Below, piece after piece: positions 1 through 64,000 of a stretch of DNA of 64,000 nucleotides. Origin of the DNA: Owenia fusiformis (taxonomy: Eukaryota; Annelida; Polychaeta; Sabellida; Oweniidae). The notes beneath the pieces were generated by a model. That model was not told the origin of the DNA, did not search any database, and saw only the letters and a program-made list of their open reading frames with translations. Position numbers and translations under genes: made by a program. The first letter of the stretch is position 1. The number at the start of each line of letters is the position of its first letter. The stretch covers positions 25,853,985 through 25,917,984 of the forward strand of contig CAIIXF020000004.1 in assembly GCA_903813345.2 (NCBI GenBank), written 5' to 3'.

Positions 1-211
1 AAGAAGCGAAAGTCAAATAAGACCATTCATTTTCCTCGGAATTTAATCTTCTTAATTTAGTTTTACAATAGTTGTTATAATTAAATCTTTGAGAGAAATG
101 TCGACAAGACCTTGAAAAGCGAATATTTCTTTATATTATGTTTTGCCGTAATTTCTCAAACAAATTAAAATTTGATTAATTGTAACTTTGGAAATAATAG
201 AGAATTTTCGT

Positions 212-716
212 TATACGTAATTGGCTCATTTATAGAGAGGTTTCGCAAAACGTTTCTCAGCTGAACGGATCCGATTTATGCGTAGTTAGTTCAATTTATA
301 CGTGAAGCGAAACGGAAAACACGAAAAATGGGGCTTTTGTACGTTGGTCATTTACGTTTCACATTTTATCCTTCGATTATATTGTTTTTAGTTCTGACGG
401 TGACACTATATGACAAGCACAGTGTGTATGATTTGACTTTGGTGACATAAATTGAGTTATTCAAATGGTATGTTCAATATATTTTACACTGTATTGAATG
501 GTATTGCAATAATTACAGTGTACATGTTTCGCACAGTGTACATGTTTCATGCCTTGCGCTCTCTATTCGTAAAATGTGTATGTGTAGTCTTACTAATGTG
601 TATGTGAAGTCTTATTAATGTGTATGTGTAGTCTTACTAATAGAGAGTGCAAAGTATGATGACGTATTGCAAATAATGTAAAGTAGGGAATCTTATAAGT
701 GAGCCAATTACGTATA
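212..716. mobile_element. MITE-like element with 22 bp terminal inverted repeats
   Basis: The sequence at 212-233 and the reverse complement of 695-716 agree at 21 of 22 positions (core TACGTAATTGGCTCA), so this is a ~505 bp inverted-repeat element without coding capacity. The outermost TA could be a TA target duplication of Tc1/mariner type. From position 234 the interior (GAGAGGTTTCGCAAAACG onward, to about 350) is clearly related to the start of the MITE at 9176. Positions about 575-640 carry three tandem copies of a ~27 bp unit containing GTGTATGTGTAGTC. The element abuts a LINE remnant on its right. The repeat structure is seen directly; the superfamily is inferred. Confidence 0.6.
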
Positions 717-739
717 TTTTTTTAATTTTATTTTAATTT

Positions 740-1106
740 TATTATAGACATTAGACATTAAACACTGAAATTTACTCTCTTCATTTAAATTCATGAAACC
801 AGTTACAATAGTAGAAACGTTTGCATACAAGTCTATACGGATGGCTCATAACGAGAACAGTTCAAGATTACATGTCTTTCATTTTCAATTGCATCATTAC
901 ATAAAGGACACACTGGCTGCCTTTCATAACGACCAGTTTCTATTCTTATTGGTGCTACACCACATCTTATTGAGGCAAATGCCTTTCTTTGAGAGATAGA
1001 AAGCGTTGATGTAACATATCTTTCTGTATTTATGTCATGTTTATAGGTTCTACAAGTTCTGAGTTTGTTTCCTTGACCTTGTTGACGCTTTGTATTGTCC
1101 CAGAGT
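740..1106 (-). pseudogene. C-terminal remnant of a LINE (non-LTR) reverse transcriptase
   Basis: Read on the minus strand this encodes a tail typical of many animal LINE ORF2 proteins: KLRTCRTYKHD, then RCGVAPIRIETGRY, then a zinc-binding-like CPLCNDAIENERHVILNC segment. A frame change near 836 is followed by a continuing tail containing FQCLMSNV. No RT catalytic motif is present, so this is a 5'-truncated, frameshifted fragment. Its 3' side is interrupted by or ends at the MITE at 212-716. A perfect ~20 bp inverted pair at 196-215 and 1106-1126 flanks both pieces. The exact LINE clade is not determined. Confidence 0.6.
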
Positions 1107-1316
1107 ATAACGAAAATTCTCTATTTACTCCCTGATTTGGTACTTTCGCAAATGCTGCTATTATTTGTTGGTATAGGAACAGCCTTGAACAAAAGATATG
1201 TTTCATCAAAGTAAAAAATGTATTCAGAGAACACATTCAATTCAATATTGAAAAAATCGCATTTCCTTATTCCCCTCAAAATGATCACCTGTTAATGCAA
1301 ATATTGAAGTATAATT

Positions 1317-1430
1317 CATCGTATGTTTAGTTCATCTCGAATCCCTTGTTGAACTATTTCATCGTATGTTTAGTTCATCTCGAATCCCTTGTCGAACAGG
1401 ACAACTACTCTTCCGAAAAAAAGATTCAAA
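1317..1430. repeat. Short dispersed repeat, partly tandem; second copy at 7078-7165
   Basis: A ~43 bp unit (CATCGTATGTTTAGTTCATC...) is repeated twice and followed by GGACAACTACTCTTCCGAAA. A diverged single copy with the same right-hand part occurs at 7078-7165. Everything between the copies (satellite, mariner-like element, LINE) may therefore have inserted into or expanded within one ancestral repeat. That last point is inference. Confidence 0.5.
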
Positions 1431-1734
1431 ATTAGAGACTAAAAATAGATCACAGGTGTATGACTCATCAGATTTGTTCACAAAAACAGGATATCGTTAT
1501 GACATTAGGACCTAAGCTTGAAGCCTCTTACAAACAACACGCCCAGTATTAATATAATGAATACAAATAAACGTTAAGGTAGATATCATAGAATACAAAT
1601 GTAACCGATGGTAGGATCAACATATGGTAACTCTGAACTGTATTTGATTTTTATTATATATTGTCTAAATAACCCTAAAACATAGATAAAAACTAGAGAT
1701 CGAACGATCTAAGATTGCAAGCAATCTTACGGAG

Positions 1735-4570
1735 GCCCTATATTCGTTTCTGAACATTCAAAGGCCAGCCAAAGGTCAAATCTCTAATACAAGGTCATAT
1801 ATGAACTTCAGACAACTTGTAGATGATTTTTAAAAAAGGTTTGGTCGAAATAATGCAAGTTGAAATTTGACCTTGAAAAATTCTGAAATTTGACCTTTTT
1901 TCAGTTTTTGAGCTATAATATCTCAAAACTGGAGCCAAATTTTAATAGATAATCAATTGCTAATATGTGTAGAACCTTTAGTAGAGGAATATATAATCTG
2001 ACTTTCATTTCAAAATATTGATTTGTAGACTCCAATTTTGAGAAACTTAGAAAATACAGTTTGTGATTTCGTTTGATGACCTTGACCTTTGAACTTGCAA
2101 ATTTTACCTTTTTAGACCTCAGAAGGTCTTTTGTGAATAAATATACCTAAATTTGAATCCAGAAAATCGATTTGAAAAATCAACTTTTTTGACCTTTCGG
2201 AGGTCACTGAAGGTCAACCAAAGGTCTAAGTTCAAAAGTAAGGTTAGATCTGGAATCCTGAGAACTTGTAGATGGGTTTTAAAAAAAAAATTGGTCAATT
2301 TGAAGCAAGTTGAAATTTAGTCTTGAAAAGTTTCGAAATTTGACCTTTTTTCAGTTTTTGAGTTCCAATATCTCAAAACTGGTACACAATTTTAATAAAT
2401 AGTCAATTGCTAATATGTGTAGAACCTATAGAGGAATATATATCCTGACTTTCATGAAAAAATATTGATTTGTAGTCTCCAATTTTGAGAAACTTAGAAA
2501 ACACAGTTTGTGATTTAGTTTGATGACCTTGACCTTTGACCTTGCAAATTTTACTTTTTTGGACCTCTTTTGTGATTAAATACACCTGAATTTGAATCCA
2601 GAAAATCGATTTGAAAAATCAACTTTTTGACCTTTCGGAGGTCACTAAAGGTCAACTAAAGGTCAACAAAAGGTCAAAGTAAGGTAAGATTTGGAATCCT
2701 AAGAACTTGTAGATGAGTTTTAAAAAAAGTTTGGTCAATTTAGATCAAGTTGAAATTTGACCTTGACAATTTTCGAAATGTTGACCTTTTTCAGTTTTTG
2801 AGCTCTTATATCTCAAAACTGGTGCAAAATTTTAATAGATAATCAAATGCTAATATGTGAAGAAAAAGTGGAGGGATATATATTTAGACTTTCATTAAAC
2901 TATATTGATTTGTAGTAACCAATTTTGAGAAACTTGGAAAACACAGTTTGTGATTTAATTCAATGACCTTGACCCTTGACCTTGCAAAATTTACTTTTTT
3001 GGACCTCTTCGGGTCTTTTGTGATTAAATGCACTTAAATTTGAATCCAGAAAATCGATTTGAAAAATCAACTTTTTTGACCTTTCGGAGGTCACTGAAGG
3101 TCAACAAAAGGCCAAGGGTCAAAAGTACGGTAAGATTTGGAATCCTGAGAACTTGTAGATGAGTTTTAAAAAAAAGTTTGGTCAATTTAGATCAAGTTGA
3201 AATTTGACCTTGAAAATTTTCGAAATTTGAACTTTTTCAGTTTTTGAGCTCTAATATCTTAAAACTGGTGCAAAATTTTAAAAGATAATCAATTGCTAAT
3301 ATGTGTAGAACCTTTAGAGGAATATATATTCAGACTTTCATCAAAAAATATTGATTTGTAGTCACCAATTTTGAGAAACTTGAAAAACACAGTTTGTGAT
3401 TTAATTCAATGACCTTGACCTTTGACCTTGCAAATTTTACTTTTTTGGATCCTTGGGGTCGTTTGTGATTAAATGCACCTAAATTTGAATCCAGAAAATT
3501 GATTTGAAAAATCAACTTTTTTGACCTTTCGGAGGTCACTGAAGGTCAACAAAAGGTCAAAAGTAAGGTAAGATTTGGAATCCTGAGAATTTGTAGATGA
3601 GTTTTAAAAAAAAGTTTGTTGAATTTAGATCAAGTTAAAATTTGACCTTGAAAATTTTCGAAATTCGACCTTTTTCAGTTTTTGAGCTCTGATATCTCAA
3701 AACTGGTGCAAAATTTTAATAGATAATCAATTGCTAATATGTGTAGAACCTTTAGATGAATATATATTCAGTCTTTCATGGAAAAATATTGATTTATAGT
3801 CACAAACTTTGAGAAACTTAGAAAACACAGTTTGTGATCTTGTTTGATGACCTTGAACTTTGACCTTGAAAATTTTACTTTTTTAGGCCTCCGTATATCT
3901 TTTCTGATTGAATTAACCTAAATTTGAATCCAGAAAATCAATTTGAAAAATCAACTTTTTTGACCTTTCGAATGTCACTGAAGGTCAACTTAAGGTCATA
4001 GGTCAAAAATCAGGTCAGATTTGAGTCCCTGAGATCTTGTAGATGCTTTTTAAAAAAAAGTTTGGTCAATTTAGAGCAAGTTGAAATTTGACCTTGAAAA
4101 ATTTCGAAATTTGACCTTTTTTCAGTTTTTGAGTTCTAATATCTCAAAACTGGAGCAAAATCTTAATAAATAGTCAATTGCTAATATGTGTAGAACCTTT
4201 AGAGGAATATATATTCTGACTTTCAGTAAAACAAATTGATTTGTAGTCTCCAATTTTGAGAAACCTAGAAAACACAGTTTGTGATTTCGTTTGATGACCT
4301 TGACCTTTGACCTTGCAAATTTTACTTTCTTAGACCTCAGAAGGTTTTTTGTGAATAAATATACCTAAATTTGAATCCAGAAAATTGATTTGAAAAATCA
4401 ACTTTTTTGACCTTTCGGAGGTCACTGAAGGTCAACCAAAGGTCAAAGGTCAAAAGTAAGGTCAGATTTGGAATCCTGAGAACTTGTAGATGAGTTTTAA
4501 AAAAAAATTTGGTCAATTTGAAGCAAGTTGAAAAAAGACCTTTTTTGACCTTTTTTTGACCTTCAATATC
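1735..4570. repeat. ~443 bp tandem satellite rich in AGGTCA half-sites, about 6.3 copies
   Basis: The landmark AACTTGTAGATG recurs near 1815, 2263, 2705, 3149, 3590 (as ATTTGTAGATG), 4031 and 4480, a period of 441-449 bp. Each unit carries a cluster TGACCTTGACCTTTGACC and, about 110-120 bp further on, TGACCTTTCGGAGGTCACTGAAGGTCAAC. In nuclear-receptor terms these are DR0, DR1, ER5, DR4 and DR5 arrangements of AGGTCA. Units differ by scattered substitutions and small indels. The array decays into TGACCTAGAC-type sequence up to about 4760. There is no credible ORF; the short ORFs in it are chance. The repeat is seen directly; receptor binding is only a possibility. Confidence 0.85.
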
Positions 4571-4847
4571 TCAAAATCTAGGCAAAATTTCCCTAGACGG
4601 CAAAAGGCTTAGACTAATAGAATACTAATATCTATCTGTATGCAAAAATTCAGCCAAAAATATTGAAGTGTAGTGTCAGGATTTGAGAAACTTGAAAAAA
4701 ACTTAGATTTGACCTAGATTTTGACCTTTGACCTAGACCTAGATATTAACTAATTTCCCGACAAGTCCAGCCCAGGTCCCTAATAAGATTATATATGAGA
4801 TAAGTCAAAGCTAGCTGGAAGTTGGATCTTACTACATCTAATACACA

Positions 4848-5904
4848 CGAGGGTTGTCCCAGAAGTAATGCACTATTTGCTCTAACTTTATCAATATTTG
4901 ATGTTTTTCCATGAAATTTTCAGAGAATAATCTTTGGAGATATTTTGATTATTCTACAATATTCCTTATAGATCGATAATAATCCAATGATGCTATAATA
5001 AAATCAAGTTGGTAAGTTTTGGGTAGGGAGGGACAGGTTTTTGTCACGTCAAAAGAAATAACAAATAATTTAATCAACAAAAATCATTTTGTTTTGCTTT
5101 GATAAGTACGCTCAAAAATAAATTTCAAGTGACTAAATTAGTATGAGCACATCCTAGATTTAATTGATGTATTATTGCAGTGTCCCATTACATTTTTTCT
5201 CAAAATACCGAACTTTTACAAGTAACACACTTCTGATGCCTTTTCCCGAGTTCTACTGTGGTCCTCTGAAGTCCTCGTGTGTCAGACTAGCAAAATGATT
5301 TGACACTGCATATTTCAAGTCATCAAAGTCATTTTAAAATCTCTTCTGCCACCTCATAATTGTAGTTCTATCTGGTATACACTCCTTATATATTTCTTCA
5401 TAGTTACATGTACTTGAGTGTCTGTGGCTGTGAATCAAAGTGAAGTATGAAATTTGGCCACTGAATTCAATGTTTTCTTTTCAGCTTTGAGAATTTCAGC
5501 CATTTTTGTAATTTCTTGATTGTGACCGTTTTTCCATTTGTTGGTATTGAATTGTGGCATTGTGCCATCACAGTACAAGTGCTAAATATCATTATTTGTG
5601 CTCGGTGAACATCATTCAGAATAAATTTAACAATTTCCTAAACATTTTGATCATTTACAAAAAAGAAATACTAACTGAATAACACTTAAGAGCTTTTCAT
5701 GATTAGAAATTGATACATGCCCCGCCCTTCCCTACCCCGCGGTGCTAGAGTAACTATTTCAAGACTTAACATTAACGCATGATGGTTAAATTTCGGGATA
5801 TAATAGATAACACTTCAATTGCAATATACGAAAAAAATTAGCTGAATTGAAGAATACAAAAGAAAGTTAGAGCATATAGTGCATTACTTCTGGGACAATC
5901 CTCG
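4848..5904 (-). mobile_element. Decayed mariner-like DNA transposon
   Basis: Terminal inverted repeats of about 40-45 bp: the left end contains TTGTCCCAGAAGTAATGCAC and the right end is its reverse complement at about 5862-5904. A TA follows the right end, as expected for Tc1/mariner insertion. The interior minus strand (about 5560-5200) contains degenerate translation resembling the helix-turn-helix region of mariner transposases, with CIPDRTTIMRWQKRF near 5380-5330. The DD(E/D) catalytic part is absent or unrecognisable and the element is ~1.06 kb, so it is a dead copy. It lies between the satellite and a LINE remnant. Confidence 0.7.
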
Positions 5905-5916
5905 TATATTTATTTT

Positions 5917-7060
5917 TATTTATTTATTGGAAACGCTTTTATTACAGCGGAACACAAATGGTTCTTCCAGACATTGGCAAAACATTTAAAAGCATATATC
6001 AGTTTACAGGCATTATATATAAGAAACTAAAACATGTTATTGGGTCTGGGGTTTATATACACATTTTAAAAGACCCTTTACACATTTATCGAACTTAAAA
6101 GCTTCTTCTTGTCCCCACAATGTAAAAATGTCCTCACCTAAGGCCCAACATGTTTTAATTTGCACACTGGCTGATAGAAGACCCGACGATAGTGCTGGAT
6201 TACATTTTTCAATAACATTTTTATAAAAAGTATTTCTATCATTACCAAAGAAAGGGCAAACAAAAAGTCTATGTTGGATGGTGTCTTTTACATTTTTATC
6301 ACATAACGTACATATTCCATTTCCCTGTCCCCATTTTTCGTATTCTGTTTTTAAGCCAAAACACCCTGATCTAGCTTTGAACTTTAATTTTTGCCCATAG
6401 AAGTCAAAATCTGTGGTCAGGTAGTTTTTTAAGAAGGGATGGGGATTTAGACATCGATACAGTGAGAGTGAAGACTTTTCATTCAATGCAGATTTAAAAT
6501 TATTAAGCCTTTCTTGATCTGATATTTTGATAAGGGCCTGATACCAGTCAATATCATCTCTGTAGATAACATCATCCAGTCCATATTTTGTTAGGATGGA
6601 TTTTATGTTTGAAAAGTAAGGGAATGCTTTGCTTTCATCATTAGCACAGAAGCCATCATACATAGAATTAAATATCTTTTTGTGTAATGACCCTTCTTTG
6701 ATATTACATTTTATTACATGCTTCTCTGGCTGGGCAACACCTAATTTGGAGAATTGATCTCCCAATATTATATTGCATTGATTTCATTTTATCCGTGTTA
6801 GTTTTGTTTAACGTGAATATAGGACAGCCATGAAGAATGGCAGGGACAAACATTGAGTTGTACATTTTCTCCCCAAATTTGAGACGCATGACATTACAGT
6901 GTTTTGTCAAAGTGGAGACTATCATACCTTGAATTCGTTTAGATTTTTCAGCAAGGAAGTCAATGTGGCCAGAGTCTTTTAGAGACCGATCAAAATATAT
7001 CCCTAGATACTTATAACTTTTTTTATATGCTTCATAGTATACTATATTACAAAAACAAAT
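5917..7060 (-). pseudogene. 5'-truncated LINE, ORF2 C-terminus and A-rich tail
   Basis: On the minus strand, from about 7060 downward, the translation gives the late-RT segment YKYLGIYFDRSLKDSGHIDF. It continues as FGEKMYNSMFVPAILHGCPI (6925-6704) and, after a frame change near 6750, as a 242-residue reading frame (6765-6037). That frame contains a C-terminal zinc-binding-like CTLCDKNVKDTIQHRLFVC motif. The end at 5917-5945 is a simple (AAAT)n-type tail on the minus strand, as expected for a LINE 3' end. RT catalytic motifs (FADD) are lost by 5' truncation. Clade not assigned. Confidence 0.75.
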
Positions 7061-7512
7061 AGTAAAGTATATGTCATCGTATATTCATCTTAGTTATCAT
7101 CGTTAGTTCATCTTGAATCACTTGTCAAGCAGGACAACTACTCTTCCGAAAAAAAGATTAAATCAGACTGGAAATACTAATTAAACTCAAGGTACAATTA
7201 TTGCATGACGTAAAAAGTGCCTTTAATCAATCATAAAAATAAGTTCACAAATTGCAAGATGACGTGCATTGTTTCTATTTTCTACAAAAGCAAAAATGTA
7301 ATGTAAAAATACTGGTCATTTTACGACGTCATTGCTCGATATACACCCACGTTTTTAAGAGTGCTAGTGGGAAACTCGTAGTGTATGTTAAATTCATCTT
7401 TATATTTGTAGCTTTGACAACGGGTGCAGTACCGATCATCAAAGTAATCTGTTTTCTTTATTAATCAGAAAATAAGAAAATGAAATTGATTCTTTTCTTT
7501 TATCCATTCAAG

Positions 7513-7637
7513 ATTCCACGGCGAACAAAGATTTGATTCGTGCGGGTACGCAACAATGGGCGGAAAAAACTTGCGCCACATTTCAGGAGGTCACCTCGTC
7601 GCCAGCTCCAGGGATAACGTTCAATCCAGGAGGCGGG
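7513..7637 (+). CDS. Astacin metalloprotease, exon a (N-terminal part of catalytic domain)
   Basis: The exon follows the acceptor CATTCAAG and ends before the donor GTAAGAT. It translates to a segment with AGTQQWAEKTCATFQEV and PGITFNPGGG, matching the part of the astacin (M12A) domain upstream of the zinc site, including the conserved Trp and the first Cys. It leaves two bases of a split codon completed by exon b (9084). The preceding exon, which should carry the propeptide junction, was not found in the repeat-filled DNA to the left. The domain family is well known; the specific orthologue is not identifiable. Confidence 0.8.
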
Positions 7638-7914
7638 TAAGATATTGTTATTAAGATAAGTGACTTGTATACCGAGATGATATTACATATATTTCACAAG
7701 GTGAATCTAAAATCAAGACAGGGAACTTAGTGGCCAGTGCAAGTAATTGATATAGCCTGTTCTGTACTATTCACTTGTTTATTCACATATTTCATATTGC
7801 AACATCATATGGGGTATTGTCAACCAATCATTACTTACACCATAACTTAATCTTCAGAAAAAAGTTGTAAGGCTGATTTGTTATTATCAACAATCTTGTG
7901 TACCATTATTTAGG

Positions 7915-8492
7915 TAAATGAAAATCTTAACAATTTTTGACATTCACAGGTTAGAGAAATCAAAATTTATGTATAATTGTGTCAAGGAACCATCAAATTT
8001 TCCTGCTTATCTTTTCAGAAACTACTTTACATTCATGCACAATCATATTGTTGGTAATCGTACTACAAGACAGTTTCATAATATACGCCCCAGAAAAATA
8101 AAAACTGAATTGACAAAAAGATCAGTGACATATTCTGGTGCTTTTTTATGGAATTCTTTGTCAATTGTATTTCGAACATGTAAAACTTTGAATTCTTTTA
8201 AACACAACATTAAAAAGGACCTTTTGGAAAAGATGAATGAAAATGTTATATAAGATCACATTACAGTTGAATTAATTATTTCTATCAAGACTTCAAAGTT
8301 TCTGTATTGCATCCAAACAATTTAGATAATGTATGTTTTACTGTTATATATTATATGTTTATTTATTGCTCTGCAATAATTATTGATATAAGCACTGATA
8401 CGCCCATACTAAAGGCGTCGATCGAGTGCACATGCTTTGTACATTCCATTGTTATATTATCATAATATAAATAAATAAAAATAAAAAATCTA
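7915..8492 (+). pseudogene. LINE 3' fragment inside astacin intron
   Basis: The 111-codon frame 7918-8253 contains LTIFDIHRLEKSKFMYN and YSGAFLWNSLS, the C-terminal signature of CR1/Jockey-type LINE ORF2 proteins. It is followed by an AT-rich 3' UTR ending in an A-rich tail at about 8462-8490 (AAATAAATAAAAATAAAAAA). The piece is 5'-truncated, lacks all catalytic motifs and lies in sense orientation in the intron between astacin exons a and b. It belongs to a different family from the intact LINE at 52.5-56.3 kb. Confidence 0.75.
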
Positions 8493-9083
8493 CTTATTTT
8501 TCACTTGTCTATATAGAGCCAACAAAAATAGCTCAATGTTTTGTTTAAGAACCTATTCTTATTGTGCCCCATGCACAGCTAGCCGACCGACATTATAAAA
8601 CCATGTACAACATGTACAATGATGTCCCCGCCCTCGAGATTTTAAAAAATAATCTGAGGAATGCATTCAGGATTTCATGTTTGATTTTCGTGTATTCGTT
8701 TTGGAAGACATTTGACTTTCTAATAACGTTAAAAGATTTTCGAACAGTGCTCGATTTTTTTCGTCATATTACATCAATACTTTAACATGGTACAGAAACA
8801 AAGAATGAGTAAGTTCAATTAACAACACCGCTTCACACTCAATTTTGATTGGCTAAGCTTGAGGACTTAAATTTAAAAAAATATTCTTCCTGTTTTTAAT
8901 ATCCTATCACAACCTAACAAAATGATGAAGTTAAAATCTAACTGCAGAATAGCATTTTCTCAATCAATATGAAACTTGAGAAAATTGACTAGCTCTGTGA
9001 AGATATAAAAAAAATCTATTTTTTGGCTATTCTATTTATCTACACCCCATGCCATTCTTTAAAGTATAATTTCAAACTTCTAG

Positions 9084-9153
9084 ATGCAGCTCCCCGGTTG
9101 GTCTAAATCCCGGTGGTAATGGGATCACATTAAATACACCAGGCTGTATGTCG
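9084..9153 (+). CDS. Astacin metalloprotease, exon b (segment before the zinc helix)
   Basis: A 70 bp exon between the acceptor CTTCTAG and the donor GTAAGTG. Its first base completes a Gly codon with exon a, and the rest encodes 23 residues including CSSPVGLNPGGNGITL and ending PGCMS. The pattern C-S-x-V-G...GG...I-x-L...GC is the canonical astacin sequence directly before the HExxH helix. It ends in phase 0 and joins exon c in frame. Too short to be found as an isolated ORF; recognised from domain continuity and splice sites. Confidence 0.8.
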
Positions 9154-9175
9154 GTAAGTGTTGATCGAGTCAATT

Positions 9176-9715
9176 GAGAGGTTTTGCAAAACGTTTTTTA
9201 GCTCAGCGGATCCGTAGCCGTAAACTATTTACCAGATTTATGCGTAGTGAGTTCAATTTATACGTAAAGCGATACGGAAAACACGAAAAACGAGGCTTTT
9301 GTACGTTGGTCATATACGTATTCCAGTTTTTCTTCGATTATAATGTTTTCAATTCTAAAAGTTTTACTATATGAACAAGCACAGTGTATTATGTATATTT
9401 TGACTTAAATTTGGTGAATTAATTTGTTTATTATTTGACATTAATCGAGTTTTTCAAATGGTTTGTTCATTTTACACTGTGTGGAATGATATTCGATAAA
9501 TACAGCGTACATGTTTCGCACAACGTTAATTTTTAGTCAAAACACACTTGCTGCATATCTTAATATTCGCAGGACAAACGAAGTATACGCAAATGTACAC
9601 ACTAATTTCAAATATCAAATATCATTTCTACCAAAAACAGAAATGTTTAAGCATTTTGTAGTAACGAGATACGGATGCGGATACGTTTTAGCTAACCCGT
9701 TGTGCGAAACCTCTC
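9176..9715. mobile_element. MITE of the GAGAGGTT family
   Basis: A ~540 bp element with imperfect inverted ends of about 26 bp: left GAGAGGTTTTGCAAAACG and right, reverse-complemented, GAGAGGTTTCGCACAACG, both continuing to TTAGCT. The right end is followed by TA. About 110 bp near the left end matches positions 234-350. It lies just downstream of the astacin exon b donor. No transposase is encoded; the 168-codon frame starting at 9511 crosses its right end and is not considered a gene. Confidence 0.65.
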
Positions 9716-9837
9716 TATTTGCTGATTCCGTAAACTATGGTGGTGAAACTAAAAATGTAATAACTAAAAACACTTTCTATGAACACTTAAAACATAAAAC
9801 GTGTATTTTTAATACATACCTTTTTGGACTGATTTGG

Positions 9838-10539
9838 TTTAAAGATTCTCGCAATCTTTATCCAATCAGCGTTTGCGATGTGTGTCGGCTCACGTATAAA
9901 AGGCGAATCCAACTCAAATCCATGCAGGGGTGTATGAGGTACTCGAATGGGAAAGAGCTCGTGAAATCTGAATTTATATGCACATGGTCAATGTTTACAC
10001 ATGTTTGGAGTTATTGAAGAAAATGTGATATGGGTGTGGTTCCGAATCTGAAGTCATTGCTGGAAAATATGATTTTAATACGTGAAATTATATCTATAAA
10101 TACAGCACTAAAAATAACAGTACACATGAAGTACATTTATGATTGTGTCCAGAAATGTTTGAAACCCTTACGGAAAATTCTGCCTGCATTTTGTCATCAT
10201 TGCTCTTTCTTCCCGCATTCTAGTGCTACTGATTTTAATGAATATATTTATTAATGTATTTCTAACTAAGATATATCACTTTTTTGATAAACCACAATCA
10301 TTTAGATCATAAAAAATATTCAATACTTGAGTGAGCACGATATGCAAGGGTTACTAAGTTGACACAGTAAATGACCACTGCTAATACACTAACACCCCTC
10401 ACTTTCATAGTGAGGTGACTAATTGGTTTATGTTTACGTTTTAATGTGTTTTGTGTTCCTTGTTACAGCAAGGGGGGCCAGTAAAGTAGACAAACATGTT
10501 TGCATGGCAAATTTTGATCGAATATGTGAGACACTTTAA
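9838..10539 (+). repeat. ~700 bp dispersed repeat with TATA-like box; paralogue at 62898-63630
   Basis: The sequence is nearly identical to 62898-63630, starting at TTTAAAGATTCTCGCAATC and ending at GAGACACTTTAA. It has a conserved promoter-like stretch CACGTATAAAAGGCGAATCC at about 9892-9911. The second copy has an extra ~30 bp near 63440. It lacks obvious inverted ends and could be a solo LTR, a duplicated promoter region or an unclassified retroelement piece. It sits in the astacin intron between exons b and c. Confidence 0.75.
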
Positions 10540-10821
10540 AAGAAAATCGGTGTGTACTTAAGATTTACTTTCCTGTTATCTCGAATTCTGCTTGGAACTG
10601 TACCATTAGATTACTATGGGAAATTCCCGAGAGAGAAAATTATAGGGATTAAGGAATAGGTATCATTTACACAATTGGAGAAAGTATGTTCATACATAAA
10701 ACCTATTTAAAACAGCATAATACTCAGACTCACACTTTTGCATATCAGAAATGCAGAGAAATGTGAAAACACATAAGCTTGGTCACGCTATTGGTTCTCA
10801 TTTTTTATTCTTTACTTGCAG

Positions 10822-11025
10822 ATAGGTACCATAGTACATGAAATAGGCCACTCTTTTGGCTATTATCACGAGCAGTCACGCCCTGACAGAGACGCCTATC
10901 TCACTGTCAATCAACCTAATATTGACACCACCAAATTTTTCAACTACAATAAGCAGACTTGGTTGGCTTTAATCATGTACGGCATCGAATATGACTTTAG
11001 CTCTGTTATGCATTACTCCAGAGAT
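10822..11025 (+). CDS. Astacin metalloprotease, catalytic exon c
   Basis: A 204 bp phase 0-0 exon between the acceptor TTACTTGCAG and the donor GTAAGTTT, encoding 68 residues. It contains the complete zinc-binding signature HEIGHSFGYYHEQSRPDRD (three His ligands, catalytic Glu, the family-specific Glu after the third His) and, near its end, the Met-turn SVMHYS with the Tyr ligand. By family knowledge this is an active zinc endopeptidase that is normally secreted or membrane-anchored. All catalytic residues are intact, so the gene is likely functional, provided its N-terminal exons exist to the left. Confidence 0.93.
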
Positions 11026-11956
11026 GTAAGTTTTTTACAATTTTAACACTACATAACTATGGTTCAAATCACTTTTTTCTCTAGGTTTTGTGCACCCAAG
11101 GTATATATATATATCATTAATTGATTGCACGGCTCACATTATCTTAATGAATCATATAAAGCAAAGGAGGAGGGAAGGTATCGCAAACGATTTCGGACAG
11201 TCATATGTTGGATTTTGGCTATTTTCTGAGGATTTAAACAGGTGCATATGTTAGAGCACTGCATTACCTCATCACTCCAAGGGCTTATTCACACCCCTAT
11301 CATGTTTATTGTTGATTGGCTAATTCAAATTGGATGCGGTAAAAAACCGAACGCCAATTTGCGAACGATCCGGGTATTACGTTCGCCCTTGATCACTCTT
11401 AGAGGTGACAAGATTATTTCGACTTTGAGACGAGGAATATGCAAACAACCCTGCCACGTGTTTTTCTGAAATGTTGTTATTTTCAACCTTCCACCCCTGC
11501 TTTTTTGATTTTTGTTGCATCAATATGTTGCGTTTTGACACACAGTCAACCCCTTCAAACAAATAAGTGATTCCTTCGGGGGTTTTAAAGATACCCATTA
11601 TGGGCGACTAAAATTAGCTGAAAGCAATGGATCGCATGAGTTTTCCTTATGGGAAATATGGTTTTTACTTTATCTAAAAGGAATCACTTATCCAAATTAT
11701 TATAATTTTTTTCTTTCTAAAAGGCATTGAAAAAGTATATGCTGAACTCAGAAGTTAAACTAGTAGTCCTTTGCTGAATATGTCAAGAAAATAATTGATG
11801 TTTTGTTAATATTTCAGAGACATCAATTTTACGACTTTAAGTAGCCACGTGGTTTCTAAATTATTCCAACTTGCATCTTTCAAAACATTGATTATTCTCA
11901 ATTTATTTCAACAATTAAAAAAGTTAGAGGATTGATGACGCAAAATCCACTTATGG

Positions 11957-12640
11957 ACCATTTGCCTTAAATCCTCTGTCGATAGGATTTCCGTTTTAAG
12001 TTATTTTTGTTCAACATCAATGTAGAAAACTCCTCTATGACTCATGGTTCAAAAGCTCGCCTATTTTCAAAATGGTCGCCATTTTTGTCTCTCGGAATTC
12101 ACTTTTGGCCAATTTTCTAGCTTTACAAATAATTTCAGGTGTCCTGCATTGTAAAAACCCACGTCACTGTAAAGACGTATTAGTATGAAATATAATTTTG
12201 TTACAAAAAATCGGCAAAAAGTTATATCCGTTTTTTCAGCCATTTTAGTTAAAATTGATTTGTCGATCTGTCTCGCGATATTCACTTTTGAACCATTTGC
12301 CTTAAAACCTCTGTCGATAGGATTCCAGTTTTAAGTTATTTTTGTTCAACATCAATACAAAAAAAACTCCTAAATGACTTCTGGTTCAAAGGCTCGCCTG
12401 TTCCAAAATGGTCGCCATTTTAGTCTTGCGAAATTCACTTGTGGCCCATTTCCTAGATTTACAAATAATTTCACTTGTGGCCCATTTCCTAGATTTATAA
12501 ATAATTCCAGGTGTCCTGCATTGTAAAAAGCCATATCACTATAAAGAGTAGTTGTATGAAATAATTTTGTTTCAAAAAATCGGCAAAATGTACATCAATG
12601 TTTTTTTATTTTCTGCCATTTTAGCCATCATTCACTTTTA
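11957..12640. repeat. Tandem duplication, ~335 bp period, with AAATGG...CCATTT hairpins
   Basis: ACCATTTGCCTTAAA begins copies at about 11957 and 12292. The two copies align over roughly 300 bp, sharing GATAGGATT, TTTAAGTTATTTTTGTTCAA and CAGGTGTCCTGCATTGTAAA. Each has the palindrome-like AAAATGGTCGCCATTTT. The second copy has an internal ~38 bp duplication (CACTTGTGGCCCATTTCCTA twice, near 12440 and 12477). It lies within the last visible astacin intron, with no coding evidence. Confidence 0.75.
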
Positions 12641-12886
12641 AGCAACACCGTGTGAGCCCAGTACCGACGTTACTATTTTCTATCAAATTAGTACATTATA
12701 TAGCTGGAATACCTTTTCAAACGCGTTATTTCAATACCATATTTGGAGAGGTTTATATAAAAAATAAATTATAAAACATGATAATATTAATAATTAAAAA
12801 ATACTTGGAGAGGCTCTGCATTCCTACCCTCCCTAATGGAACATATACTTTTACGTTTTATCAACCTCACATTTTTTTCTTATCAG

Positions 12887-13019
12887 GCATTTTCAATAGG
12901 AACTGCGGCGAGCAATCCAACAATGGACGCCGTTAATCCTTTATACAATGGAAACATGGGCAATGATGTTGGTCTGTCCTTCTTAGACGCACAGTTATTT
13001 AACATCCATTACTGCAGTG
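12887..13019 (+). CDS. Astacin metalloprotease, exon d (C-terminal end of catalytic domain)
   Basis: The exon follows the acceptor TTTTCTTATCAG and ends before a putative donor GTAATC. It encodes AFSIGTAASNPTMDAVNP through VGLSFLDAQLFNIHYCS, matching the end of the astacin domain (GLSxxDxxxINxxYxC with the last disulfide Cys). It starts in phase 0, continuous with exon c, and would end in phase 1. No downstream exon (EGF, CUB or ShK, which commonly follow astacin domains) was recognised. The donor is weaker than the others, so the exon could also read on to a stop at 13181-13183. Confidence 0.75.
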
Positions 13020-13070
13020 GTAATCCTTACATTTTATTTTGCGTATTAGTAATGAACAATATTAGCAAAA

Positions 13071-13341
13071 AGTGGTCAAAAATGGAAACCATGATGCATT
13101 TTGCCCATATCTTTGTCATTTTAGGTAATTATGGGTGCAGGTTTGCCGAAAGTGCAATATTGGCACTAGAGTATGTTGTTTAAAGTGCTGTAACATTATG
13201 ACTATCAATAATGATGGTCGTGAATATGATTGGCCGGTGGGAATTTGAATTATGTATAAATGTGCCAAATATCAGGAAGTAATTTCCTAAAATGACAGAT
13301 ATGAGGAAAATAGTGACAGCGTTTCCGTTTTTTGACCACCC
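13071..13341. mobile_element. Possible small inverted-repeat element
   Basis: GTGGTCAAAAATGGAAAC at 13072-13089 is mirrored by GTTTCCGTTTTTTGACCAC at 13321-13339, giving a ~270 bp unit with ~18 bp imperfect ends and no ORF. It starts only about 50 bp after astacin exon d. Target duplications are not obvious, so the assignment is tentative. Confidence 0.4.
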
Positions 13342-14213
13342 TCTATTATACAAACATATACCCTCCTTGACGCGTATTATGCTTTTATTTGATCAAAAAC
13401 AAGTAAAGCGATCGTTTTAAGATCACTTTTTATAAATGTATAGGAAATGCATTTTACATGGTGTACTTTAACGTTGCTGATTTCTTTAAATCAATCTTTA
13501 TCGTTTTCGTTTTTCAAATCTGTCCAAAGCATTCAAGACAAATTTGGCATTGTTAATGTTGAGTAGTGTTTTTGTACCACAAGGGCTTTTAACATTACAC
13601 AAAGTGCAATAATAGACAAATAAATTTGGATCTTAAAAATAAGATCGTCTTAAATTGTTAACACAATTATTACATATCACATATAGAGAATCGTATATCA
13701 TTATATACTATATACAGGGTGACCAAAAATCAGAACCCTCTATCAGTGTAATAATTTCTTAAATATCTAGCCTATCAACCTCACTTAGAATATGTCCAAT
13801 TTTCGGAAAATCAGGATTGAGACAAAATCAAATGAGATTTTATAAGAAATTCAGAGGGAAATTCCAAAGAAGAGGTCAAATTAAAGTCTCATTTAATAAT
13901 TTAATTAAAAAATGAAGAATAGATAATGGTAAAACACCCAGTAAAACATCAGGTGACTGAAATCCCTTGCCTCTGAGCAAGGACATCTCAAATGGTGTAC
14001 AAAATTCCATTTGGTGAATTCTGGTGAATTCTCTAGAAATCATACAGACAGCAGATGGTCAGTCAATAGCATGGTATGACATGTGATATCAAAGTCAAAT
14101 ATTTGATAATGAGTTTGAAGAGGAAGAAATGAGAATTGAATGGAAATGAAGAGAATGAGAAATGAAGAGAATGAGAAATGAATGGAAAAATTATTAGCTT
14201 ACACCTACATTGT
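13342..14213. other. Gene-free AT-rich stretch
   Basis: No ORF with recognisable protein and no convincing exon. A CAGGGTGACCAAAAATCAGA motif at about 13717 resembles a DNA-transposon end but has no partner nearby. A GAATGAGAAATGAAGA simple repeat lies at about 14130-14190. Confidence 0.5.
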
Positions 14214-14354
14214 ATTTATGTGATAGATTCATATTAAGAAAAGAAGAAGTAAGGCAGATGTGGGCAATAAAATATTACAAATTTTATTGAATTACGTAAT
14301 GTTACATAATAGTTACAATAAAATAATTTTTGGTTGGGGCAAAAATGCCCGCAC
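14214..14354. repeat. Dispersed repeat block A; identical direct copy at 24823-24959
   Basis: About 140 bp, essentially identical to 24823-24959 (TTTATGTGATAGATTCATAT ... TTTTTGGTTGGGGCAAAAAT). The 24.8 kb copy adjoins the 3' flank of the Ngaro-type retroelement, so this block may be a terminal piece of that family. Unproven. Confidence 0.7.
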
Positions 14355-14439
14355 ATATATGTACATGTGTATAACAATACATGATAATGAGACAAGGGTG
14401 GTGGCTGGGGAAAATGGGCGGAAAAGATTTTTACTATAA

Positions 14440-14563
14440 TATAAATCTATATATATATGAGTTAGTTATTTTCAAAAGGTGGAGTGAACTATAGTACCTA
14501 GTTTAGTCAATAGAGGGAATAGTTATCTGTCCCCGGGAAAGTTTCCCCGGGAATTGTTACTCC
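14440..14563. repeat. Dispersed repeat block B; inverted copy at 24487-24605
   Basis: ATATGAGTTAGTTATTTTCA through CAATAGAGGGAATAG and a GC hairpin (CCCGGGAAAGTTTCCCCGGG) reappear in reverse complement at 24487-24605. The hairpin and the inverted relationship fit a small mobile unit. No coding potential. Confidence 0.65.
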
Positions 14564-14764
14564 AACTGAGTAATTCAGTCAGTAAATTGGCTTACACTAC
14601 GATATAATTTCAATCCCAGCATTCTTTTGTATTATGTATGCGTTCTATGTGCAACATTGGACAGTTTATACCAACACGTTTCACTCGTCGGGAGACGTGT
14701 ACGTTGATAAGTTGCACTTTCAATATTGCAATTATTTGGCCTTTTTAAATTTACAACTTTGACC

Positions 14765-14952
14765 ACATTGGCGGATCCAGATGAAAATCCACGGCCCATG
14801 TTTTGAACATTTGACCTAAAAAGGCCAAATTATGGCCAAAATGCCCATTTTCGAGGCCCTATGTAATTTTTGAGAAAAACAATTTTTGGGGCCCTACAAT
14901 TTTTTTCTAAGCCCAGGAAGGGGGGGGGGGTATTGGTCTGGATCCGCCAGTG
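14765..14952. mobile_element. Short MITE with CACTGGCGGATCCAGA-type ends
   Basis: The left end CATTGGCGGATCCAGAT and the right end TCTGGATCCGCCAGTG are inverted repeats of ~15 bp bordering a 188 bp unit. Both borders are next to GACCA, a possible target duplication. A run of ten G lies near 14920. No ORF. Superfamily not assigned (hAT-like is possible). Confidence 0.6.
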
Positions 14953-14959
14953 GACCATG

Positions 14960-16808
14960 TATGATTTCAAAAATAGGCTTATAGCTAAATACGATGAACC
15001 CCATTAGAACTCCACTATGCCGTTATTTTCATGATTTACGATTTAAGTGCGCTATGTGCATTCGTTTCTCAGAAAATATCGTCAATTACGATTCGCGGAT
15101 TGACGATTTTTGTTCTCTACGATGTTGTCCACGATTTTCCAAATTCTGTTTCTCGAAGCACTTCGTCAATAAAATCGGACAGCAATATAACAAAAACAGT
15201 TTTATTCGCGTCATCTTTGAAAATTACTTTTACTAAAGAGATCATAGAGAGAAGGTGAAATTTGCCTTGATGTTGTATTGTTATTGTGTTGTCCTGTATT
15301 GTATAACATGCCACGACAGCCTGGCATCGCAAATCAGTAAACAAAAGTTGAAATAAACATTCTTACTAAATGTGTTCTACAAGTGAAGGTAAAGTTGCAC
15401 TTTCGACCAGGAAGGCCCCTTTCTTGGTCGCAGACGCATTTAGCGTTAAAATAAATATGAAGACAATATTTTCCAAATACGGTTCTTTTAATTCAGAACA
15501 TAGATTATGTTAGGCAGATTTTTTTACAAAAGAGTGTCTTCAGGAAACCTAGGACAACTCCGTCTAACACCGCATATCCTTATTCATCAGCTAAGTCGTG
15601 ATCAACACAGCCTTCTCTCTCGAGCGTTAGATATAGAATCACCCTATGATCGCATAGAATGAACGGAGGAGGGGATGCCGGAATTTCTGCAAAATTCAAC
15701 AAATCTGGAAGATTTATTTTTCAAGAAAAGTTAAAGTTGAAAAGTTTAGAAGTTGAAAGTTGAATTGCAAAATGAATAAGTGCACGGTATGGTAAAATGT
15801 GTTAGGTATACTAGGATTTTTGTTTGAACTGATACGCCTCTAAGATATGAGATCTATAAAAGGGCATATCGTTATCAACGTGTAAAAGTGAAGTTTTTGC
15901 TATAAATCACGCAACAATGGTCTACACGACCTGTAATTAATACTTGTAAGGGGCGTTATTATCGCAAAACTTAAATGTCATTTGTGAATACGGTGGTATG
16001 ATCTTCCATTGTGTGTTTCGTATGGAGAGCACACCCCCATCTTGCTTCACCAAGCTTCGGACCTATCCTCATAGAACGTAGAGATTGCGCGTGGGAACAG
16101 ACGATGCACGCCCCCCCCGTCCTTAACATTTCGAACGAATGAAACATTTAGAAACTAAAAAAAAGTCTAACGTATAGAACTTTAAAAAGGAAATCACGAA
16201 ATATTTTCCTTAGACATATACAGTTTGGACAATATGAAATAGATAGCAACATAATACAGCGCATCATTGAGAAAGTATACCGTCCTCTTTCTTGTTCATA
16301 CGAGATTTGAATCAGGCATTTGGAGACCGATGTGCATTGAACTGACATGATAGATAGATAATATTACGGACGCTTTCATGATTTTAATTTACCTACACAT
16401 ACAGCAAACATTTGTTTAAAATAAGCTTTAAGAAGAAGAATGGACAAGCCTTCTAATGGTGTGCTGATGATATGGTCAAATATTTTATAGAATAACAAAA
16501 AATCTACTAAGTGTTGTCAATCTGCGGAAAGGTTTGTTTTAGTTCTGGTAAAATGTAGATAACAGTATTTGTAATAATTAGCTTAATTTCTTAGAGAAGG
16601 CCTATGAAGTTTTGGATTCATGGATGGACCCCATGAATTTGTTTATCAGAAAAATAAAGTTACATTTTAATAATCTGCCAAGATTTATTAAAAGTTCCAA
16701 AATAGCAGAGATATGTTAATAATTAAGGCCATCGAAGGGTATGCGTTGATCAAAACTGGTCTTAGTGAGTTCATTTTTAGGAACGATAAAACTTTCTACC
16801 AAATACAC
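14960..16808. other. Gene-free stretch, nothing recognised
   Basis: Short overlapping ORFs on both strands at 14994-15344 and 16148-16348 have no domain signature and normal stop density around them. No splice-supported exon, tandem repeat or terminal inverted repeat was seen. Confidence 0.45.
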
Positions 16809-17400
16809 AACACAATCAGACACTACCAACCACTTCATCCGACTAGGCACAACCTGCTACTCAACCAACAACAACAGAACACAAATCATTATAGAATTAC
16901 CATAACGCCATGGGGCACAATCTGACACGAAACCAATGCCAGACAAAAAAACTTATAGAGATAACGATTGTCAAACTGATAAAACACAATTAGGCACAAC
17001 CAATAAAATACAACCAATTCTCATCGATCAAACTTGAGGTAACACCAGTCACATACATGGACACAGCCAATTGCAAATATCTTACCGGACTGGGCACAAC
17101 CTGCCAAGCGATCAATATAATACAATCGCAACACAACCCATTAGAAAACTTACGTTTTACGAACCACAACCTCAACCTATCATTTAACTAAATTATTTAG
17201 GCACTACCTGACACAAACCTACCATAACACAACCAGGCTCAACCAAATACTCAATTTATTATACTCGATTAAATCAAACAAAACACAATAATGCACAACC
17301 AATGAAACACAACGAAACGCTGATATCAGTATATCCAACTAATCTTCTCTAATTAGAGATAACAACACAACACAATCGTGGACAACCTGATACATACCCC
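16809..17400. repeat. C/A-rich low-complexity repeat block; second copy at 21585-22265
   Basis: The plus strand is strongly biased to A and C, with recurrent GGCACAACC/AACACAACC motifs. Long segments match 21585-22265 in the same order, for example GGACTGGGCACAACCTGC, CCAACTAA.CTTCTCTAA and the final ACACAACACAATCGTGGAC. It is therefore a ~600 bp duplicated block separated by ~4.2 kb. Short ORFs in it are by-products of the skewed composition. Confidence 0.7.
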
Positions 17401-17444
17401 CATACATACATACCTTAAGCTGCGTTAAAATAATTATAATATTG

Positions 17445-17650
17445 ATGGAAAGGTAACTTGACTTTATTTCCAATACCCTGAAATTTTCCCAATTTTTTCC
17501 TCGAATACAAAAGGTTGAAAATCGATGATAAACCTACCATTTTCCATTGGTTAACATGGGAATAACATTTATCATCAATTTTCGACCTATTGACACTGAG
17601 GAAATTGAGAAATTTTGGAGATATTGGAAATAAAGTCAAATTACGTTTCA
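17445..17650. repeat. Foldback hairpin, ~80 bp arms
   Basis: 17450-17530 and 17568-17645 are imperfect reverse complements. The pairs include GACTTTATTTCCAATA with TATTGGAAATAAAGTC, and GATGATAAA with TTTATCATC, around a ~35 bp loop. A minus-strand 138-codon frame across it (17415-17831) is judged non-coding because it merely crosses the hairpin. The fold suggests a small MITE. Confidence 0.65.
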
Positions 17651-17776
17651 AGCAATAGTTTAAGTATTTCCATCGCATGTTAAGTAAATAAAAATTCAAA
17701 AGTAAAGAGACTTTAAGACGTAGTTCAATGGGGGAGCTAAGGTTGCCAAACTTATGGAGGGGAGTGTAAGTTACTA

Positions 17777-19160
17777 GAGAGGTTAAGCTACACGTATTTG
17801 ACAAAACTTGAACGTGAACTTCAATGCGCACGCAGATAAATGACGTCAGATTTGTTTATTTCCTGTGGGCCAGCGTGAATTTTACAGGTTTTTACATGAG
17901 ATTATCATATTCGTGCAATTTACAGACGCGTATTCAACAAAACATGAACGTGTACTTCTATGCGCGCGCAGGAAAATGACGTCAGATTAGTCTACTTTCT
18001 ACAGGTAAGCGTGAAAGTTACAGGTTTTTACGTGTAGATGAGTGATTACACGTCGCTCATTACGTGATTGATTTTAGCTATGTTTTAGGATGGCCCGGGG
18101 GCCTATTTGATACAAACACTATTGCTTGTTATATCGGTAAACCCCAAATCCTTTATTGGAAATAAAGAATACATTTTAGAGATTAAATGACAACTTCAAA
18201 TGTGATCGTTTGTTCATTCCGTACAATATAAATAGGAAGGGCTAATTTGATTCCCGGGGCTTGGTACAATATGTATACTAAACGAAATGAAATGACAACC
18301 AGGGCCTACGATTGCCTTATCACTACATTTGATTTGGTTGAATCTGAATGACTGAATGGCCTGAATTGATTGCAAATTAAATAATGTCACAATTAATATG
18401 ACACAAATGGTATATCACATCAAATGTGCAAATATGAAGTATCGATCAATCGATTCAGGTCATGCTAAAATTAAAAGATTGTACGTTTTTTCATCATTTT
18501 TTCTACAAAATGGCTAAAGAAAAATGCTTCAAAAGCAACTTTTACACTTATGAAATCCCATACAACTTTGTAAATCCAAAGATTATACTGTTATGTTTCA
18601 TTAATTAATAACATATTTGGATAAGATGTAGGGATGTGTAGGATGCAAATGGATTTTGACGGACACACAAATACTTCCTGGTGTGGCATCTCTACCCCTG
18701 TACACTTTATGGTTGAATATTGGCCCTAATAAGTGGCCCATTCATCAATATAGTGCTGAATATAGGTCAACAAAATACTAGTGTACATGTCAACAATAAA
18801 AGCAGAATATTCATTTTGAAAAATCAGATGAATTTATTTTGTTCATGGGGAGATTATAATGGAGGGCGCACTAGATCATTTAATTGTGGTTGAATATGAA
18901 ATAAAGCAAAAATAAAAAACAAAATGTTTTGATGCGACTAGATTCGAACCCAGGCCTAACGGACACTAGTCCGAGGTGCTATCCATTACACCATAGAAAC
19001 ATGACCCTCAGTCACAGGCACCACATGAATATAGCTCCACGTCCACTGACATGGTTTCAGACGCGTAGCTTTAACAGAAAATTTTCTTAAACGTGTACTT
19101 GAGCGTGGACTTACGCGTTCAGGTTCACGGTTTACATTTATACGTGTAGCTTAACCTCTC
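17777..19160. mobile_element. 1.38 kb DNA element with perfect 21 bp TIRs and TA duplication
   Basis: The left end GAGAGGTTAAGCTACACGTA and the right end (its reverse complement) match perfectly over 21 bp and are flanked by TA on both sides (17775-17776, 19161-19162), the Tc1/mariner-type signature. The termini start with the same GAGAGGTT as the MITE at 9176 and the repeat beginning at 234. The interior has a ~135 bp duplication (17800-18050) containing AAATGACGTCAGATT in each copy, and a tRNA-like sequence at 18931-19003. No transposase frame is visible, so it is non-autonomous. Confidence 0.75.
18931..19003 (-). pseudogene. tRNA-Gln-like pseudogene / SINE head
   Basis: On the minus strand, TATGGTGTAATGGATAGCAC (A box region) and GGGTTCGAATC (B box) are spaced as in a tRNA and resemble eukaryotic tRNA-Gln. 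The anticodon arm has too short a loop and the acceptor ends do not pair, so it is not a functional tRNA. A T-run lies ~15-30 bp downstream (18908-18920) and could act as a Pol III terminator. It sits inside the TA-flanked element 17777-19160. Confidence 0.55.
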
Positions 19161-19162
19161 TA

Positions 19163-20019
19163 TTGTTACGTACACGAAACGAGTTAGAAGTAAGGCATCA
19201 CATCGACGATTTTTACTGGGGAGAAACGTGATGCAAAAACACAGTGTTTTGGCATCAAGATGGCCAAGCTTCAGGTCCAGGTGATGGGTCTTCGAAAGAT
19301 ATTTTGTTTTCCCCATTTAAACCCATTTCTTGGACGAGTTTCTCAATAATCGTATACGGCACTTAAGACACGATCTATAATGTTAAAAATGTTCTTAGTT
19401 TAGATCTAGCATCATCAAAAAGTGAGAAATTCACTGTTTTAGTTCCTCGATTTTGATGCAAAAACACCACACCTAAGCTGCAAAAACACTTTTCAATATT
19501 ATGTCCAGTGATGCACAAACACCAATTAATGGCAGATTGTTGAACCACATTATGGGCATTCATAGACTATTAATTAATCAATCGTATCATTTCAAAGAAC
19601 ATAAATCCTTAGGAACAGATTTGAAATGCTACTGTAAACTAGGGCAACCGAGTCAATTAATATCATTTAACACCTTTCAGGCAATCATGGCTCGGAGAAC
19701 ATGAGATTTCTGAGACGGATACTAGATGAAAAGACAAGGAGCTTTATATAAATCACACCACTTTGGTCTGAAATTTTCGCGCCTCATTGAGCAAAAATGA
19801 GGACCGGGGTAACAGGAATGATGGTCCCCTACTCTAGGAATGATTTCCGCCCGAACCCTTCCCCCTAGGAACGACACTCCTACGTACGAATATACATATT
19901 ATTGAGACCCGAGTTTCTAAGGATATTGGTCCAGAGGAGACAATTGTCAAAACACAGTGATAATACCTTTAATCCCAGTACGCATTGTTTATTAGAATCG
20001 GCATATTTTTATGGTAATC
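19163..20019. other. Gene-free stretch, nothing recognised
   Basis: Only short ORFs without domain signatures (for example 19501-19704). The phrase GATGCAAAAACAC recurs three times (near 19230, 19456 and 19511, the last as GATGCACAAACAC), suggesting a weak degenerate repeat. No exon or element ends seen. Confidence 0.4.
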
Positions 20020-20830
20020 GTAGAAAATCTACGGCAGGATTACGGTCTCTGTTCGGCATATCCAGTTTTTCACAGCCTCAGAGTCAATCATAATCATAAC
20101 CCAGAGTTATAACTGTTTTAATTTCTACGGCCAACGTAGAAGTTAATAAAAAAAACTCCGCATGGCTGCCGTATGGTTGCCGCAGCAAAACTGACTCAAA
20201 GACCGAGTACATTACCAATCAAACCAATCGGCAGACGCAAGTCAACCGTAATTCAGTCAGACGTGCCACAATGGGATCTTTCTGCAATCAAGCTACGACC
20301 TGATGATTTCTACGTGAATCGCACGAATTAACGAACTCTGAGTATTTTCTACGGCTAGCCTGTATGTTATCTACGGTCGGATCACGGTATCCGTACATAT
20401 CCAGTAATTTACAGCCTGTGGAGTCACCGTACCGTAGAAATTATGACTCTGAATGTTTTCATTTCTATGATTACCGTAGAAGTGAAAACGCCGTAGACTG
20501 TGAGTCATCATTTAAAAGGTCGTGCAGCACCCATAAGTTTTATATTTTCACAAAATCAAAATACGACTTCCCAAGCGAATGTGACTGTTAAAATATCTGA
20601 ATTACATAAAATTTTCACGGCAGACGTATGGCTATCGGGCGTAAAATGTAATAAAACCGTGCGTTCGCCGTTGCAAGTGTGACTACGGTCGTTTTACGGT
20701 TTCTGTATGGTGTATCAATATTTTAAAGGCCGTAGAGTCCCCGTAGAAATCATAAGTCAGGGTTAACTTTTTCTATTCATTGTAGAAATAAACATGCCGC
20801 TGGCGGACCGTGGAAAGGTCCCGCGGCTGC
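20020..20830. repeat. Degenerate ~335 bp repeat rich in TACGG/CCGTA, about 2.5 copies
   Basis: Homologous landmarks recur near 20025, 20365 and 20690: CTACGG..G.ATTACGG followed by CAGCCTC/CAGCCTG.GGAGTC and, ~100 bp later, CCGTAGAA or CGTAGAA. Many internal CCGTA/TACGG inverted pairs give hairpin potential. Short plus-strand ORFs there are not gene-like. Confidence 0.5.
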
Positions 20831-20939
20831 TGTACATAGGGCCTAGTCGACTTGCGGCTAATCCTAGAGTTTGTGGTTTACCCCTGCGACCTGTAGGATC
20901 GCTGTAAGCACCCCCGCGACCGCCTTAATTGCACTAAAT

Positions 20940-21595
20940 TGACCTAAATAATGATTTACTTTTTCGTTTTCATTTACACATTTTGCGTAGATCTTTAAAG
21001 ATGCAATTTTTGATTTGGAGTTGCCATTTTGATATTTTTTCCTTTCTTCCGACAAATGTTGAATATATTGTGTAACCTATAATAAGTATTAAATTTCTAA
21101 ATGCTATATCACTTTTCATGAAATGAAAACCCAGAATAAAATGTTTCCGGAGTATTTTACATTTCAATATTTTTTCCACATCCTTCCATAGTGCTTCTAC
21201 TTGCTTACATTCAAAAATAAGATGTTTTGCATTTTGAATTATATTAAATTTTGAACAATTTTGGTTAATATTAGAGTTCCATCTACATATCTCACTTCCA
21301 CATGCAAAAATGTTGTGAAATAATTTAAAGTTGAATTCAGCATACTTTTTGTATTTCATGTTTGTCATTTCAAAGAATATATTTTATCATAAAACGTTTT
21401 ATCATGAGGAATACTAAAAATATTACTCCAATGTTTTCCTAAAACATTTCGTTCTTGTTTACTTTTTATCAATATATCATATAGCATATTTGTTTTCATC
21501 TCTTCTAATTTAATCCATTTATTATTTCCTAAAAGGAAAGTTTTCCTGTATTTTATGTTTGTGACCAGCCCTGCATGAGAACAACAGAACACATT
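20940..21595 (-). pseudogene. L1/Tx1-like LINE ORF2 C-terminal remnant
   Basis: Two consecutive minus-strand frames (21592-21365 and 21368-20970), separated by a stop or frame change near 21366, give one protein tail. It contains YAEFNFKLFHNIFACGSEIC and NAKHLIFECKQVEALWKDVE, the C-terminal Cys/His segment found in L1/Tx1-type ORF2 proteins. Upstream RT motifs are missing (5' truncation at about 21595). It lies directly before the second copy of the C/A-rich block. Confidence 0.65.
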
Positions 21596-22265
21596 CCAAT
21601 TATAAAATTAGCATGACGCAATGGGGCACAATGTGACTGTACACGAAACCAATACCAGACAAAAACACTTAAAGAAAACCGACTGTCAAACTAAGTGACA
21701 CAACACAATCAGGCACAACCAATAAAAACAACCAATCTAAAATACCAATATGCACAACAAATTCTCATCCAACTTGAGATAACACTAGTCACACAGATGG
21801 ACACAGCCAAATACCTCACCGGACTGGGCACAACCTGCTACCCGACCAATGTAATACATTCACAACACAACATTATAAAACTTACGTAACCCAATGCGCC
21901 AAAACACATTACAACCAGATTCAACCAGACAAAGAACCACAATTCCGACTGCGCTGTAAAACTGCTACAACACAATCGAGCACAACCCAATCATAAACCA
22001 ATCCAACACAGTCAACAAGATTAAACTCAACTCAACCTATCATTTAACTAATTCATTTAGGCACTACCTGCAAAAAACCTACCATAACACAACCAGGCTT
22101 AACCAAATACTCAATTAATTAAACTCGATTAAATCAAACAATCAAAACACAATCAGGCACAACCTATGAAACTGTGATATCAGTATATCCAACTAAGCTT
22201 CTCTAAATAGAGACAACAATCAACCGGGCAACCACACAACACAATCGTGGACCACCCGACCACCC
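21585..22265. repeat. Second copy of the C/A-rich duplicated block
   Basis: Direct-orientation relative of 16809-17400, with the same ordered landmarks and similar A+C bias on the plus strand. It has an additional ~90 bp (near 21900-22010) not present in the first copy. No coding evidence. Confidence 0.7.
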
Positions 22266-24486
22266 GATACAACGGAACGTTTTAGAAGTACAGATTCTAA
22301 CCGTTTTTTGAAGTCCTTTAACAAGTAAGGTCGTCTGAACTATTTGTTCGTTAATATGTTCATTTTCTTAAATATATTAGTTATGATCACTCAATCACTC
22401 GATTAACGGTATGCTATGAAAACTATTTTTAATGTTTTTTAACTGATGCATTCACTGCTTTATTTTCTTGCATTTTAAAAATATTTTCTTGCGAAATTGC
22501 GTTTTGGAATTTCTGCTGGAGAGATGTTTCTCTGTAAACACAAATTTCTATCAACAATTCACAAACTCTGATGGTACATTGTGTTCTCGAATAACACATC
22601 TATGAAAATGTTCGAGCTTTGTGACGGACCCGATGCAGAAAACGTTATCCTCCATTTTAAAGGGAGTTTTACCACACATGAGGAACACTTCCGAACACTC
22701 ACAACTACTCCCATTAAAGACATGCGTCGAAATCTGATTACGCACGATCATTTCGTTTTGCCATTTGATTTAATCCTGGCTGCCTGTGCTATTCCGCCAA
22801 GGTTAAAAAGCGAGGGACTAAATGAATAAATTACAGCTTCATTTAAACCAAAAATTCCAAACCGCAGGCATTTTAAAATTCCGACTAGATTGTGTTCCTT
22901 GGTACAAAATTATAATATGTAACTTAATGTATGACATTTAGGACATGTTTTTAAAAATAGAAAACATCTTACAGAATGAGAATAGCCAACCTCCTTTATT
23001 TCGTAACATTACGTCAAAGTAACTAGAAATAGTTGTGAAACAATAAATACGAGCGTTTAATTTCAGTAGTACACTCGCCTCCGCAAAACTAGCAACCTTT
23101 AGCCCCTTGTTAGAGCCTTTCATGTTTGAATTGTGAAGAGAAAAAAATATTTGTAGGGCTGCAGATGTCAAATTCCTCACTTTTCCAAGTTTACGCCATT
23201 TACAATAAGTGGGAAATTGCCACAAATCATGTAACGTACAGAATATGCATCCATCCGAAGTTCTAACAAATATATAATTTAAATAATAAGTTAATAAAGA
23301 GAAAATTGATTTTAACTTTATGGAACACAATATTGATATCTTCTTCGAAAATATTCGGACAGTTCGGAGGTGCAGAAAATAAAGGAACTCGTTGGGGAGT
23401 TAAGGCTGTCAAACCTAAAGAGGGTTGTATGATATTGAAAAATAATGTATCCTTTTAAAAACAAATGTTAAAATAAATTATAGAAAATGTGTCCATTCGC
23501 CTGTACTTTTTTCAAAATACCCGTTTATTTGTAATTGTCTGTTCGGCTAATAACCCGATGATCGGATCTAGTACAGAGGCCAATAATTTATTCATCGGTT
23601 TGCCCCTCTTGATTTTATCAGGGCCGCCCAGTAGATTATACGTCAGTGGGTCATCTTTACTGGAACCAGACGATATTCTTGACCGACGCATGAGAGAAAT
23701 CATAATATGTATACTTTTGCAAATGCGGCGTTCCCTTTTTGCTTTTGCAAATGTTGAAAATTGAATGTGATTGTAACCCCGGGAGTGTAACATTGATCAG
23801 AGGTTTTCGATCCCTTAAAATAATGCATTGGACCACAATTTCATTCGTACCTTATTCACAGAATCGATGGTACAGCTATAGTAACACCAAGTAGTAACAC
23901 TACGTTATTTCTAAAGGATAAATGTCAAATATTACATTTTTTTGCGAGACCTCATCGGGACCTCATCAACTTTGAATAGATGTTTCATTTTTCCCCCTTG
24001 GAGCCCCTGGGTTTGAGACCAATCATAATACATTGTACATCTTCTAAATTACCGCTAGTGACAAATTGAATGATTGTATTTTAATCTTCACTTTTTACAA
24101 ATATTACATACATTCCTCATGTTACAACAAAGATATATAAAACTGTTTTATATGTCTGGTTACAAAGACAATAGAATATGATGCAGTTTCATGTTACCAG
24201 GTTTATCAATCATATAGTCACTTCACATGTAATAACGTATTTCTCATTTATCCATCAACCAAAATATTGCTGGGTAGTACAGATGATTTTGATTGCTGTT
24301 AGCTAACCGTTGGACGCACAAATTAGCTCGATTACAATTTCTTTGATATCGAATTGAGCTGCATATATGCCAAAACTAATTAGGTGCATTCCCAAGTAGA
24401 AATTCACCAATCAGAAAACGTATATATTTGAAGTAAGACATGCATGATGGGATTGAAAAGGGCGCCGTTTGTTGATTATACTACTC
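22266..24486. other. Gene-free stretch with weak ORFs only
   Basis: Overlapping sense/antisense frames at 22551-22829 and 23489-23793 are up to 93 codons, without domain signature or splice context. They are too weak to call. Remaining sequence is AT-rich without visible repeats or exons. Confidence 0.4.
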
Positions 24487-24605
24487 ACCTATAGTAACAT
24501 TCCCGGGGAAAATCCTCCCGGGGACAGATTAATGTTCCCTCTATTGACCAAACTAGGTACTACACTTCACTCCACCTTTTGAAAATAACTAACTCATATA
24601 TATAT
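24487..24605. repeat. Inverted copy of block B
   Basis: Reverse complement relative of 14440-14563, including the GC hairpin (CCCGGGGAAAATCCTCCCGG) and the ATAACTAACTCATATAT end, followed by an (AT)n run at 24597-24612. Confidence 0.65.
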
Positions 24606-24822
24606 ATATATAATGACTATGAAAATCAGTTAAAATCTATTTTATAAATGTATCGATATCTAGGCTCTAGGCTGTAAGTTGAAATATCTGTGAATGAGAC
24701 TAGGTAGTTTGTGAAAACAGAAACCCTAGAGCCTGGAAGATTCTGATTGGTTACTGATGTTAGAAGTTTAAAAGGTTAAATATTGCATCACCACACAAAT
24801 ATCCTAATGAAGCATTAGGGTC

Positions 24823-25000
24823 ATTTATGTGATAGATTCATATTAAGAAAAGAAGAAGTAAGGCAGATGTGGGCAATAAAATATTACAAATTTTATTGAA
24901 TTACGTAATGTTACATAATAGTTACAATAAAATAATTTTTGGTTGGGGCAAAAATGCCCACGGAATGCTATATAAAGATAGCATGAACGCCCCAACCGAA
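24823..25000. repeat. Block A copy with terminal hairpin, at the 3' side of the Ngaro-type element
   Basis: 24823-24959 matches 14214-14354. The next bases complete a nested hairpin: GGTTGGGGC at ~24940 pairs with GCCCCAACC at ~24989, and ATGCTAT pairs with ATAGCAT inside it. Given its position ~680 bp beyond the recombinase gene it could be the terminal region of the retroelement. The split direct repeats expected for Ngaro were not found by eye. Confidence 0.5.
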
Positions 25001-25675
25001 GGCCTTAAGCACCACCCCCTCTCAAAATCAGAAGGACAGATACCATTATCAGTGTGACTTATCTTAAAGTAATTACTTTAATGATGTCCATTAATTCCTG
25101 GTGTGCCTGTTACATGTACAGAGCACTTAAAGATGATTGAGCGTAGCATCCCAATGATATGCTACTGTGATCAAGAGATAGTCAAGTGGAATGCCATTAC
25201 TTGTAATTAACCATGGAGGTCGTGAGAAATTAAAGATAGCAGATAAGACACACTGAGGGCAATAAATTGAATTAATGAAATCTCTAATGTTACCCTACTT
25301 ACACCATAGGCTTAAAATTGTAGTACTTGCTGGCATTATTGTATGAATGATGATTACCTTAATAATAGTTTAATAACAAGATTGGTAGATAATCATAAAT
25401 GGTAACAGCTTTGCCAGTTTCATCTTGTAAAGCAAGGTGATCTATAGACTATCACAAATGATAAATCCATCTAAAAAATTTAATGTTCATTGAAGTGCTT
25501 TGCTATATATATGTATGATTTATACAGTACACAAGTTTAAAAATGTAATGATAACATGCATGAGTAGTGTATAATATGAGGATAGGTACAAATACCCAAT
25601 CCTCCAAATGTTATGTAATACTGAGTATATACTACTGATCTAGGTTAGAGCTATCAAGTGGCACCACCGTCTGAG
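25001..25675. other. Probable 3' untranslated region of the Ngaro-type element
   Basis: AT-rich sequence between the terminal-like hairpin and the recombinase stop. No ORF. The segment near 25250-25320 (GAGGGCAATAAATTGAATTA) weakly resembles block A (GTGGGCAATAAA...TTGAATTA), possibly a diverged second copy. Confidence 0.4.
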
Positions 25676-26448
25676 TTATATATTGAATTTTTGAATTCTA
25701 ATGTATTTTTTCACAGCACTTGATTTCCATCGACCCATTTGTGTAACAATATCTTGGCTCACACCTTCTGATATAAGTTGTGTAGCATGACCAATGCGTA
25801 AACTGTGCGAATTATATTTTTTAGGATCAATACTAGCAGCTTCAAGTGAACTTTTTAAGTATTTTACAAATAAAGACCTACAAATAGGTACTTTATGTTC
25901 GTCCAAGAATAACGGGCCTTGCTGGCCCCCCCTAAGCTTAAGATAATGTACCATGGCTGAGTATGGGCAATATTTTGATCCCCTTATGGGTGATATCAAT
26001 ATGTTGAAGGGCTGGGTTGGATTGTTATGCTTGCAGTTGGACATTTTGATACAAACACCTGCATTTGAGATGGATATATCGGAAAATTGTATTGTATTAA
26101 TGTTATCTTTGTGCCATGTGACTTCCCCAACTCTTAGAAAAGCACCATATGTGAAGAGAAAGAGAGCAGTGGTCATAATTGCTATATAGTTGTTAGCATA
26201 AATCACCGGTATAATGTCAATAAGTTTCTTAAGAATGTTCAAAGTAATTGGAAGCCTACCATCATTAGAAGGCCCTCCCATTAACTGTGCTCCCTTCTGG
26301 AGCTTTCTAATGATGAAGCAGTCTGCTGGGTCTGGGACATCGCATATCTTATGTAAGAAAGATAAACCTGAGACATATGTGTTGATGGATGAGCCAGAGT
26401 AGTTCAGGAGAGATAGATAGGCAATGAACTGTGATAGCTGTTGGTCGA
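25676..26448 (-). pseudogene. Tyrosine recombinase domain of Ngaro-type retrotransposon
   Basis: The 201-codon frame 26281-25676 carries the catalytic pattern of tyrosine recombinases: FLRVGE (Arg I), HSLRIGHAT (His-x-x-Arg) and SAVKKYIR (Tyr nucleophile). It is open upstream to about 26448, where the core-binding segment QLSQFIAYLSLLNYSGSS joins, out of frame, the end of the RT-RNase H frame. In this retroelement class the recombinase integrates the circular cDNA in place of a DDE integrase. All catalytic residues are present, but a frame shift near 26440-26450 separates it from the polymerase. Confidence 0.85.
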
Positions 26449-28374
26449 AATGGGGAACTGAACACCCTTTACTGTGCTGTTACTGTGGGAACAGAACTTC
26501 TTATATAATGTCCAAGCTCTGAGATAGTTTTCTTTTGACTTTGTGGTGAGACTTTTAGACATCAGTTGTGTAATTCTTGCAGTAATGTCAGATTTGGAGA
26601 AATCTTGGTGGGCGAACTTTCGAGCCAGGGTGCCAATGCTTTGGCTTTTTTTTACCTGCAAGCGTGATAATTGATCAGAGATAATGTTATGTTTACCACA
26701 AATATGCTTAGCTTTGAAAAGTATGTTATGTTTTAAACAAGAAAGGACAAGTTGTCTCAGTATTTTGAGAGATGTTGTATTCCTTGTTGTGGCTGTGTTA
26801 ATGATGTCTACTACACCCTGGTTATCACAGTGAAATATGATCTTGTGGTTTGCAAGGGCAGATCCCCATGTGTGTATAGCAACATAAATGGGAAAAAGTT
26901 CTTTTGAAGATATGTCCCAGTGTCTTGACTGTTCATCCCATGGAATGATGAAGTACTTTGAACCTAGGACACCTGCACAAGCGTGAGAACCACTAGCATC
27001 CGAGTAGAAATTGATTTTTTCTGAGTTGACCCATTCCTGGTGTAAGAACATGGAAATACCATTGTGATTTTTCAAGAACAATTTCCAGATCATAAGATCT
27101 TCTTTGACCACATCAGGAATATTTATGACAAAATTGGAATTTTTTGATCTGATCAACCCTTTTGTGAGATTGTACATTTTACGGATAAATGTTCGACCAG
27201 GGGCAATGACTTTGCAGGAAAAGTTCAATAGACCTAGCAATGACTCCAGTTCTTTAAGGGTTATTGTTGTTGCATCATAGTACTTGTCAATTTTGATTTT
27301 GAGTAATTCTAACTTTTCCTGTGGCAGTCTTGCTTCCATTTTAATTGTGTCCAATTCTATACCATACACAATTTGACATGTTTTTGGCTTGCATGTTTTT
27401 GAGTCTTTGATTGGAAGACCAATATTTTTTGCTACTTTGAGAAAAGTTTCGAGATTTTTGTTGCAGGTTCCATATGTCTTGCCAATGAAAACGAAATCAT
27501 CGAGATAGTGAGAGGTGTCTTGTATTCCAAAGGAAATGTTCAATATTTTCTCGAGATTGGAGCTAAATCTCTCAAAAATTTGGCTGGAAGAAGCGCAACC
27601 TTGTGGCAAAACTGTATCATAATAATACATATCATTCCATGAAAAACCTAACAGGTGATGGTCCTCTTTACAAATAGGAATAATTCGGTAAGCATTTTCG
27701 ACGTCAGATTTTGAAATAAAAGAACCCCTCCCATTTTTTGGGATTAAATGGATAACTTTGTCTATGGAGTCATAGTGAACTGATGAAGCATGTTCGGAGA
27801 TACCGGCATTCACTGAGTTGGATTGCCTACTGGGGAAACTTAGGTCATGTATTACTCTGAATTTACCATGTTCTTTCTTTGGAATCAGGCCAAGAGGTGA
27901 AGATCTAAAATTTTTCAAGGGAGGATTTGAGAATGGTCCAATAATTCTATTAGCGCTTAATTCTTTGTCTAGATATGCTTCAATGACCTTTGGGGACTTG
28001 TTAACTGAATTATGGTTGTATGTGATTGAGGATTCTATATTCCTGGGGCCCTCATATTGTAATTGGAAACCGACTGTAAAACCATTTTTCAGAAAATTTT
28101 GTTCAGATTCATTTAGGCATTGCATAATTGCTCCCAAGGATCTCACATTAATCGGTGTTATGATTTTGTGTGTCTGTGCACTTGAAAGCAGACATTGGGG
28201 ATGTGTGTGTTTCTCTTTTGCATTTAAAGCATAGATGTTTGAATTTGCAGGAGGAGTTTTTTGTACATTTTCCAAATTTTTGGAATGAGAAACAGTATCC
28301 CTTTGGGATGGTGGATTGTTTGTTACCGGAGTATTTTTTGTCTGGTTTTTGGTTGACTGGCTTTTGGGTTTCAA
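26404..28374 (-). CDS. pol: Ngaro-type retrotransposon reverse transcriptase-RNase H
   Basis: 656 codons. RT spans about residues 155-345, with SPLGLIPKK, FISKSDVENAYR (first catalytic Asp at about 224), LPQGCASS and YLDDF (290-294). RNase H spans about 455-575 with the acid set SDAS (459), KEL (Glu 493), DNQ (517) and SDQLSRL (567). The C-terminal part (~580-640) is the start of the recombinase core-binding domain, which then continues in another frame. No methyltransferase domain is seen. The RT resembles Ngaro elements rather than DIRS1. The N-terminal ~75 residues overlap the gag frame, so the true start may be internal or use frameshifting. Confidence 0.88.
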   Translation of the reverse strand: MKPKSQSTKNQTKNTPVTNNPPSQRDTVSHSKNLENVQKTPPANSNIYALNAKEKHTHPQCLLSSAQTHKIITPINVRSLGAIMQCLNESEQNFLKNGFTVGFQLQYEGPRNIESSITYNHNSVNKSPKVIEAYLDKELSANRIIGPFSNPPLKNFRSSPLGLIPKKEHGKFRVIHDLSFPSRQSNSVNAGISEHASSVHYDSIDKVIHLIPKNGRGSFISKSDVENAYRIIPICKEDHHLLGFSWNDMYYYDTVLPQGCASSSQIFERFSSNLEKILNISFGIQDTSHYLDDFVFIGKTYGTCNKNLETFLKVAKNIGLPIKDSKTCKPKTCQIVYGIELDTIKMEARLPQEKLELLKIKIDKYYDATTITLKELESLLGLLNFSCKVIAPGRTFIRKMYNLTKGLIRSKNSNFVINIPDVVKEDLMIWKLFLKNHNGISMFLHQEWVNSEKINFYSDASGSHACAGVLGSKYFIIPWDEQSRHWDISSKELFPIYVAIHTWGSALANHKIIFHCDNQGVVDIINTATTRNTTSLKILRQLVLSCLKHNILFKAKHICGKHNIISDQLSRLQVKKSQSIGTLARKFAHQDFSKSDITARITQLMSKSLTTKSKENYLRAWTLYKKFCSHSNSTVKGVQFPISTNSYHSSLPIYLS

Positions 28375-29143
28375 GAAAGGGCTGCCCTAGGCGTAGTGAA
28401 GCTTTTGAGAAAAGTTCAGTGTTGAAGTGGTCCCATTGAAAATTCATTTGCTTCTTGTTGAGTCTAAAGTTTTCATCATAGAGCTTAGCTGTTTGAAAGT
28501 TTCCGTATTGGGCCATTTCTCTAATATCTTCATCATATTTCAATAGCTTGGTGACCTCATTTTTGTGTGCTTGGCAATAAATTGATGTGTAAATGTGAAA
28601 AGCAGTTGTCCAATTGTTTATATTGTATATCAGGTTCTTTACCTTTGGGGGGTTAACAAGATCGCTTATAGCTTGACTTAGGGGGTTAACTAGTTTTGGT
28701 CTTAAATCTTGAGTGGCTGTTAATAGTTGGTTGAAATCTACATAGGCGTTTGAGACAATTTGTTTTTTAATTTTTTCTTCAATTCTGGATGTTAGGGGAA
28801 TTCCTGCCCCTGTTAATGGAATAATATTTGGTGGTGCCAAATGATAGGACTCACCCGCACTGGCCTCTTCTGTGGGAGCCTTCAGGAAGTTCTCTATAAT
28901 CTCTCCCATGTTTGAATCTGGCGGAGAAGCTGAAGTTGAAGGCGACGGTTCCTGCTCTTGCCTGAGCTTTTTGAACAAAGACTCCACAATTGCATCCCTG
29001 TCAGCTTCACTCAGACTTCCTGATTGTTTTCTCTTTTCCCCCCTATTTTGAGTGGCAGGTTCAGAGGCTGTATCCCCTTGCACTATGGTTGACCTATTTG
29101 CACTTCTTAGTTTTGGCATTGTAGACCGGGTGCTTTTCTGCAA
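28148..29143 (-). CDS. gag: Ngaro-type gag-like protein with CCCH/CCHC zinc finger
   Basis: 331 codons, upstream of and overlapping pol by ~227 bp in a different frame, as expected for gag. The N-terminus is polar and Ser/Glu-rich with a basic patch (GEKRKQSG). A central helical region includes WTTAFHIYTSIYCQAHKNEV. The C-terminus (about 283-325) has CFSFQKFGKCTKNSSCKFKH followed by CFKCKRETH, a zinc-finger array likely to bind RNA. The frame is intact. Its start lies only ~15 bp from the edge of the giant inverted repeat at 29158. Confidence 0.75.
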   Translation of the reverse strand: MQKSTRSTMPKLRSANRSTIVQGDTASEPATQNRGEKRKQSGSLSEADRDAIVESLFKKLRQEQEPSPSTSASPPDSNMGEIIENFLKAPTEEASAGESYHLAPPNIIPLTGAGIPLTSRIEEKIKKQIVSNAYVDFNQLLTATQDLRPKLVNPLSQAISDLVNPPKVKNLIYNINNWTTAFHIYTSIYCQAHKNEVTKLLKYDEDIREMAQYGNFQTAKLYDENFRLNKKQMNFQWDHFNTELFSKASLRLGQPFLETQKPVNQKPDKKYSGNKQSTIPKGYCFSFQKFGKCTKNSSCKFKHLCFKCKRETHTSPMSAFKCTDTQNHNTD

Positions 29144-29157
29144 AAGGTCTCTCTGTA

Positions 29158-32100
29158 AAATGTGGTAGGCGTTTAGTGTTAAAAGTGTTCTGACAAGTGT
29201 TTCTTATGTAACTTTTTATGCTAAATCCAAAAAACCATGTTGGCAAGCTGAAATATGATTATTTAACCCTTAAAATACCATGTTAGTCCCCCTACCCCCC
29301 AAATTCACCCCTATCAGGGGGAAAAAATTCTTCAACCTAAAATAACTTTAATATTATGGTTTTTGTAAGTGAAATACATGGACATTGTATAAAATAAACA
29401 TTTGAAGTATGAATGATACGGATTACCCTTAAGAAATTTGAATAAAAGCAAAAAGTATGTACCCCAGGGGGCAAATTTATGACCCATTTTTTACTTTTCG
29501 TGTCATAACATTTTTATTAGACAATGATGGATGCTAAAAAAATCCATGTAAAAGGCATAATACCTGGTCTACTAATCCTGCAAGAATCAAAGTAATTCCT
29601 TTGATAATTGCCTCGAAAAAAATTAGTGAATTTAAGAAAAAATGACATTTTAGCTGGGACTGATTTTATGTGTGACTATAACTGACCCCTATTGCTTTAA
29701 CATTTATCCCTCTGTGTTCATATATTTAGCATTTTAGAATAAATCTTAAATATAAAACTTATTTTAGCAAAGTTTTAGGAAGATTTAAGCTTTTTATCAT
29801 GTTCAACTATTAAAAATTCATGAAATATGATGTCTAAAATTGATAAGTTATACGTATACCCTTGGAAGACCCTTATAATTTCTTATTTATGAACATATTT
29901 GTACCAATATTAGTTTTCTAGCTTAGAGAAATGATGTATGATATATCCTGGCTTTGCTTTCTGGTGGATTGAACAATCTTTTAAGTGTTATCATTGAAAA
30001 TTCATTCTTAAATCATAGGTCTGCAATCGATTAAATTCATGTATACCATTAGTATCATTCTACTGGTATGAGCATAATTGAACAAGCTATGATTTCATAG
30101 ATTAGTTGTTTGATGTATGACATATTCCAAGCTGATTTTCTGGTGATTTTAACCATCTAAGAGGCTTTAAATCATTGAAAATCATTACAAATAAAGGCCT
30201 AAACGGACAGTATTAAGGTAGACTATTAGAACACCCTTATTAATTCCAGGCTTAGAGTATATTGGTACCTACTACTGTCTCATAGCTCGGAGGTTTGATA
30301 TATGACATATTCTGACTAGTTTTTCTGCAGATTTGAACCACCTAACAGGTCTAATCATTGAATATACTTAATATACTAGGTCTAAAATTGAAGTATTCAA
30401 TAGAACCCTCTATGATATATTCAAAAAAGATTCAGAATGACATAAACCTCAACACTGGATCTGAATCAGAATTACAATTCTTCATAGAGCTGAACTAGGA
30501 AGACAAGGCTAATTTCATTCTTAGCAGCCTGACAATTGCATGACGTGAGAGCAAAAGTACCAATGATTCATACAAATCTTCATTTTATGGAGTTTTCTTC
30601 CCTGAACAATGTTTAGTCATATTAAACACCCCCCCCCACTGTCCCCATTAACCTTTCTGTGTTACTCTTGGAGTTAAGGCAGAAATTCTTGACAAATGGC
30701 GTATACTCACTTTGACAACATTTTGAATTAGTGGGATGTTTCAGTTAATGAGAGTTTTTGCAGAGTAGCAATTTTTGAAATTTAAATCCAATAGGACCAT
30801 ATAAGGGAAATTCAAAAAAGATTCAGAATGACATTAACCACAACATTGGATCTGGAAATCAAATAAAGCAACTGATTGATGTGATCTCGGATGACTCTTG
30901 TAAATCAGAATTACAATCCTTCATAGAGCTGAACAAGGAAGACAAGGATTACTTTTCATTCTGGTAGTAATACATGGACATGGTCCAAATCTTGATACGC
31001 TTCACCATAGCCCAAAGAAAGGGAAATTGGGAGCTTCATCTCAATGTATTTCAATGCATGATCCCCTTTTTCATGAGATATGACCACCAAAAGTATGCAA
31101 GATGGGGCACAGTACACTTCACTGCTGAAGTTTTGCTTCCTTGAAGACTGTAGCCAAATCCTCAGATGTAGATGCAATTGATGCTAATTTGTAAGAAGGA
31201 TCATATATTGGAAATATTACGGTTGGCATTTCAATACCATTTGTTAAACAGTTAAGGAGTAGAGTACATTTGAGTTGGCTTGAATGTTTCATTCGTCAAT
31301 GAGAGGGCTATTGGAAAATACATCAGCTCATGGTTCATGATTTCATTGATGCCCACAGGTCTGTGGTTAGCTTCATATGCAGTGATAAGATTCTGCAAAA
31401 CATTCCTGTCTGCCTTAACAACTTTCTGCTCGTTTATATTGGGATTAGGCATATAATTTAAAAAATGTTGGTGCTTGCTCAGTAGATCAAGAAATGTTGT
31501 GTCTTTCATTTGACCCTGTTGGTATCAACCTCTAAGACACAAAGACATCCAGTTGTAGTTGGCCAAACTGTCGAGCCTGTTGATTGTTTCTGTGAGTACA
31601 TCTTTTGTGCATATACTTTGGAGATTAAGTAATGTATCTTCTGAAAACATGCCAAACTTCAGCAGCATGTCACATATTTTATCTTCTTCCAGAGACTGAA
31701 TACTCTATCTTTTATGAGTACTAGTATCTACAACTATTTTTGATGTTATGAGTATTGGCTATCAATTTTTCTTCAACATGTATTGTAATGACTTCAGTAT
31801 GAATGAAATGTCCTTTGGTGTTCTGGTCCTGGATTGTGATATTGGTTCTCGATTGGAGGGGGGAGGGGATGTTAGACATTGTTTCTTTTCACGTTAGATT
31901 ATGGTTTTGTGATATATAGGGTCTACTTTTCTTATGACAGATTTGCACTTGCGGTTTGCTTTTCTTGTTGAGTTTCTTTAATGTTTTAGTCACCCTTCCC
32001 TTTGGCATTTGTGCTTATATATCCATAGATTCTTGTTTTGATTTGCAAATTACCACCCCCCCCCTCTATGGAATCTCAAAACACAAGTCCAAACATCATT

Positions 32101-34354
32101 CTTGTTTGGACTCCCCATGTGTGACCTAAGATTATACCCCGGTGCCCATCTGTTCAATGCAGACATTGTCGTTGTGTTATGCCTACAATTCTGCCACCTT
32201 TCTAACCAATAGCATACTGGCATAGGGGTCAATCAACTTGGTTGATTGAATTTGTAGAGCCTTTTACCACATAGTTCAATGCAAGAATCCTCGCTCAACT
32301 GCAGCAGGTAGTGCATTTCCTCTAAGTTTACTGTGCCACACCTTCCATAATTTTGGTGGTCATGAAATAAGGGATCATGCATTGAGATGAAGCTCCTAAT
32401 TTCCCTTTCTTTGGGCTGGGATGAAGTATAGCAAGATTTGGACCAGGTCCATGTATCAACACCAGAATGAAGTTAGCCTTGTCTTCCCTGTTCAGCTCTA
32501 TGAAGGATTTTAATCCTTATTCAGATCTAATGTTGAGGTTAATGTCATTTTGAATCTTTTTTTGAATTTTCATAGAGGGTTCTATTGAATACTTCAATTT
32601 TAGACCTAGTATATGAAGTATAATCAATGATTAGACCTGTCATTGGTTCAAATCTGCAGAAAAACTAGTCAGGATATATCATATATTAAACCTCCGAGCT
32701 ATGAAACAGTAGTGGGTACCAATAAACTCTAAGCCTGGAAATAATAAGGGTATTCTAATAGTGTACCTTAATACTGTCTCTTTAGGCCTTTATTTGTAAT
32801 GATTTTCAATGATTAAGCCTCTTAGATGGTTTAAATAAACAGAGAGTCAGCTCGGAATATGTCATACATCAAACTAATCTATGAAATCATAGCTTGTTCA
32901 AGTTGATTATTTTGGTCAATCTTGCATATTTTGCTTTAATATTTCAGAATTATTTACTTCATTTAATGTGAATTTTGTTGTGAACATTTAATGATAATCT
33001 GCTTATAAAGTAAAAAACTACAGCATTTTACAACACATGCCCCATGTGGCCACCACTCCAGCCAACGAAGCTGTTGATGACTCTCCTACACATACCAACA
33101 TGGATTGCAAAGCTTCTGATGAAGCTATCCACTTAAAATTGAAGAACATCTGAGAATTTGTCTGACACTAGTTTTACTTCTCTAGATAGATTTTAGTCAC
33201 GCCATGGACAATTGAACAACTTCCTTCGCCAGATTTGATTGTGCATGTAGAGGAGAAGTGGCCACATTGGACATATGTTGTAAAGTGCTGTAGTTGTTGA
33301 CTCCAGAGGCAGATTATCATGAAACTTTCACAACAAAATTCATATTGAATGAACTGAATAATTCTGAAGTTTTAAGGCAGAATATGCAGGATTGACAAAG
33401 TTAATTAACTTTTCTTCGGTCCTGTTTTTTGGACACCCTGTACCAGTAGAATGATACTAGGCTAATGGTATACTTGAATTTAATCGATTGCAGACCTATA
33501 ATTTAAGAATGAATTTTCAATGATAACACCTAAGATTGTTCAAACCACCAGAAAGCCAAGCCAGGATATATCATACATTATTTGTCTAAGCTAGAAAACT
33601 AATATTGGTACAAATATGTTCATAAATAAGAAATTATAGGGGTCTTCCAAGGGTATACCTATAACTTATCAATTTTAGACATCATATTTCATGAATTTTT
33701 ATATTTGAACATGCTAGAAAGCTTAAATCTTCCTAAAACTTAGCTAAAATAAGTTTTATATTTTAGATTTATTCTAAAATGCCAAATATATGAACACAGA
33801 GGAATAAATGTTAAAGCAATAGGGGTCAGTTATAGTCACACATAAAATCAGTCCCAGCTAAAATGTCATTTTTTCTTAAATTCACTAATTTTTTTCAAGG
33901 CAATTATCAAAGGAATTACTTTGATTCTTGCAGGATTAGTAGACCAGGTATTAAGACTTTTACATGGATTTTTTTAGCATCCATCATTGTCTAATAAAAA
34001 AGTTATGACACGAAAAGTAAAAAATGGGTCATAAATTTGCCCCCTGGGGTACATACTTTTTGCTTTTATTCAAATTTCTTAAGTGTAATCCGTATCATTC
34101 ATACTTTAAATGTTTATTTTATACAATGTCCATGTATTTCACTTACAAAAACCATAAAATCAAAGTTATTTTAGGTTGAAGAATTTTTTCCCCCTGATAG
34201 GGGTGAATTTTGGGGGTAGGGGGGACTAACATGGTATTTTAAGGGTTAAATAATCATATTTCAGCTTGCCAACATGTTTTTTTGGATTCAGCATAAAAAG
34301 TTACATAAGAAACACTTGTCAGAACACTTTTAACACTAAACGCCTACCACATTT
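29158..34354. repeat. 5.2 kb giant inverted repeat (arms ~1.95 kb, loop ~1.25 kb)
   Basis: The left arm 29158-31095 and the right arm 32348-34354 are reverse complements with small indels and substitutions. Outer ends: AAATGTGGTAGGCGTTTAGT and its complement at 34335-34354. Further matches: TCAGCTTGCCAACATG at 34261 with CATGTTGGCAAGCTGA at 29236; CTCGGAGGTTTGATATATGA at 30287 with its complement near 32685; CATTGAGATGAAGCTCC at 32379 with its complement near 31040. The loop (31096-32347) holds an ORF fragment and a segment related to the flanks of the 43.6-47.3 kb element. Arm divergence looks like a few percent to ten percent. It fits a foldback transposon or head-to-head insertion; a transcript would form a very long hairpin. 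Confidence 0.85.
30956..31509 (-). pseudogene. Degenerate ORF of an unassigned invertebrate repeat protein
   Basis: Minus-strand frames 31509-31252 (containing GINEIMNHELMYFPIALSLT) and 31177-30956 are joined by a stretch in which the frame shifts and stops occur. The motif N-E-x-M-N-H-E-L-M-x-x-P-x-x-L reminds me of uncharacterised proteins repeated in marine invertebrate genomes; I cannot name a domain. It starts in the loop and runs into the left arm of the giant inverted repeat, where the right arm retains only a shorter equivalent. Broken in this copy. Confidence 0.4.
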
Positions 34355-35463
34355 CCTCTAGATGAAAATGCACCTTGTCTATACTATTTAGCTTGGAAAT
34401 ATTGCTGATATAGTTTTAATGTGATTTTAGGAGATTAAATGTTCTACTGAGGAACTTTGATTATGTTCAATTTTCTATGATCTTTAACTCTCTGAAAAAG
34501 GTCGGGCTAAATTCTCATTGAGACGATGTTAAAAATCTTAATGTTGACTTCCTAAATGTTGAATTCTTTTGATTGTCATGAATTTAAGGTTCACACAAAA
34601 TCTGAAGATCATCTAGTTTCAAACACAATCTGAATCTCATTAAGTTTGATGCAAAAGCAGTTTTACTTTAATCCAAAATAACAAATATGGTAAATCAATA
34701 TGTGTCTATGGTAGATGCTAGCATGTAGTCCAACCAGCACAAGTGCTGCCATCTACCTATCCATTCATCAGTTTAGCACCTAATAAGGTCAGTACTCATG
34801 GTAAAGCTTTTGTACCTTGTCTATGGTAAAAATAAATCAAACAGAAATGTTAACTTGACACGATTGGTAATGCCCACCTTGAAGGGTGTAGGGATAAAGG
34901 GAAGGGTCAGGATAACACTTATATAAAATATTTAAAGTGTCTAATAATGATAATGAACATATTACAATGTTACACAACATAAGTAGATGCTAATTAAATG
35001 TCAATTGTTGTTAGTATAATATGCATTTTTCATTTAATGCTGCAACAAGTACACACATACTAAAAAGTACCACGCCCACTTTTCCCTAAAAGCAGCTATG
35101 TGTGACTATATTTGATAAATGTTATTGATTTATAGGATCATTATGAACACTTTTCAGTGTTTAAATGTTAAAATATACATATTGATACAATTTTTGACAA
35201 AGTAGCAGCCATAAAATCCAAACAGATTTGCAAATATTTCACTTTGAGATCAAAAGGACACATTTGGGAGGGGGTCAAATTGAGAATAATTCAAGATTCA
35301 AGAAGAGAAGGTTTTTTGGGGGTAGGGGTATAAATTGGTCTGAGGGCCGTCTGCCACCCCTATAGAAAGTCCAACTACCCAGAAAGTGTCTAATTTCATC
35401 ATACAGATGGTTTGAAATAGGTTGGAATGTGTAACCTTTCATGTAAGGAAGGATTTACAATTA
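34355..35463. other. Gene-free stretch between inverted repeat and DIRS1-type fragment
   Basis: AT-rich, no coding signal. A phrase AAAAGTACCACGCCCACTTT near 35065 resembles AAAAGTGCCACGCCCACTTT at 46796 inside the arm of the foldback-like element, hinting at a shared repeat. Otherwise nothing recognised. Confidence 0.4.
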
Positions 35464-36129
35464 TCAGAGTGGGCCATAGTCTATAAACACCCTCGGGGCA
35501 GATCCCAGTCCAAATGGCAGACAAGTCATTTGGTATAGATTGTTTTTGATCTGAAATCGGAGGAATTTCCGATGCTGCGCTGCGATGGGAATCACAAAAT
35601 AAGCATCGCGCATGTCGAGCTTCAAGAAGAAATCCTCTTTTTGAATCAGTTCTTTTAGCATTGGAAGCGTTTCCATTTTGAAATGTTTGTAAGTCACAAA
35701 TGCATTTAGCGGTTTAAGATTTAGGACGGGTCTCATTGATCCGTCTTTCTTCTCCCTGAGAAATATATGACTCAGAAATTGAGCTTGATTTGGAAAATCT
35801 ACCTTTTCGATTGCATTTTTTTCTAGTAAAGTGTATACCTCCTTTTCTATTTCTGGACTCAGCTTTGTCATATTGACATTTTGCCTTTGTACTGGTGTTT
35901 CTGAAAACTCCAGATGATAACCAGAGACGATGCCTAGAATTTCGAGATCGCTTGTTATTTTTTCCCAATTTGTTTGAAACAAAGCTAGCCTCCCCCTACT
36001 GGGATTGGGTGATTTGGTATTGGAAACATGTTTAATTGTTTCACCAATAGATGTACCTTTTTTGTATCGAGCTCCCATGGTTGAATTTGAACTAATACTT
36101 CTTTTTGATTTTGTGAAGAAGAAATGCAC
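35464..36129 (-). pseudogene. DIRS1-type reverse transcriptase, N-terminal half, truncated
   Basis: The 221-codon frame has the DIRS1-type order: GRLALFQTNWEKITSD (start of the pol homology), SGYHLEFSETP, HIFLREKKDGSMRPVLNLKP, FLKLDMRDAYFVIPI (first catalytic Asp) and LPFGLGSAPRVF. It stops just before the YxDD motif, so the polymerase is cut at about 35480. This family is distinct from the Ngaro-type element at 25.7-29.1 kb although both lie on the minus strand. It overlaps the gag-like frame upstream by ~145 bp. Confidence 0.85.
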
Positions 36130-37354
36130 ATACCTTTGTTTGGCATTGGTTCCTTGTCCACCAGTGTTGGTAGAATTTCTGCGTCCTCTGTTTGAGGAGC
36201 CATATGCTGTACTTCTGTTTCCTTTGTTGGAGTAGTTTGAATTGTTACCTCTTCTGAATTCCCCTCTACCTTGGTAACTGTTTGCGTTAGAGGGGTTTGA
36301 AAGCGCCTGTTTCTTTTTGGCAGCAACTTTTTTAAGGTTTCAATTTCTTTTGCTGCTTTACTTGAATTTATCAATTCTTTATAGACTTTATTGCCTATCA
36401 ACTCATCTGTGTCCAAGTCTTTGCGAAAGTTTTTCTTGTTCTCTTTAATAAACTCTTTTGTGTCAGTTTTATTGTACCCGAACAAAGGGTTGAGAAAATT
36501 GTATCTTCTGTAATATGTTATCATTTGGCTAGATTGTCCTGCCAAGATTACAGTGGAGTCGAGCAGTTTTTTAATGTACTCGATGTCTAACTCCGCTGTA
36601 TGTGAGCCCATGTCAATGAGATTCCATAATTTGGACAATGGTCCCATGATGTCACCAATTTTCTCTTGTACAACTTTCCACTGTTGGTCATAATTATTTT
36701 CATGTTTGTTAATTAGTTTGGTAATTTTCCTATTTTTTTTCAATGGTTTGAGACCCTTGGAAGTGGGCTTTGGACACTCATCTAAAATGTGTTTTTAACG
36801 TCATTTTTTGACATGAGTTCCTTACGCCAGTATTTGTAAACCACTTTCTCTTGGTTTTTGTCAAGATGGAATCTTTCCCTTTCTACCTCATGGAGAGGAT
36901 CGAAACAACTTTGAGAGCATGAAGAGGATGCTGACTCATAGCTTGAAAAACTAGTATCAGTGTCAGAAGAGCTACTACTGCTACTGTCATAATCATACTT
37001 TGACTTGCGAGATGTTTTAGCTTTCTTTCTTCACTTGCTTCGTGAATGAGAGTGGGGTCTCTTTTTTGATTTGTTAGATCGTCTTTTGACATTATCAACT
37101 TTTGAATCATCTTTCTTAGGGATTTTGTAGTTATTCCAAGATCTTACAGAATGATTATCACCATCTGAGATGCTAGCAGGAGACTCATGACCACTGTTTT
37201 CACTAATAGAGTCAATATCCTTAGAACCACTTGGTCTTACTTCTTTCCCTGAAGTTGATTTCTTCCTTTGCTCCTTCACTGAGCTATCAGTTGTTGGCCC
37301 CTTGACTGGGCTATTTCCTTGACGTCCCTTAACTGGACTATTTTGTTTATCCAT
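35985..37354 (-). pseudogene. DIRS1-type gag-like region, frameshifted
   Basis: Frames 37354-37031, 37110-36883 and 36743-35985 appear to form one gag-like protein interrupted by frame changes. The N-terminal part is Ser/Lys-rich with NSPVKG repeats and a KKRPHSHSRSK tail. The C-terminal part has LDSTVILAGQSSQMITYYRR and NFLNPLFGYNK, a region that precedes pol in DIRS1-like elements. With the truncated RT this is a 5' fragment of a dead element. Its 5' terminal repeat was not delimited. Confidence 0.65.
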
Positions 37355-38430
37355 ATTGAATAAATAAGTAGTTGTTGAACACTAATTCAAAGGAACAACT
37401 AAGTCCAAATGAGAAAAAAACGTCCATCTTTTTAGTTTTCGAGGCACGTGTAAAAATGAAAAATGAATCTCGTAACTAAGCGTGTGTCTTCGTCGACAGC
37501 CAGAAAGAATAAGGCCGAGGTTTACTGCATTACGTAGCTCATTAATTTGAATTCATTCATACGTAAAACGGCTGTTCACCTTGACCAATAGCATTGTAAG
37601 TTCTAACTTATGAGCGAGTGAGTGTGAAATTGAAGCTGAGCTAAACGGGTTTCGTTTGTCGTAAAATTGACCTCCTTTAACTACGCCATCTGGCGAATGA
37701 ATCATTGTTTTCGTGTCATATGATTCGTTCTTTTGCGTCACGTGACCCACCTTTAGACCTTTTGCCACCTGTCGTATATTAATCGAATTAAAATGAAATT
37801 TTTCGATCCAAGAAGAAAATTTGCACAAAATTTATAAACTCCGCTTAACATAATCATTGTCACTCTATTGTCTTCTTGATGAGACACATCGGAACTTCGG
37901 ATTCATAGCCATTCAACCAATACTGCCCGTTGTAATAAACAGATGAGTATTCATCTAAGATGTTTTAAAACGGTAAACATCAAGCAATAACATGTTATTT
38001 GCAGTTCTAAATTTTATTCTAATATTATTTTTGCACACTTAAATCGATTGTTAATGTTGCTTTATTCGGTTTCAAAAATGTTCTAACTTCCTAACGTTCG
38101 TGTTTTCACGTGTCCTGCCTTTTAGCTCATGTTCTATCCCCTGCTCCGATTTGAATTTCTCCATCTTCCTCTGCGATTTGAACTTCTCCATCTTCCTCTC
38201 CGATTTGAATTCCCCCATCTTCCTCTCCGATTTGAATTCCCCCATCTTCCTCTCTAGAAGAAATACGGCATCCAAGTTTGAATTGATTTAAACATTATTC
38301 ACCGGGAGAGTTACAATTTTCAGAACTTTTTTCTAAGGATTGGTACATGTATGAATGTAAAATCAAAATGTACGAATGCATAGTATGTATATATTTCTAC
38401 TTGAATGTTACAAAAAATTAAGTTATTCCT
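37355..38430. other. Stretch without recognised gene; includes 27 bp tandem repeat
   Basis: 37355-37850 may be the leader of the DIRS1-type fragment; a 91-codon minus frame (37828-37553) has no domain. At 38140-38255 a 27 bp unit (TCCTCTCCGATTTGAATTCC) repeats about four times, producing a chance (RKMGEFKSE)n frame on the minus strand. The 3' UTR of the EGF/Cys-rich gene probably falls in 37900-38432. Confidence 0.45.
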
Positions 38431-38431
38431 T

Positions 38432-38650
38432 TCAATTTACCCTGCGCCATTCGCTAATTCTTTCCAATTCGGGTTCCAATGACCTACAATAGCATTTGCT
38501 TTTGTCTCCCATTTGTGGGTCACACATACACGATGTACCGTCCTCACAAGCTCCTTTCTTGCATTTGGCACGACCGCCTCTCACTTCTGCACACTTCCTT
38601 CCCTCACGTATCTCTTTGCTTGAGCTACTCCTATCACTTCTTGGACATTG
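38432..38650 (-). CDS. EGF/Cys-rich gene, terminal exon (Cys-rich domain copy 2 and stop)
   Basis: A minus-strand exon after the acceptor ATTATCATTTTCCAG, phase 0. It encodes QCPRSDRSSSSKEIREGRKC, then CKKGACEDGTSCMCDP and SKCYCR, then the tail SLEPELERISEWRRVN and a stop at 38432-38434. It is about 75% identical to the exon at 40418-40630, so the module was duplicated. Eight cysteines in the pattern C-x18-C-x8-C-x4-C-x5-C-x-C-x8-C-x-C suggest a small disulfide-rich extracellular domain. I do not recognise a named family. Confidence 0.7.
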   Translation of the reverse strand, partial: QCPRSDRSSSSKEIREGRKCAEVRGGRAKCKKGACEDGTSCMCDPQMGDKSKCYCRSLEPELERISEWRRVN

Positions 38651-38879
38651 CTGGAAAATGATAATGCATGGAAACTCGCCTAATGATTCATCGCCTACAC
38701 CGAGATATTTTAGGTAAACTGTAGCTTCATAGTATTCGTAATAAAGCAAAGGACATGGTTATCGTTTTGGATCTTATTTAACATTGGTGTTCATCTTGTA
38801 ACAAGAACGGAATTGTTCTGTAAAATATTTTTCGCATGTGGAGAGAGATTGTGGATATTTAAGGGAATCAATTAAACTC

Positions 38880-39780
38880 AACGATACATATCGCTCTTTA
38901 AAGAGCAAAATGGTCACCGAGTAATTTCCCGGGCAAACCTACAATTAATCAGTTGTTGGCACTAGTGTGTTTAAGATTTTTATTTGAACGAATAAGCGGC
39001 TTTCCTTGAATATTGATGACGAGATTTGTCGAAAAAAACAAAATGGCCACCAATGTTTTTTTACACAGCGCGCCAGAAACCAAGTAAGATGTAACCATTT
39101 GTCCGCTAATACATTCGTAAAATTTTTAATTGAACAGACAAGTGGTTTTCCTGCTTTTGTATCTGCAAGATTTCCGCTAACTAATTTACTCAGCACGCCC
39201 AGTCTAATCAGACCTTTGCACTAGTCTGCGTTTGCATCTGTAAACATTTTCTAAGGAATGGGGCAAGCGTTTTTCCTCGAATTTTGATGATTATAGTTAT
39301 GATACACAGTAATGACACACAGTAATGAATATCGCACCTTGAAGAGCATAATGGTCACCATATGTTATTTAGATCAAGTTCGCCCAAAACATAAATAGTT
39401 GTTGGCACTAGTCTGCTCTTGCATGTATATAAATTTCAAGTTTAACAGTGTTCCTCGAATGTTGATATAAAAATTAGAATAAAAATAGATCTGTCTGCTG
39501 TTACGTGTGTAAAAATTCACGGGTTTCTGTTTTGATGATGAGATATATGAAAAATCAAATGGGAGATTTGTCAGAATTCGAAATGACCGCCATGTATTGC
39601 AATAACCCCGCATACCCAAAACCTATTTAGAGGTAATCAGATGTTGGCAGTTGTCTGCTCTTGCATCTATAACAATTTTAAGTTGGAATGGCTTTCTTGA
39701 AATTCTAATGCCAAAGATTATTGAAATATTCAAAATTCAAAGTAACGTATCCAGCATGCCTTAAACCATTGATTAACATT
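38880..39780. repeat. Degenerate repeats with AAAATGG(T/C)CACC and GTTGGCACTAGTCTGC motifs
   Basis: GTTGGCACTAGTCTGCTC-like phrases recur near 38955, 39402 and 39641, with GCACTAGTCTGCG near 39217, each followed by TTGCAT..TAAA.ATTT and CCT.GAAT.TTGATGA. AGAGCAAAATGGTCACC/AGAGCATAATGGTCACC occur near 38902 and 39343. It lies in the intron between the two Cys-rich exons. No coding. Confidence 0.55.
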
Positions 39781-40417
39781 TGACTTATTTTGGCTCGCCT
39801 ACCTGATACACGGGCCACCATAATTGACGCACAATATATGTACACTGTATTATCATTTGATCACAGAATGTATTAAGGGAACAGTACATCTGTAGTTTGT
39901 TTTTCAACTTGTTCGTTTCTTTTTTTTGTTTTCTATGTGAATCTATGAAGTATGCTAATACTAAAATGCTGCTTGTATAGTTTACACATGCTCAAGTGAT
40001 ATAGGACCTACCAAATGTAGTCTCAAATTCATAACGAGGGAGAAAGTTACGTTTTGCAGTTTTTGTGGTTTCATCTTATTTAAAGTTTTAGTTCATGTGG
40101 TTCTATTGTTGACTTGACCATCTTTATATTTCATTTTATAGGCACAAGTAGAACTTGTTTTTAAGAAAACCCGGGGCATTTATGTGGAAACTGCGCAGTT
40201 CTCGGCACTTTCAACAGAACGCTCCAAAATGCTGAATAATGTACTCGGACAACATTTTGGAGACAACGTGTTTTCAAACGGATGACAAAAATTGTAACCA
40301 GAATATGAAATTGAAGGTACAAAGGACGAAAGTCTTTTAAAATAACTCTACCTGTGAAGCTTGAAGTAAGTAGCTATAGCTTCAAGGTACTTGAGTTAAT
40401 TGTGACGTTATAATTAC

Positions 40418-40630
40418 CAGTGGCGCTGCTGTCGTTGTTATCGTTGCAGGGGGTGTCGTTAATCTACAATAGCATTTACTTTTGTCCTTCTTTGGTGGGT
40501 CACATATACACGATGTATCGTCCTCACAGACTCCTTTCTTGCATTTGACACGACCGCGCTTCACTTCTGCGCACTTCCTTCCCTCACGTATCTCTTTGCT
40601 TGAGCTACTGATGTCACTTCTTGGACACAG
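40418..40630 (-). CDS. EGF/Cys-rich gene, Cys-rich plus Thr-rich exon
   Basis: A 213 bp phase 0-0 exon between the acceptor TCTTTCAACAG and the donor GTAATTATAACG (minus strand). It encodes LCPRSDISSSSKEIREGRKC, CKKGVCEDDTSCICDP, SKCYCRL and then TTPPATITTTAAPL, a likely O-glycosylated linker. The donor context resembles that of the Thr-rich exon at 47515. Phase 0 at both ends lets it join that exon upstream and the terminal exon downstream. If the donor were not used, translation would stop at 40382-40384 after TSQLTQVP, giving an alternative terminus. Function unknown; likely extracellular. Confidence 0.7.
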
Positions 40631-40799
40631 CTGTTGAAAGATATGATATATGTTAAGCTATGCCATACCATACTCTTATTAGATATAGCAGGGCATACTC
40701 AAAATATTAAGACTTCAGTCAAGACATAATATTATGGTAATACTTATACTTTCTAGGCTTTGCAAAAGGCACAGGCTGACCAATATCGTACCAAAAACA

Positions 40800-42065
40800 T
40801 AGCAGCGTGGGCTTAATGACCCAGAAAGCAAGATGGCTGCCAAAAAATAAATAGTTCAAGAACTTCATACCACGTAACGTGTGTAAACATTTGAAGTAAA
40901 TCCGTTAAGTCCTGGAATCGCGATGACAAGATTTATCTAAGAACTTCCAAAATCGGCACCATAATGTAAGATGGCTGCCGTTAAATTAATTAGTTCTAGA
41001 ACTTCTTACCATGTAACATGTGTGAAAATTTGAAGGAAATCCGTTCAGTGGTTTCCTGAAATCACGGTGACAAAATTTATCGAAAAACTTCAAAGTTGGC
41101 CGTCAGAATACAAGATGGCCACCGAAAGAACTAGAACTTCTTAGCATGAAACATATGTGAAAATTCGAAGTAAATAGGTTAAGTGGTTTTCCTGGAATCA
41201 CGATGACTTAATTTCAAAAGCCTTCCAAGATGGCCGACAGAATGCAACATGGCCACCGAAAGATTAATCAGCTCTAGAACTTCCTATCATGTAACATGTG
41301 TAAAATTTGAAGTAAATATATTCAGATGTTTTTTTGGAATCGCGATGACAAGATTTATCTAAAAAATTCTTTAACAGAATTGTATTCCGTTCTGTTGTGT
41401 AAAGGTTAGCACTCTGGACTCTTCATGTCAAGATCCTAGGTTCAATCCCAGCTTGTGGCGACTGGAGCCAGCCTGAGCTAACTAGTGCACCAGAGCTGGC
41501 TTGAACTGTCTGTGGTTCTAGCCAGGATAAAGATACCCGTTCCTGTCAAATTAAGACGGGGAGCTGTTTCTATCTTAGGATATCAAGTAACATTATCCTA
41601 CCGCACATATATGCCCTATGGTGTCTGGTGTATGTTGTGAGACATGTAACTCACATGAAAATGAAAAACAGATCTTTATTTTATTTTTGTCCAAATTTTA
41701 GCTATTTGAATTTTGCATACATGCTCTCTATTGTAAATGTTTATATGGGGACATGAAATATTGGAAGGTGATTTGCCCCAAGCTTGTCTAATCCTTGTAT
41801 ATTTGTTTGTATTTATGAAATAAACCTATTGATTAAAAAACTTCCAAAATGGCCGCCAGAATGCAAGATGGCCGCCGAATAGTTAATCAGCTCTAGAATT
41901 TCCTACCATGTAACATGTGTGAAAATTTGAAGTAAATCCGTAAAGCGGATTTCCTGGAATCGCGATGACAAAATGTATCACAATGTAACTTGTATGAAAA
42001 TTTGAGGTAAATCTGTTGAGTGGTTCTCCCGAATCGTGATGACAAGAAATTGAGACGTCGCCTGC
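40800..42065. repeat. ~130 bp tandem repeats with AAGATGGC(T/C)GCC motifs, interrupted by a SINE
   Basis: Units contain CTAGAACTTC(T/C)TACCATGTA, then ACATGTGTGAAAATTTGAAG, then GTGGTTTTCCTGGAATC and CGATGACAAGATTTATC. They recur near 40855, 40990, 41130, 41270 and 41890, with a partial last unit at ~41985. The SINE-like insertion at about 41372-41838 splits one unit between ATTTATCTAAAAAATTC and AAAAAACTTCCAAAATGG. Related in motif to the 38.9-39.8 kb and 12 kb repeats. Confidence 0.65.
41372..41838 (+). mobile_element. tRNA-derived SINE-like insertion
   Basis: The head has Pol III box-like sequences, GTGTAAAGGTTAGCAC (A box, ~41396-41412) and GGTTCAATCCC (B box, 41439-41449), resembling tRNA-Gln/Glu. 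It is followed by an unrelated body with CCAGCCTGAGCTAACTAG and a LINE-like tail ending TATGAAATAAACCTATTGATT plus A-run. It interrupts a ~130 bp tandem repeat unit. AAAAAATTC before and AAAAAACTTC after may be the target duplication. Confidence 0.7.
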
Positions 42066-42363
42066 CGCCCGCCTGTTTCACGTCAAGCTGATGACAATAT
42101 CGTACCTTTTTAGGTATGATAAAAGACGAGTTATTAATTTTGAAGTTTCAAGTTCTGCCACTTGATATGCTACAAGATATCGGATTTGTTTTTTATCGAA
42201 CTCCAAATCTTTTCACTGTTCACCTTTTTGGTGGATCCCGGCCATGGCATTAATGGTTGAGAAATGGAGATCGATACCAGTCATAGTTTTCTTTAGATGA
42301 CCATTGTGAAATATTAAGTTGCAGATGGATGTTAAACCTTTGATATGCTTATGAACTTCAAGA

Positions 42364-43250
42364 TAAGATTTGTCTCTCCCACATCATTTGAGATTAGATT
42401 TTGTCTGTCCCACATCATTTGAGATAAGATTTTGTCTGTCCCACATCATTTGAGAAAAGATTTTGTCTGTCCCATATCATTTGAGATAAGATTTTGTCTG
42501 TTCCACATCATCTGAGATAAGATTTTGTCTGTCCCACATCATTTGAGATAAGATTTTGTCTGTCCCACATCATTTGAGATAAGATTTAGTCTGTCCCACA
42601 TCATTTGAGATAAGATTTTGTCCGTCCCACATCATTTGAGATAAGATTTTGTCTGTCCCACATCATTTGAGATAAGATTTTGTCTGTCCCACATCATTTG
42701 AGATAAGATTTTGTCTGTCCCACATCATTTGAGATAAGATTTTGTCTGTCCCACATCATTTAGGATAAGATTTTGTCGGTCCCATATCATTTGAGATAAG
42801 ATTTTGTCTGTCCCACATCATTTGAGATAAGATTTTGTCTGTCCCACATCATTTGAGATAAGATTTTGTCTGTCCCACATCATTTGAGATAAGATTTTGT
42901 CTGTCCAACATCATTTGAGATAAGATTTTGTCTGTCCCACATCATTGGAGATAAGATTTTGTCTGTCCCACATCATTTGAAATAAGATTTTGTCTGTCCC
43001 ACATCATTTGAGATAAGATTTTGTCTGTCCCACATCATTTGAGATAAGATTTCGTCTGTCCCACATCATTTGAGATAAGATTGTGTCTGCCCCACATCAT
43101 TTGAGATAAGATTTTGTCTGTCCCACATCATTTAAGATAAGATTTTGTCTGTCCCACATCATTTGAGATAAGATTTTGTCTGTCCCACATCATTTGAGAT
43201 AAGATTTTGTCTTTCCCACATCATTTGAGATAAAATTTTGTCTGTCCCAC
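42364..43250. repeat. 31 bp minisatellite, about 28 copies
   Basis: The unit GATAAGATTTTGTCTGTCCC + ACATCATTTGA is repeated head to tail with rare single-base variants (for example GTCGGTCCC at ~42772, TCTTTCCC at ~43208). The array ends in CCACATTATTTCACATTATT, which resembles 31668-31690. This suggests that it expanded within a dispersed repeat family also present in the loop of the giant inverted repeat. Confidence 0.9.
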
Positions 43251-43590
43251 ATTATTTCACATTATTATCCTGTATGCATACTCTATAGCATCTACAACTA
43301 TTTTTGATCTTTTGAATATTGACAGTCAATATTATTCTTCAGCATGTACATATATTGTAATGCCTTTAGTAAATTGCAGTTGAATGCAATATCTATTTGT
43401 TTTATTTTTTACTTGAATGTAAACAATTAAAGAATATCAGACACATAACATTGAAAAACTTGAAAACCTATTATTGTTGGATGCACGTTTGGCCCTACTC
43501 TGCTGCATCAGTACAAATAAATCCTATTAATATATACGTTGTCTCGGATTATGATAATAGTGCCTGAATAGTATGAGGGGGAATAAGACT

Positions 43591-46500
43591 ACTCCAGTAA
43601 AACCGTTATAAATATTCACAAATAAATGAAAAAATTGCAATACAGAGTAAACCTAGTGTAATCAATAGCCATTGGTAAGTAAAACAAAATATCAAAAATC
43701 TAGAAAAATCTAAGTAGTGGACAACCTTAAAATCACCATTTATACCCCTTGGGGTAATTTTATTAGGGGGTACTATTATAATCATTAATAATTTCTGTTC
43801 TATTACTTCAATCACTATAAAATCTTCAGGGATCGTGCACCTATGTATAGTGAGTTGTCACAACAATTTTGACATTAATTGGTCAATTGGTTACCATAGC
43901 AACACAATTTAATTGCTCAAAATCTTTAATATTTCAGGTAAATCCGAAGCTTCTTATAATAACAGATGTTGCCAGTTCTCTTCAAATCATTTGAAAATGA
44001 ACATTAATGTACCCTAAAAGCATATCTGGGGAGTGTTTAATAAGATTACATGATAAATATGATGAATTATATTATATCTTTGACTCTATTCTATCAGGTG
44101 ACTACCTCTCTATCTACTCAAAAGTGGGCGTGGCTCCTTTCAGTGATAATTTCCTAAAACAGTTATTTTTACAAAATCAGTCACCGTTATATTCATAGAG
44201 CTCATGGATACTGATGGTAATTTTTAATATAGTGAGTCTGTACATGATTGGTTAAGGGGTTGCCATAATAAACGCAAATAGTGTAGTGCATATGTTCTGA
44301 AAATATTTATTTTATAACTAGACTAAACATGGAATATGATTCAACACACAGCGTATATGGTGCGCTCCAATACCAGAACATATCATCCATTAGCCTAATA
44401 TGGTATAACCTGAGACCATAGAATAGTTCAGAAGAGCCTAAGTTGTTCCAGCTTACAGAGTATATAGATGGTACAGCCTCCAGAATATAAGATTAGTGCA
44501 GTCTCAAGAATCTAATATAATACAGCCTCTAGAGTGTAATATGTATTCAGCATCCAGAGTCCAAGATGATACAACATTCAAAATCTAAGATTGCTATAGC
44601 AGTCAGAGCCTAGAATGGGTACAGCCTCCATAAGTCTAAGATTGTACAGCCTCCAGACCCTTAGATGGTACGGCCTGCAGATATAACATGGGATCACTCT
44701 CCAGAGTATAAGATGGCACAGCTTTCAGAGGCTATGATTGCTATAGCATTCAGAGCCTAGGATGGGTACAGCCTCCATGAGTCTGAGATGGTACAGCCTC
44801 CATGAGTCTAAGATGACACAGCCTCCAGACCCTTAGATGGTATGGCCTCCAGATATGACATGGGATCAGTCTCCAGAGTCTAAAATGATACAGCCTTCAG
44901 AGGCTATGATTGCTATAGCATCCAGATGCTAAGATAGGCACAGTCTTCACGAGTCTAAGATGGTACAGCTCCCAGATATAGCATTGGATCAGTCTCCAGA
45001 GTCCAAGATAATAGATCCTTCAGATCATTTGATTGCTATAGCATTCAAAGCCTAGGATAAGTACAGCCTCCACGAGTCTACGCTGTACAGCCTCCGACCC
45101 TTAGATGGCACAGCCTCTCGATATAACATGGGATCAGTTTCTAGAGTCTAAGATGGTACAGTCTTCAGAGCCTAAGATGGTTCAGTCTCCAAGGTTGAAA
45201 ATGGTATAGCCTACGACTAATATTAATTAGAATCGAATATGGCCTCAAGAGTTTAATTGGTACATCTACTTCTATGATGGCTACAACCTTCGATTACACG
45301 AATCTAAGATGGCCCAGCCTCTATAAACTAAAATTGATACAGCCGACAGAGTCTAATATGGTACAACCTCCAGAGTACATGTATAATATGAATTCAGCCT
45401 CCAGAGACTAATATGGTATAGCTTTAGAGTATAATTTGGACTCAGCCTCTAGAGTACAAAGATAGTGCAGTCACAATAGTCTATGATTTCTATGAGTCAG
45501 GAGTCAAAGATAGGTACAGCCTTCAAGAGTCTAAAATAGTACAGCCTACAAGAGTCTGAGATTGTATAGCCTCCAAGAGCCTAAGGTGATACAGCCTCCA
45601 TAGTCTACAATGGATTCAGCCCCCAAGAGTTTAGGACAATATAGCATCCAGAGTCTACAATGGGTTAAGCCTCCAGAGCCTTTGATGAGTTCTGGGAACA
45701 GCCTTCGAGAGAAGATGGTACACCTTCCAGATGCAGAGTCTATGATGAGTACAGCTTCCAAGATACTAAGATGGTACCGCCTCTCCAGAGCCTATGATGG
45801 ATGTAGCCTCCAAGAGTCTAAGATGGTACAGCCTCGAGAGTCTTAGAGAGGTTAGCCTCTAGTGTTTAATGGGTACATCCTCCAGAGTCTACAATTGGTA
45901 CAGCATTCATAATCTAAGATTGATACAGCCTACATACAGTAGTCTACGTAAGTTGATGCATCTTCTAGAGTCTAAGATGTCAAGAATCACCATTTTGTCA
46001 CATATAACACCAATATGTGATTAATAAATGGATCTAAGATGGTACAGCCTCTAGAGTCTTAGAGAGTTTAGCCTCTAGTGTTTAATAGGTACATCCTCCA
46101 GAGTCTACGATGGGTACAGCATCCATAATCCAAGATTGATACAGCCTACACATAGTCTAAGTTGATACATCTTCTAGAGTCTAAGATGTCAAGAATCACC
46201 ATTTTGTCACATGTAACATCAATCTGTGATTAATAAATGGATTTAAGATGGTACAGCCTCTAGAGTCTACATGGTTTAGCCTCTAGCGTTTAATGAACAT
46301 CCTCCTAAAATGGGTACAACATCCATAATCTAAGATTAATACAGCCTACAGAGTCTAAGATAGAAGAAGGTACATCTTCTAGAGTCTAAGATGTCAAGAA
46401 TCACCATTTTGTCACATATAACACCAATCTGTGATTAGTTAATGGGTCAGGAAATGCTTAGACAGACAAGCGGGCAGACGGACAAACAGACAAACATTTA

Positions 46501-47343
46501 AACAAACAGCATTATTAGTTGTGTTATCATAGCAAACGCATATGAATATTATCCAAACTTGTATTTGTTAAAAAAGATCATACACTAAAACAGTTCTTAA
46601 GGATGAATGTAATAAACAATTTGTTAAGGAACAAGAATTACCTAAAATGACCTCTAATAACGATTTAAATACATAATGTTGTGTTACTATGACAACCAAT
46701 TGACAAAAGATGATTAGACACACCATAAAAGAAAATAACATACTCTTGTAAATATGATTCTGTCAATATGAAATTATTTGGAATTGTAATAACAAAAAGT
46801 GCCACGCCCACTTTGTGGTAAATTGAGCAGTAGTTATCAAACATGCGCCAGATATGTCATCCTATTCATCTATTTATCATGTTATCTTGTTGTAAACTCC
46901 TTCAATATGTATTAAGCTCAACTTTGTGTTCATTTTGAAAAATTGAAAATGACAACAGCCTTAAGAAACCTACTATCTTAATGACAACCTATCATCTGTT
47001 TGTAGGGAAACAGTAGATTTATCCTTAATATTTACAATGTTTTGCAATTAAATTGTGTTGCCATAGTAACCAATTGACTGCATGACAACTAACTATATAT
47101 GGATGCATAATACCTGAAAACTTGAATGTGATTAGGGGCACCCAACAGAAAATATAAATGCTTATCATAGTACCCCTCATAAAATAAGACCAGGGGGTAC
47201 AAATAGTGATTTTTACATGTTTTCCACAACTTAGATTTTTCTAGATTTTTTGATATGTCTTTTAACTCATCAATATGCATTTGTTGCACTAGGTTTAATA
47301 AGTATTGCAATTTTTCATTTATTTTTGATGTTTTTACTGGAGT
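43591..47343. mobile_element. 3.75 kb foldback-like element with ~0.75 kb inverted ends and minisatellite core
   Basis: The left end ACTCCAGTAAAA and the right end TTTTACTGGAGT are inverted, and the similarity continues inward. AATAAATGAAAAAATTGCAA (43620) pairs with TTGCAATTTTTCATTTATT (47307). ATCAAAAATCTAGAAAAATC (43691) matches the complement near 47230. GTCAATTGGTTACCATAGCA (43882) matches the complement near 47045. Arms run roughly 43591-44310 and 46520-47343. No transposase is seen. The arms flank a core of degenerate (TCTAAGATGGTACAGCCTCC) repeats. Flanks resemble 31.7-32.0 kb, where no such insertion is present. Confidence 0.75.
44390..46440. repeat. Degenerate minisatellite core, TCTAAGATGGTACAGCCTCC-like
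   Basis: Dozens of imperfect ~25-35 bp units (AGAGTCTAAGATGGTACAGC, CCTCCAGAG) in one orientation. Between about 45850 and 46440 a higher-order ~210 bp unit appears three times, each ending AAGAATCACCATTTTGTCAC (45975, 46190, 46395). ORFs across it are by-products of the repeat. Confidence 0.85.
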
Positions 47344-47514
47344 GACACTGTTTCTCTTTACGCTGAATTATGATTTAGTATAATTGGGGTTTTTCTTATG
47401 CCTGGTGTACTCTTAGATGTTTTATTTTTCTTACTGTTTTACTGTACCATGTTCGGTGTTTTCCCGTAGGCACAATCAAGATATTTTAGTAAGGGTTGAC
47501 GTTATAGTAATTAC

Positions 47515-47573
47515 CTGTGGTGTCGTCGGCACAGGTGCTGGCGTTGTTGACGTCGGGGCTGTTGTTGTTGTCG
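47515..47573 (-). CDS. EGF/Cys-rich gene, Thr/Pro-rich linker exon
   Basis: A 59 bp minus-strand exon between an acceptor ending TATTTAG and the donor GTAATTAC. Two bases complete a Pro codon with the single base left by the EGF exon, followed by TTTTAPTSTTPAPVPTTPQ, ending in phase 0. A Thr/Pro run like this is typical of mucin-type O-glycosylated stalks. The phase fits both the EGF exon upstream and the Cys-rich exon at 40418-40630 downstream. Too short for ORF detection; called from composition, splice sites and phase. Confidence 0.6.
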
Positions 47574-48017
47574 CTAAATATAATATTTAAATGATACAAT
47601 ATCCGGCATAAGAATGTAAATGTATAAATAAATTGTAATGTTATTACCAATTCATCGATTTACGTATTTGTAATATTTATTAATCCAGATTAGCCAAGAC
47701 CTTATGATTTTTGACATTTGAGAATTTAAATTCCAATTTCTGCTGCTTTTAAAGTTTAAATCTAATATAATTCAAACAATCTTGACCATTCGCCAACCCT
47801 CTAAAATATCAGATAGTCTTGCAAGGCCACAGAGAGATCAATGAAATTTTATCTAATGAAGTTATCCTTCCACATTTAACTTAGTTTGACTAATGGGTTT
47901 CACACTACACAATCAAAACTTCGGAAATGTCCTTACATTATCGAGCGGTAGCACAATGTGATCGGTTTACATAATCTTCAACAATTCTGTATTTAAACCT
48001 CGGTTACATTTGATCTG

Positions 48018-48142
48018 TGGCATCCGTACGGCGGCCGTAGCTTCCCAAAATCGAGTGCAATATGCAGCATAAAATAAGGAATAAGCAGTTTGGTGTAAAT
48101 TCTCTACTTCGATTTTGTGAGCCTACGGCCGCCATACTCCCG
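48018..48142. repeat. Short foldback hairpin
   Basis: GTACGGCGGCCGTAGCTTCC...AAAATCGAG (48027-48055) is mirrored by TTCGATTTTGTGAGCCTACG...GCCGCCATAC (48107-48138), ~30 bp arms around a ~50 bp loop; probably a small MITE. A minus frame 48418-48104 crossing it has no domain signature. Confidence 0.55.
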
Positions 48143-48430
48143 CCGTAAAGCAATGTGACTAGGGCTTAACAAATAATAGACCATAAAGTGATCATATAAC
48201 ATAGGGTTTAACAAATAATAGATCATGGGGGTAGGTACGAAAAATTTTGAACGGAATGCGTGACATATATGCAATTCGCGTGAAAAGTCCGAACGAAATG
48301 CGTACATTTTTTTTCCGGCGTTCGTATTTTTGCTGTGAAGACGATCTTTTTTAGAATTTTTTCTACAGAAATATTTTTGCTTGACAATTACCAGGTAAAA
48401 TGCGTATTTGCGTGACATTTTTTGTCATTG

Positions 48431-48480
48431 TGCATTTGGATGGCAATTATTCGTTCCTTGTGCGCATTGATCAATGTCAG
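48431..48480 (-). pseudogene. Truncated EGF exon at the array edge
   Basis: The 5' 50 bp of the duplicated EGF exon (including its acceptor side GTCAGCTGAAATTG) is present. After PNA the sequence changes and a stop follows. A Glu-to-Gln change hits the calcium-binding D-x-(D/N)-E position (IDQCAQ instead of IDECAQ). It has no donor. It marks the left breakpoint of the ~1.47 kb tandem array. Confidence 0.8.
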
Positions 48481-48668
48481 CTGAAATTGAATTTCATGAT
48501 AAGATCATTTCGAGATAAGATCATCGTTTAAGATAATTGTTTGTTATTTTGTACTTAGGTAAACAAATACCACGACATAGCTTTTATAACACGAGGTCTC
48601 AATCTCAATTTAAATAACACTTAGGGCCTTACGGTCCGAGTTGCAAGAATAAAGAAACAAATGAAAAT

Positions 48669-48887
48669 ATGAATTTTCACGCAAAGGAAGAAGTGGAATA
48701 TACACAAGTGACACAACCCCCATGGATGAATGCTATTCTCGAAATTGGTAAACAAATTGCCGATTTAACAGTAGTAACATCAAAGATACAAAAAGACCAA
48801 GACGAAATGCGAACTTTCATGTTACAAAACATTTCGAAACATGTTCAAGCCTTGCCATCAATTTTATCAATTTTAAAACATTTCTAA
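48669..48887 (+). other. Repeated 72-codon ORF antisense to the EGF introns (7 copies)
   Basis: Starting MNFHAKEEVEYTQVTQPPWM, with LEIGKQIADLTVVTSKIQKD and ending LPSILSILKHF. Other copies are at 50140, 51669, 56920, 58390 and 59852 (full length) and 61313 (cut at about 61500). The central part could form a coiled coil. Between this copy and the 50140 copy every base difference in the 5' half changes an amino acid, so there is no sign of purifying selection. I regard it as a frame carried along by duplication, perhaps a relic of an older element. No domain recognised. Confidence 0.35.
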
Positions 48888-49765
48888 ATTAAGTGGAATA
48901 GGGCATACAATGTGTCACAGTTTCAAGCAGATTTTAGTACTTTCTGACCAATTGTATCTTCAGACTTCATTTCATGATTATGTAATACTGACCTACTTTT
49001 TATTTAAATAAGTGTTTAACCTTCTAATTGTGTTAACATATTCTTGATCAGTGGTCGAAAAAAGTGAAATGTGGATATCACTAAAAGTTTGGATTCTAGC
49101 CATGATTCTTTCATATTCTATCGTATTCGGGGATTCCCCATTACGTCATCTCCCGCATTATCTCCAATCAAATTGCAGGATGTGATCAGGTGAACAAACA
49201 TGAGCACGTGCTCTCTCAGAGCTGCGTATAAGCAAAGTAAAATTTGAAATGGTAAAAATGGCGGAAATGGCGTTAACATCAGTTCAATATCATCATTTTA
49301 AACCTACGGTAATACTGTTAAAGTTACTCGATCCAAACTTGTAGAGAATACTCATAAAAATTCAGCGAACATTAGGAGATTCAATTCAATGGCAAATGAG
49401 GCCTGTTTATAAAATTTGTTTTAAAACGTGCCAATATGAAAGGTCATCTTTATAAAATCTCCCCCCTTGATTCTAGCCATAAACGTGCTCTCTCAGAGCT
49501 GCGAATGTGCAAAGTAAAATTTGAAATGGTGGAAATGGCGTTAACATCAGTTTTAATATCACCATTTTAAACCTACGGTAATACTACTAGAGTTACTCGA
49601 TCCAAACTTGTAGAGAATACTCATAAAACTACAGCAAACATTAGGAGATTCAGTTCAATGGCAAATGAGGCCTGTTTATAAAATTTGTTTTCGAACGTGC
49701 CAATATGAAAGGTCATCTTTGGGAAATCTCCCCGCCCTGGATTTTAGCCAATCAATTTGACTTAC

Positions 49766-50017
49766 GTTGACATAGTGTACCATTTCCGGTGTAGCCTGGA
49801 TTACAATTACACGAGAATGATCCTTCGGTGTTCATACACATGGCATTACTGTCGCAGTTGTTTGTGCTGCCTTGAGCACATTCATCATTATCTGTACAAT
49901 TGACACCGTCTCCAGAGTATCCTGGATTGCAAGCACAATCAAAACTTCCATCTGTATTTGTGCAACTTGCATTTGGATGGCAATTATTCGTTTCTTGTGC
50001 GCATTCATCAATGTCAG
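49766..50017 (-). CDS. EGF/Cys-rich gene, EGF exon 7 (two cbEGF domains)
   Basis: A 252 bp symmetric phase 1-1 exon between the acceptor CAATTTCAG and the donor GTAAGTCAAA on the minus strand. It encodes two calcium-binding EGF domains: [18 protein letters not shown]...GYSGDGVNC, then [19 protein letters not shown]...GYTGNGTLC. The D-x-(D/N)-E-C start plus the Asn and aromatic positions of the cbEGF consensus are present. This copy is distinctive in having E instead of G in AQETNN. It is the last EGF exon before the Thr-rich exon at 47515, whose phase it matches. Extracellular Ca2+-dependent rod-like structure is expected from the family. Confidence 0.9.
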
Positions 50018-51228
50018 CTGAAATTGAATTTCATGATAAGATCATTTCGAGATAAGATCATCGTTTAAGATAATCTCAATTTAAATAACACTTAGGGCCT
50101 TACGGTCCGAGTTGCAAGAACAAAGAAACAAATGAAAATATGAATTTTTACACAAAGGAAGAAGTGGAATATACACAAGTGACAAAACCCCCATGGATGA
50201 ATGTTATTCTCGAAATTGGTAAACAAATTGCCGAATTAACAGTAGTAACATCAAAGATACAAAAAGACCAAGTTGAAATGCGAACTTTCATGTTACAAAA
50301 CATTTCGAAACATGTTCAAGCCTTGCCATCAATTTTATCAATTTTAAAACATTTCTAAATTGAGTGGAATAGGGCATACAATGTGTCACAGTTTCAAGCA
50401 GATTTTAGTACTTTCTGACCAATTGTATCTTCAGACTTCATTTCATGATTATGTAATACTGACCTACTTTTTATTTAAATAAGTGTTTAACCTTCTAATT
50501 GCGTTAACATATTCTTGATCAGTGGTCGAAAAAAGTGAAATGTGGATATCACTAAAAGTTTGGATTCTAGCCATGATTCTTTCATATTCTATCGTATTCG
50601 GGGATTCCCCATTACGTCATCTCCCGCATTATCTCCAATCAAATTGCAGGATGCGATCAGGTGAACAAACATGAGCACGTGCTCTCTCAGAGCTGCGTAT
50701 GCGCAAAGTAAAATTTGAAATGGTGGAAATGGCGTTAACATCAGTTCAATATCATCATTTTAAACCTACGGTAATACTGTTAAAGTTACTCGATCCAAAC
50801 TTGTAGAGAATACTCATAAAAATTCAGCGAACATTAGGAGATTCAATTCAATGGCAAATGAGGCCTGTTTATAAAATTTGTTTTCAAACGTGCCAATATG
50901 AAAGGTCATCTTTAGAAAATCTCCCCCCCCTTGATTCTAGCCATAAACGTGCTCTCTCAGAGCTGCGAATGTGCAAAGTAAAATTTGAAATGGTGGAAAT
51001 GGCGTTAACATCAGTTTAATATCAACATTTTAAACCTACGGTAATACTATTAGAGTTACTCGATCCAAACTTGTAGAGAATACTCATAAAACTACAGCGA
51101 ACATTAGGAGATTCAGTTCAATGGCAAATGAGGCCTGTTTATAAAATTTGTTTTCGAACGTGCCAATATGAAAGGTCATCTTTGGGAAATCTCCCCGCCC
51201 TGGATTTTAGCCAATCAATTTGACTTAC

Positions 51229-51480
51229 GTTGACATAGTGTACCATTTCCGGTGTAGCCTGGATTACAATTACACGAGAATGATCCTTCGGTGTTCATAC
51301 ACATGGCATTACTGTCGCAGTTGTTTGTGCTGCCTTGAGCACATTCATCATTATCTGTACAATTGACACCGTCTCCAGAGTATCCTGGATTGCAAGCACA
51401 ATCAAAACTTCCATCTGTATTTGTGCAACTTGCATTTGGATGGCAATTATTCGTACCTTGTGCGCATTCATCAATGTCAG
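51229..51480 (-). CDS. EGF/Cys-rich gene, EGF exon 6 (two cbEGF domains)
   Basis: Same 252 bp phase 1-1 structure and splice sites as the exon at 49766. It reads AQGTNN at the first variable site (GGT codon). All 12 cysteines and both D-x-(D/N)-E-C motifs are intact. Upstream in transcription lies an intron enlarged by the LINE insertion at 52481-56264. Confidence 0.9.
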
Positions 51481-52696
51481 CTGAAATTGAATTTCATGAT
51501 AAGATCATTTCGAAATAAGATCATCGTTTAAGATAATTGTTTGTTATTTTGTACTGAGGTAAACAAATACCACGACATAGCTTTTATAACACGAGGTCTC
51601 AATCTCAATTTAAATAACACTTAGGGCCTTACGGTCCGAGTTGCAAGAATAAAGAAACAAATGAAAATATGAATTTTTACACAAAGGAAGAAGTGAAATA
51701 TACACAAGTGACAAAACCCCCATGGATGAATGTTATTCTCGAAATTGGTAAACAAATTGCCGAATTAACAGTAGTAACATCAAAGATACAAAAAGACCAA
51801 GACGAAATGCGAACTTTCATGTTACAAAACATTTCGAAACATGTTCAAGCCTTGCCATCAATTTTATCAATTTTAAAACATTTCTAAATTGAGTGGAATA
51901 GGGCATACAATGTGTCACAGTTCCAAGCAGATTTTAGAACTTTCTGACCAATTGTATCTTCAGACTTCATTTCATGATTATGTAATAATGACCTACTTTT
52001 TATTTAAATAAGTGTTTAACCTTCTAATTGCGTTAACATATTCTTGACCAGTAGTCGAAAAAAGTGAAATGTGGATATCACTAAAAGTTTGGATTCTAGC
52101 CATGATTCTTTCATATTCTATCGTATTCGGGGATTCCCCATTACGTCATCTCCCGCACTATCTCCAATCAAATTGCAGGATCCGATCAGGTGAACAAACA
52201 TGAGCACGTGCTCTCTCAGAGCTGCGTATGCGCAAAGTAAAATTTGAAATGGTGGAAATGGCGTTAACATCAGTTCAATATCATCATTTTAAACCTACGG
52301 TAATACTGTTAAAGTTACTCGATCCAAACGTGTAGAGAATACTCATAAAAATTCAGCGAACATTAGGAGATTCAATTCAATGGCAAATGAGGCCTGTTTA
52401 TAAAATGTGTTTTCAAACGTGCCAATATGAAAGGTCATCTTTAGAAAATCTCCCCCCCCCTTGATTCTAGCCATAAACATGTTATGTTATGTTATGTTAT
52501 ATTTATTTTCATATTATAATTATTACAATTTGAATAACAGGGTTTGCACAAGACGCTTGGCGTATACTGTGCAGTTTACACCACATTACATATTACATTG
52601 TAGTGTATATATAGCAAGAGCACATTCTTTGATGATAAGGATCACTAGGTTAGCAATGAAACATGAACAAAATGAACCATGACATGATATTTGATA

Positions 52697-55600
52697 TTAG
52701 ATGTAGGTGGAGAGGAGAAGTGATTTCAAAGACGATTTAAACAAAGATAAAGTAGAAGACATAATGATGTTTCCATTTACTCCATTCCAAACTCTTGATA
52801 GTTCTACTTTTATTGACTTTTCACCAAATTTGTTTTTAAACATATATGAACGTATACGGTCTTTATTTCTAGTTTCATGGTCATGTGTATCAGCATTTGT
52901 GGAATAGAATTGATTAAAAAGGTGATATGGGAACTTGTCAGGTTTATTCATATTTTGGTATGCAAAGTTGGCAACATTCAAGTTAAATATGTCATAAATA
53001 TTTAAGATTCTAAGATCTTTCAATAAAGGGGCAGCATGAGCTAACTTACTAGAATTTGTTATTAACCTGGCAAATTTCTTCTGGAGTATATGCAGAGGCT
53101 TGAGGAGATTTTTATCAGCATTACCCCAAATTATATTACAGTAATCAAGCCCCGAATGAATAAGAGCATTATAAATTTTCATTTTCGAACAGTTGTCAAG
53201 TAAGTGCTTAGAAGTATATAACATGTGTATAATTTTAGCTATTTTCCCTTTTAGTTTTTGAGTGTGAAGTTTCCAATTTAGTTTGTCATCGATTAGGACA
53301 CCAAGAAAATTAATGTTATCCTTCCTTGTAATATTTTTGTCATCAATTTTTATCTTGATTTCTTCAGGTTTATATGTTCCTCTTTTAGGTGAAAAGAATA
53401 AAAAATTAGTCTTTTCAATATTAAGTGATAACTTGTTAGCCATGAACCAGTCATTGACTTTTTTAAGTTCATTATTTGCAACAGATATGAGTTCTTCTTT
53501 CGACTCATTTGAATGTAAAATACTGGTGTCATCTGCAAAAAGTACAAACTTCAATATAGAAGAAGTAAAACTGAGGTCGTTTATATAAATAATAAAAAGT
53601 AGGGGTCCTAGGATAGACCCTTGGGGTACTCCACATGAAATAGTTGTTGGGGTTGACACATGGTCTTTATATTGTGTAATTTGTTTTCTATCCGTTAAGT
53701 AAGATTTAAACCAAGAGTTTGCAACACCACGAATTCCATAATAATGAAGCTTCTCCAGCAAAATAGCGTGATCAACCGTATCAAAAGCTTTCGATAAGTC
53801 AAGAAAAAGGCCTATACAGAATTTATTATTATTAAGCGAATCTCGAAGTGATTCTAAAAAGGTGAGAATTGCCATATAGGTTGATAAGTTTTTTCTGAAA
53901 CCAAATTGATCTTTACTTAATAATTTGAATTTATCCAAAAATAGTGTGACTTTTTTATGCATAATTTTCTCGAATACTTTAGAGAAAACACTAAGAAGTG
54001 AGATTGGTCTATAATTAGTGAAAAGGTGAACAGAGCCCTTTTTATATACAGGAGTAACTTTGGCAGTTTTTAAGGTGTCTGGGAAAACTCCAGTTTTAAG
54101 TGATATATTACATAAGTAAGTCAGAATATTTCCTAGAGCAAGCTTATTTTCTTTCAATATAACTGGTTTGATTTGATCAAGTCCAGGTGAACCATTCTTA
54201 AGTTCAGATATTATATTTACTATTTCTTCCTCTGAGATTGGTCTTAAGAAAATTGAGGAATTAGCACTGTCATTGTTTGACATAAAACCCCTAAAAGATT
54301 TATTAGGTTTAATTTTATTTGCTAGATTTCTCCCAACATTTGCAAAAAAGTCATTAAATCTTTCGGCTATACCTTGATTGTCCGTAATTTTATTACCATC
54401 AACTTGAAAGAATGGAACATCCTGTGATTTATTATGTTTTCTTTTTAAAATCTTGTTTAATATTGACCAGGTTTTCTTAACATCCCCTTTGCATTCATCA
54501 ATTTTTTGTTTAAAATATGTTTTTTCTGCATTCCGTATTAGAGTTGTGAGAATATTTTTATATGTCTTATAATTAGTACTATTAATAGGATTGGGATTTT
54601 TTAAATATTCTTTATATAGTTTGTTCTTCTCTTTAACTGATGTGAGAATAGCGTCAGTCAACCAAGGTTTCCTTGTATTAAGATAAATCTTTATTGTTTT
54701 TGATTTTGAAGGAAAGCATTCATTGTAAACACTCATAAATTTGTCAATAAAAACTGAATATGCTTGATTGCAATTATCTGATTGTTTGACATCATTCCAG
54801 TCTGTGTTTGAAAGCTGGTAGTTGAATTTCTCCTTAGCTGTTTTATTCATAATCCTATAATTAATAGTCTTGTAAATTGACTGTTTTAGTTGTTTTTTAG
54901 TGGTTAAGAAAATAGGGAAATGATCAGATATATCAGTTAGCACTATGCCAGAATAACTTATATCTACAGCATTTGTAAAAATATTATCAATAAGGGTAGC
55001 TGATCTTGATCCTATTCGTGTTGGCTTGTAGATTGAAGGATGAAAACCATTTGTTAACAAAGAATTGTAGAAATCCTCGGTCATATAATGCTCATTTGCC
55101 TTTAAGAGGTCTATGTTAAAGTCTCCTAAGATGTATGTGACTTTCCCTTCACCATTTAATCTTTTAAGAAATATATCTATGTTGTTGTTAAAATCTCTGA
55201 GGTTAACATTCGGGGGCTTATAAAGGACAGATATTAGTATAATTTGCCCAGACTTTAAAGACATCTCAATGGTGCATGAGTCGCAATTATCCATGTTAAA
55301 TTCTAAATCTGGTCTTTTGGTGAAATTAATATTATCAAGAATATGTATACAAACTCCTCCCCCTATTCTACCATCTCTAGATTTGCATATGGTGCTATAT
55401 CCTTCTAAGTTATAAGTATCTTGATTGTTATTGTTTAACCAGGTTTCAGACATGGCTATAATAGGGAAGTCATGCTTTAATAAATTGTGCAAGTTATCAA
55501 ATTTCCATTGATTTTTCATGACACTTCTCATATTTACATGTATCATAGACAAATTATTCCCACTGTCCATTGGTTGGCTGTTCATTTGCTCAAGAGTATA

Positions 55601-55813
55601 ATATTTACATTTTTCAATTAAAGTTGTTGAAAAATCATTATCTTCAATAACATTATGATTGGAGGGGTCATTAGCAACACCTCTATCAAGGTCTTTTGGA
55701 TTGAACATTAAGCTTTCAAAGTCAATGTGATTATTAGCTGATGGAATGACATCAAAGAACATCACTGGAGTAACGTTATAAAAGGGTAGCTCACAAAGAT
55801 GCAAGTCATCCAT
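52697..55813 (-). CDS. LINE ORF2: AP endonuclease-reverse transcriptase, uninterrupted
   Basis: 1038 codons without stop or frameshift. Endonuclease about residues 87-305: HVNMRS (92), SETW (122), GGGVC (151), GDFN (230) and SDH (296), i.e. all main APE catalytic blocks. RT about 540-860: GLDQIKP, YRPISLLSVFSKVFEKIM (601-618), LDLSKAFDTVDH (671-682), GVPQGSILGPLLF (728-740) and FADDTS (759-764). The C-terminal region has an LDYCNIIWG block and RVWNGV near 1007. The layout fits the Jockey/CR1/L2 group of non-LTR elements. Integrity suggests a recent, possibly active copy. It starts three bases after the ORF1 stop. Confidence 0.93.
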   Translation of the reverse strand: MDDLHLCELPFYNVTPVMFFDVIPSANNHIDFESLMFNPKDLDRGVANDPSNHNVIEDNDFSTTLIEKCKYYTLEQMNSQPMDSGNNLSMIHVNMRSVMKNQWKFDNLHNLLKHDFPIIAMSETWLNNNNQDTYNLEGYSTICKSRDGRIGGGVCIHILDNINFTKRPDLEFNMDNCDSCTIEMSLKSGQIILISVLYKPPNVNLRDFNNNIDIFLKRLNGEGKVTYILGDFNIDLLKANEHYMTEDFYNSLLTNGFHPSIYKPTRIGSRSATLIDNIFTNAVDISYSGIVLTDISDHFPIFLTTKKQLKQSIYKTINYRIMNKTAKEKFNYQLSNTDWNDVKQSDNCNQAYSVFIDKFMSVYNECFPSKSKTIKIYLNTRKPWLTDAILTSVKEKNKLYKEYLKNPNPINSTNYKTYKNILTTLIRNAEKTYFKQKIDECKGDVKKTWSILNKILKRKHNKSQDVPFFQVDGNKITDNQGIAERFNDFFANVGRNLANKIKPNKSFRGFMSNNDSANSSIFLRPISEEEIVNIISELKNGSPGLDQIKPVILKENKLALGNILTYLCNISLKTGVFPDTLKTAKVTPVYKKGSVHLFTNYRPISLLSVFSKVFEKIMHKKVTLFLDKFKLLSKDQFGFRKNLSTYMAILTFLESLRDSLNNNKFCIGLFLDLSKAFDTVDHAILLEKLHYYGIRGVANSWFKSYLTDRKQITQYKDHVSTPTTISCGVPQGSILGPLLFIIYINDLSFTSSILKFVLFADDTSILHSNESKEELISVANNELKKVNDWFMANKLSLNIEKTNFLFFSPKRGTYKPEEIKIKIDDKNITRKDNINFLGVLIDDKLNWKLHTQKLKGKIAKIIHMLYTSKHLLDNCSKMKIYNALIHSGLDYCNIIWGNADKNLLKPLHILQKKFARLITNSSKLAHAAPLLKDLRILNIYDIFNLNVANFAYQNMNKPDKFPYHLFNQFYSTNADTHDHETRNKDRIRSYMFKNKFGEKSIKVELSRVWNGVNGNIIMSSTLSLFKSSLKSLLLSTYI

Positions 55814-55815
55814 GG

Positions 55816-56244
55816 TTAATCAGGTTTAAATGTTGTTGTATGGAAAAGTCGGATTAGTAAGGAGACCCCTTCTAATCTCATCAAATATTCATATATATTA
55901 GGATGAATGAAAGCTGTAACTAGAGCTATCAGTTGAATTGACCTGGTGACCTTAAGTTCATGTTTCATTGTAAAATAAGCATGGAATGAGAGTGAGAACT
56001 CATTAAGAATAGCTACAGTTGTATATGTTTCATAAATGATCCTTATTTGGTGATTGTTATCAGCATATCGCTTTGAAGTGGTGTCTTTAAATGAAGTGAT
56101 TATAATTGGCAAACATACTAGTATCTTTGATTTATGTTCTTGAATTTGTGAAGAAACTAAACTATGTTTTCTATATACTAATACTAAACTGACTAATAGA
56201 AAAGACAAACATATGAATATGTTTGCAATGTCCAAGATTGTCAT
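55816..56244 (-). CDS. LINE ORF1: short protein with hydrophobic segments
   Basis: I place the start at the Met at 56244 (codon 29 of the longer frame), because the sequence right of ~56265 belongs to the host repeat unit; this leaves ~20 bp of leader. About 142 residues. A strongly hydrophobic N-terminal segment (ILDIANIFICLSFLLVSLVLVY) looks like a transmembrane helix or signal anchor, followed by a polar middle part and a second mildly hydrophobic region (LIALVTAFIHPNIYEYLMRL). There is no zinc knuckle, RRM or coiled coil. It ends with PD and a stop just before the ORF2 start codon. The family is unknown to me; it may be a decayed or unusual ORF1. Confidence 0.55.
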   Translation of the reverse strand: MTILDIANIFICLSFLLVSLVLVYRKHSLVSSQIQEHKSKILVCLPIIITSFKDTTSKRYADNNHQIRIIYETYTTVAILNEFSLSFHAYFTMKHELKVTRSIQLIALVTAFIHPNIYEYLMRLEGVSLLIRLFHTTTFKPD

Positions 56245-56545
56245 TTCTGTTGATGAAACTCCCAACTTTTCTCTCAGAGCTGCGAATGTGCAAAGTAAAA
56301 TTTGAAATGGTGGAAATGGCGTTAACATCAGTTTAATATCACCATTTTAAACCTACGGTAATACTATTAGAGTTACTCGATCCAAACTTGTAGAGAATAC
56401 TCATAAAACTACAGCGAACATTAGGAGATTCAGTTCAATGGCAAATGAGGCCTGTTTATAAAATTTGTTTTCGAACGTGCCAATATGAAAGGTCATCTTT
56501 GGGAAATCTCCCCGCCCTGGATTTTAGCCAATCAATTTGACTTAC

Positions 56546-56797
56546 GTTGACATAGTGTACCATTTCCGGTGTAGCCTGGATTACAATTACACGAGAATGA
56601 TCCTTCGGTGTTCATACACATGGCATTACTGTCGCAGTTGTTTGTGCTGCCTTGAGCACATTCATCATTATCTGTACAATTGACACCGTCTCCAGAGTAT
56701 CCTGGATTGCAAGCACAATCAAAACTTCCATCTGTATTTGTGCAACTTGCATTTGGATGGCAATTATTCGTTCCTTGTGCGCATTCATCAATGTCAG
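56546..56797 (-). CDS. EGF/Cys-rich gene, EGF exon 5 (two cbEGF domains)
   Basis: A 252 bp phase 1-1 exon like its sisters, variable site AQGTNN (GGA codon). It lies just upstream, in the direction of transcription, of the intron that carries the LINE. Cysteines and calcium-binding residues intact. Confidence 0.9.
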
Positions 56798-58015
56798 CTG
56801 AAATTGAATTTCATGATAAGATCATTTCGAGATAAGATCATCGTTTAAGATAATCTCAATTTAAATAACACTTAGGGCCTTACGGTCCGAGTTGCAAGAA
56901 CAAAGAAACAAATGAAAATATGAATTTTTACACAAAGGAAGAAGTGGAATATACACAAGTGACAAAACCCCCATGGATGAATGTTATTCTCGAAATTGGT
57001 AAACAAATTGCCGAATTAACAGTAGTAACATCAAAGATACAAAAAGACCAAGACGAAATGCGAACTTTCATGTTACAAAACATTTCGAAACATGTTCAAG
57101 CCTTGCCATCAATTTTATCAATTTTAAAACATTTCTAAATTGATTGGAATAGGGCATACAATGTGTCACAGTTTCAAGCAGATTTTAGTACTTTCTGACC
57201 AATTGTATCTTCAGACTTCATTTCATGATTATGTAATACTGACCTACTTTTTATTTAAATAAGTGTTTAACCTTCTAATTGCGTTAACATATTCTTGATC
57301 AGTGGTCGAAAAAAGTGAAATGTGGATATCACTAAAAGTTTGGATTCTAGCCATGATTCTTTCATATTCTATCGTATTCGGGGATTCCCCATTACGTCAT
57401 CTCCCGCATTATCTCCAATCAAATTGCAGGATGCGATCAGGTGAACAAACATGAGCATTGAGCACGTGCTCTCTCAGAGCTGCGTATGCGCAAAGTAAAA
57501 TTTGAAATGGTGGAAATGGCGTTAACATCAGTTCAATATCATCATTTTAAACCTACGGTAATACTGTTAAAGTAACTCGATCCAAACTTGTAGAGAATAC
57601 TCATAAAAATTCAGCGAACATTAGGAGATTCAATTCAATGGCAAATGAGGCCTGTTTATAAAATTTGTTTTCAAACGTGCCAATATGAAAGGTCATCTTT
57701 AGAAAATCTCCCCCCCCTTGATTCTAGCCATAAACGTGCTCTCTCAGAGCTGCGAATGTGCAAAGTAAAATTTGAAATGGTGGAAATGGCGTTAACATCA
57801 GTTTAATATCAACATTTTAAACCTACGGTAATACTATTAGAGTTACTCGATCCAAACTTGTAGAGAATACTCATAAAACTACAGCGAACATTAGGAGATT
57901 CAGTTCAATGGCAAATGAGGCCTGTTTATAAAATTTGTTTTCGAACGTGCCAATATGAAAGGTCATCTTTGGGAAATCTCCCCGCCCTGGATTTTAGCCA
58001 ATCAATTTGACTTAC

Positions 58016-58267
58016 GTTGACATAGTGTACCATTTCCGGTGTAGCCTGGATTACAATTACACGAGAATGATCCTTCGGTGTTCATACACATGGCATTACT
58101 GTCGCAGTTGTTTGTGCTGCCTTGAGCACATTCATCATTATCTGTACAATTGACACCGTCTCCAGAGTATCCTGGATTGCAAGCACAATCAAAACTTCCA
58201 TCTGTATTTGTGCAACTTGCATTTGGATGGCAATTATTCGTTCCTTGTGCGCATTCGTCAATGTCAG
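58016..58267 (-). CDS. EGF/Cys-rich gene, EGF exon 4 (two cbEGF domains)
   Basis: A 252 bp phase 1-1 exon. The only difference seen from exon 5 is a silent GAT-to-GAC change in the D-E of the first domain (plus strand CATTCGTCAATG). Splice sites identical. Two intact cbEGF domains. Confidence 0.9.
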
Positions 58268-59477
58268 CTGAAATTGAATTTCATGATCAGATCATTTCGA
58301 GATAAGATCATCGTTTAAGATAATCTCAATTTAAATAACACTTAGGGCCTTACGGTCCGAGTTGCAAGAACAAAGAAACAAATGAAAATATGAATTTTTA
58401 CACAAAGGAAGAAGTGGAATATACACACGTGACAAAACCCCCATGGATGAATGTTATTCTCGAAATTGGTAAACAAATTGCCGAATTAACAGTAGTAACA
58501 TCAAAGATACAAAAAGACCAAGACGAAATGCGAACTTTCATGTTACAAAACATTTCGAAACATGTTCAAGCCTTGCCATCAATTTTATCAATTTTAAAAC
58601 ATTTCTAAATTGAGTGGAATAGGGCATACAATGTGTCTCAGTTTCAAGCAGATTTTAGTACTTTCTGACCAATTGTATCTTCAGACTTCATTTCATGATT
58701 ATGTAATACTGACCTACTTTTTATTTAAATAAGTGTTTAACCTTCTAATTGCGTTAAAATATTCTTGATCAGTGGTCGAAAAAAGTGAAATGTGGATATC
58801 ACTAAAAGTTTGGATTCTAGCCATGATTCTTTCATATTCTATCGTATTCGGGGATTCCCCATTACGTCATCTCCCGCATTATCTCCAATCAAATTGCAGG
58901 ATGCGATCAGGTGAACAAACATGAGCACGTGCTCTCTCAGAGCTGCGTATGCGCAAAGTAAAATTTGAAATGGTGGAAACGGCGTTAACATCAGTTCAAT
59001 ATCATCATTTTAAACCTACGGTAATACTGTTAAAGTAACTCGATCCAAACTTGTAGAGAATACCCATAAAAATTCAGCGAACATTAGGAGATTCAATTCA
59101 ATGGCAAATGAGGCCAGTTTATAAAATTTGTTTTCAAACGTGCCAATATGAAAGGTCATCTTTAGAAAATCTCCCCCCCTTGATTCTAGCCATAAACATG
59201 CTCTCTCAGAGCTGCGAATGTGCAAAGTAAAATTTGAAATGGTGGAAATGGCGTTAACATCAGTTTAATATCACCATTTTAAACCTACGGTAATACTATT
59301 AGAGTTACTCGATCCAAACTTGTAGAGAATACTCATAAAACTACAGCGAATATTAGGAGATTCAGTTCAATGGCAAATGAGGCCTGTTTATAAAATTTGT
59401 TTTCGAACGTGCCAATATGAAAGGTCATTTTTGGGAAATCTCCCCGCCCTGGATTTTAGCCAATCAATTTGACTTAC

Positions 59478-59729
59478 GTTGACATAGTGTACCATTTCCA
59501 GTGTAGCCTGGATTACAATTACACGAGAATGATCCTTCGGTGTTCATACACATGGCATTACTGTCGCAGTTGTTTGTGCTGCCTTGAGCACATTCATCAT
59601 TATCTGTACAATTGACACCGTCTCCAGAGTATCCTGGATTGCAAGCACAATCAAAACTTCCATCTGTATTTGTGCAACTTGCATTTGGATGGCAATTATT
59701 CGTTCCTTGTGCGCATTCATCAATGTCAG
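59478..59729 (-). CDS. EGF/Cys-rich gene, EGF exon 3 (two cbEGF domains)
   Basis: A 252 bp phase 1-1 exon. It carries a silent ACC-to-ACT change in GYTGNG (plus strand CATTTCCAGTG). All domain residues intact. Confidence 0.9.
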
Positions 59730-60939
59730 CTGAAATTGAATTTCATGATAAGATCATTTCGAGATAAGATCATTGTTTAAGATAATCTCAATTTAAATAA
59801 CACTTAGGGCCTTACGGTCCGAGTTGCAAGAACAAAGAAACAAATGAAAATATGAATTTTTACACAAAGGAAGAAGTGGAATATACACAAGTGACAAAAC
59901 CCCCATGGATGAATGTTATTCTCGAAATTGGTAAACAAATTGCCGAATTAACAGTAGTAACATCAAAGATACAAAAAGACCAAGACGAAATGCGAACTTT
60001 CATGTTACAAAACATTTCGAAACATGTTCAAGCCTTGCCATCAATTTTATCAATTTTAAAACATTTCTAAATTGAGTGGAATAGGGCATACAATGTGTCA
60101 CAGTTTCAAGCAGATTTTAGTACTTTCTGACCAATTGTATCTTCAGACTTCATTTCATGATTATGTAATACTGACCTACTTTTTATTTAAATAAGTGTTT
60201 AACCTTCTAATTGCGTTAACATATTCTTGATCAGTGGTCGAAAAAAGTGAAATGTGGATATCACTAAAAGTTTGGATTCTAGCCATGATTCTTTCATATT
60301 CTATCGTATTCGGGGATTCCCCATTACGTCATCTCCCGCATTATCTCCAATCAAATTGCAGGATGCGATCAGGTGAACAAACATGAGCACGTGCTCTCTC
60401 AGAGCTGCGTATGCGCAAAGTAAAATTTGAAATGGTGGAAATGGCGTTAACATCAGTTCAATATCATCATTTTAAACCTACGGTAATACTGTTAAAGTTA
60501 CTCGATCCAAACTTGTAGAGAATACTCATAAAAATTCAGCGAACATTAGGAGATTCAATTCAATGGCAAATGAGGCCTGTTTATAAAATTTGTTTTCAAA
60601 CGTGCCAATATGAAAGGTCATCTTTAGAAAATCTCCCCCCCTTGATTCTAGCCATAAACATGCTCTCTCAGAGCTGCGAATGTGCAAAGTAAAATTTGAA
60701 ATGGTTGAAATGGCGTTAACATCAGTTTAATATCACCATTTTAAACCTACGGTAATACTATTAGAGTTACTCGATCCAAACTTGTAGAGAATACTCATAA
60801 AACTACAGCGAATATTAGGAGATTCAGTTCAATGGCAAATGAGGCCTGTTTATAAAATTTGTTTTCGAACGTGCCAATATGAAAGGTCATTTTTGGGAAA
60901 TCTCCCCGCCCTGGATTTTAGCCAATCAATTTGACTTAC

Positions 60940-61191
60940 GTTGACATAGTGTACCATTTCCGGTGTAGCCTGGATTACAATTACACAAGAATGATCCTTC
61001 GGTGTTCATACACATGGCATTACTGTCGCAGTTGTTTGTGCTGCCTTGAGCACATTCATCATTATCTGTACAATTGACACCGTCTCCAGAGTATCCTGGA
61101 TTGCAAGCACAATCAAAACTTCCATCTGTATTTGTGCAACTTGCATTTGGATGGCAATTATTCGTTCCTTGTGCGCATTCATCAATGTCAG
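60940..61191 (-). CDS. EGF/Cys-rich gene, EGF exon 2 (two cbEGF domains)
   Basis: A 252 bp phase 1-1 exon. One amino-acid change relative to the consensus: Ser to Leu before a Cys in the second domain (FLCNC instead of FSCNC; plus strand ACACAAGAATG). Cysteines retained. Confidence 0.88.
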
Positions 61192-61890
61192 CTGAAATTG
61201 AATTTCATGATAAGATCATTCGAGATAAGATCATCGTTTAAGATAATCTCATTTTAAATAACACTTAGGGCCTTACGGTCCGAGTTGCAAGAACAAAGAA
61301 ACAAATGAAAATATGAATTTTTACACAAAGGAAGAAGTGGAATATACACAAGTGACAAAACCCCCATGGATGAATGTTATTCTCGAAATTGGTAAACAAA
61401 TTGCCGAATTAACAGTAGTAACATCAAAGATACAAAAAGACAGACGAAATGCGAACTTTCATGTTACAAAACATTTCGAAACATGTTCAAGCCTTGCCAT
61501 CAAAAAGTGAAATGTGGATATCACTAAAAGTTTGGATTCTAGCCATGATTCTTTCATATTCTATCGTATTCGGGGATTCCCCATTACGTCATCTCCCGCA
61601 TTATCTCCAATCAAATTGCAGGATGCGATCAGGTGAACAAACATGAGCACGTGCTCTCTCAGAGCTGCGTATGCGCAAAGTAAAATTTGAAATGGTGGAA
61701 ATGGCGTTAACATCAGTTCAATATCATCATTTTAAACCTACGGTAATACTGTTAAAGTTACTCGATCCAAACGTGTAGAGAATACTCATAAAAATTCAGC
61801 GAACATTAGGAGATTCAATTCAATGGCAAATGAGGCCTGTTTATAAAATTTGTTTTCAAACGTGCATTTTAGCCAATCAATTTGACTTAC

Positions 61891-62136
61891 GTTGACATAG
61901 TGTACCATTTCCGGTGTAGCCTGGATTACAATTACAAGAGAATGATCCTTCGGTGTTCATACACATGGCATTACTGTCGCAGTTGTTTGTGCTGCCTTGA
62001 GCACATTCATCATTATCTGTACAATTGACACCGTCTCCAGAGTATCCTGGATTGCAAGCACAATCAAAACTTCCATCTGTATTTGTGCAACTTGCATTTG
62101 GATGGCAATTATCCGTTCCTTGTGCGCATTCATCAG
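61891..62136 (-). CDS. EGF/Cys-rich gene, EGF exon 1 (most upstream seen; 6 bp shorter)
   Basis: 246 bp. An in-frame 6 bp deletion at the 5' border removes Asp-Ile of D-I-D-E-C, so the first domain starts DECAQGTDNC and loses one of the N-terminal calcium-ligand positions. N-to-D is a second change. The downstream intron is ~700 bp rather than ~1.2 kb because of two deletions in the unit. It is the most diverged copy, as expected at an array edge. No further upstream exon was recognised to 64000, so the protein N-terminus is missing. Confidence 0.85.
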
Positions 62137-62275
62137 CTGAAATTGAATTTCATGATAAGATCATTTCGAGATAAGATCATCGTTTAAGATAATTGTTTGT
62201 TATTTTATACTGAGGTAAACAGATACCATGACATGCTTTTACAACACGAGGTCTCAATCTCAATTTAAAGATATG

Positions 62276-62402
62276 CTAGGCAGATAAGTAGGTCAGTATT
62301 ACATAATCATGAAATGAATAAGTCTGAAAATACAATTGGTCAGAATCTACTAAAACCTGCTTGAAACTGAAAAACATTGCATGCTCTATTCCACACAATT
62401 TG
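62276..62402. repeat. Diverged inverted copy of an array-unit segment
   Basis: The reverse complement aligns with the segment after the 72-codon frame in each unit (for example 48892-49005), sharing TTTCAAGCAG.TTTTAGTA, CTGACCAATTGTAT and CATGATTATGTAATACTGAC, with about 15% differences. This shows that part of the unit is an older dispersed repeat. Short minus frames here have no domain. Confidence 0.65.
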
Positions 62403-62897
62403 GAGGCTTTTGAAATTCGCAGTAACAATGTAACAATGAATAAGTGCCTGTATATAATCATTGCATAGAAAACACTTTATGTAGCACAAGACAAAATCGT
62501 GTTTAATAACTAGCAATACCAATGTTACACCCATCTTACCCTGTGCTTAGTAGTGGCAATCCTTGATTATTGATACACTTATTTGAAAGGTTATTTGAGC
62601 TTACCCTTTGGTATTGATACACTTATCTGTGGTTTTAAGGCCCGAATACTGAGTTTTTTTTTTTAATTATTGAGTCTTATTCTATTGCATTAATTTGTAG
62701 TTGACTTTGTAACTACAGGCGTGATATGATAGGTCTATTACATAATATGTATATATAAATATCGCGATGATTAATGAATCTAGAAGAAGACTAATCATTA
62801 AAACAAACTTAGACGACATTTAATATTTAAAGAAAAATAATTTGATAGATAAATTATAGTCTCCTAGTAAAAAATTTAAGGGAAACGGGTTTCGTGA
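62403..62897. other. Gene-free AT-rich stretch
   Basis: A near-direct duplication TATTGATACACTTAT(T/C)TG occurs at ~62568 and ~62612. Otherwise nothing recognised; no exon that could supply a signal peptide for the EGF gene was seen. Confidence 0.4.
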
Positions 62898-63630
62898 TTT
62901 AAAGATTCTCGCAATCTTTATCCAATCAGCGTTTGCGATGTGTACCGGCTCACGTATAAAAGGCGAATCCAACTCAAATCCATGCAGGGGTGTATGAGTA
63001 CTCGAATAGGAAAGAGCTCGTGAAATCTGAATTTATATGCACATGGTCAATGTTTACACATGTTGGGAGTTATTGAAGAAAATGTGATATGGGTGTGGTT
63101 CCGAATTTGAAGTCATTGCTTGAAAATATGATTTTAATACGTGAAATTATATCTATAAATACAGCACTAAAAATAACAGTACACATGATATATGTATGAT
63201 TGTGTTCAGAAATGTTTGAAACCCTTACGGAAAATTCTGTCTGCTTTTTGTCACTATTGCTCTTTCTTCCCACATTCTAGTGCTGTTTGAATGAATATAT
63301 TAATTAATGTATTTCTAACTAAATTATATCACATTTTTTTATAAACCACAAACATTTAGATCATAAAAAAATTATTCAATACTTGAGTGAGCACGATATG
63401 CAAGGGTTACTAAGTTGACACAGTAAATGACCACTGACATTGTGTTAGTTGATGCACACAGCGTATTCTGCTTCATTTGCAAACACCCCTCACTTTCATA
63501 GTGAAGTGACTAATTGGTTTATGTTTACGTTTTAAGGCGTTTTGGGTTCCTTGTTACAGTAAGGGGGGCCAGTAAAGTAGAATAACATGTTTGCATGGCA
63601 AATTTTGATCGAATATGTGAGACACTTTAA
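62898..63630 (+). repeat. Second copy of the ~700 bp TATA-containing dispersed repeat
   Basis: Nearly identical to 9838-10539, with the TATA-like CACGTATAAAAGGCG at ~62953-62967. Differences are scattered single bases plus a ~30 bp insertion near 63439-63478 (GTGTTAGTTGATGCACAC). Orientation is the same as at 9.8 kb. It ends at GAGACACTTTAA, after which the copies diverge completely. Confidence 0.75.
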
Positions 63631-64000
63631 CAGAGGACAGCAAGGTGTTTACGATCCAGGGTTTACGATATTTATTTATTTTGTAGATTAAAGATTCTTA
63701 TTTAAAGATAACGTCGACTTTAGGAATTATTTAAGACATCAGTATTCTCAGAAGTTCTGACCAGCAGACAAACAATTGCAGACATGGGCTAAGTTTGTTT
63801 ATTTAACGATTAGATTTGTTGACTTACTGATCTGTATTGTAATCTCTCGGAAGACGCTATTTTTATTTATTCTATACTTTGTATTTGCGTGCATTGTAGT
63901 AAAGTTGATACTTTTATGAACAAAAATGTCCTTTTAATGTCCATTTTGTATGCCTTTTATTTCCACACCATGTTTTGATTTTGCCTCGATGTTATTGTGT
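63631..64000. other. Terminal stretch, nothing recognised
   Basis: AT-rich sequence without ORF, repeat or splice-supported exon visible. Confidence 0.4.

Follow-up and report, generated by a model that had tools for sequence, protein, structure and literature searches.

A near-identical tandem array of a two-cbEGF exon in a putative astacin-type metalloprotease gene of Owenia fusiformis

The window analysed here, a 64-kb stretch of Owenia fusiformis DNA, carries on its minus strand seven tandem, near-identical exons, six of 252 bp and one of 246 bp, each symmetric in phase (1-1) and encoding two calcium-binding EGF (cbEGF) domains. Near-identical tandem units with a frame-neutral exon are observed directly. 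Our best reading of the sequence is that the array may have arisen recently, through unequal exchange of a unit made up of a symmetric exon and its intron, in the manner of LPA kringle IV-2. We consider it likely that the array belongs to a single large gene on the minus strand, encoding a secreted zinc metalloprotease of the astacin type, and that it grew there by such exchange. The type of array is already known; the host gene is unusual. Among the paper titles listed in literature searches, none describes this array or gene.

Results

The splice sites are identical in all seven exons (TTTCAG on the 5' side, GTAAGT on the 3' side, all AG/GT), and each exon has 12 cysteines and zero stops, giving 84 cysteines across 14 EGF domains (Table 1). 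Every exon matches EGF_CA (PF07645) at 77.3-82.4 bits, against a cut-off of 27 bits, and EGF_3 matches in two stretches of each. In cbEGF domains, calcium binding and hydroxylation are associated with the motifs D-x-D/N-E and C-x-D/N-x4-F/Y-x-C-x-C, together with six cysteines. D-x-D-E is kept in 13 of the 14 array EGFs, the edge copy lacking one D-x, and C-x-N-x4-F-x-C-x-C is kept in all 14. Linkers alternate between C-T-DNDEC inside an exon and C-QP-DIDEC from one exon to the next. A preliminary description had proposed a seven-fold array, symmetric exons of 252 bp (246 bp at the edge) and a 14-EGF stretch, all of which are borne out; the introns are about 99% alike. Because the exon is symmetric, the reading frame would be kept for any number of units.

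Table 1. Positions of the array and of associated features (window positions unless prefixed C4)
Feature	Position	Strand	Remarks
Second Cys-rich exon	38484..38650	-	phase 0 in; 3' limit uncertain
Cys-rich exon with Thr-rich tail	40418..40630	-	phase 0-0
Thr-rich linker exon, 59 bp	47515..47573	-	downstream of array; phase 1 in, phase 0 out
Truncated eighth exon copy	48431..48480	-	first 50 bp, intact acceptor, then unrelated sequence and in-frame stop
Array exon 7 (252 bp)	49766..50017	-	one G>E change
Array exon 6 (252 bp)	51229..51480	-
LINE insertion, intron between exons 5 and 6	about 52482..56269 (3,788 bp)	-
Array exon 5 (252 bp)	56546..56797	-
Array exon 4 (252 bp)	58016..58267	-	EGF_CA and EGF_3 in Pfam
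Array exon 3 (252 bp)	59478..59729	-
Array exon 2 (252 bp, two cbEGF, phase 1-1)	60940..61191	-	one S>L change
Array exon 1 (edge copy, 246 bp)	61891..62136	-	6-bp deletion removes D-I of first Ca-binding motif; one N>D change
Repeat unit 5' end upstream of exon 1	62137..62269	-
Astacin zinc-site exon	C4:25989648-25989893	-	PF01400, 76.3-78.8 bits, model positions 78-145

In transcript order, the array introns measure 699, 1210, 1210, 1218, 5065 and 1211 bp. The unit length of ~1.47 kb given earlier holds in four of the six gaps (1,462-1,470 bp) and fails as a uniform spacing, the remaining two gaps being 945 bp and 5,317 bp. The shorter reflects a loss of about 0.5 kb from the intron after exon 1; the longer is mostly due to the LINE in the intron after exon 5. 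The LINE has an open frame of 1,040 aa (52697-55819) with an RVT_1 match of 122 bits and an endonuclease match of 23.2 bits, slightly below the cut-off of 24.5, and near-identical copies of it are present elsewhere in the genome. A 367-bp intronic stretch of the unit (285-651 of the unit query) is itself a dispersed repeat. A C8 locus that shares this repeat at 1,451-bp spacing proved unrelated and has no EGF frame.

The left limit of the array, placed earlier at 48431, marks the end of a truncated eighth copy. If this copy were spliced in, its in-frame stop predicts that the protein would end there. On the other side, homology of the sequence upstream of exon 1 to in-array junctions (the introns preceding exon 6 and the truncated copy) and to a relic described below starts near the same base, AAATTGAG. 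The exons may not all be used together: variable skipping, or use of the eighth copy as a terminal exon, could yield a range of isoforms in place of one long rod. We regard this as a credible minority possibility, compatible with the best explanation. Any subset of the exons would stay in frame because all seven are phase 1-1, their identical splice sites impose no built-in order, and the eighth copy combines an intact acceptor with an in-frame stop.

The array exons differ by seven substitutions, all singletons, of which four are silent and three are replacements. They are not measurably more conserved than their own introns. Pooled pairwise difference is 0.80% in exons and 1.21% in introns (21 pairs), and variable sites number 7/252 and 45/about 1210, respectively (Fisher p = 0.58), which bears out the earlier observation that introns are nearly as similar as exons. 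That exon differences are mostly silent is correct as a count (4/7) and is not supported as a sign of selection, since at least four silent changes in seven arose by chance in 5.3% of 20,000 simulations with the introns' transition/transversion mix (0.053, versus p 0.03 in a simple binomial test). Changes are too few for dN/dS within the array to inform on selection. Recent expansion is supported, with signs of shuffling between units: the seven informative sites are mutually conflicting, and exons 5 and 7 are followed by a 66-bp segment that is missing after exons 1-4 and 6. The introns after exons 4 and 6, which are not neighbours, differ at only 4 of 1,211 sites.

The earlier view of the array as a stand-alone feature is not supported; it is placed between a phase-1-out and a phase-1-in exon of an apparent astacin gene. 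This putative gene extends beyond the window, upstream on the minus strand, and its proposed domain order is astacin, EGF-like, CUB, five unnamed domains, seven times two cbEGFs, a Thr-rich linker and two Cys-rich exons. Our model, with upstream coverage to C4:25991984, is without signal peptide, prodomain, N-terminal catalytic subdomain and final exon. The zinc-site exon scores well above the PF01400 cut-off of 22.5 bits and reads HEIGHSFGYYHEQSRPDRD followed by SVMHYS, with zinc motif, RxDRD and Met-turn intact. The following exon matches PF01400 positions 141-189, resuming where the zinc-site exon leaves off, at 19.7 bits (E 7e-4), under the cut-off when taken alone. The EGF-like exon reaches 14.6 bits with EGF_2, under the cut-off of 22.1, and is 67% identical to its counterpart in a paralogue; the CUB match (PF00431, E 7.7e-15) was obtained on three joined exon pieces. 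Five copies of the unnamed domain lie upstream of the array, the fifth being the exon with phase 1 out. Scanned in pieces, this domain gave no Pfam match above cut-off (one weak EAGR_box match, 14.9 bits versus 27), and a PDB search with a 344-aa frame returned no match. Two other astacin frames of the genome, on C9, lead directly into cbEGFs.

The array and its bracketing exons lie on the same strand and fit in order and phase, and joining in silico the 11 exons that run from the fifth unnamed domain through the first Cys-rich exon gives 827 aa with 0 stops. We infer that the array exons probably share one transcript with the protease exons and that all seven would be spliced. The Cys-rich exons had been read as a separate gene with a phase-0 start; this reading, still a possible one, was dropped because the Thr-rich exon was found to take in phase 1 and give out phase 0. 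Relatives of the Cys-rich exon also occur elsewhere (14 matches including self). The Thr-rich exon itself is a short, low-complexity sequence. With introns of about 30 kb upstream and several kb downstream of the array, two separate genes could be accommodated.

A compact paralogue lies 150 kb away (C4:25741-25750k), with astacin, EGF-like, CUB, five unnamed domains and a Thr-rich exon in the order proposed for the host gene. It is the closest paralogue and has no array: a 314-bp intron separates its fifth unnamed domain from the Thr-rich exon, and the exon that follows the latter differs from that of the host gene. Between host gene and paralogue, dN/dS is 0.22 (eight exon pairs pooled) and 0.10-0.35 in the seven pairs with unsaturated dS; overall, dS approaches saturation, at 1.24 when pooled and infinite in the astacin exon.

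The nearest sequence outside the array is a neighbouring relic on C4 (relic A), at 84-90% protein identity over one EGF and 80-94% DNA identity. Its EGF exon, which contains an in-frame TGA, is preceded at a distance of about 30 kb by an unnamed-domain exon and followed by Thr-rich and Cys-rich exons, an order matching that around the array. A search of 214 kb turned up neither a second CUB or EGF-like exon nor any other unnamed-domain exon. The first EGFs of relic and array give a dN/dS of 0.75 (2 silent, 6 replacement). The relic appears to have been lengthened by 123-bp single-EGF units inside one exon. Near-identical copies of the array exon were seen only in this array among the 40 of 1,108 DNA candidates that were scored, where the C4 relic was missed, and the 134-bp piece upstream of the exon matched only on C4 (9/9 candidates scored), which leaves carriage of the exon by a mobile element unsupported.

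Genes on C11 (C-type lectin-EGF-PAN) have 66-75% protein identity to the array EGFs. Compared with a C11 gene of 21 EGFs, each array EGF gives a dN/dS of 0.16; compared with a 2-EGF gene, the second EGF gives 0.11, the first being saturated. These values suggest past purifying selection on the exon. Placement of the array in a C-type lectin-EGF-PAN gene was rejected, since the best E value for CTLD or PAN in the 174 kb searched around it did not fall below 0.39.

Alternatively, the array could be a non-coding relic, a stranded EGF exon amplified in a long intron or between genes and left unspliced. The preservation of frame, 12 cysteines and both splice sites in 7/7 copies argues against this, but the open frames are a weak argument because 78% of simulated sets of seven substitutions also avoid a stop. 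Exon and intron similarity is about equal, the eighth copy is truncated and carries a stop, relic A has an in-frame stop, and the 214 kb searched lack further CUB, EGF-like or unnamed-domain exons, all of which would suit a non-coding relic; so would the fact that the nearest EGFs by protein outside C4 belong to another family, that of the C11 genes. Against these stand the fitting phases of the array and its bracketing exons, the recurrence of the bracketing types in the same order in the paralogue, and the past purifying selection indicated by the C11 comparisons. We consider the non-coding alternative improbable.

Discussion

Under the preferred reading of a coding array grown by unequal exchange, a single symmetric phase 1-1 exon with two cbEGFs would originally have followed the fifth unnamed domain, ahead of the Thr-rich linker. 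It may then have been copied along with its intron by unequal exchange, at times by more than one unit per step, and the frame would survive whatever the unit number. The protein would gain a calcium-stabilised spacer of 14 EGFs between its protease/CUB half and its C-terminal half. This spacer is predicted to form an extended rod and would probably set reach or binding valency.

More tentatively, and at somewhat less than an even chance, the array could be a living coding VNTR. Individuals would differ in the number of two-cbEGF exons, the spacer between the active astacin/CUB and the Thr/Cys-rich halves would vary by inherited two-domain steps, and the relic would have been lengthened by a different process. 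If so, the locus pair would present both routes of EGF-array growth together, one by exon-plus-intron units and the other by 123-bp units inside an exon. Units that are 98-99% alike are hard to assemble and a single assembly was examined, but an assembly error (a collapse, or haplotypes stacked in tandem) is very improbable given zero N in 218 kb of joined C4 sequence and private marks in every unit, among them the edge-copy deletions, the LINE, the 66-bp segment and, for each unit, 1-14 intron differences of its own.

Long domain rods are mostly met long after their formation. In the array described here the traces are still fresh: the limits of the units, the signs of exchange among them, the recently inserted LINE and an array-free paralogue can all be read, so that the lengthening of a modular extracellular protein by the proposed unequal exchange of symmetric exons can be traced step by step. 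Should unit number vary between individuals, the gene would offer an invertebrate parallel to the LPA kringle repeat in a host whose protease looks intact, and spacer length could be linked to function.

LPA, which encodes apolipoprotein(a), contains tandem exon-plus-intron units in a gene of protease ancestry. As in LPA kringle IV type 2, the units here are near-identical, lie in a gene of apparent protease ancestry and would set protein length by their number; unlike in LPA, each unit spans about 1.46 kb and carries a single exon for two cbEGFs, and the protease domain has an intact zinc motif. The LPA unit measures 5.6 kb and is present 1-40 times per allele (PMC11462820); unit number there differs per allele, whereas ours is read from one assembly.

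A review of astacins lists the motifs HEXXHXXGXXH, EXXRXDRD and SIMHY, and EGF domains in 'up to six copies' (PMC9848320). The corresponding motifs here are HEIGHSFGYYH, EQSRPDRD and SVMHY. Like BMP1/tolloid-like astacins, the model carries a CUB domain and an EGF-like exon on the C-terminal side of the protease; unlike them, it has 15 EGFs, five copies of the unnamed domain, and Thr/Cys-rich ends.

The best solved relatives of one array exon are NELL2 (E 2e-37), followed by NELL1, uromodulin, ADGRE5 and Notch1; fibrillin-1 matches at E 1e-10. Both domains of the exon share calcium-binding and hydroxylation motifs with the tandem cbEGFs of fibrillin, Notch and NELL. Unlike those old and divergent repeats, the array repeats are nearly identical and are joined by alternating C-T-DNDEC and C-QP-DIDEC linkers.

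Proposed host gene of the array

The seven near-identical tandem two-cbEGF exons (the array) appear to belong to a putative astacin-type metalloprotease gene on the minus strand that extends outside the window. In a genome-wide protein search, with 150 of 1,078 candidates scored, they ranked first; next came C11 genes and a C4 relic. The C11 relatives encode C-type lectin, EGF and PAN domains, a single exon holding 2 to 21 of the EGFs. Placement of the array in such a gene was rejected, as the 174 kb searched around it yielded neither a lectin nor a PAN exon. Instead, an exon for an unnamed domain, a module of about 100 aa, lies upstream on the minus strand, 30 kb from the array, with phase 1 in and out. 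Further upstream on that strand are four more unnamed domains, CUB pieces, an EGF-like exon that stays under the Pfam cut-off, and the last part of an astacin domain. The astacin zinc-site exon reads HEIGHSFGYYHEQSRPDRD and SVMHYS. The last astacin exon reaches only 19.7 bits alone, under the Pfam cut-off of 22.5, and the two astacin exons adjoin on the model (positions 78-145 and 141-189).

Beyond the array, the Cys-rich exons that follow the Thr-rich exon begin in phase 0. Virtual splicing of the fifth unnamed-domain exon, the seven array exons, the Thr-rich exon and two Cys-rich exons gave 827 residues with 0 stops. A compact, array-free paralogue holds astacin, EGF-like, CUB, five unnamed domains and a Thr-rich exon within 9 kb, in the order of the window gene; its astacin scores 85.9 bits (Pfam). 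In it, the fifth unnamed-domain exon has phase 1 out and, across a 314-bp intron, the Thr-rich exon has phase 1 in; the Thr-rich exon beyond the array in the window gene is of the same kind. Eight exon pairs of the two genes, compared by codon in frames bounded by BLAST alignments rather than proven exon ends, gave dN 0.27 and dS 1.24, the latter near saturation. The ratio of 0.22 indicates that the exons compared have been under constraint. No Pfam family matched the unnamed domain above its cut-off, and a 344-aa frame holding three such domains had no PDB match; one copy matched at seven further genome places.

Relic A, a sister locus about 113 kb further on, keeps the order of the window gene (unnamed domain, EGF, Thr-rich, Cys-rich). 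The 214 kb searched yielded neither a second CUB or EGF-like exon nor a further unnamed-domain exon, and their sole other copy of the last astacin exon was the inverted one inside the window. The relic's EGF exon has one in-frame TGA and runs into satellite; its first EGF, compared with the array's, gave a dN/dS of 0.75 from only 8 differences. Relic A is thus a case of EGF growth by a different mode in a sister locus.

Locations of the exons, loci and repeats discussed
Feature	Location	Strand	Details
Astacin zinc-site exon, window gene	C4:25989648-25989893	minus	Pfam astacin search, 78.8 bits
Thr-rich exon, window gene	window 47515-47573	minus	far side of array; phase 1 in, 0 out
Paralogue	C4:25741-25750k		
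Relic A EGF exon	C4:25788516-25789658		eight EGFs and start of a ninth; 123-bp single-EGF units
Unnamed domain	C4:25962567-25963490 and elsewhere		five per astacin gene
Copy of zinc-site exon	window 10819-11064	plus	equal score
2.9-kb stretch with C-terminal astacin exon	window 11320-14218		99.5% identical inverted copy of C4:25968569-25971467
447-bp satellite	window 1814-4533		~6 copies; part resembles satellite ending relic A
Long frames	window 25679-29200	minus	by eye DIRS-type element-like (reverse transcriptase, tyrosine recombinase)
31-bp minisatellite	window 42361-43257		29 copies
Astacin and cbEGF loci	C9:25859741-25861519, 25866794-25867471, 25871570-25874881		
Four tandem C-type lectin-EGF-PAN genes	C11:27168682-27207658		EGF exons with 5 and 21 EGFs (Pfam); other two, by eye, 2 and ~5, last split across two frames
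Fourteen open frames in 10 kb	C10:8279131-8288140		EGF motifs in each; clearly divergent by eye
Unrelated tandem array	C8:20222900-20226700		1,451-bp spacing, 99.7% identity

Structure of the array

In the 498-Mb assembly holding the window (C4:25853985-25917984), coordinates and splice sites bear out the preliminary description of six 252-bp exons and one 246-bp edge copy (array exon 1): all seven, on the minus strand, are open, phase 1-1, preceded by TTTCAG and followed by GTAAGT. Its unit of about 1.47 kb fits four of the successive distances (945, 1462, 1462, 1470, 5317 and 1463 bp) and fails for two, the 945-bp gap being due to deletions in one intron and the 5317-bp gap mostly to a 3,788-bp LINE insertion. 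This LINE, present in one unit only, has an open 1,040-aa frame (Pfam reverse transcriptase, 122 bits; endonuclease just below its cut-off). Its insertion is probably recent, since near-identical copies occur elsewhere in the genome, one on C8 at ~100% over 1,501 bases. Of an eighth array copy only the acceptor and the first 50 bp of the exon remain; virtual translation of it, if spliced in, gives 18 letters and a stop.

Calcium-binding motifs are found in 13 of the 14 array domains and hydroxylation motifs in all 14, and the linkers come in two alternating forms, C-T-DNDEC within an exon and C-QP-DIDEC from one exon to the next. Judging from work on fibrillin, a 14-domain cbEGF rod would measure several tens of nanometres. 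The exons are symmetric, their splice sites and the protease motifs are intact, and the frame is continuous. The array probably serves as a spacer, stiffened by calcium, that separates the protease/CUB half from the Thr/Cys-rich end. Gain or loss of whole units would change the spacer by two domains and keep the frame.

Probable exchange between units

Introns were described as nearly as alike as exons, and pooled differences over 21 unit pairs agree (1.21% in introns, with the LINE excluded from the intron carrying it, vs 0.80% in exons); exons are not significantly poorer in variable sites than introns (p 0.58). In the exons 7 sites vary, each of them a singleton, and the edge copy also has a 6-bp deletion. 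The earlier statement that changes are mostly silent holds as a count (4 silent, 3 replacement). As a sign of selection it is not convincing, given this p 0.58 and a silent excess at p 0.03 (simple binomial) or 0.053 using the introns' own transition/transversion mix.

The intron differences comprise 38 singletons and 7 informative sites whose patterns conflict. Two non-adjacent introns, the one after exon 4 and the one after exon 6, show 4 differences in 1,211 sites. A 66-bp segment occurs after exons 5 and 7, before exon 1 and in relic A, and is missing after exons 1-4 and 6. Such mosaic sharing and such a marker are the traces expected if units had exchanged unequally or converted one another, both singly and several at a time; we infer that they did, in keeping with the expansion or conversion proposed at the outset.

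Comparison with other repeat arrays

Gene growth by symmetric exons is established. We liken the array to its best-known recent case, the LPA kringle IV-2 repeat, whose unit is 5.6 kb long and occurs 1-40 times (PMC11462820). Our gene model has 15 EGFs, vs up to six in astacins according to a review (PMC9848320). On C9, astacin is joined directly to cbEGFs in one open frame (593 aa in one gene, 226 aa in another), and a 1,104-aa cbEGF frame lies a few kb past an astacin exon. The C10 gene has many exons with two or three EGFs that resemble one another little and may, by eye, be an older stage of the same exon-by-exon cbEGF growth. On these comparisons, the array would represent a known kind of repeat growth in a seemingly unusual host gene. 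The C11 lectin-EGF-PAN genes point to strong copy-number change inside one exon. The unrelated C8 array and the EGF-array introns have a dispersed 367-bp repeat in common.
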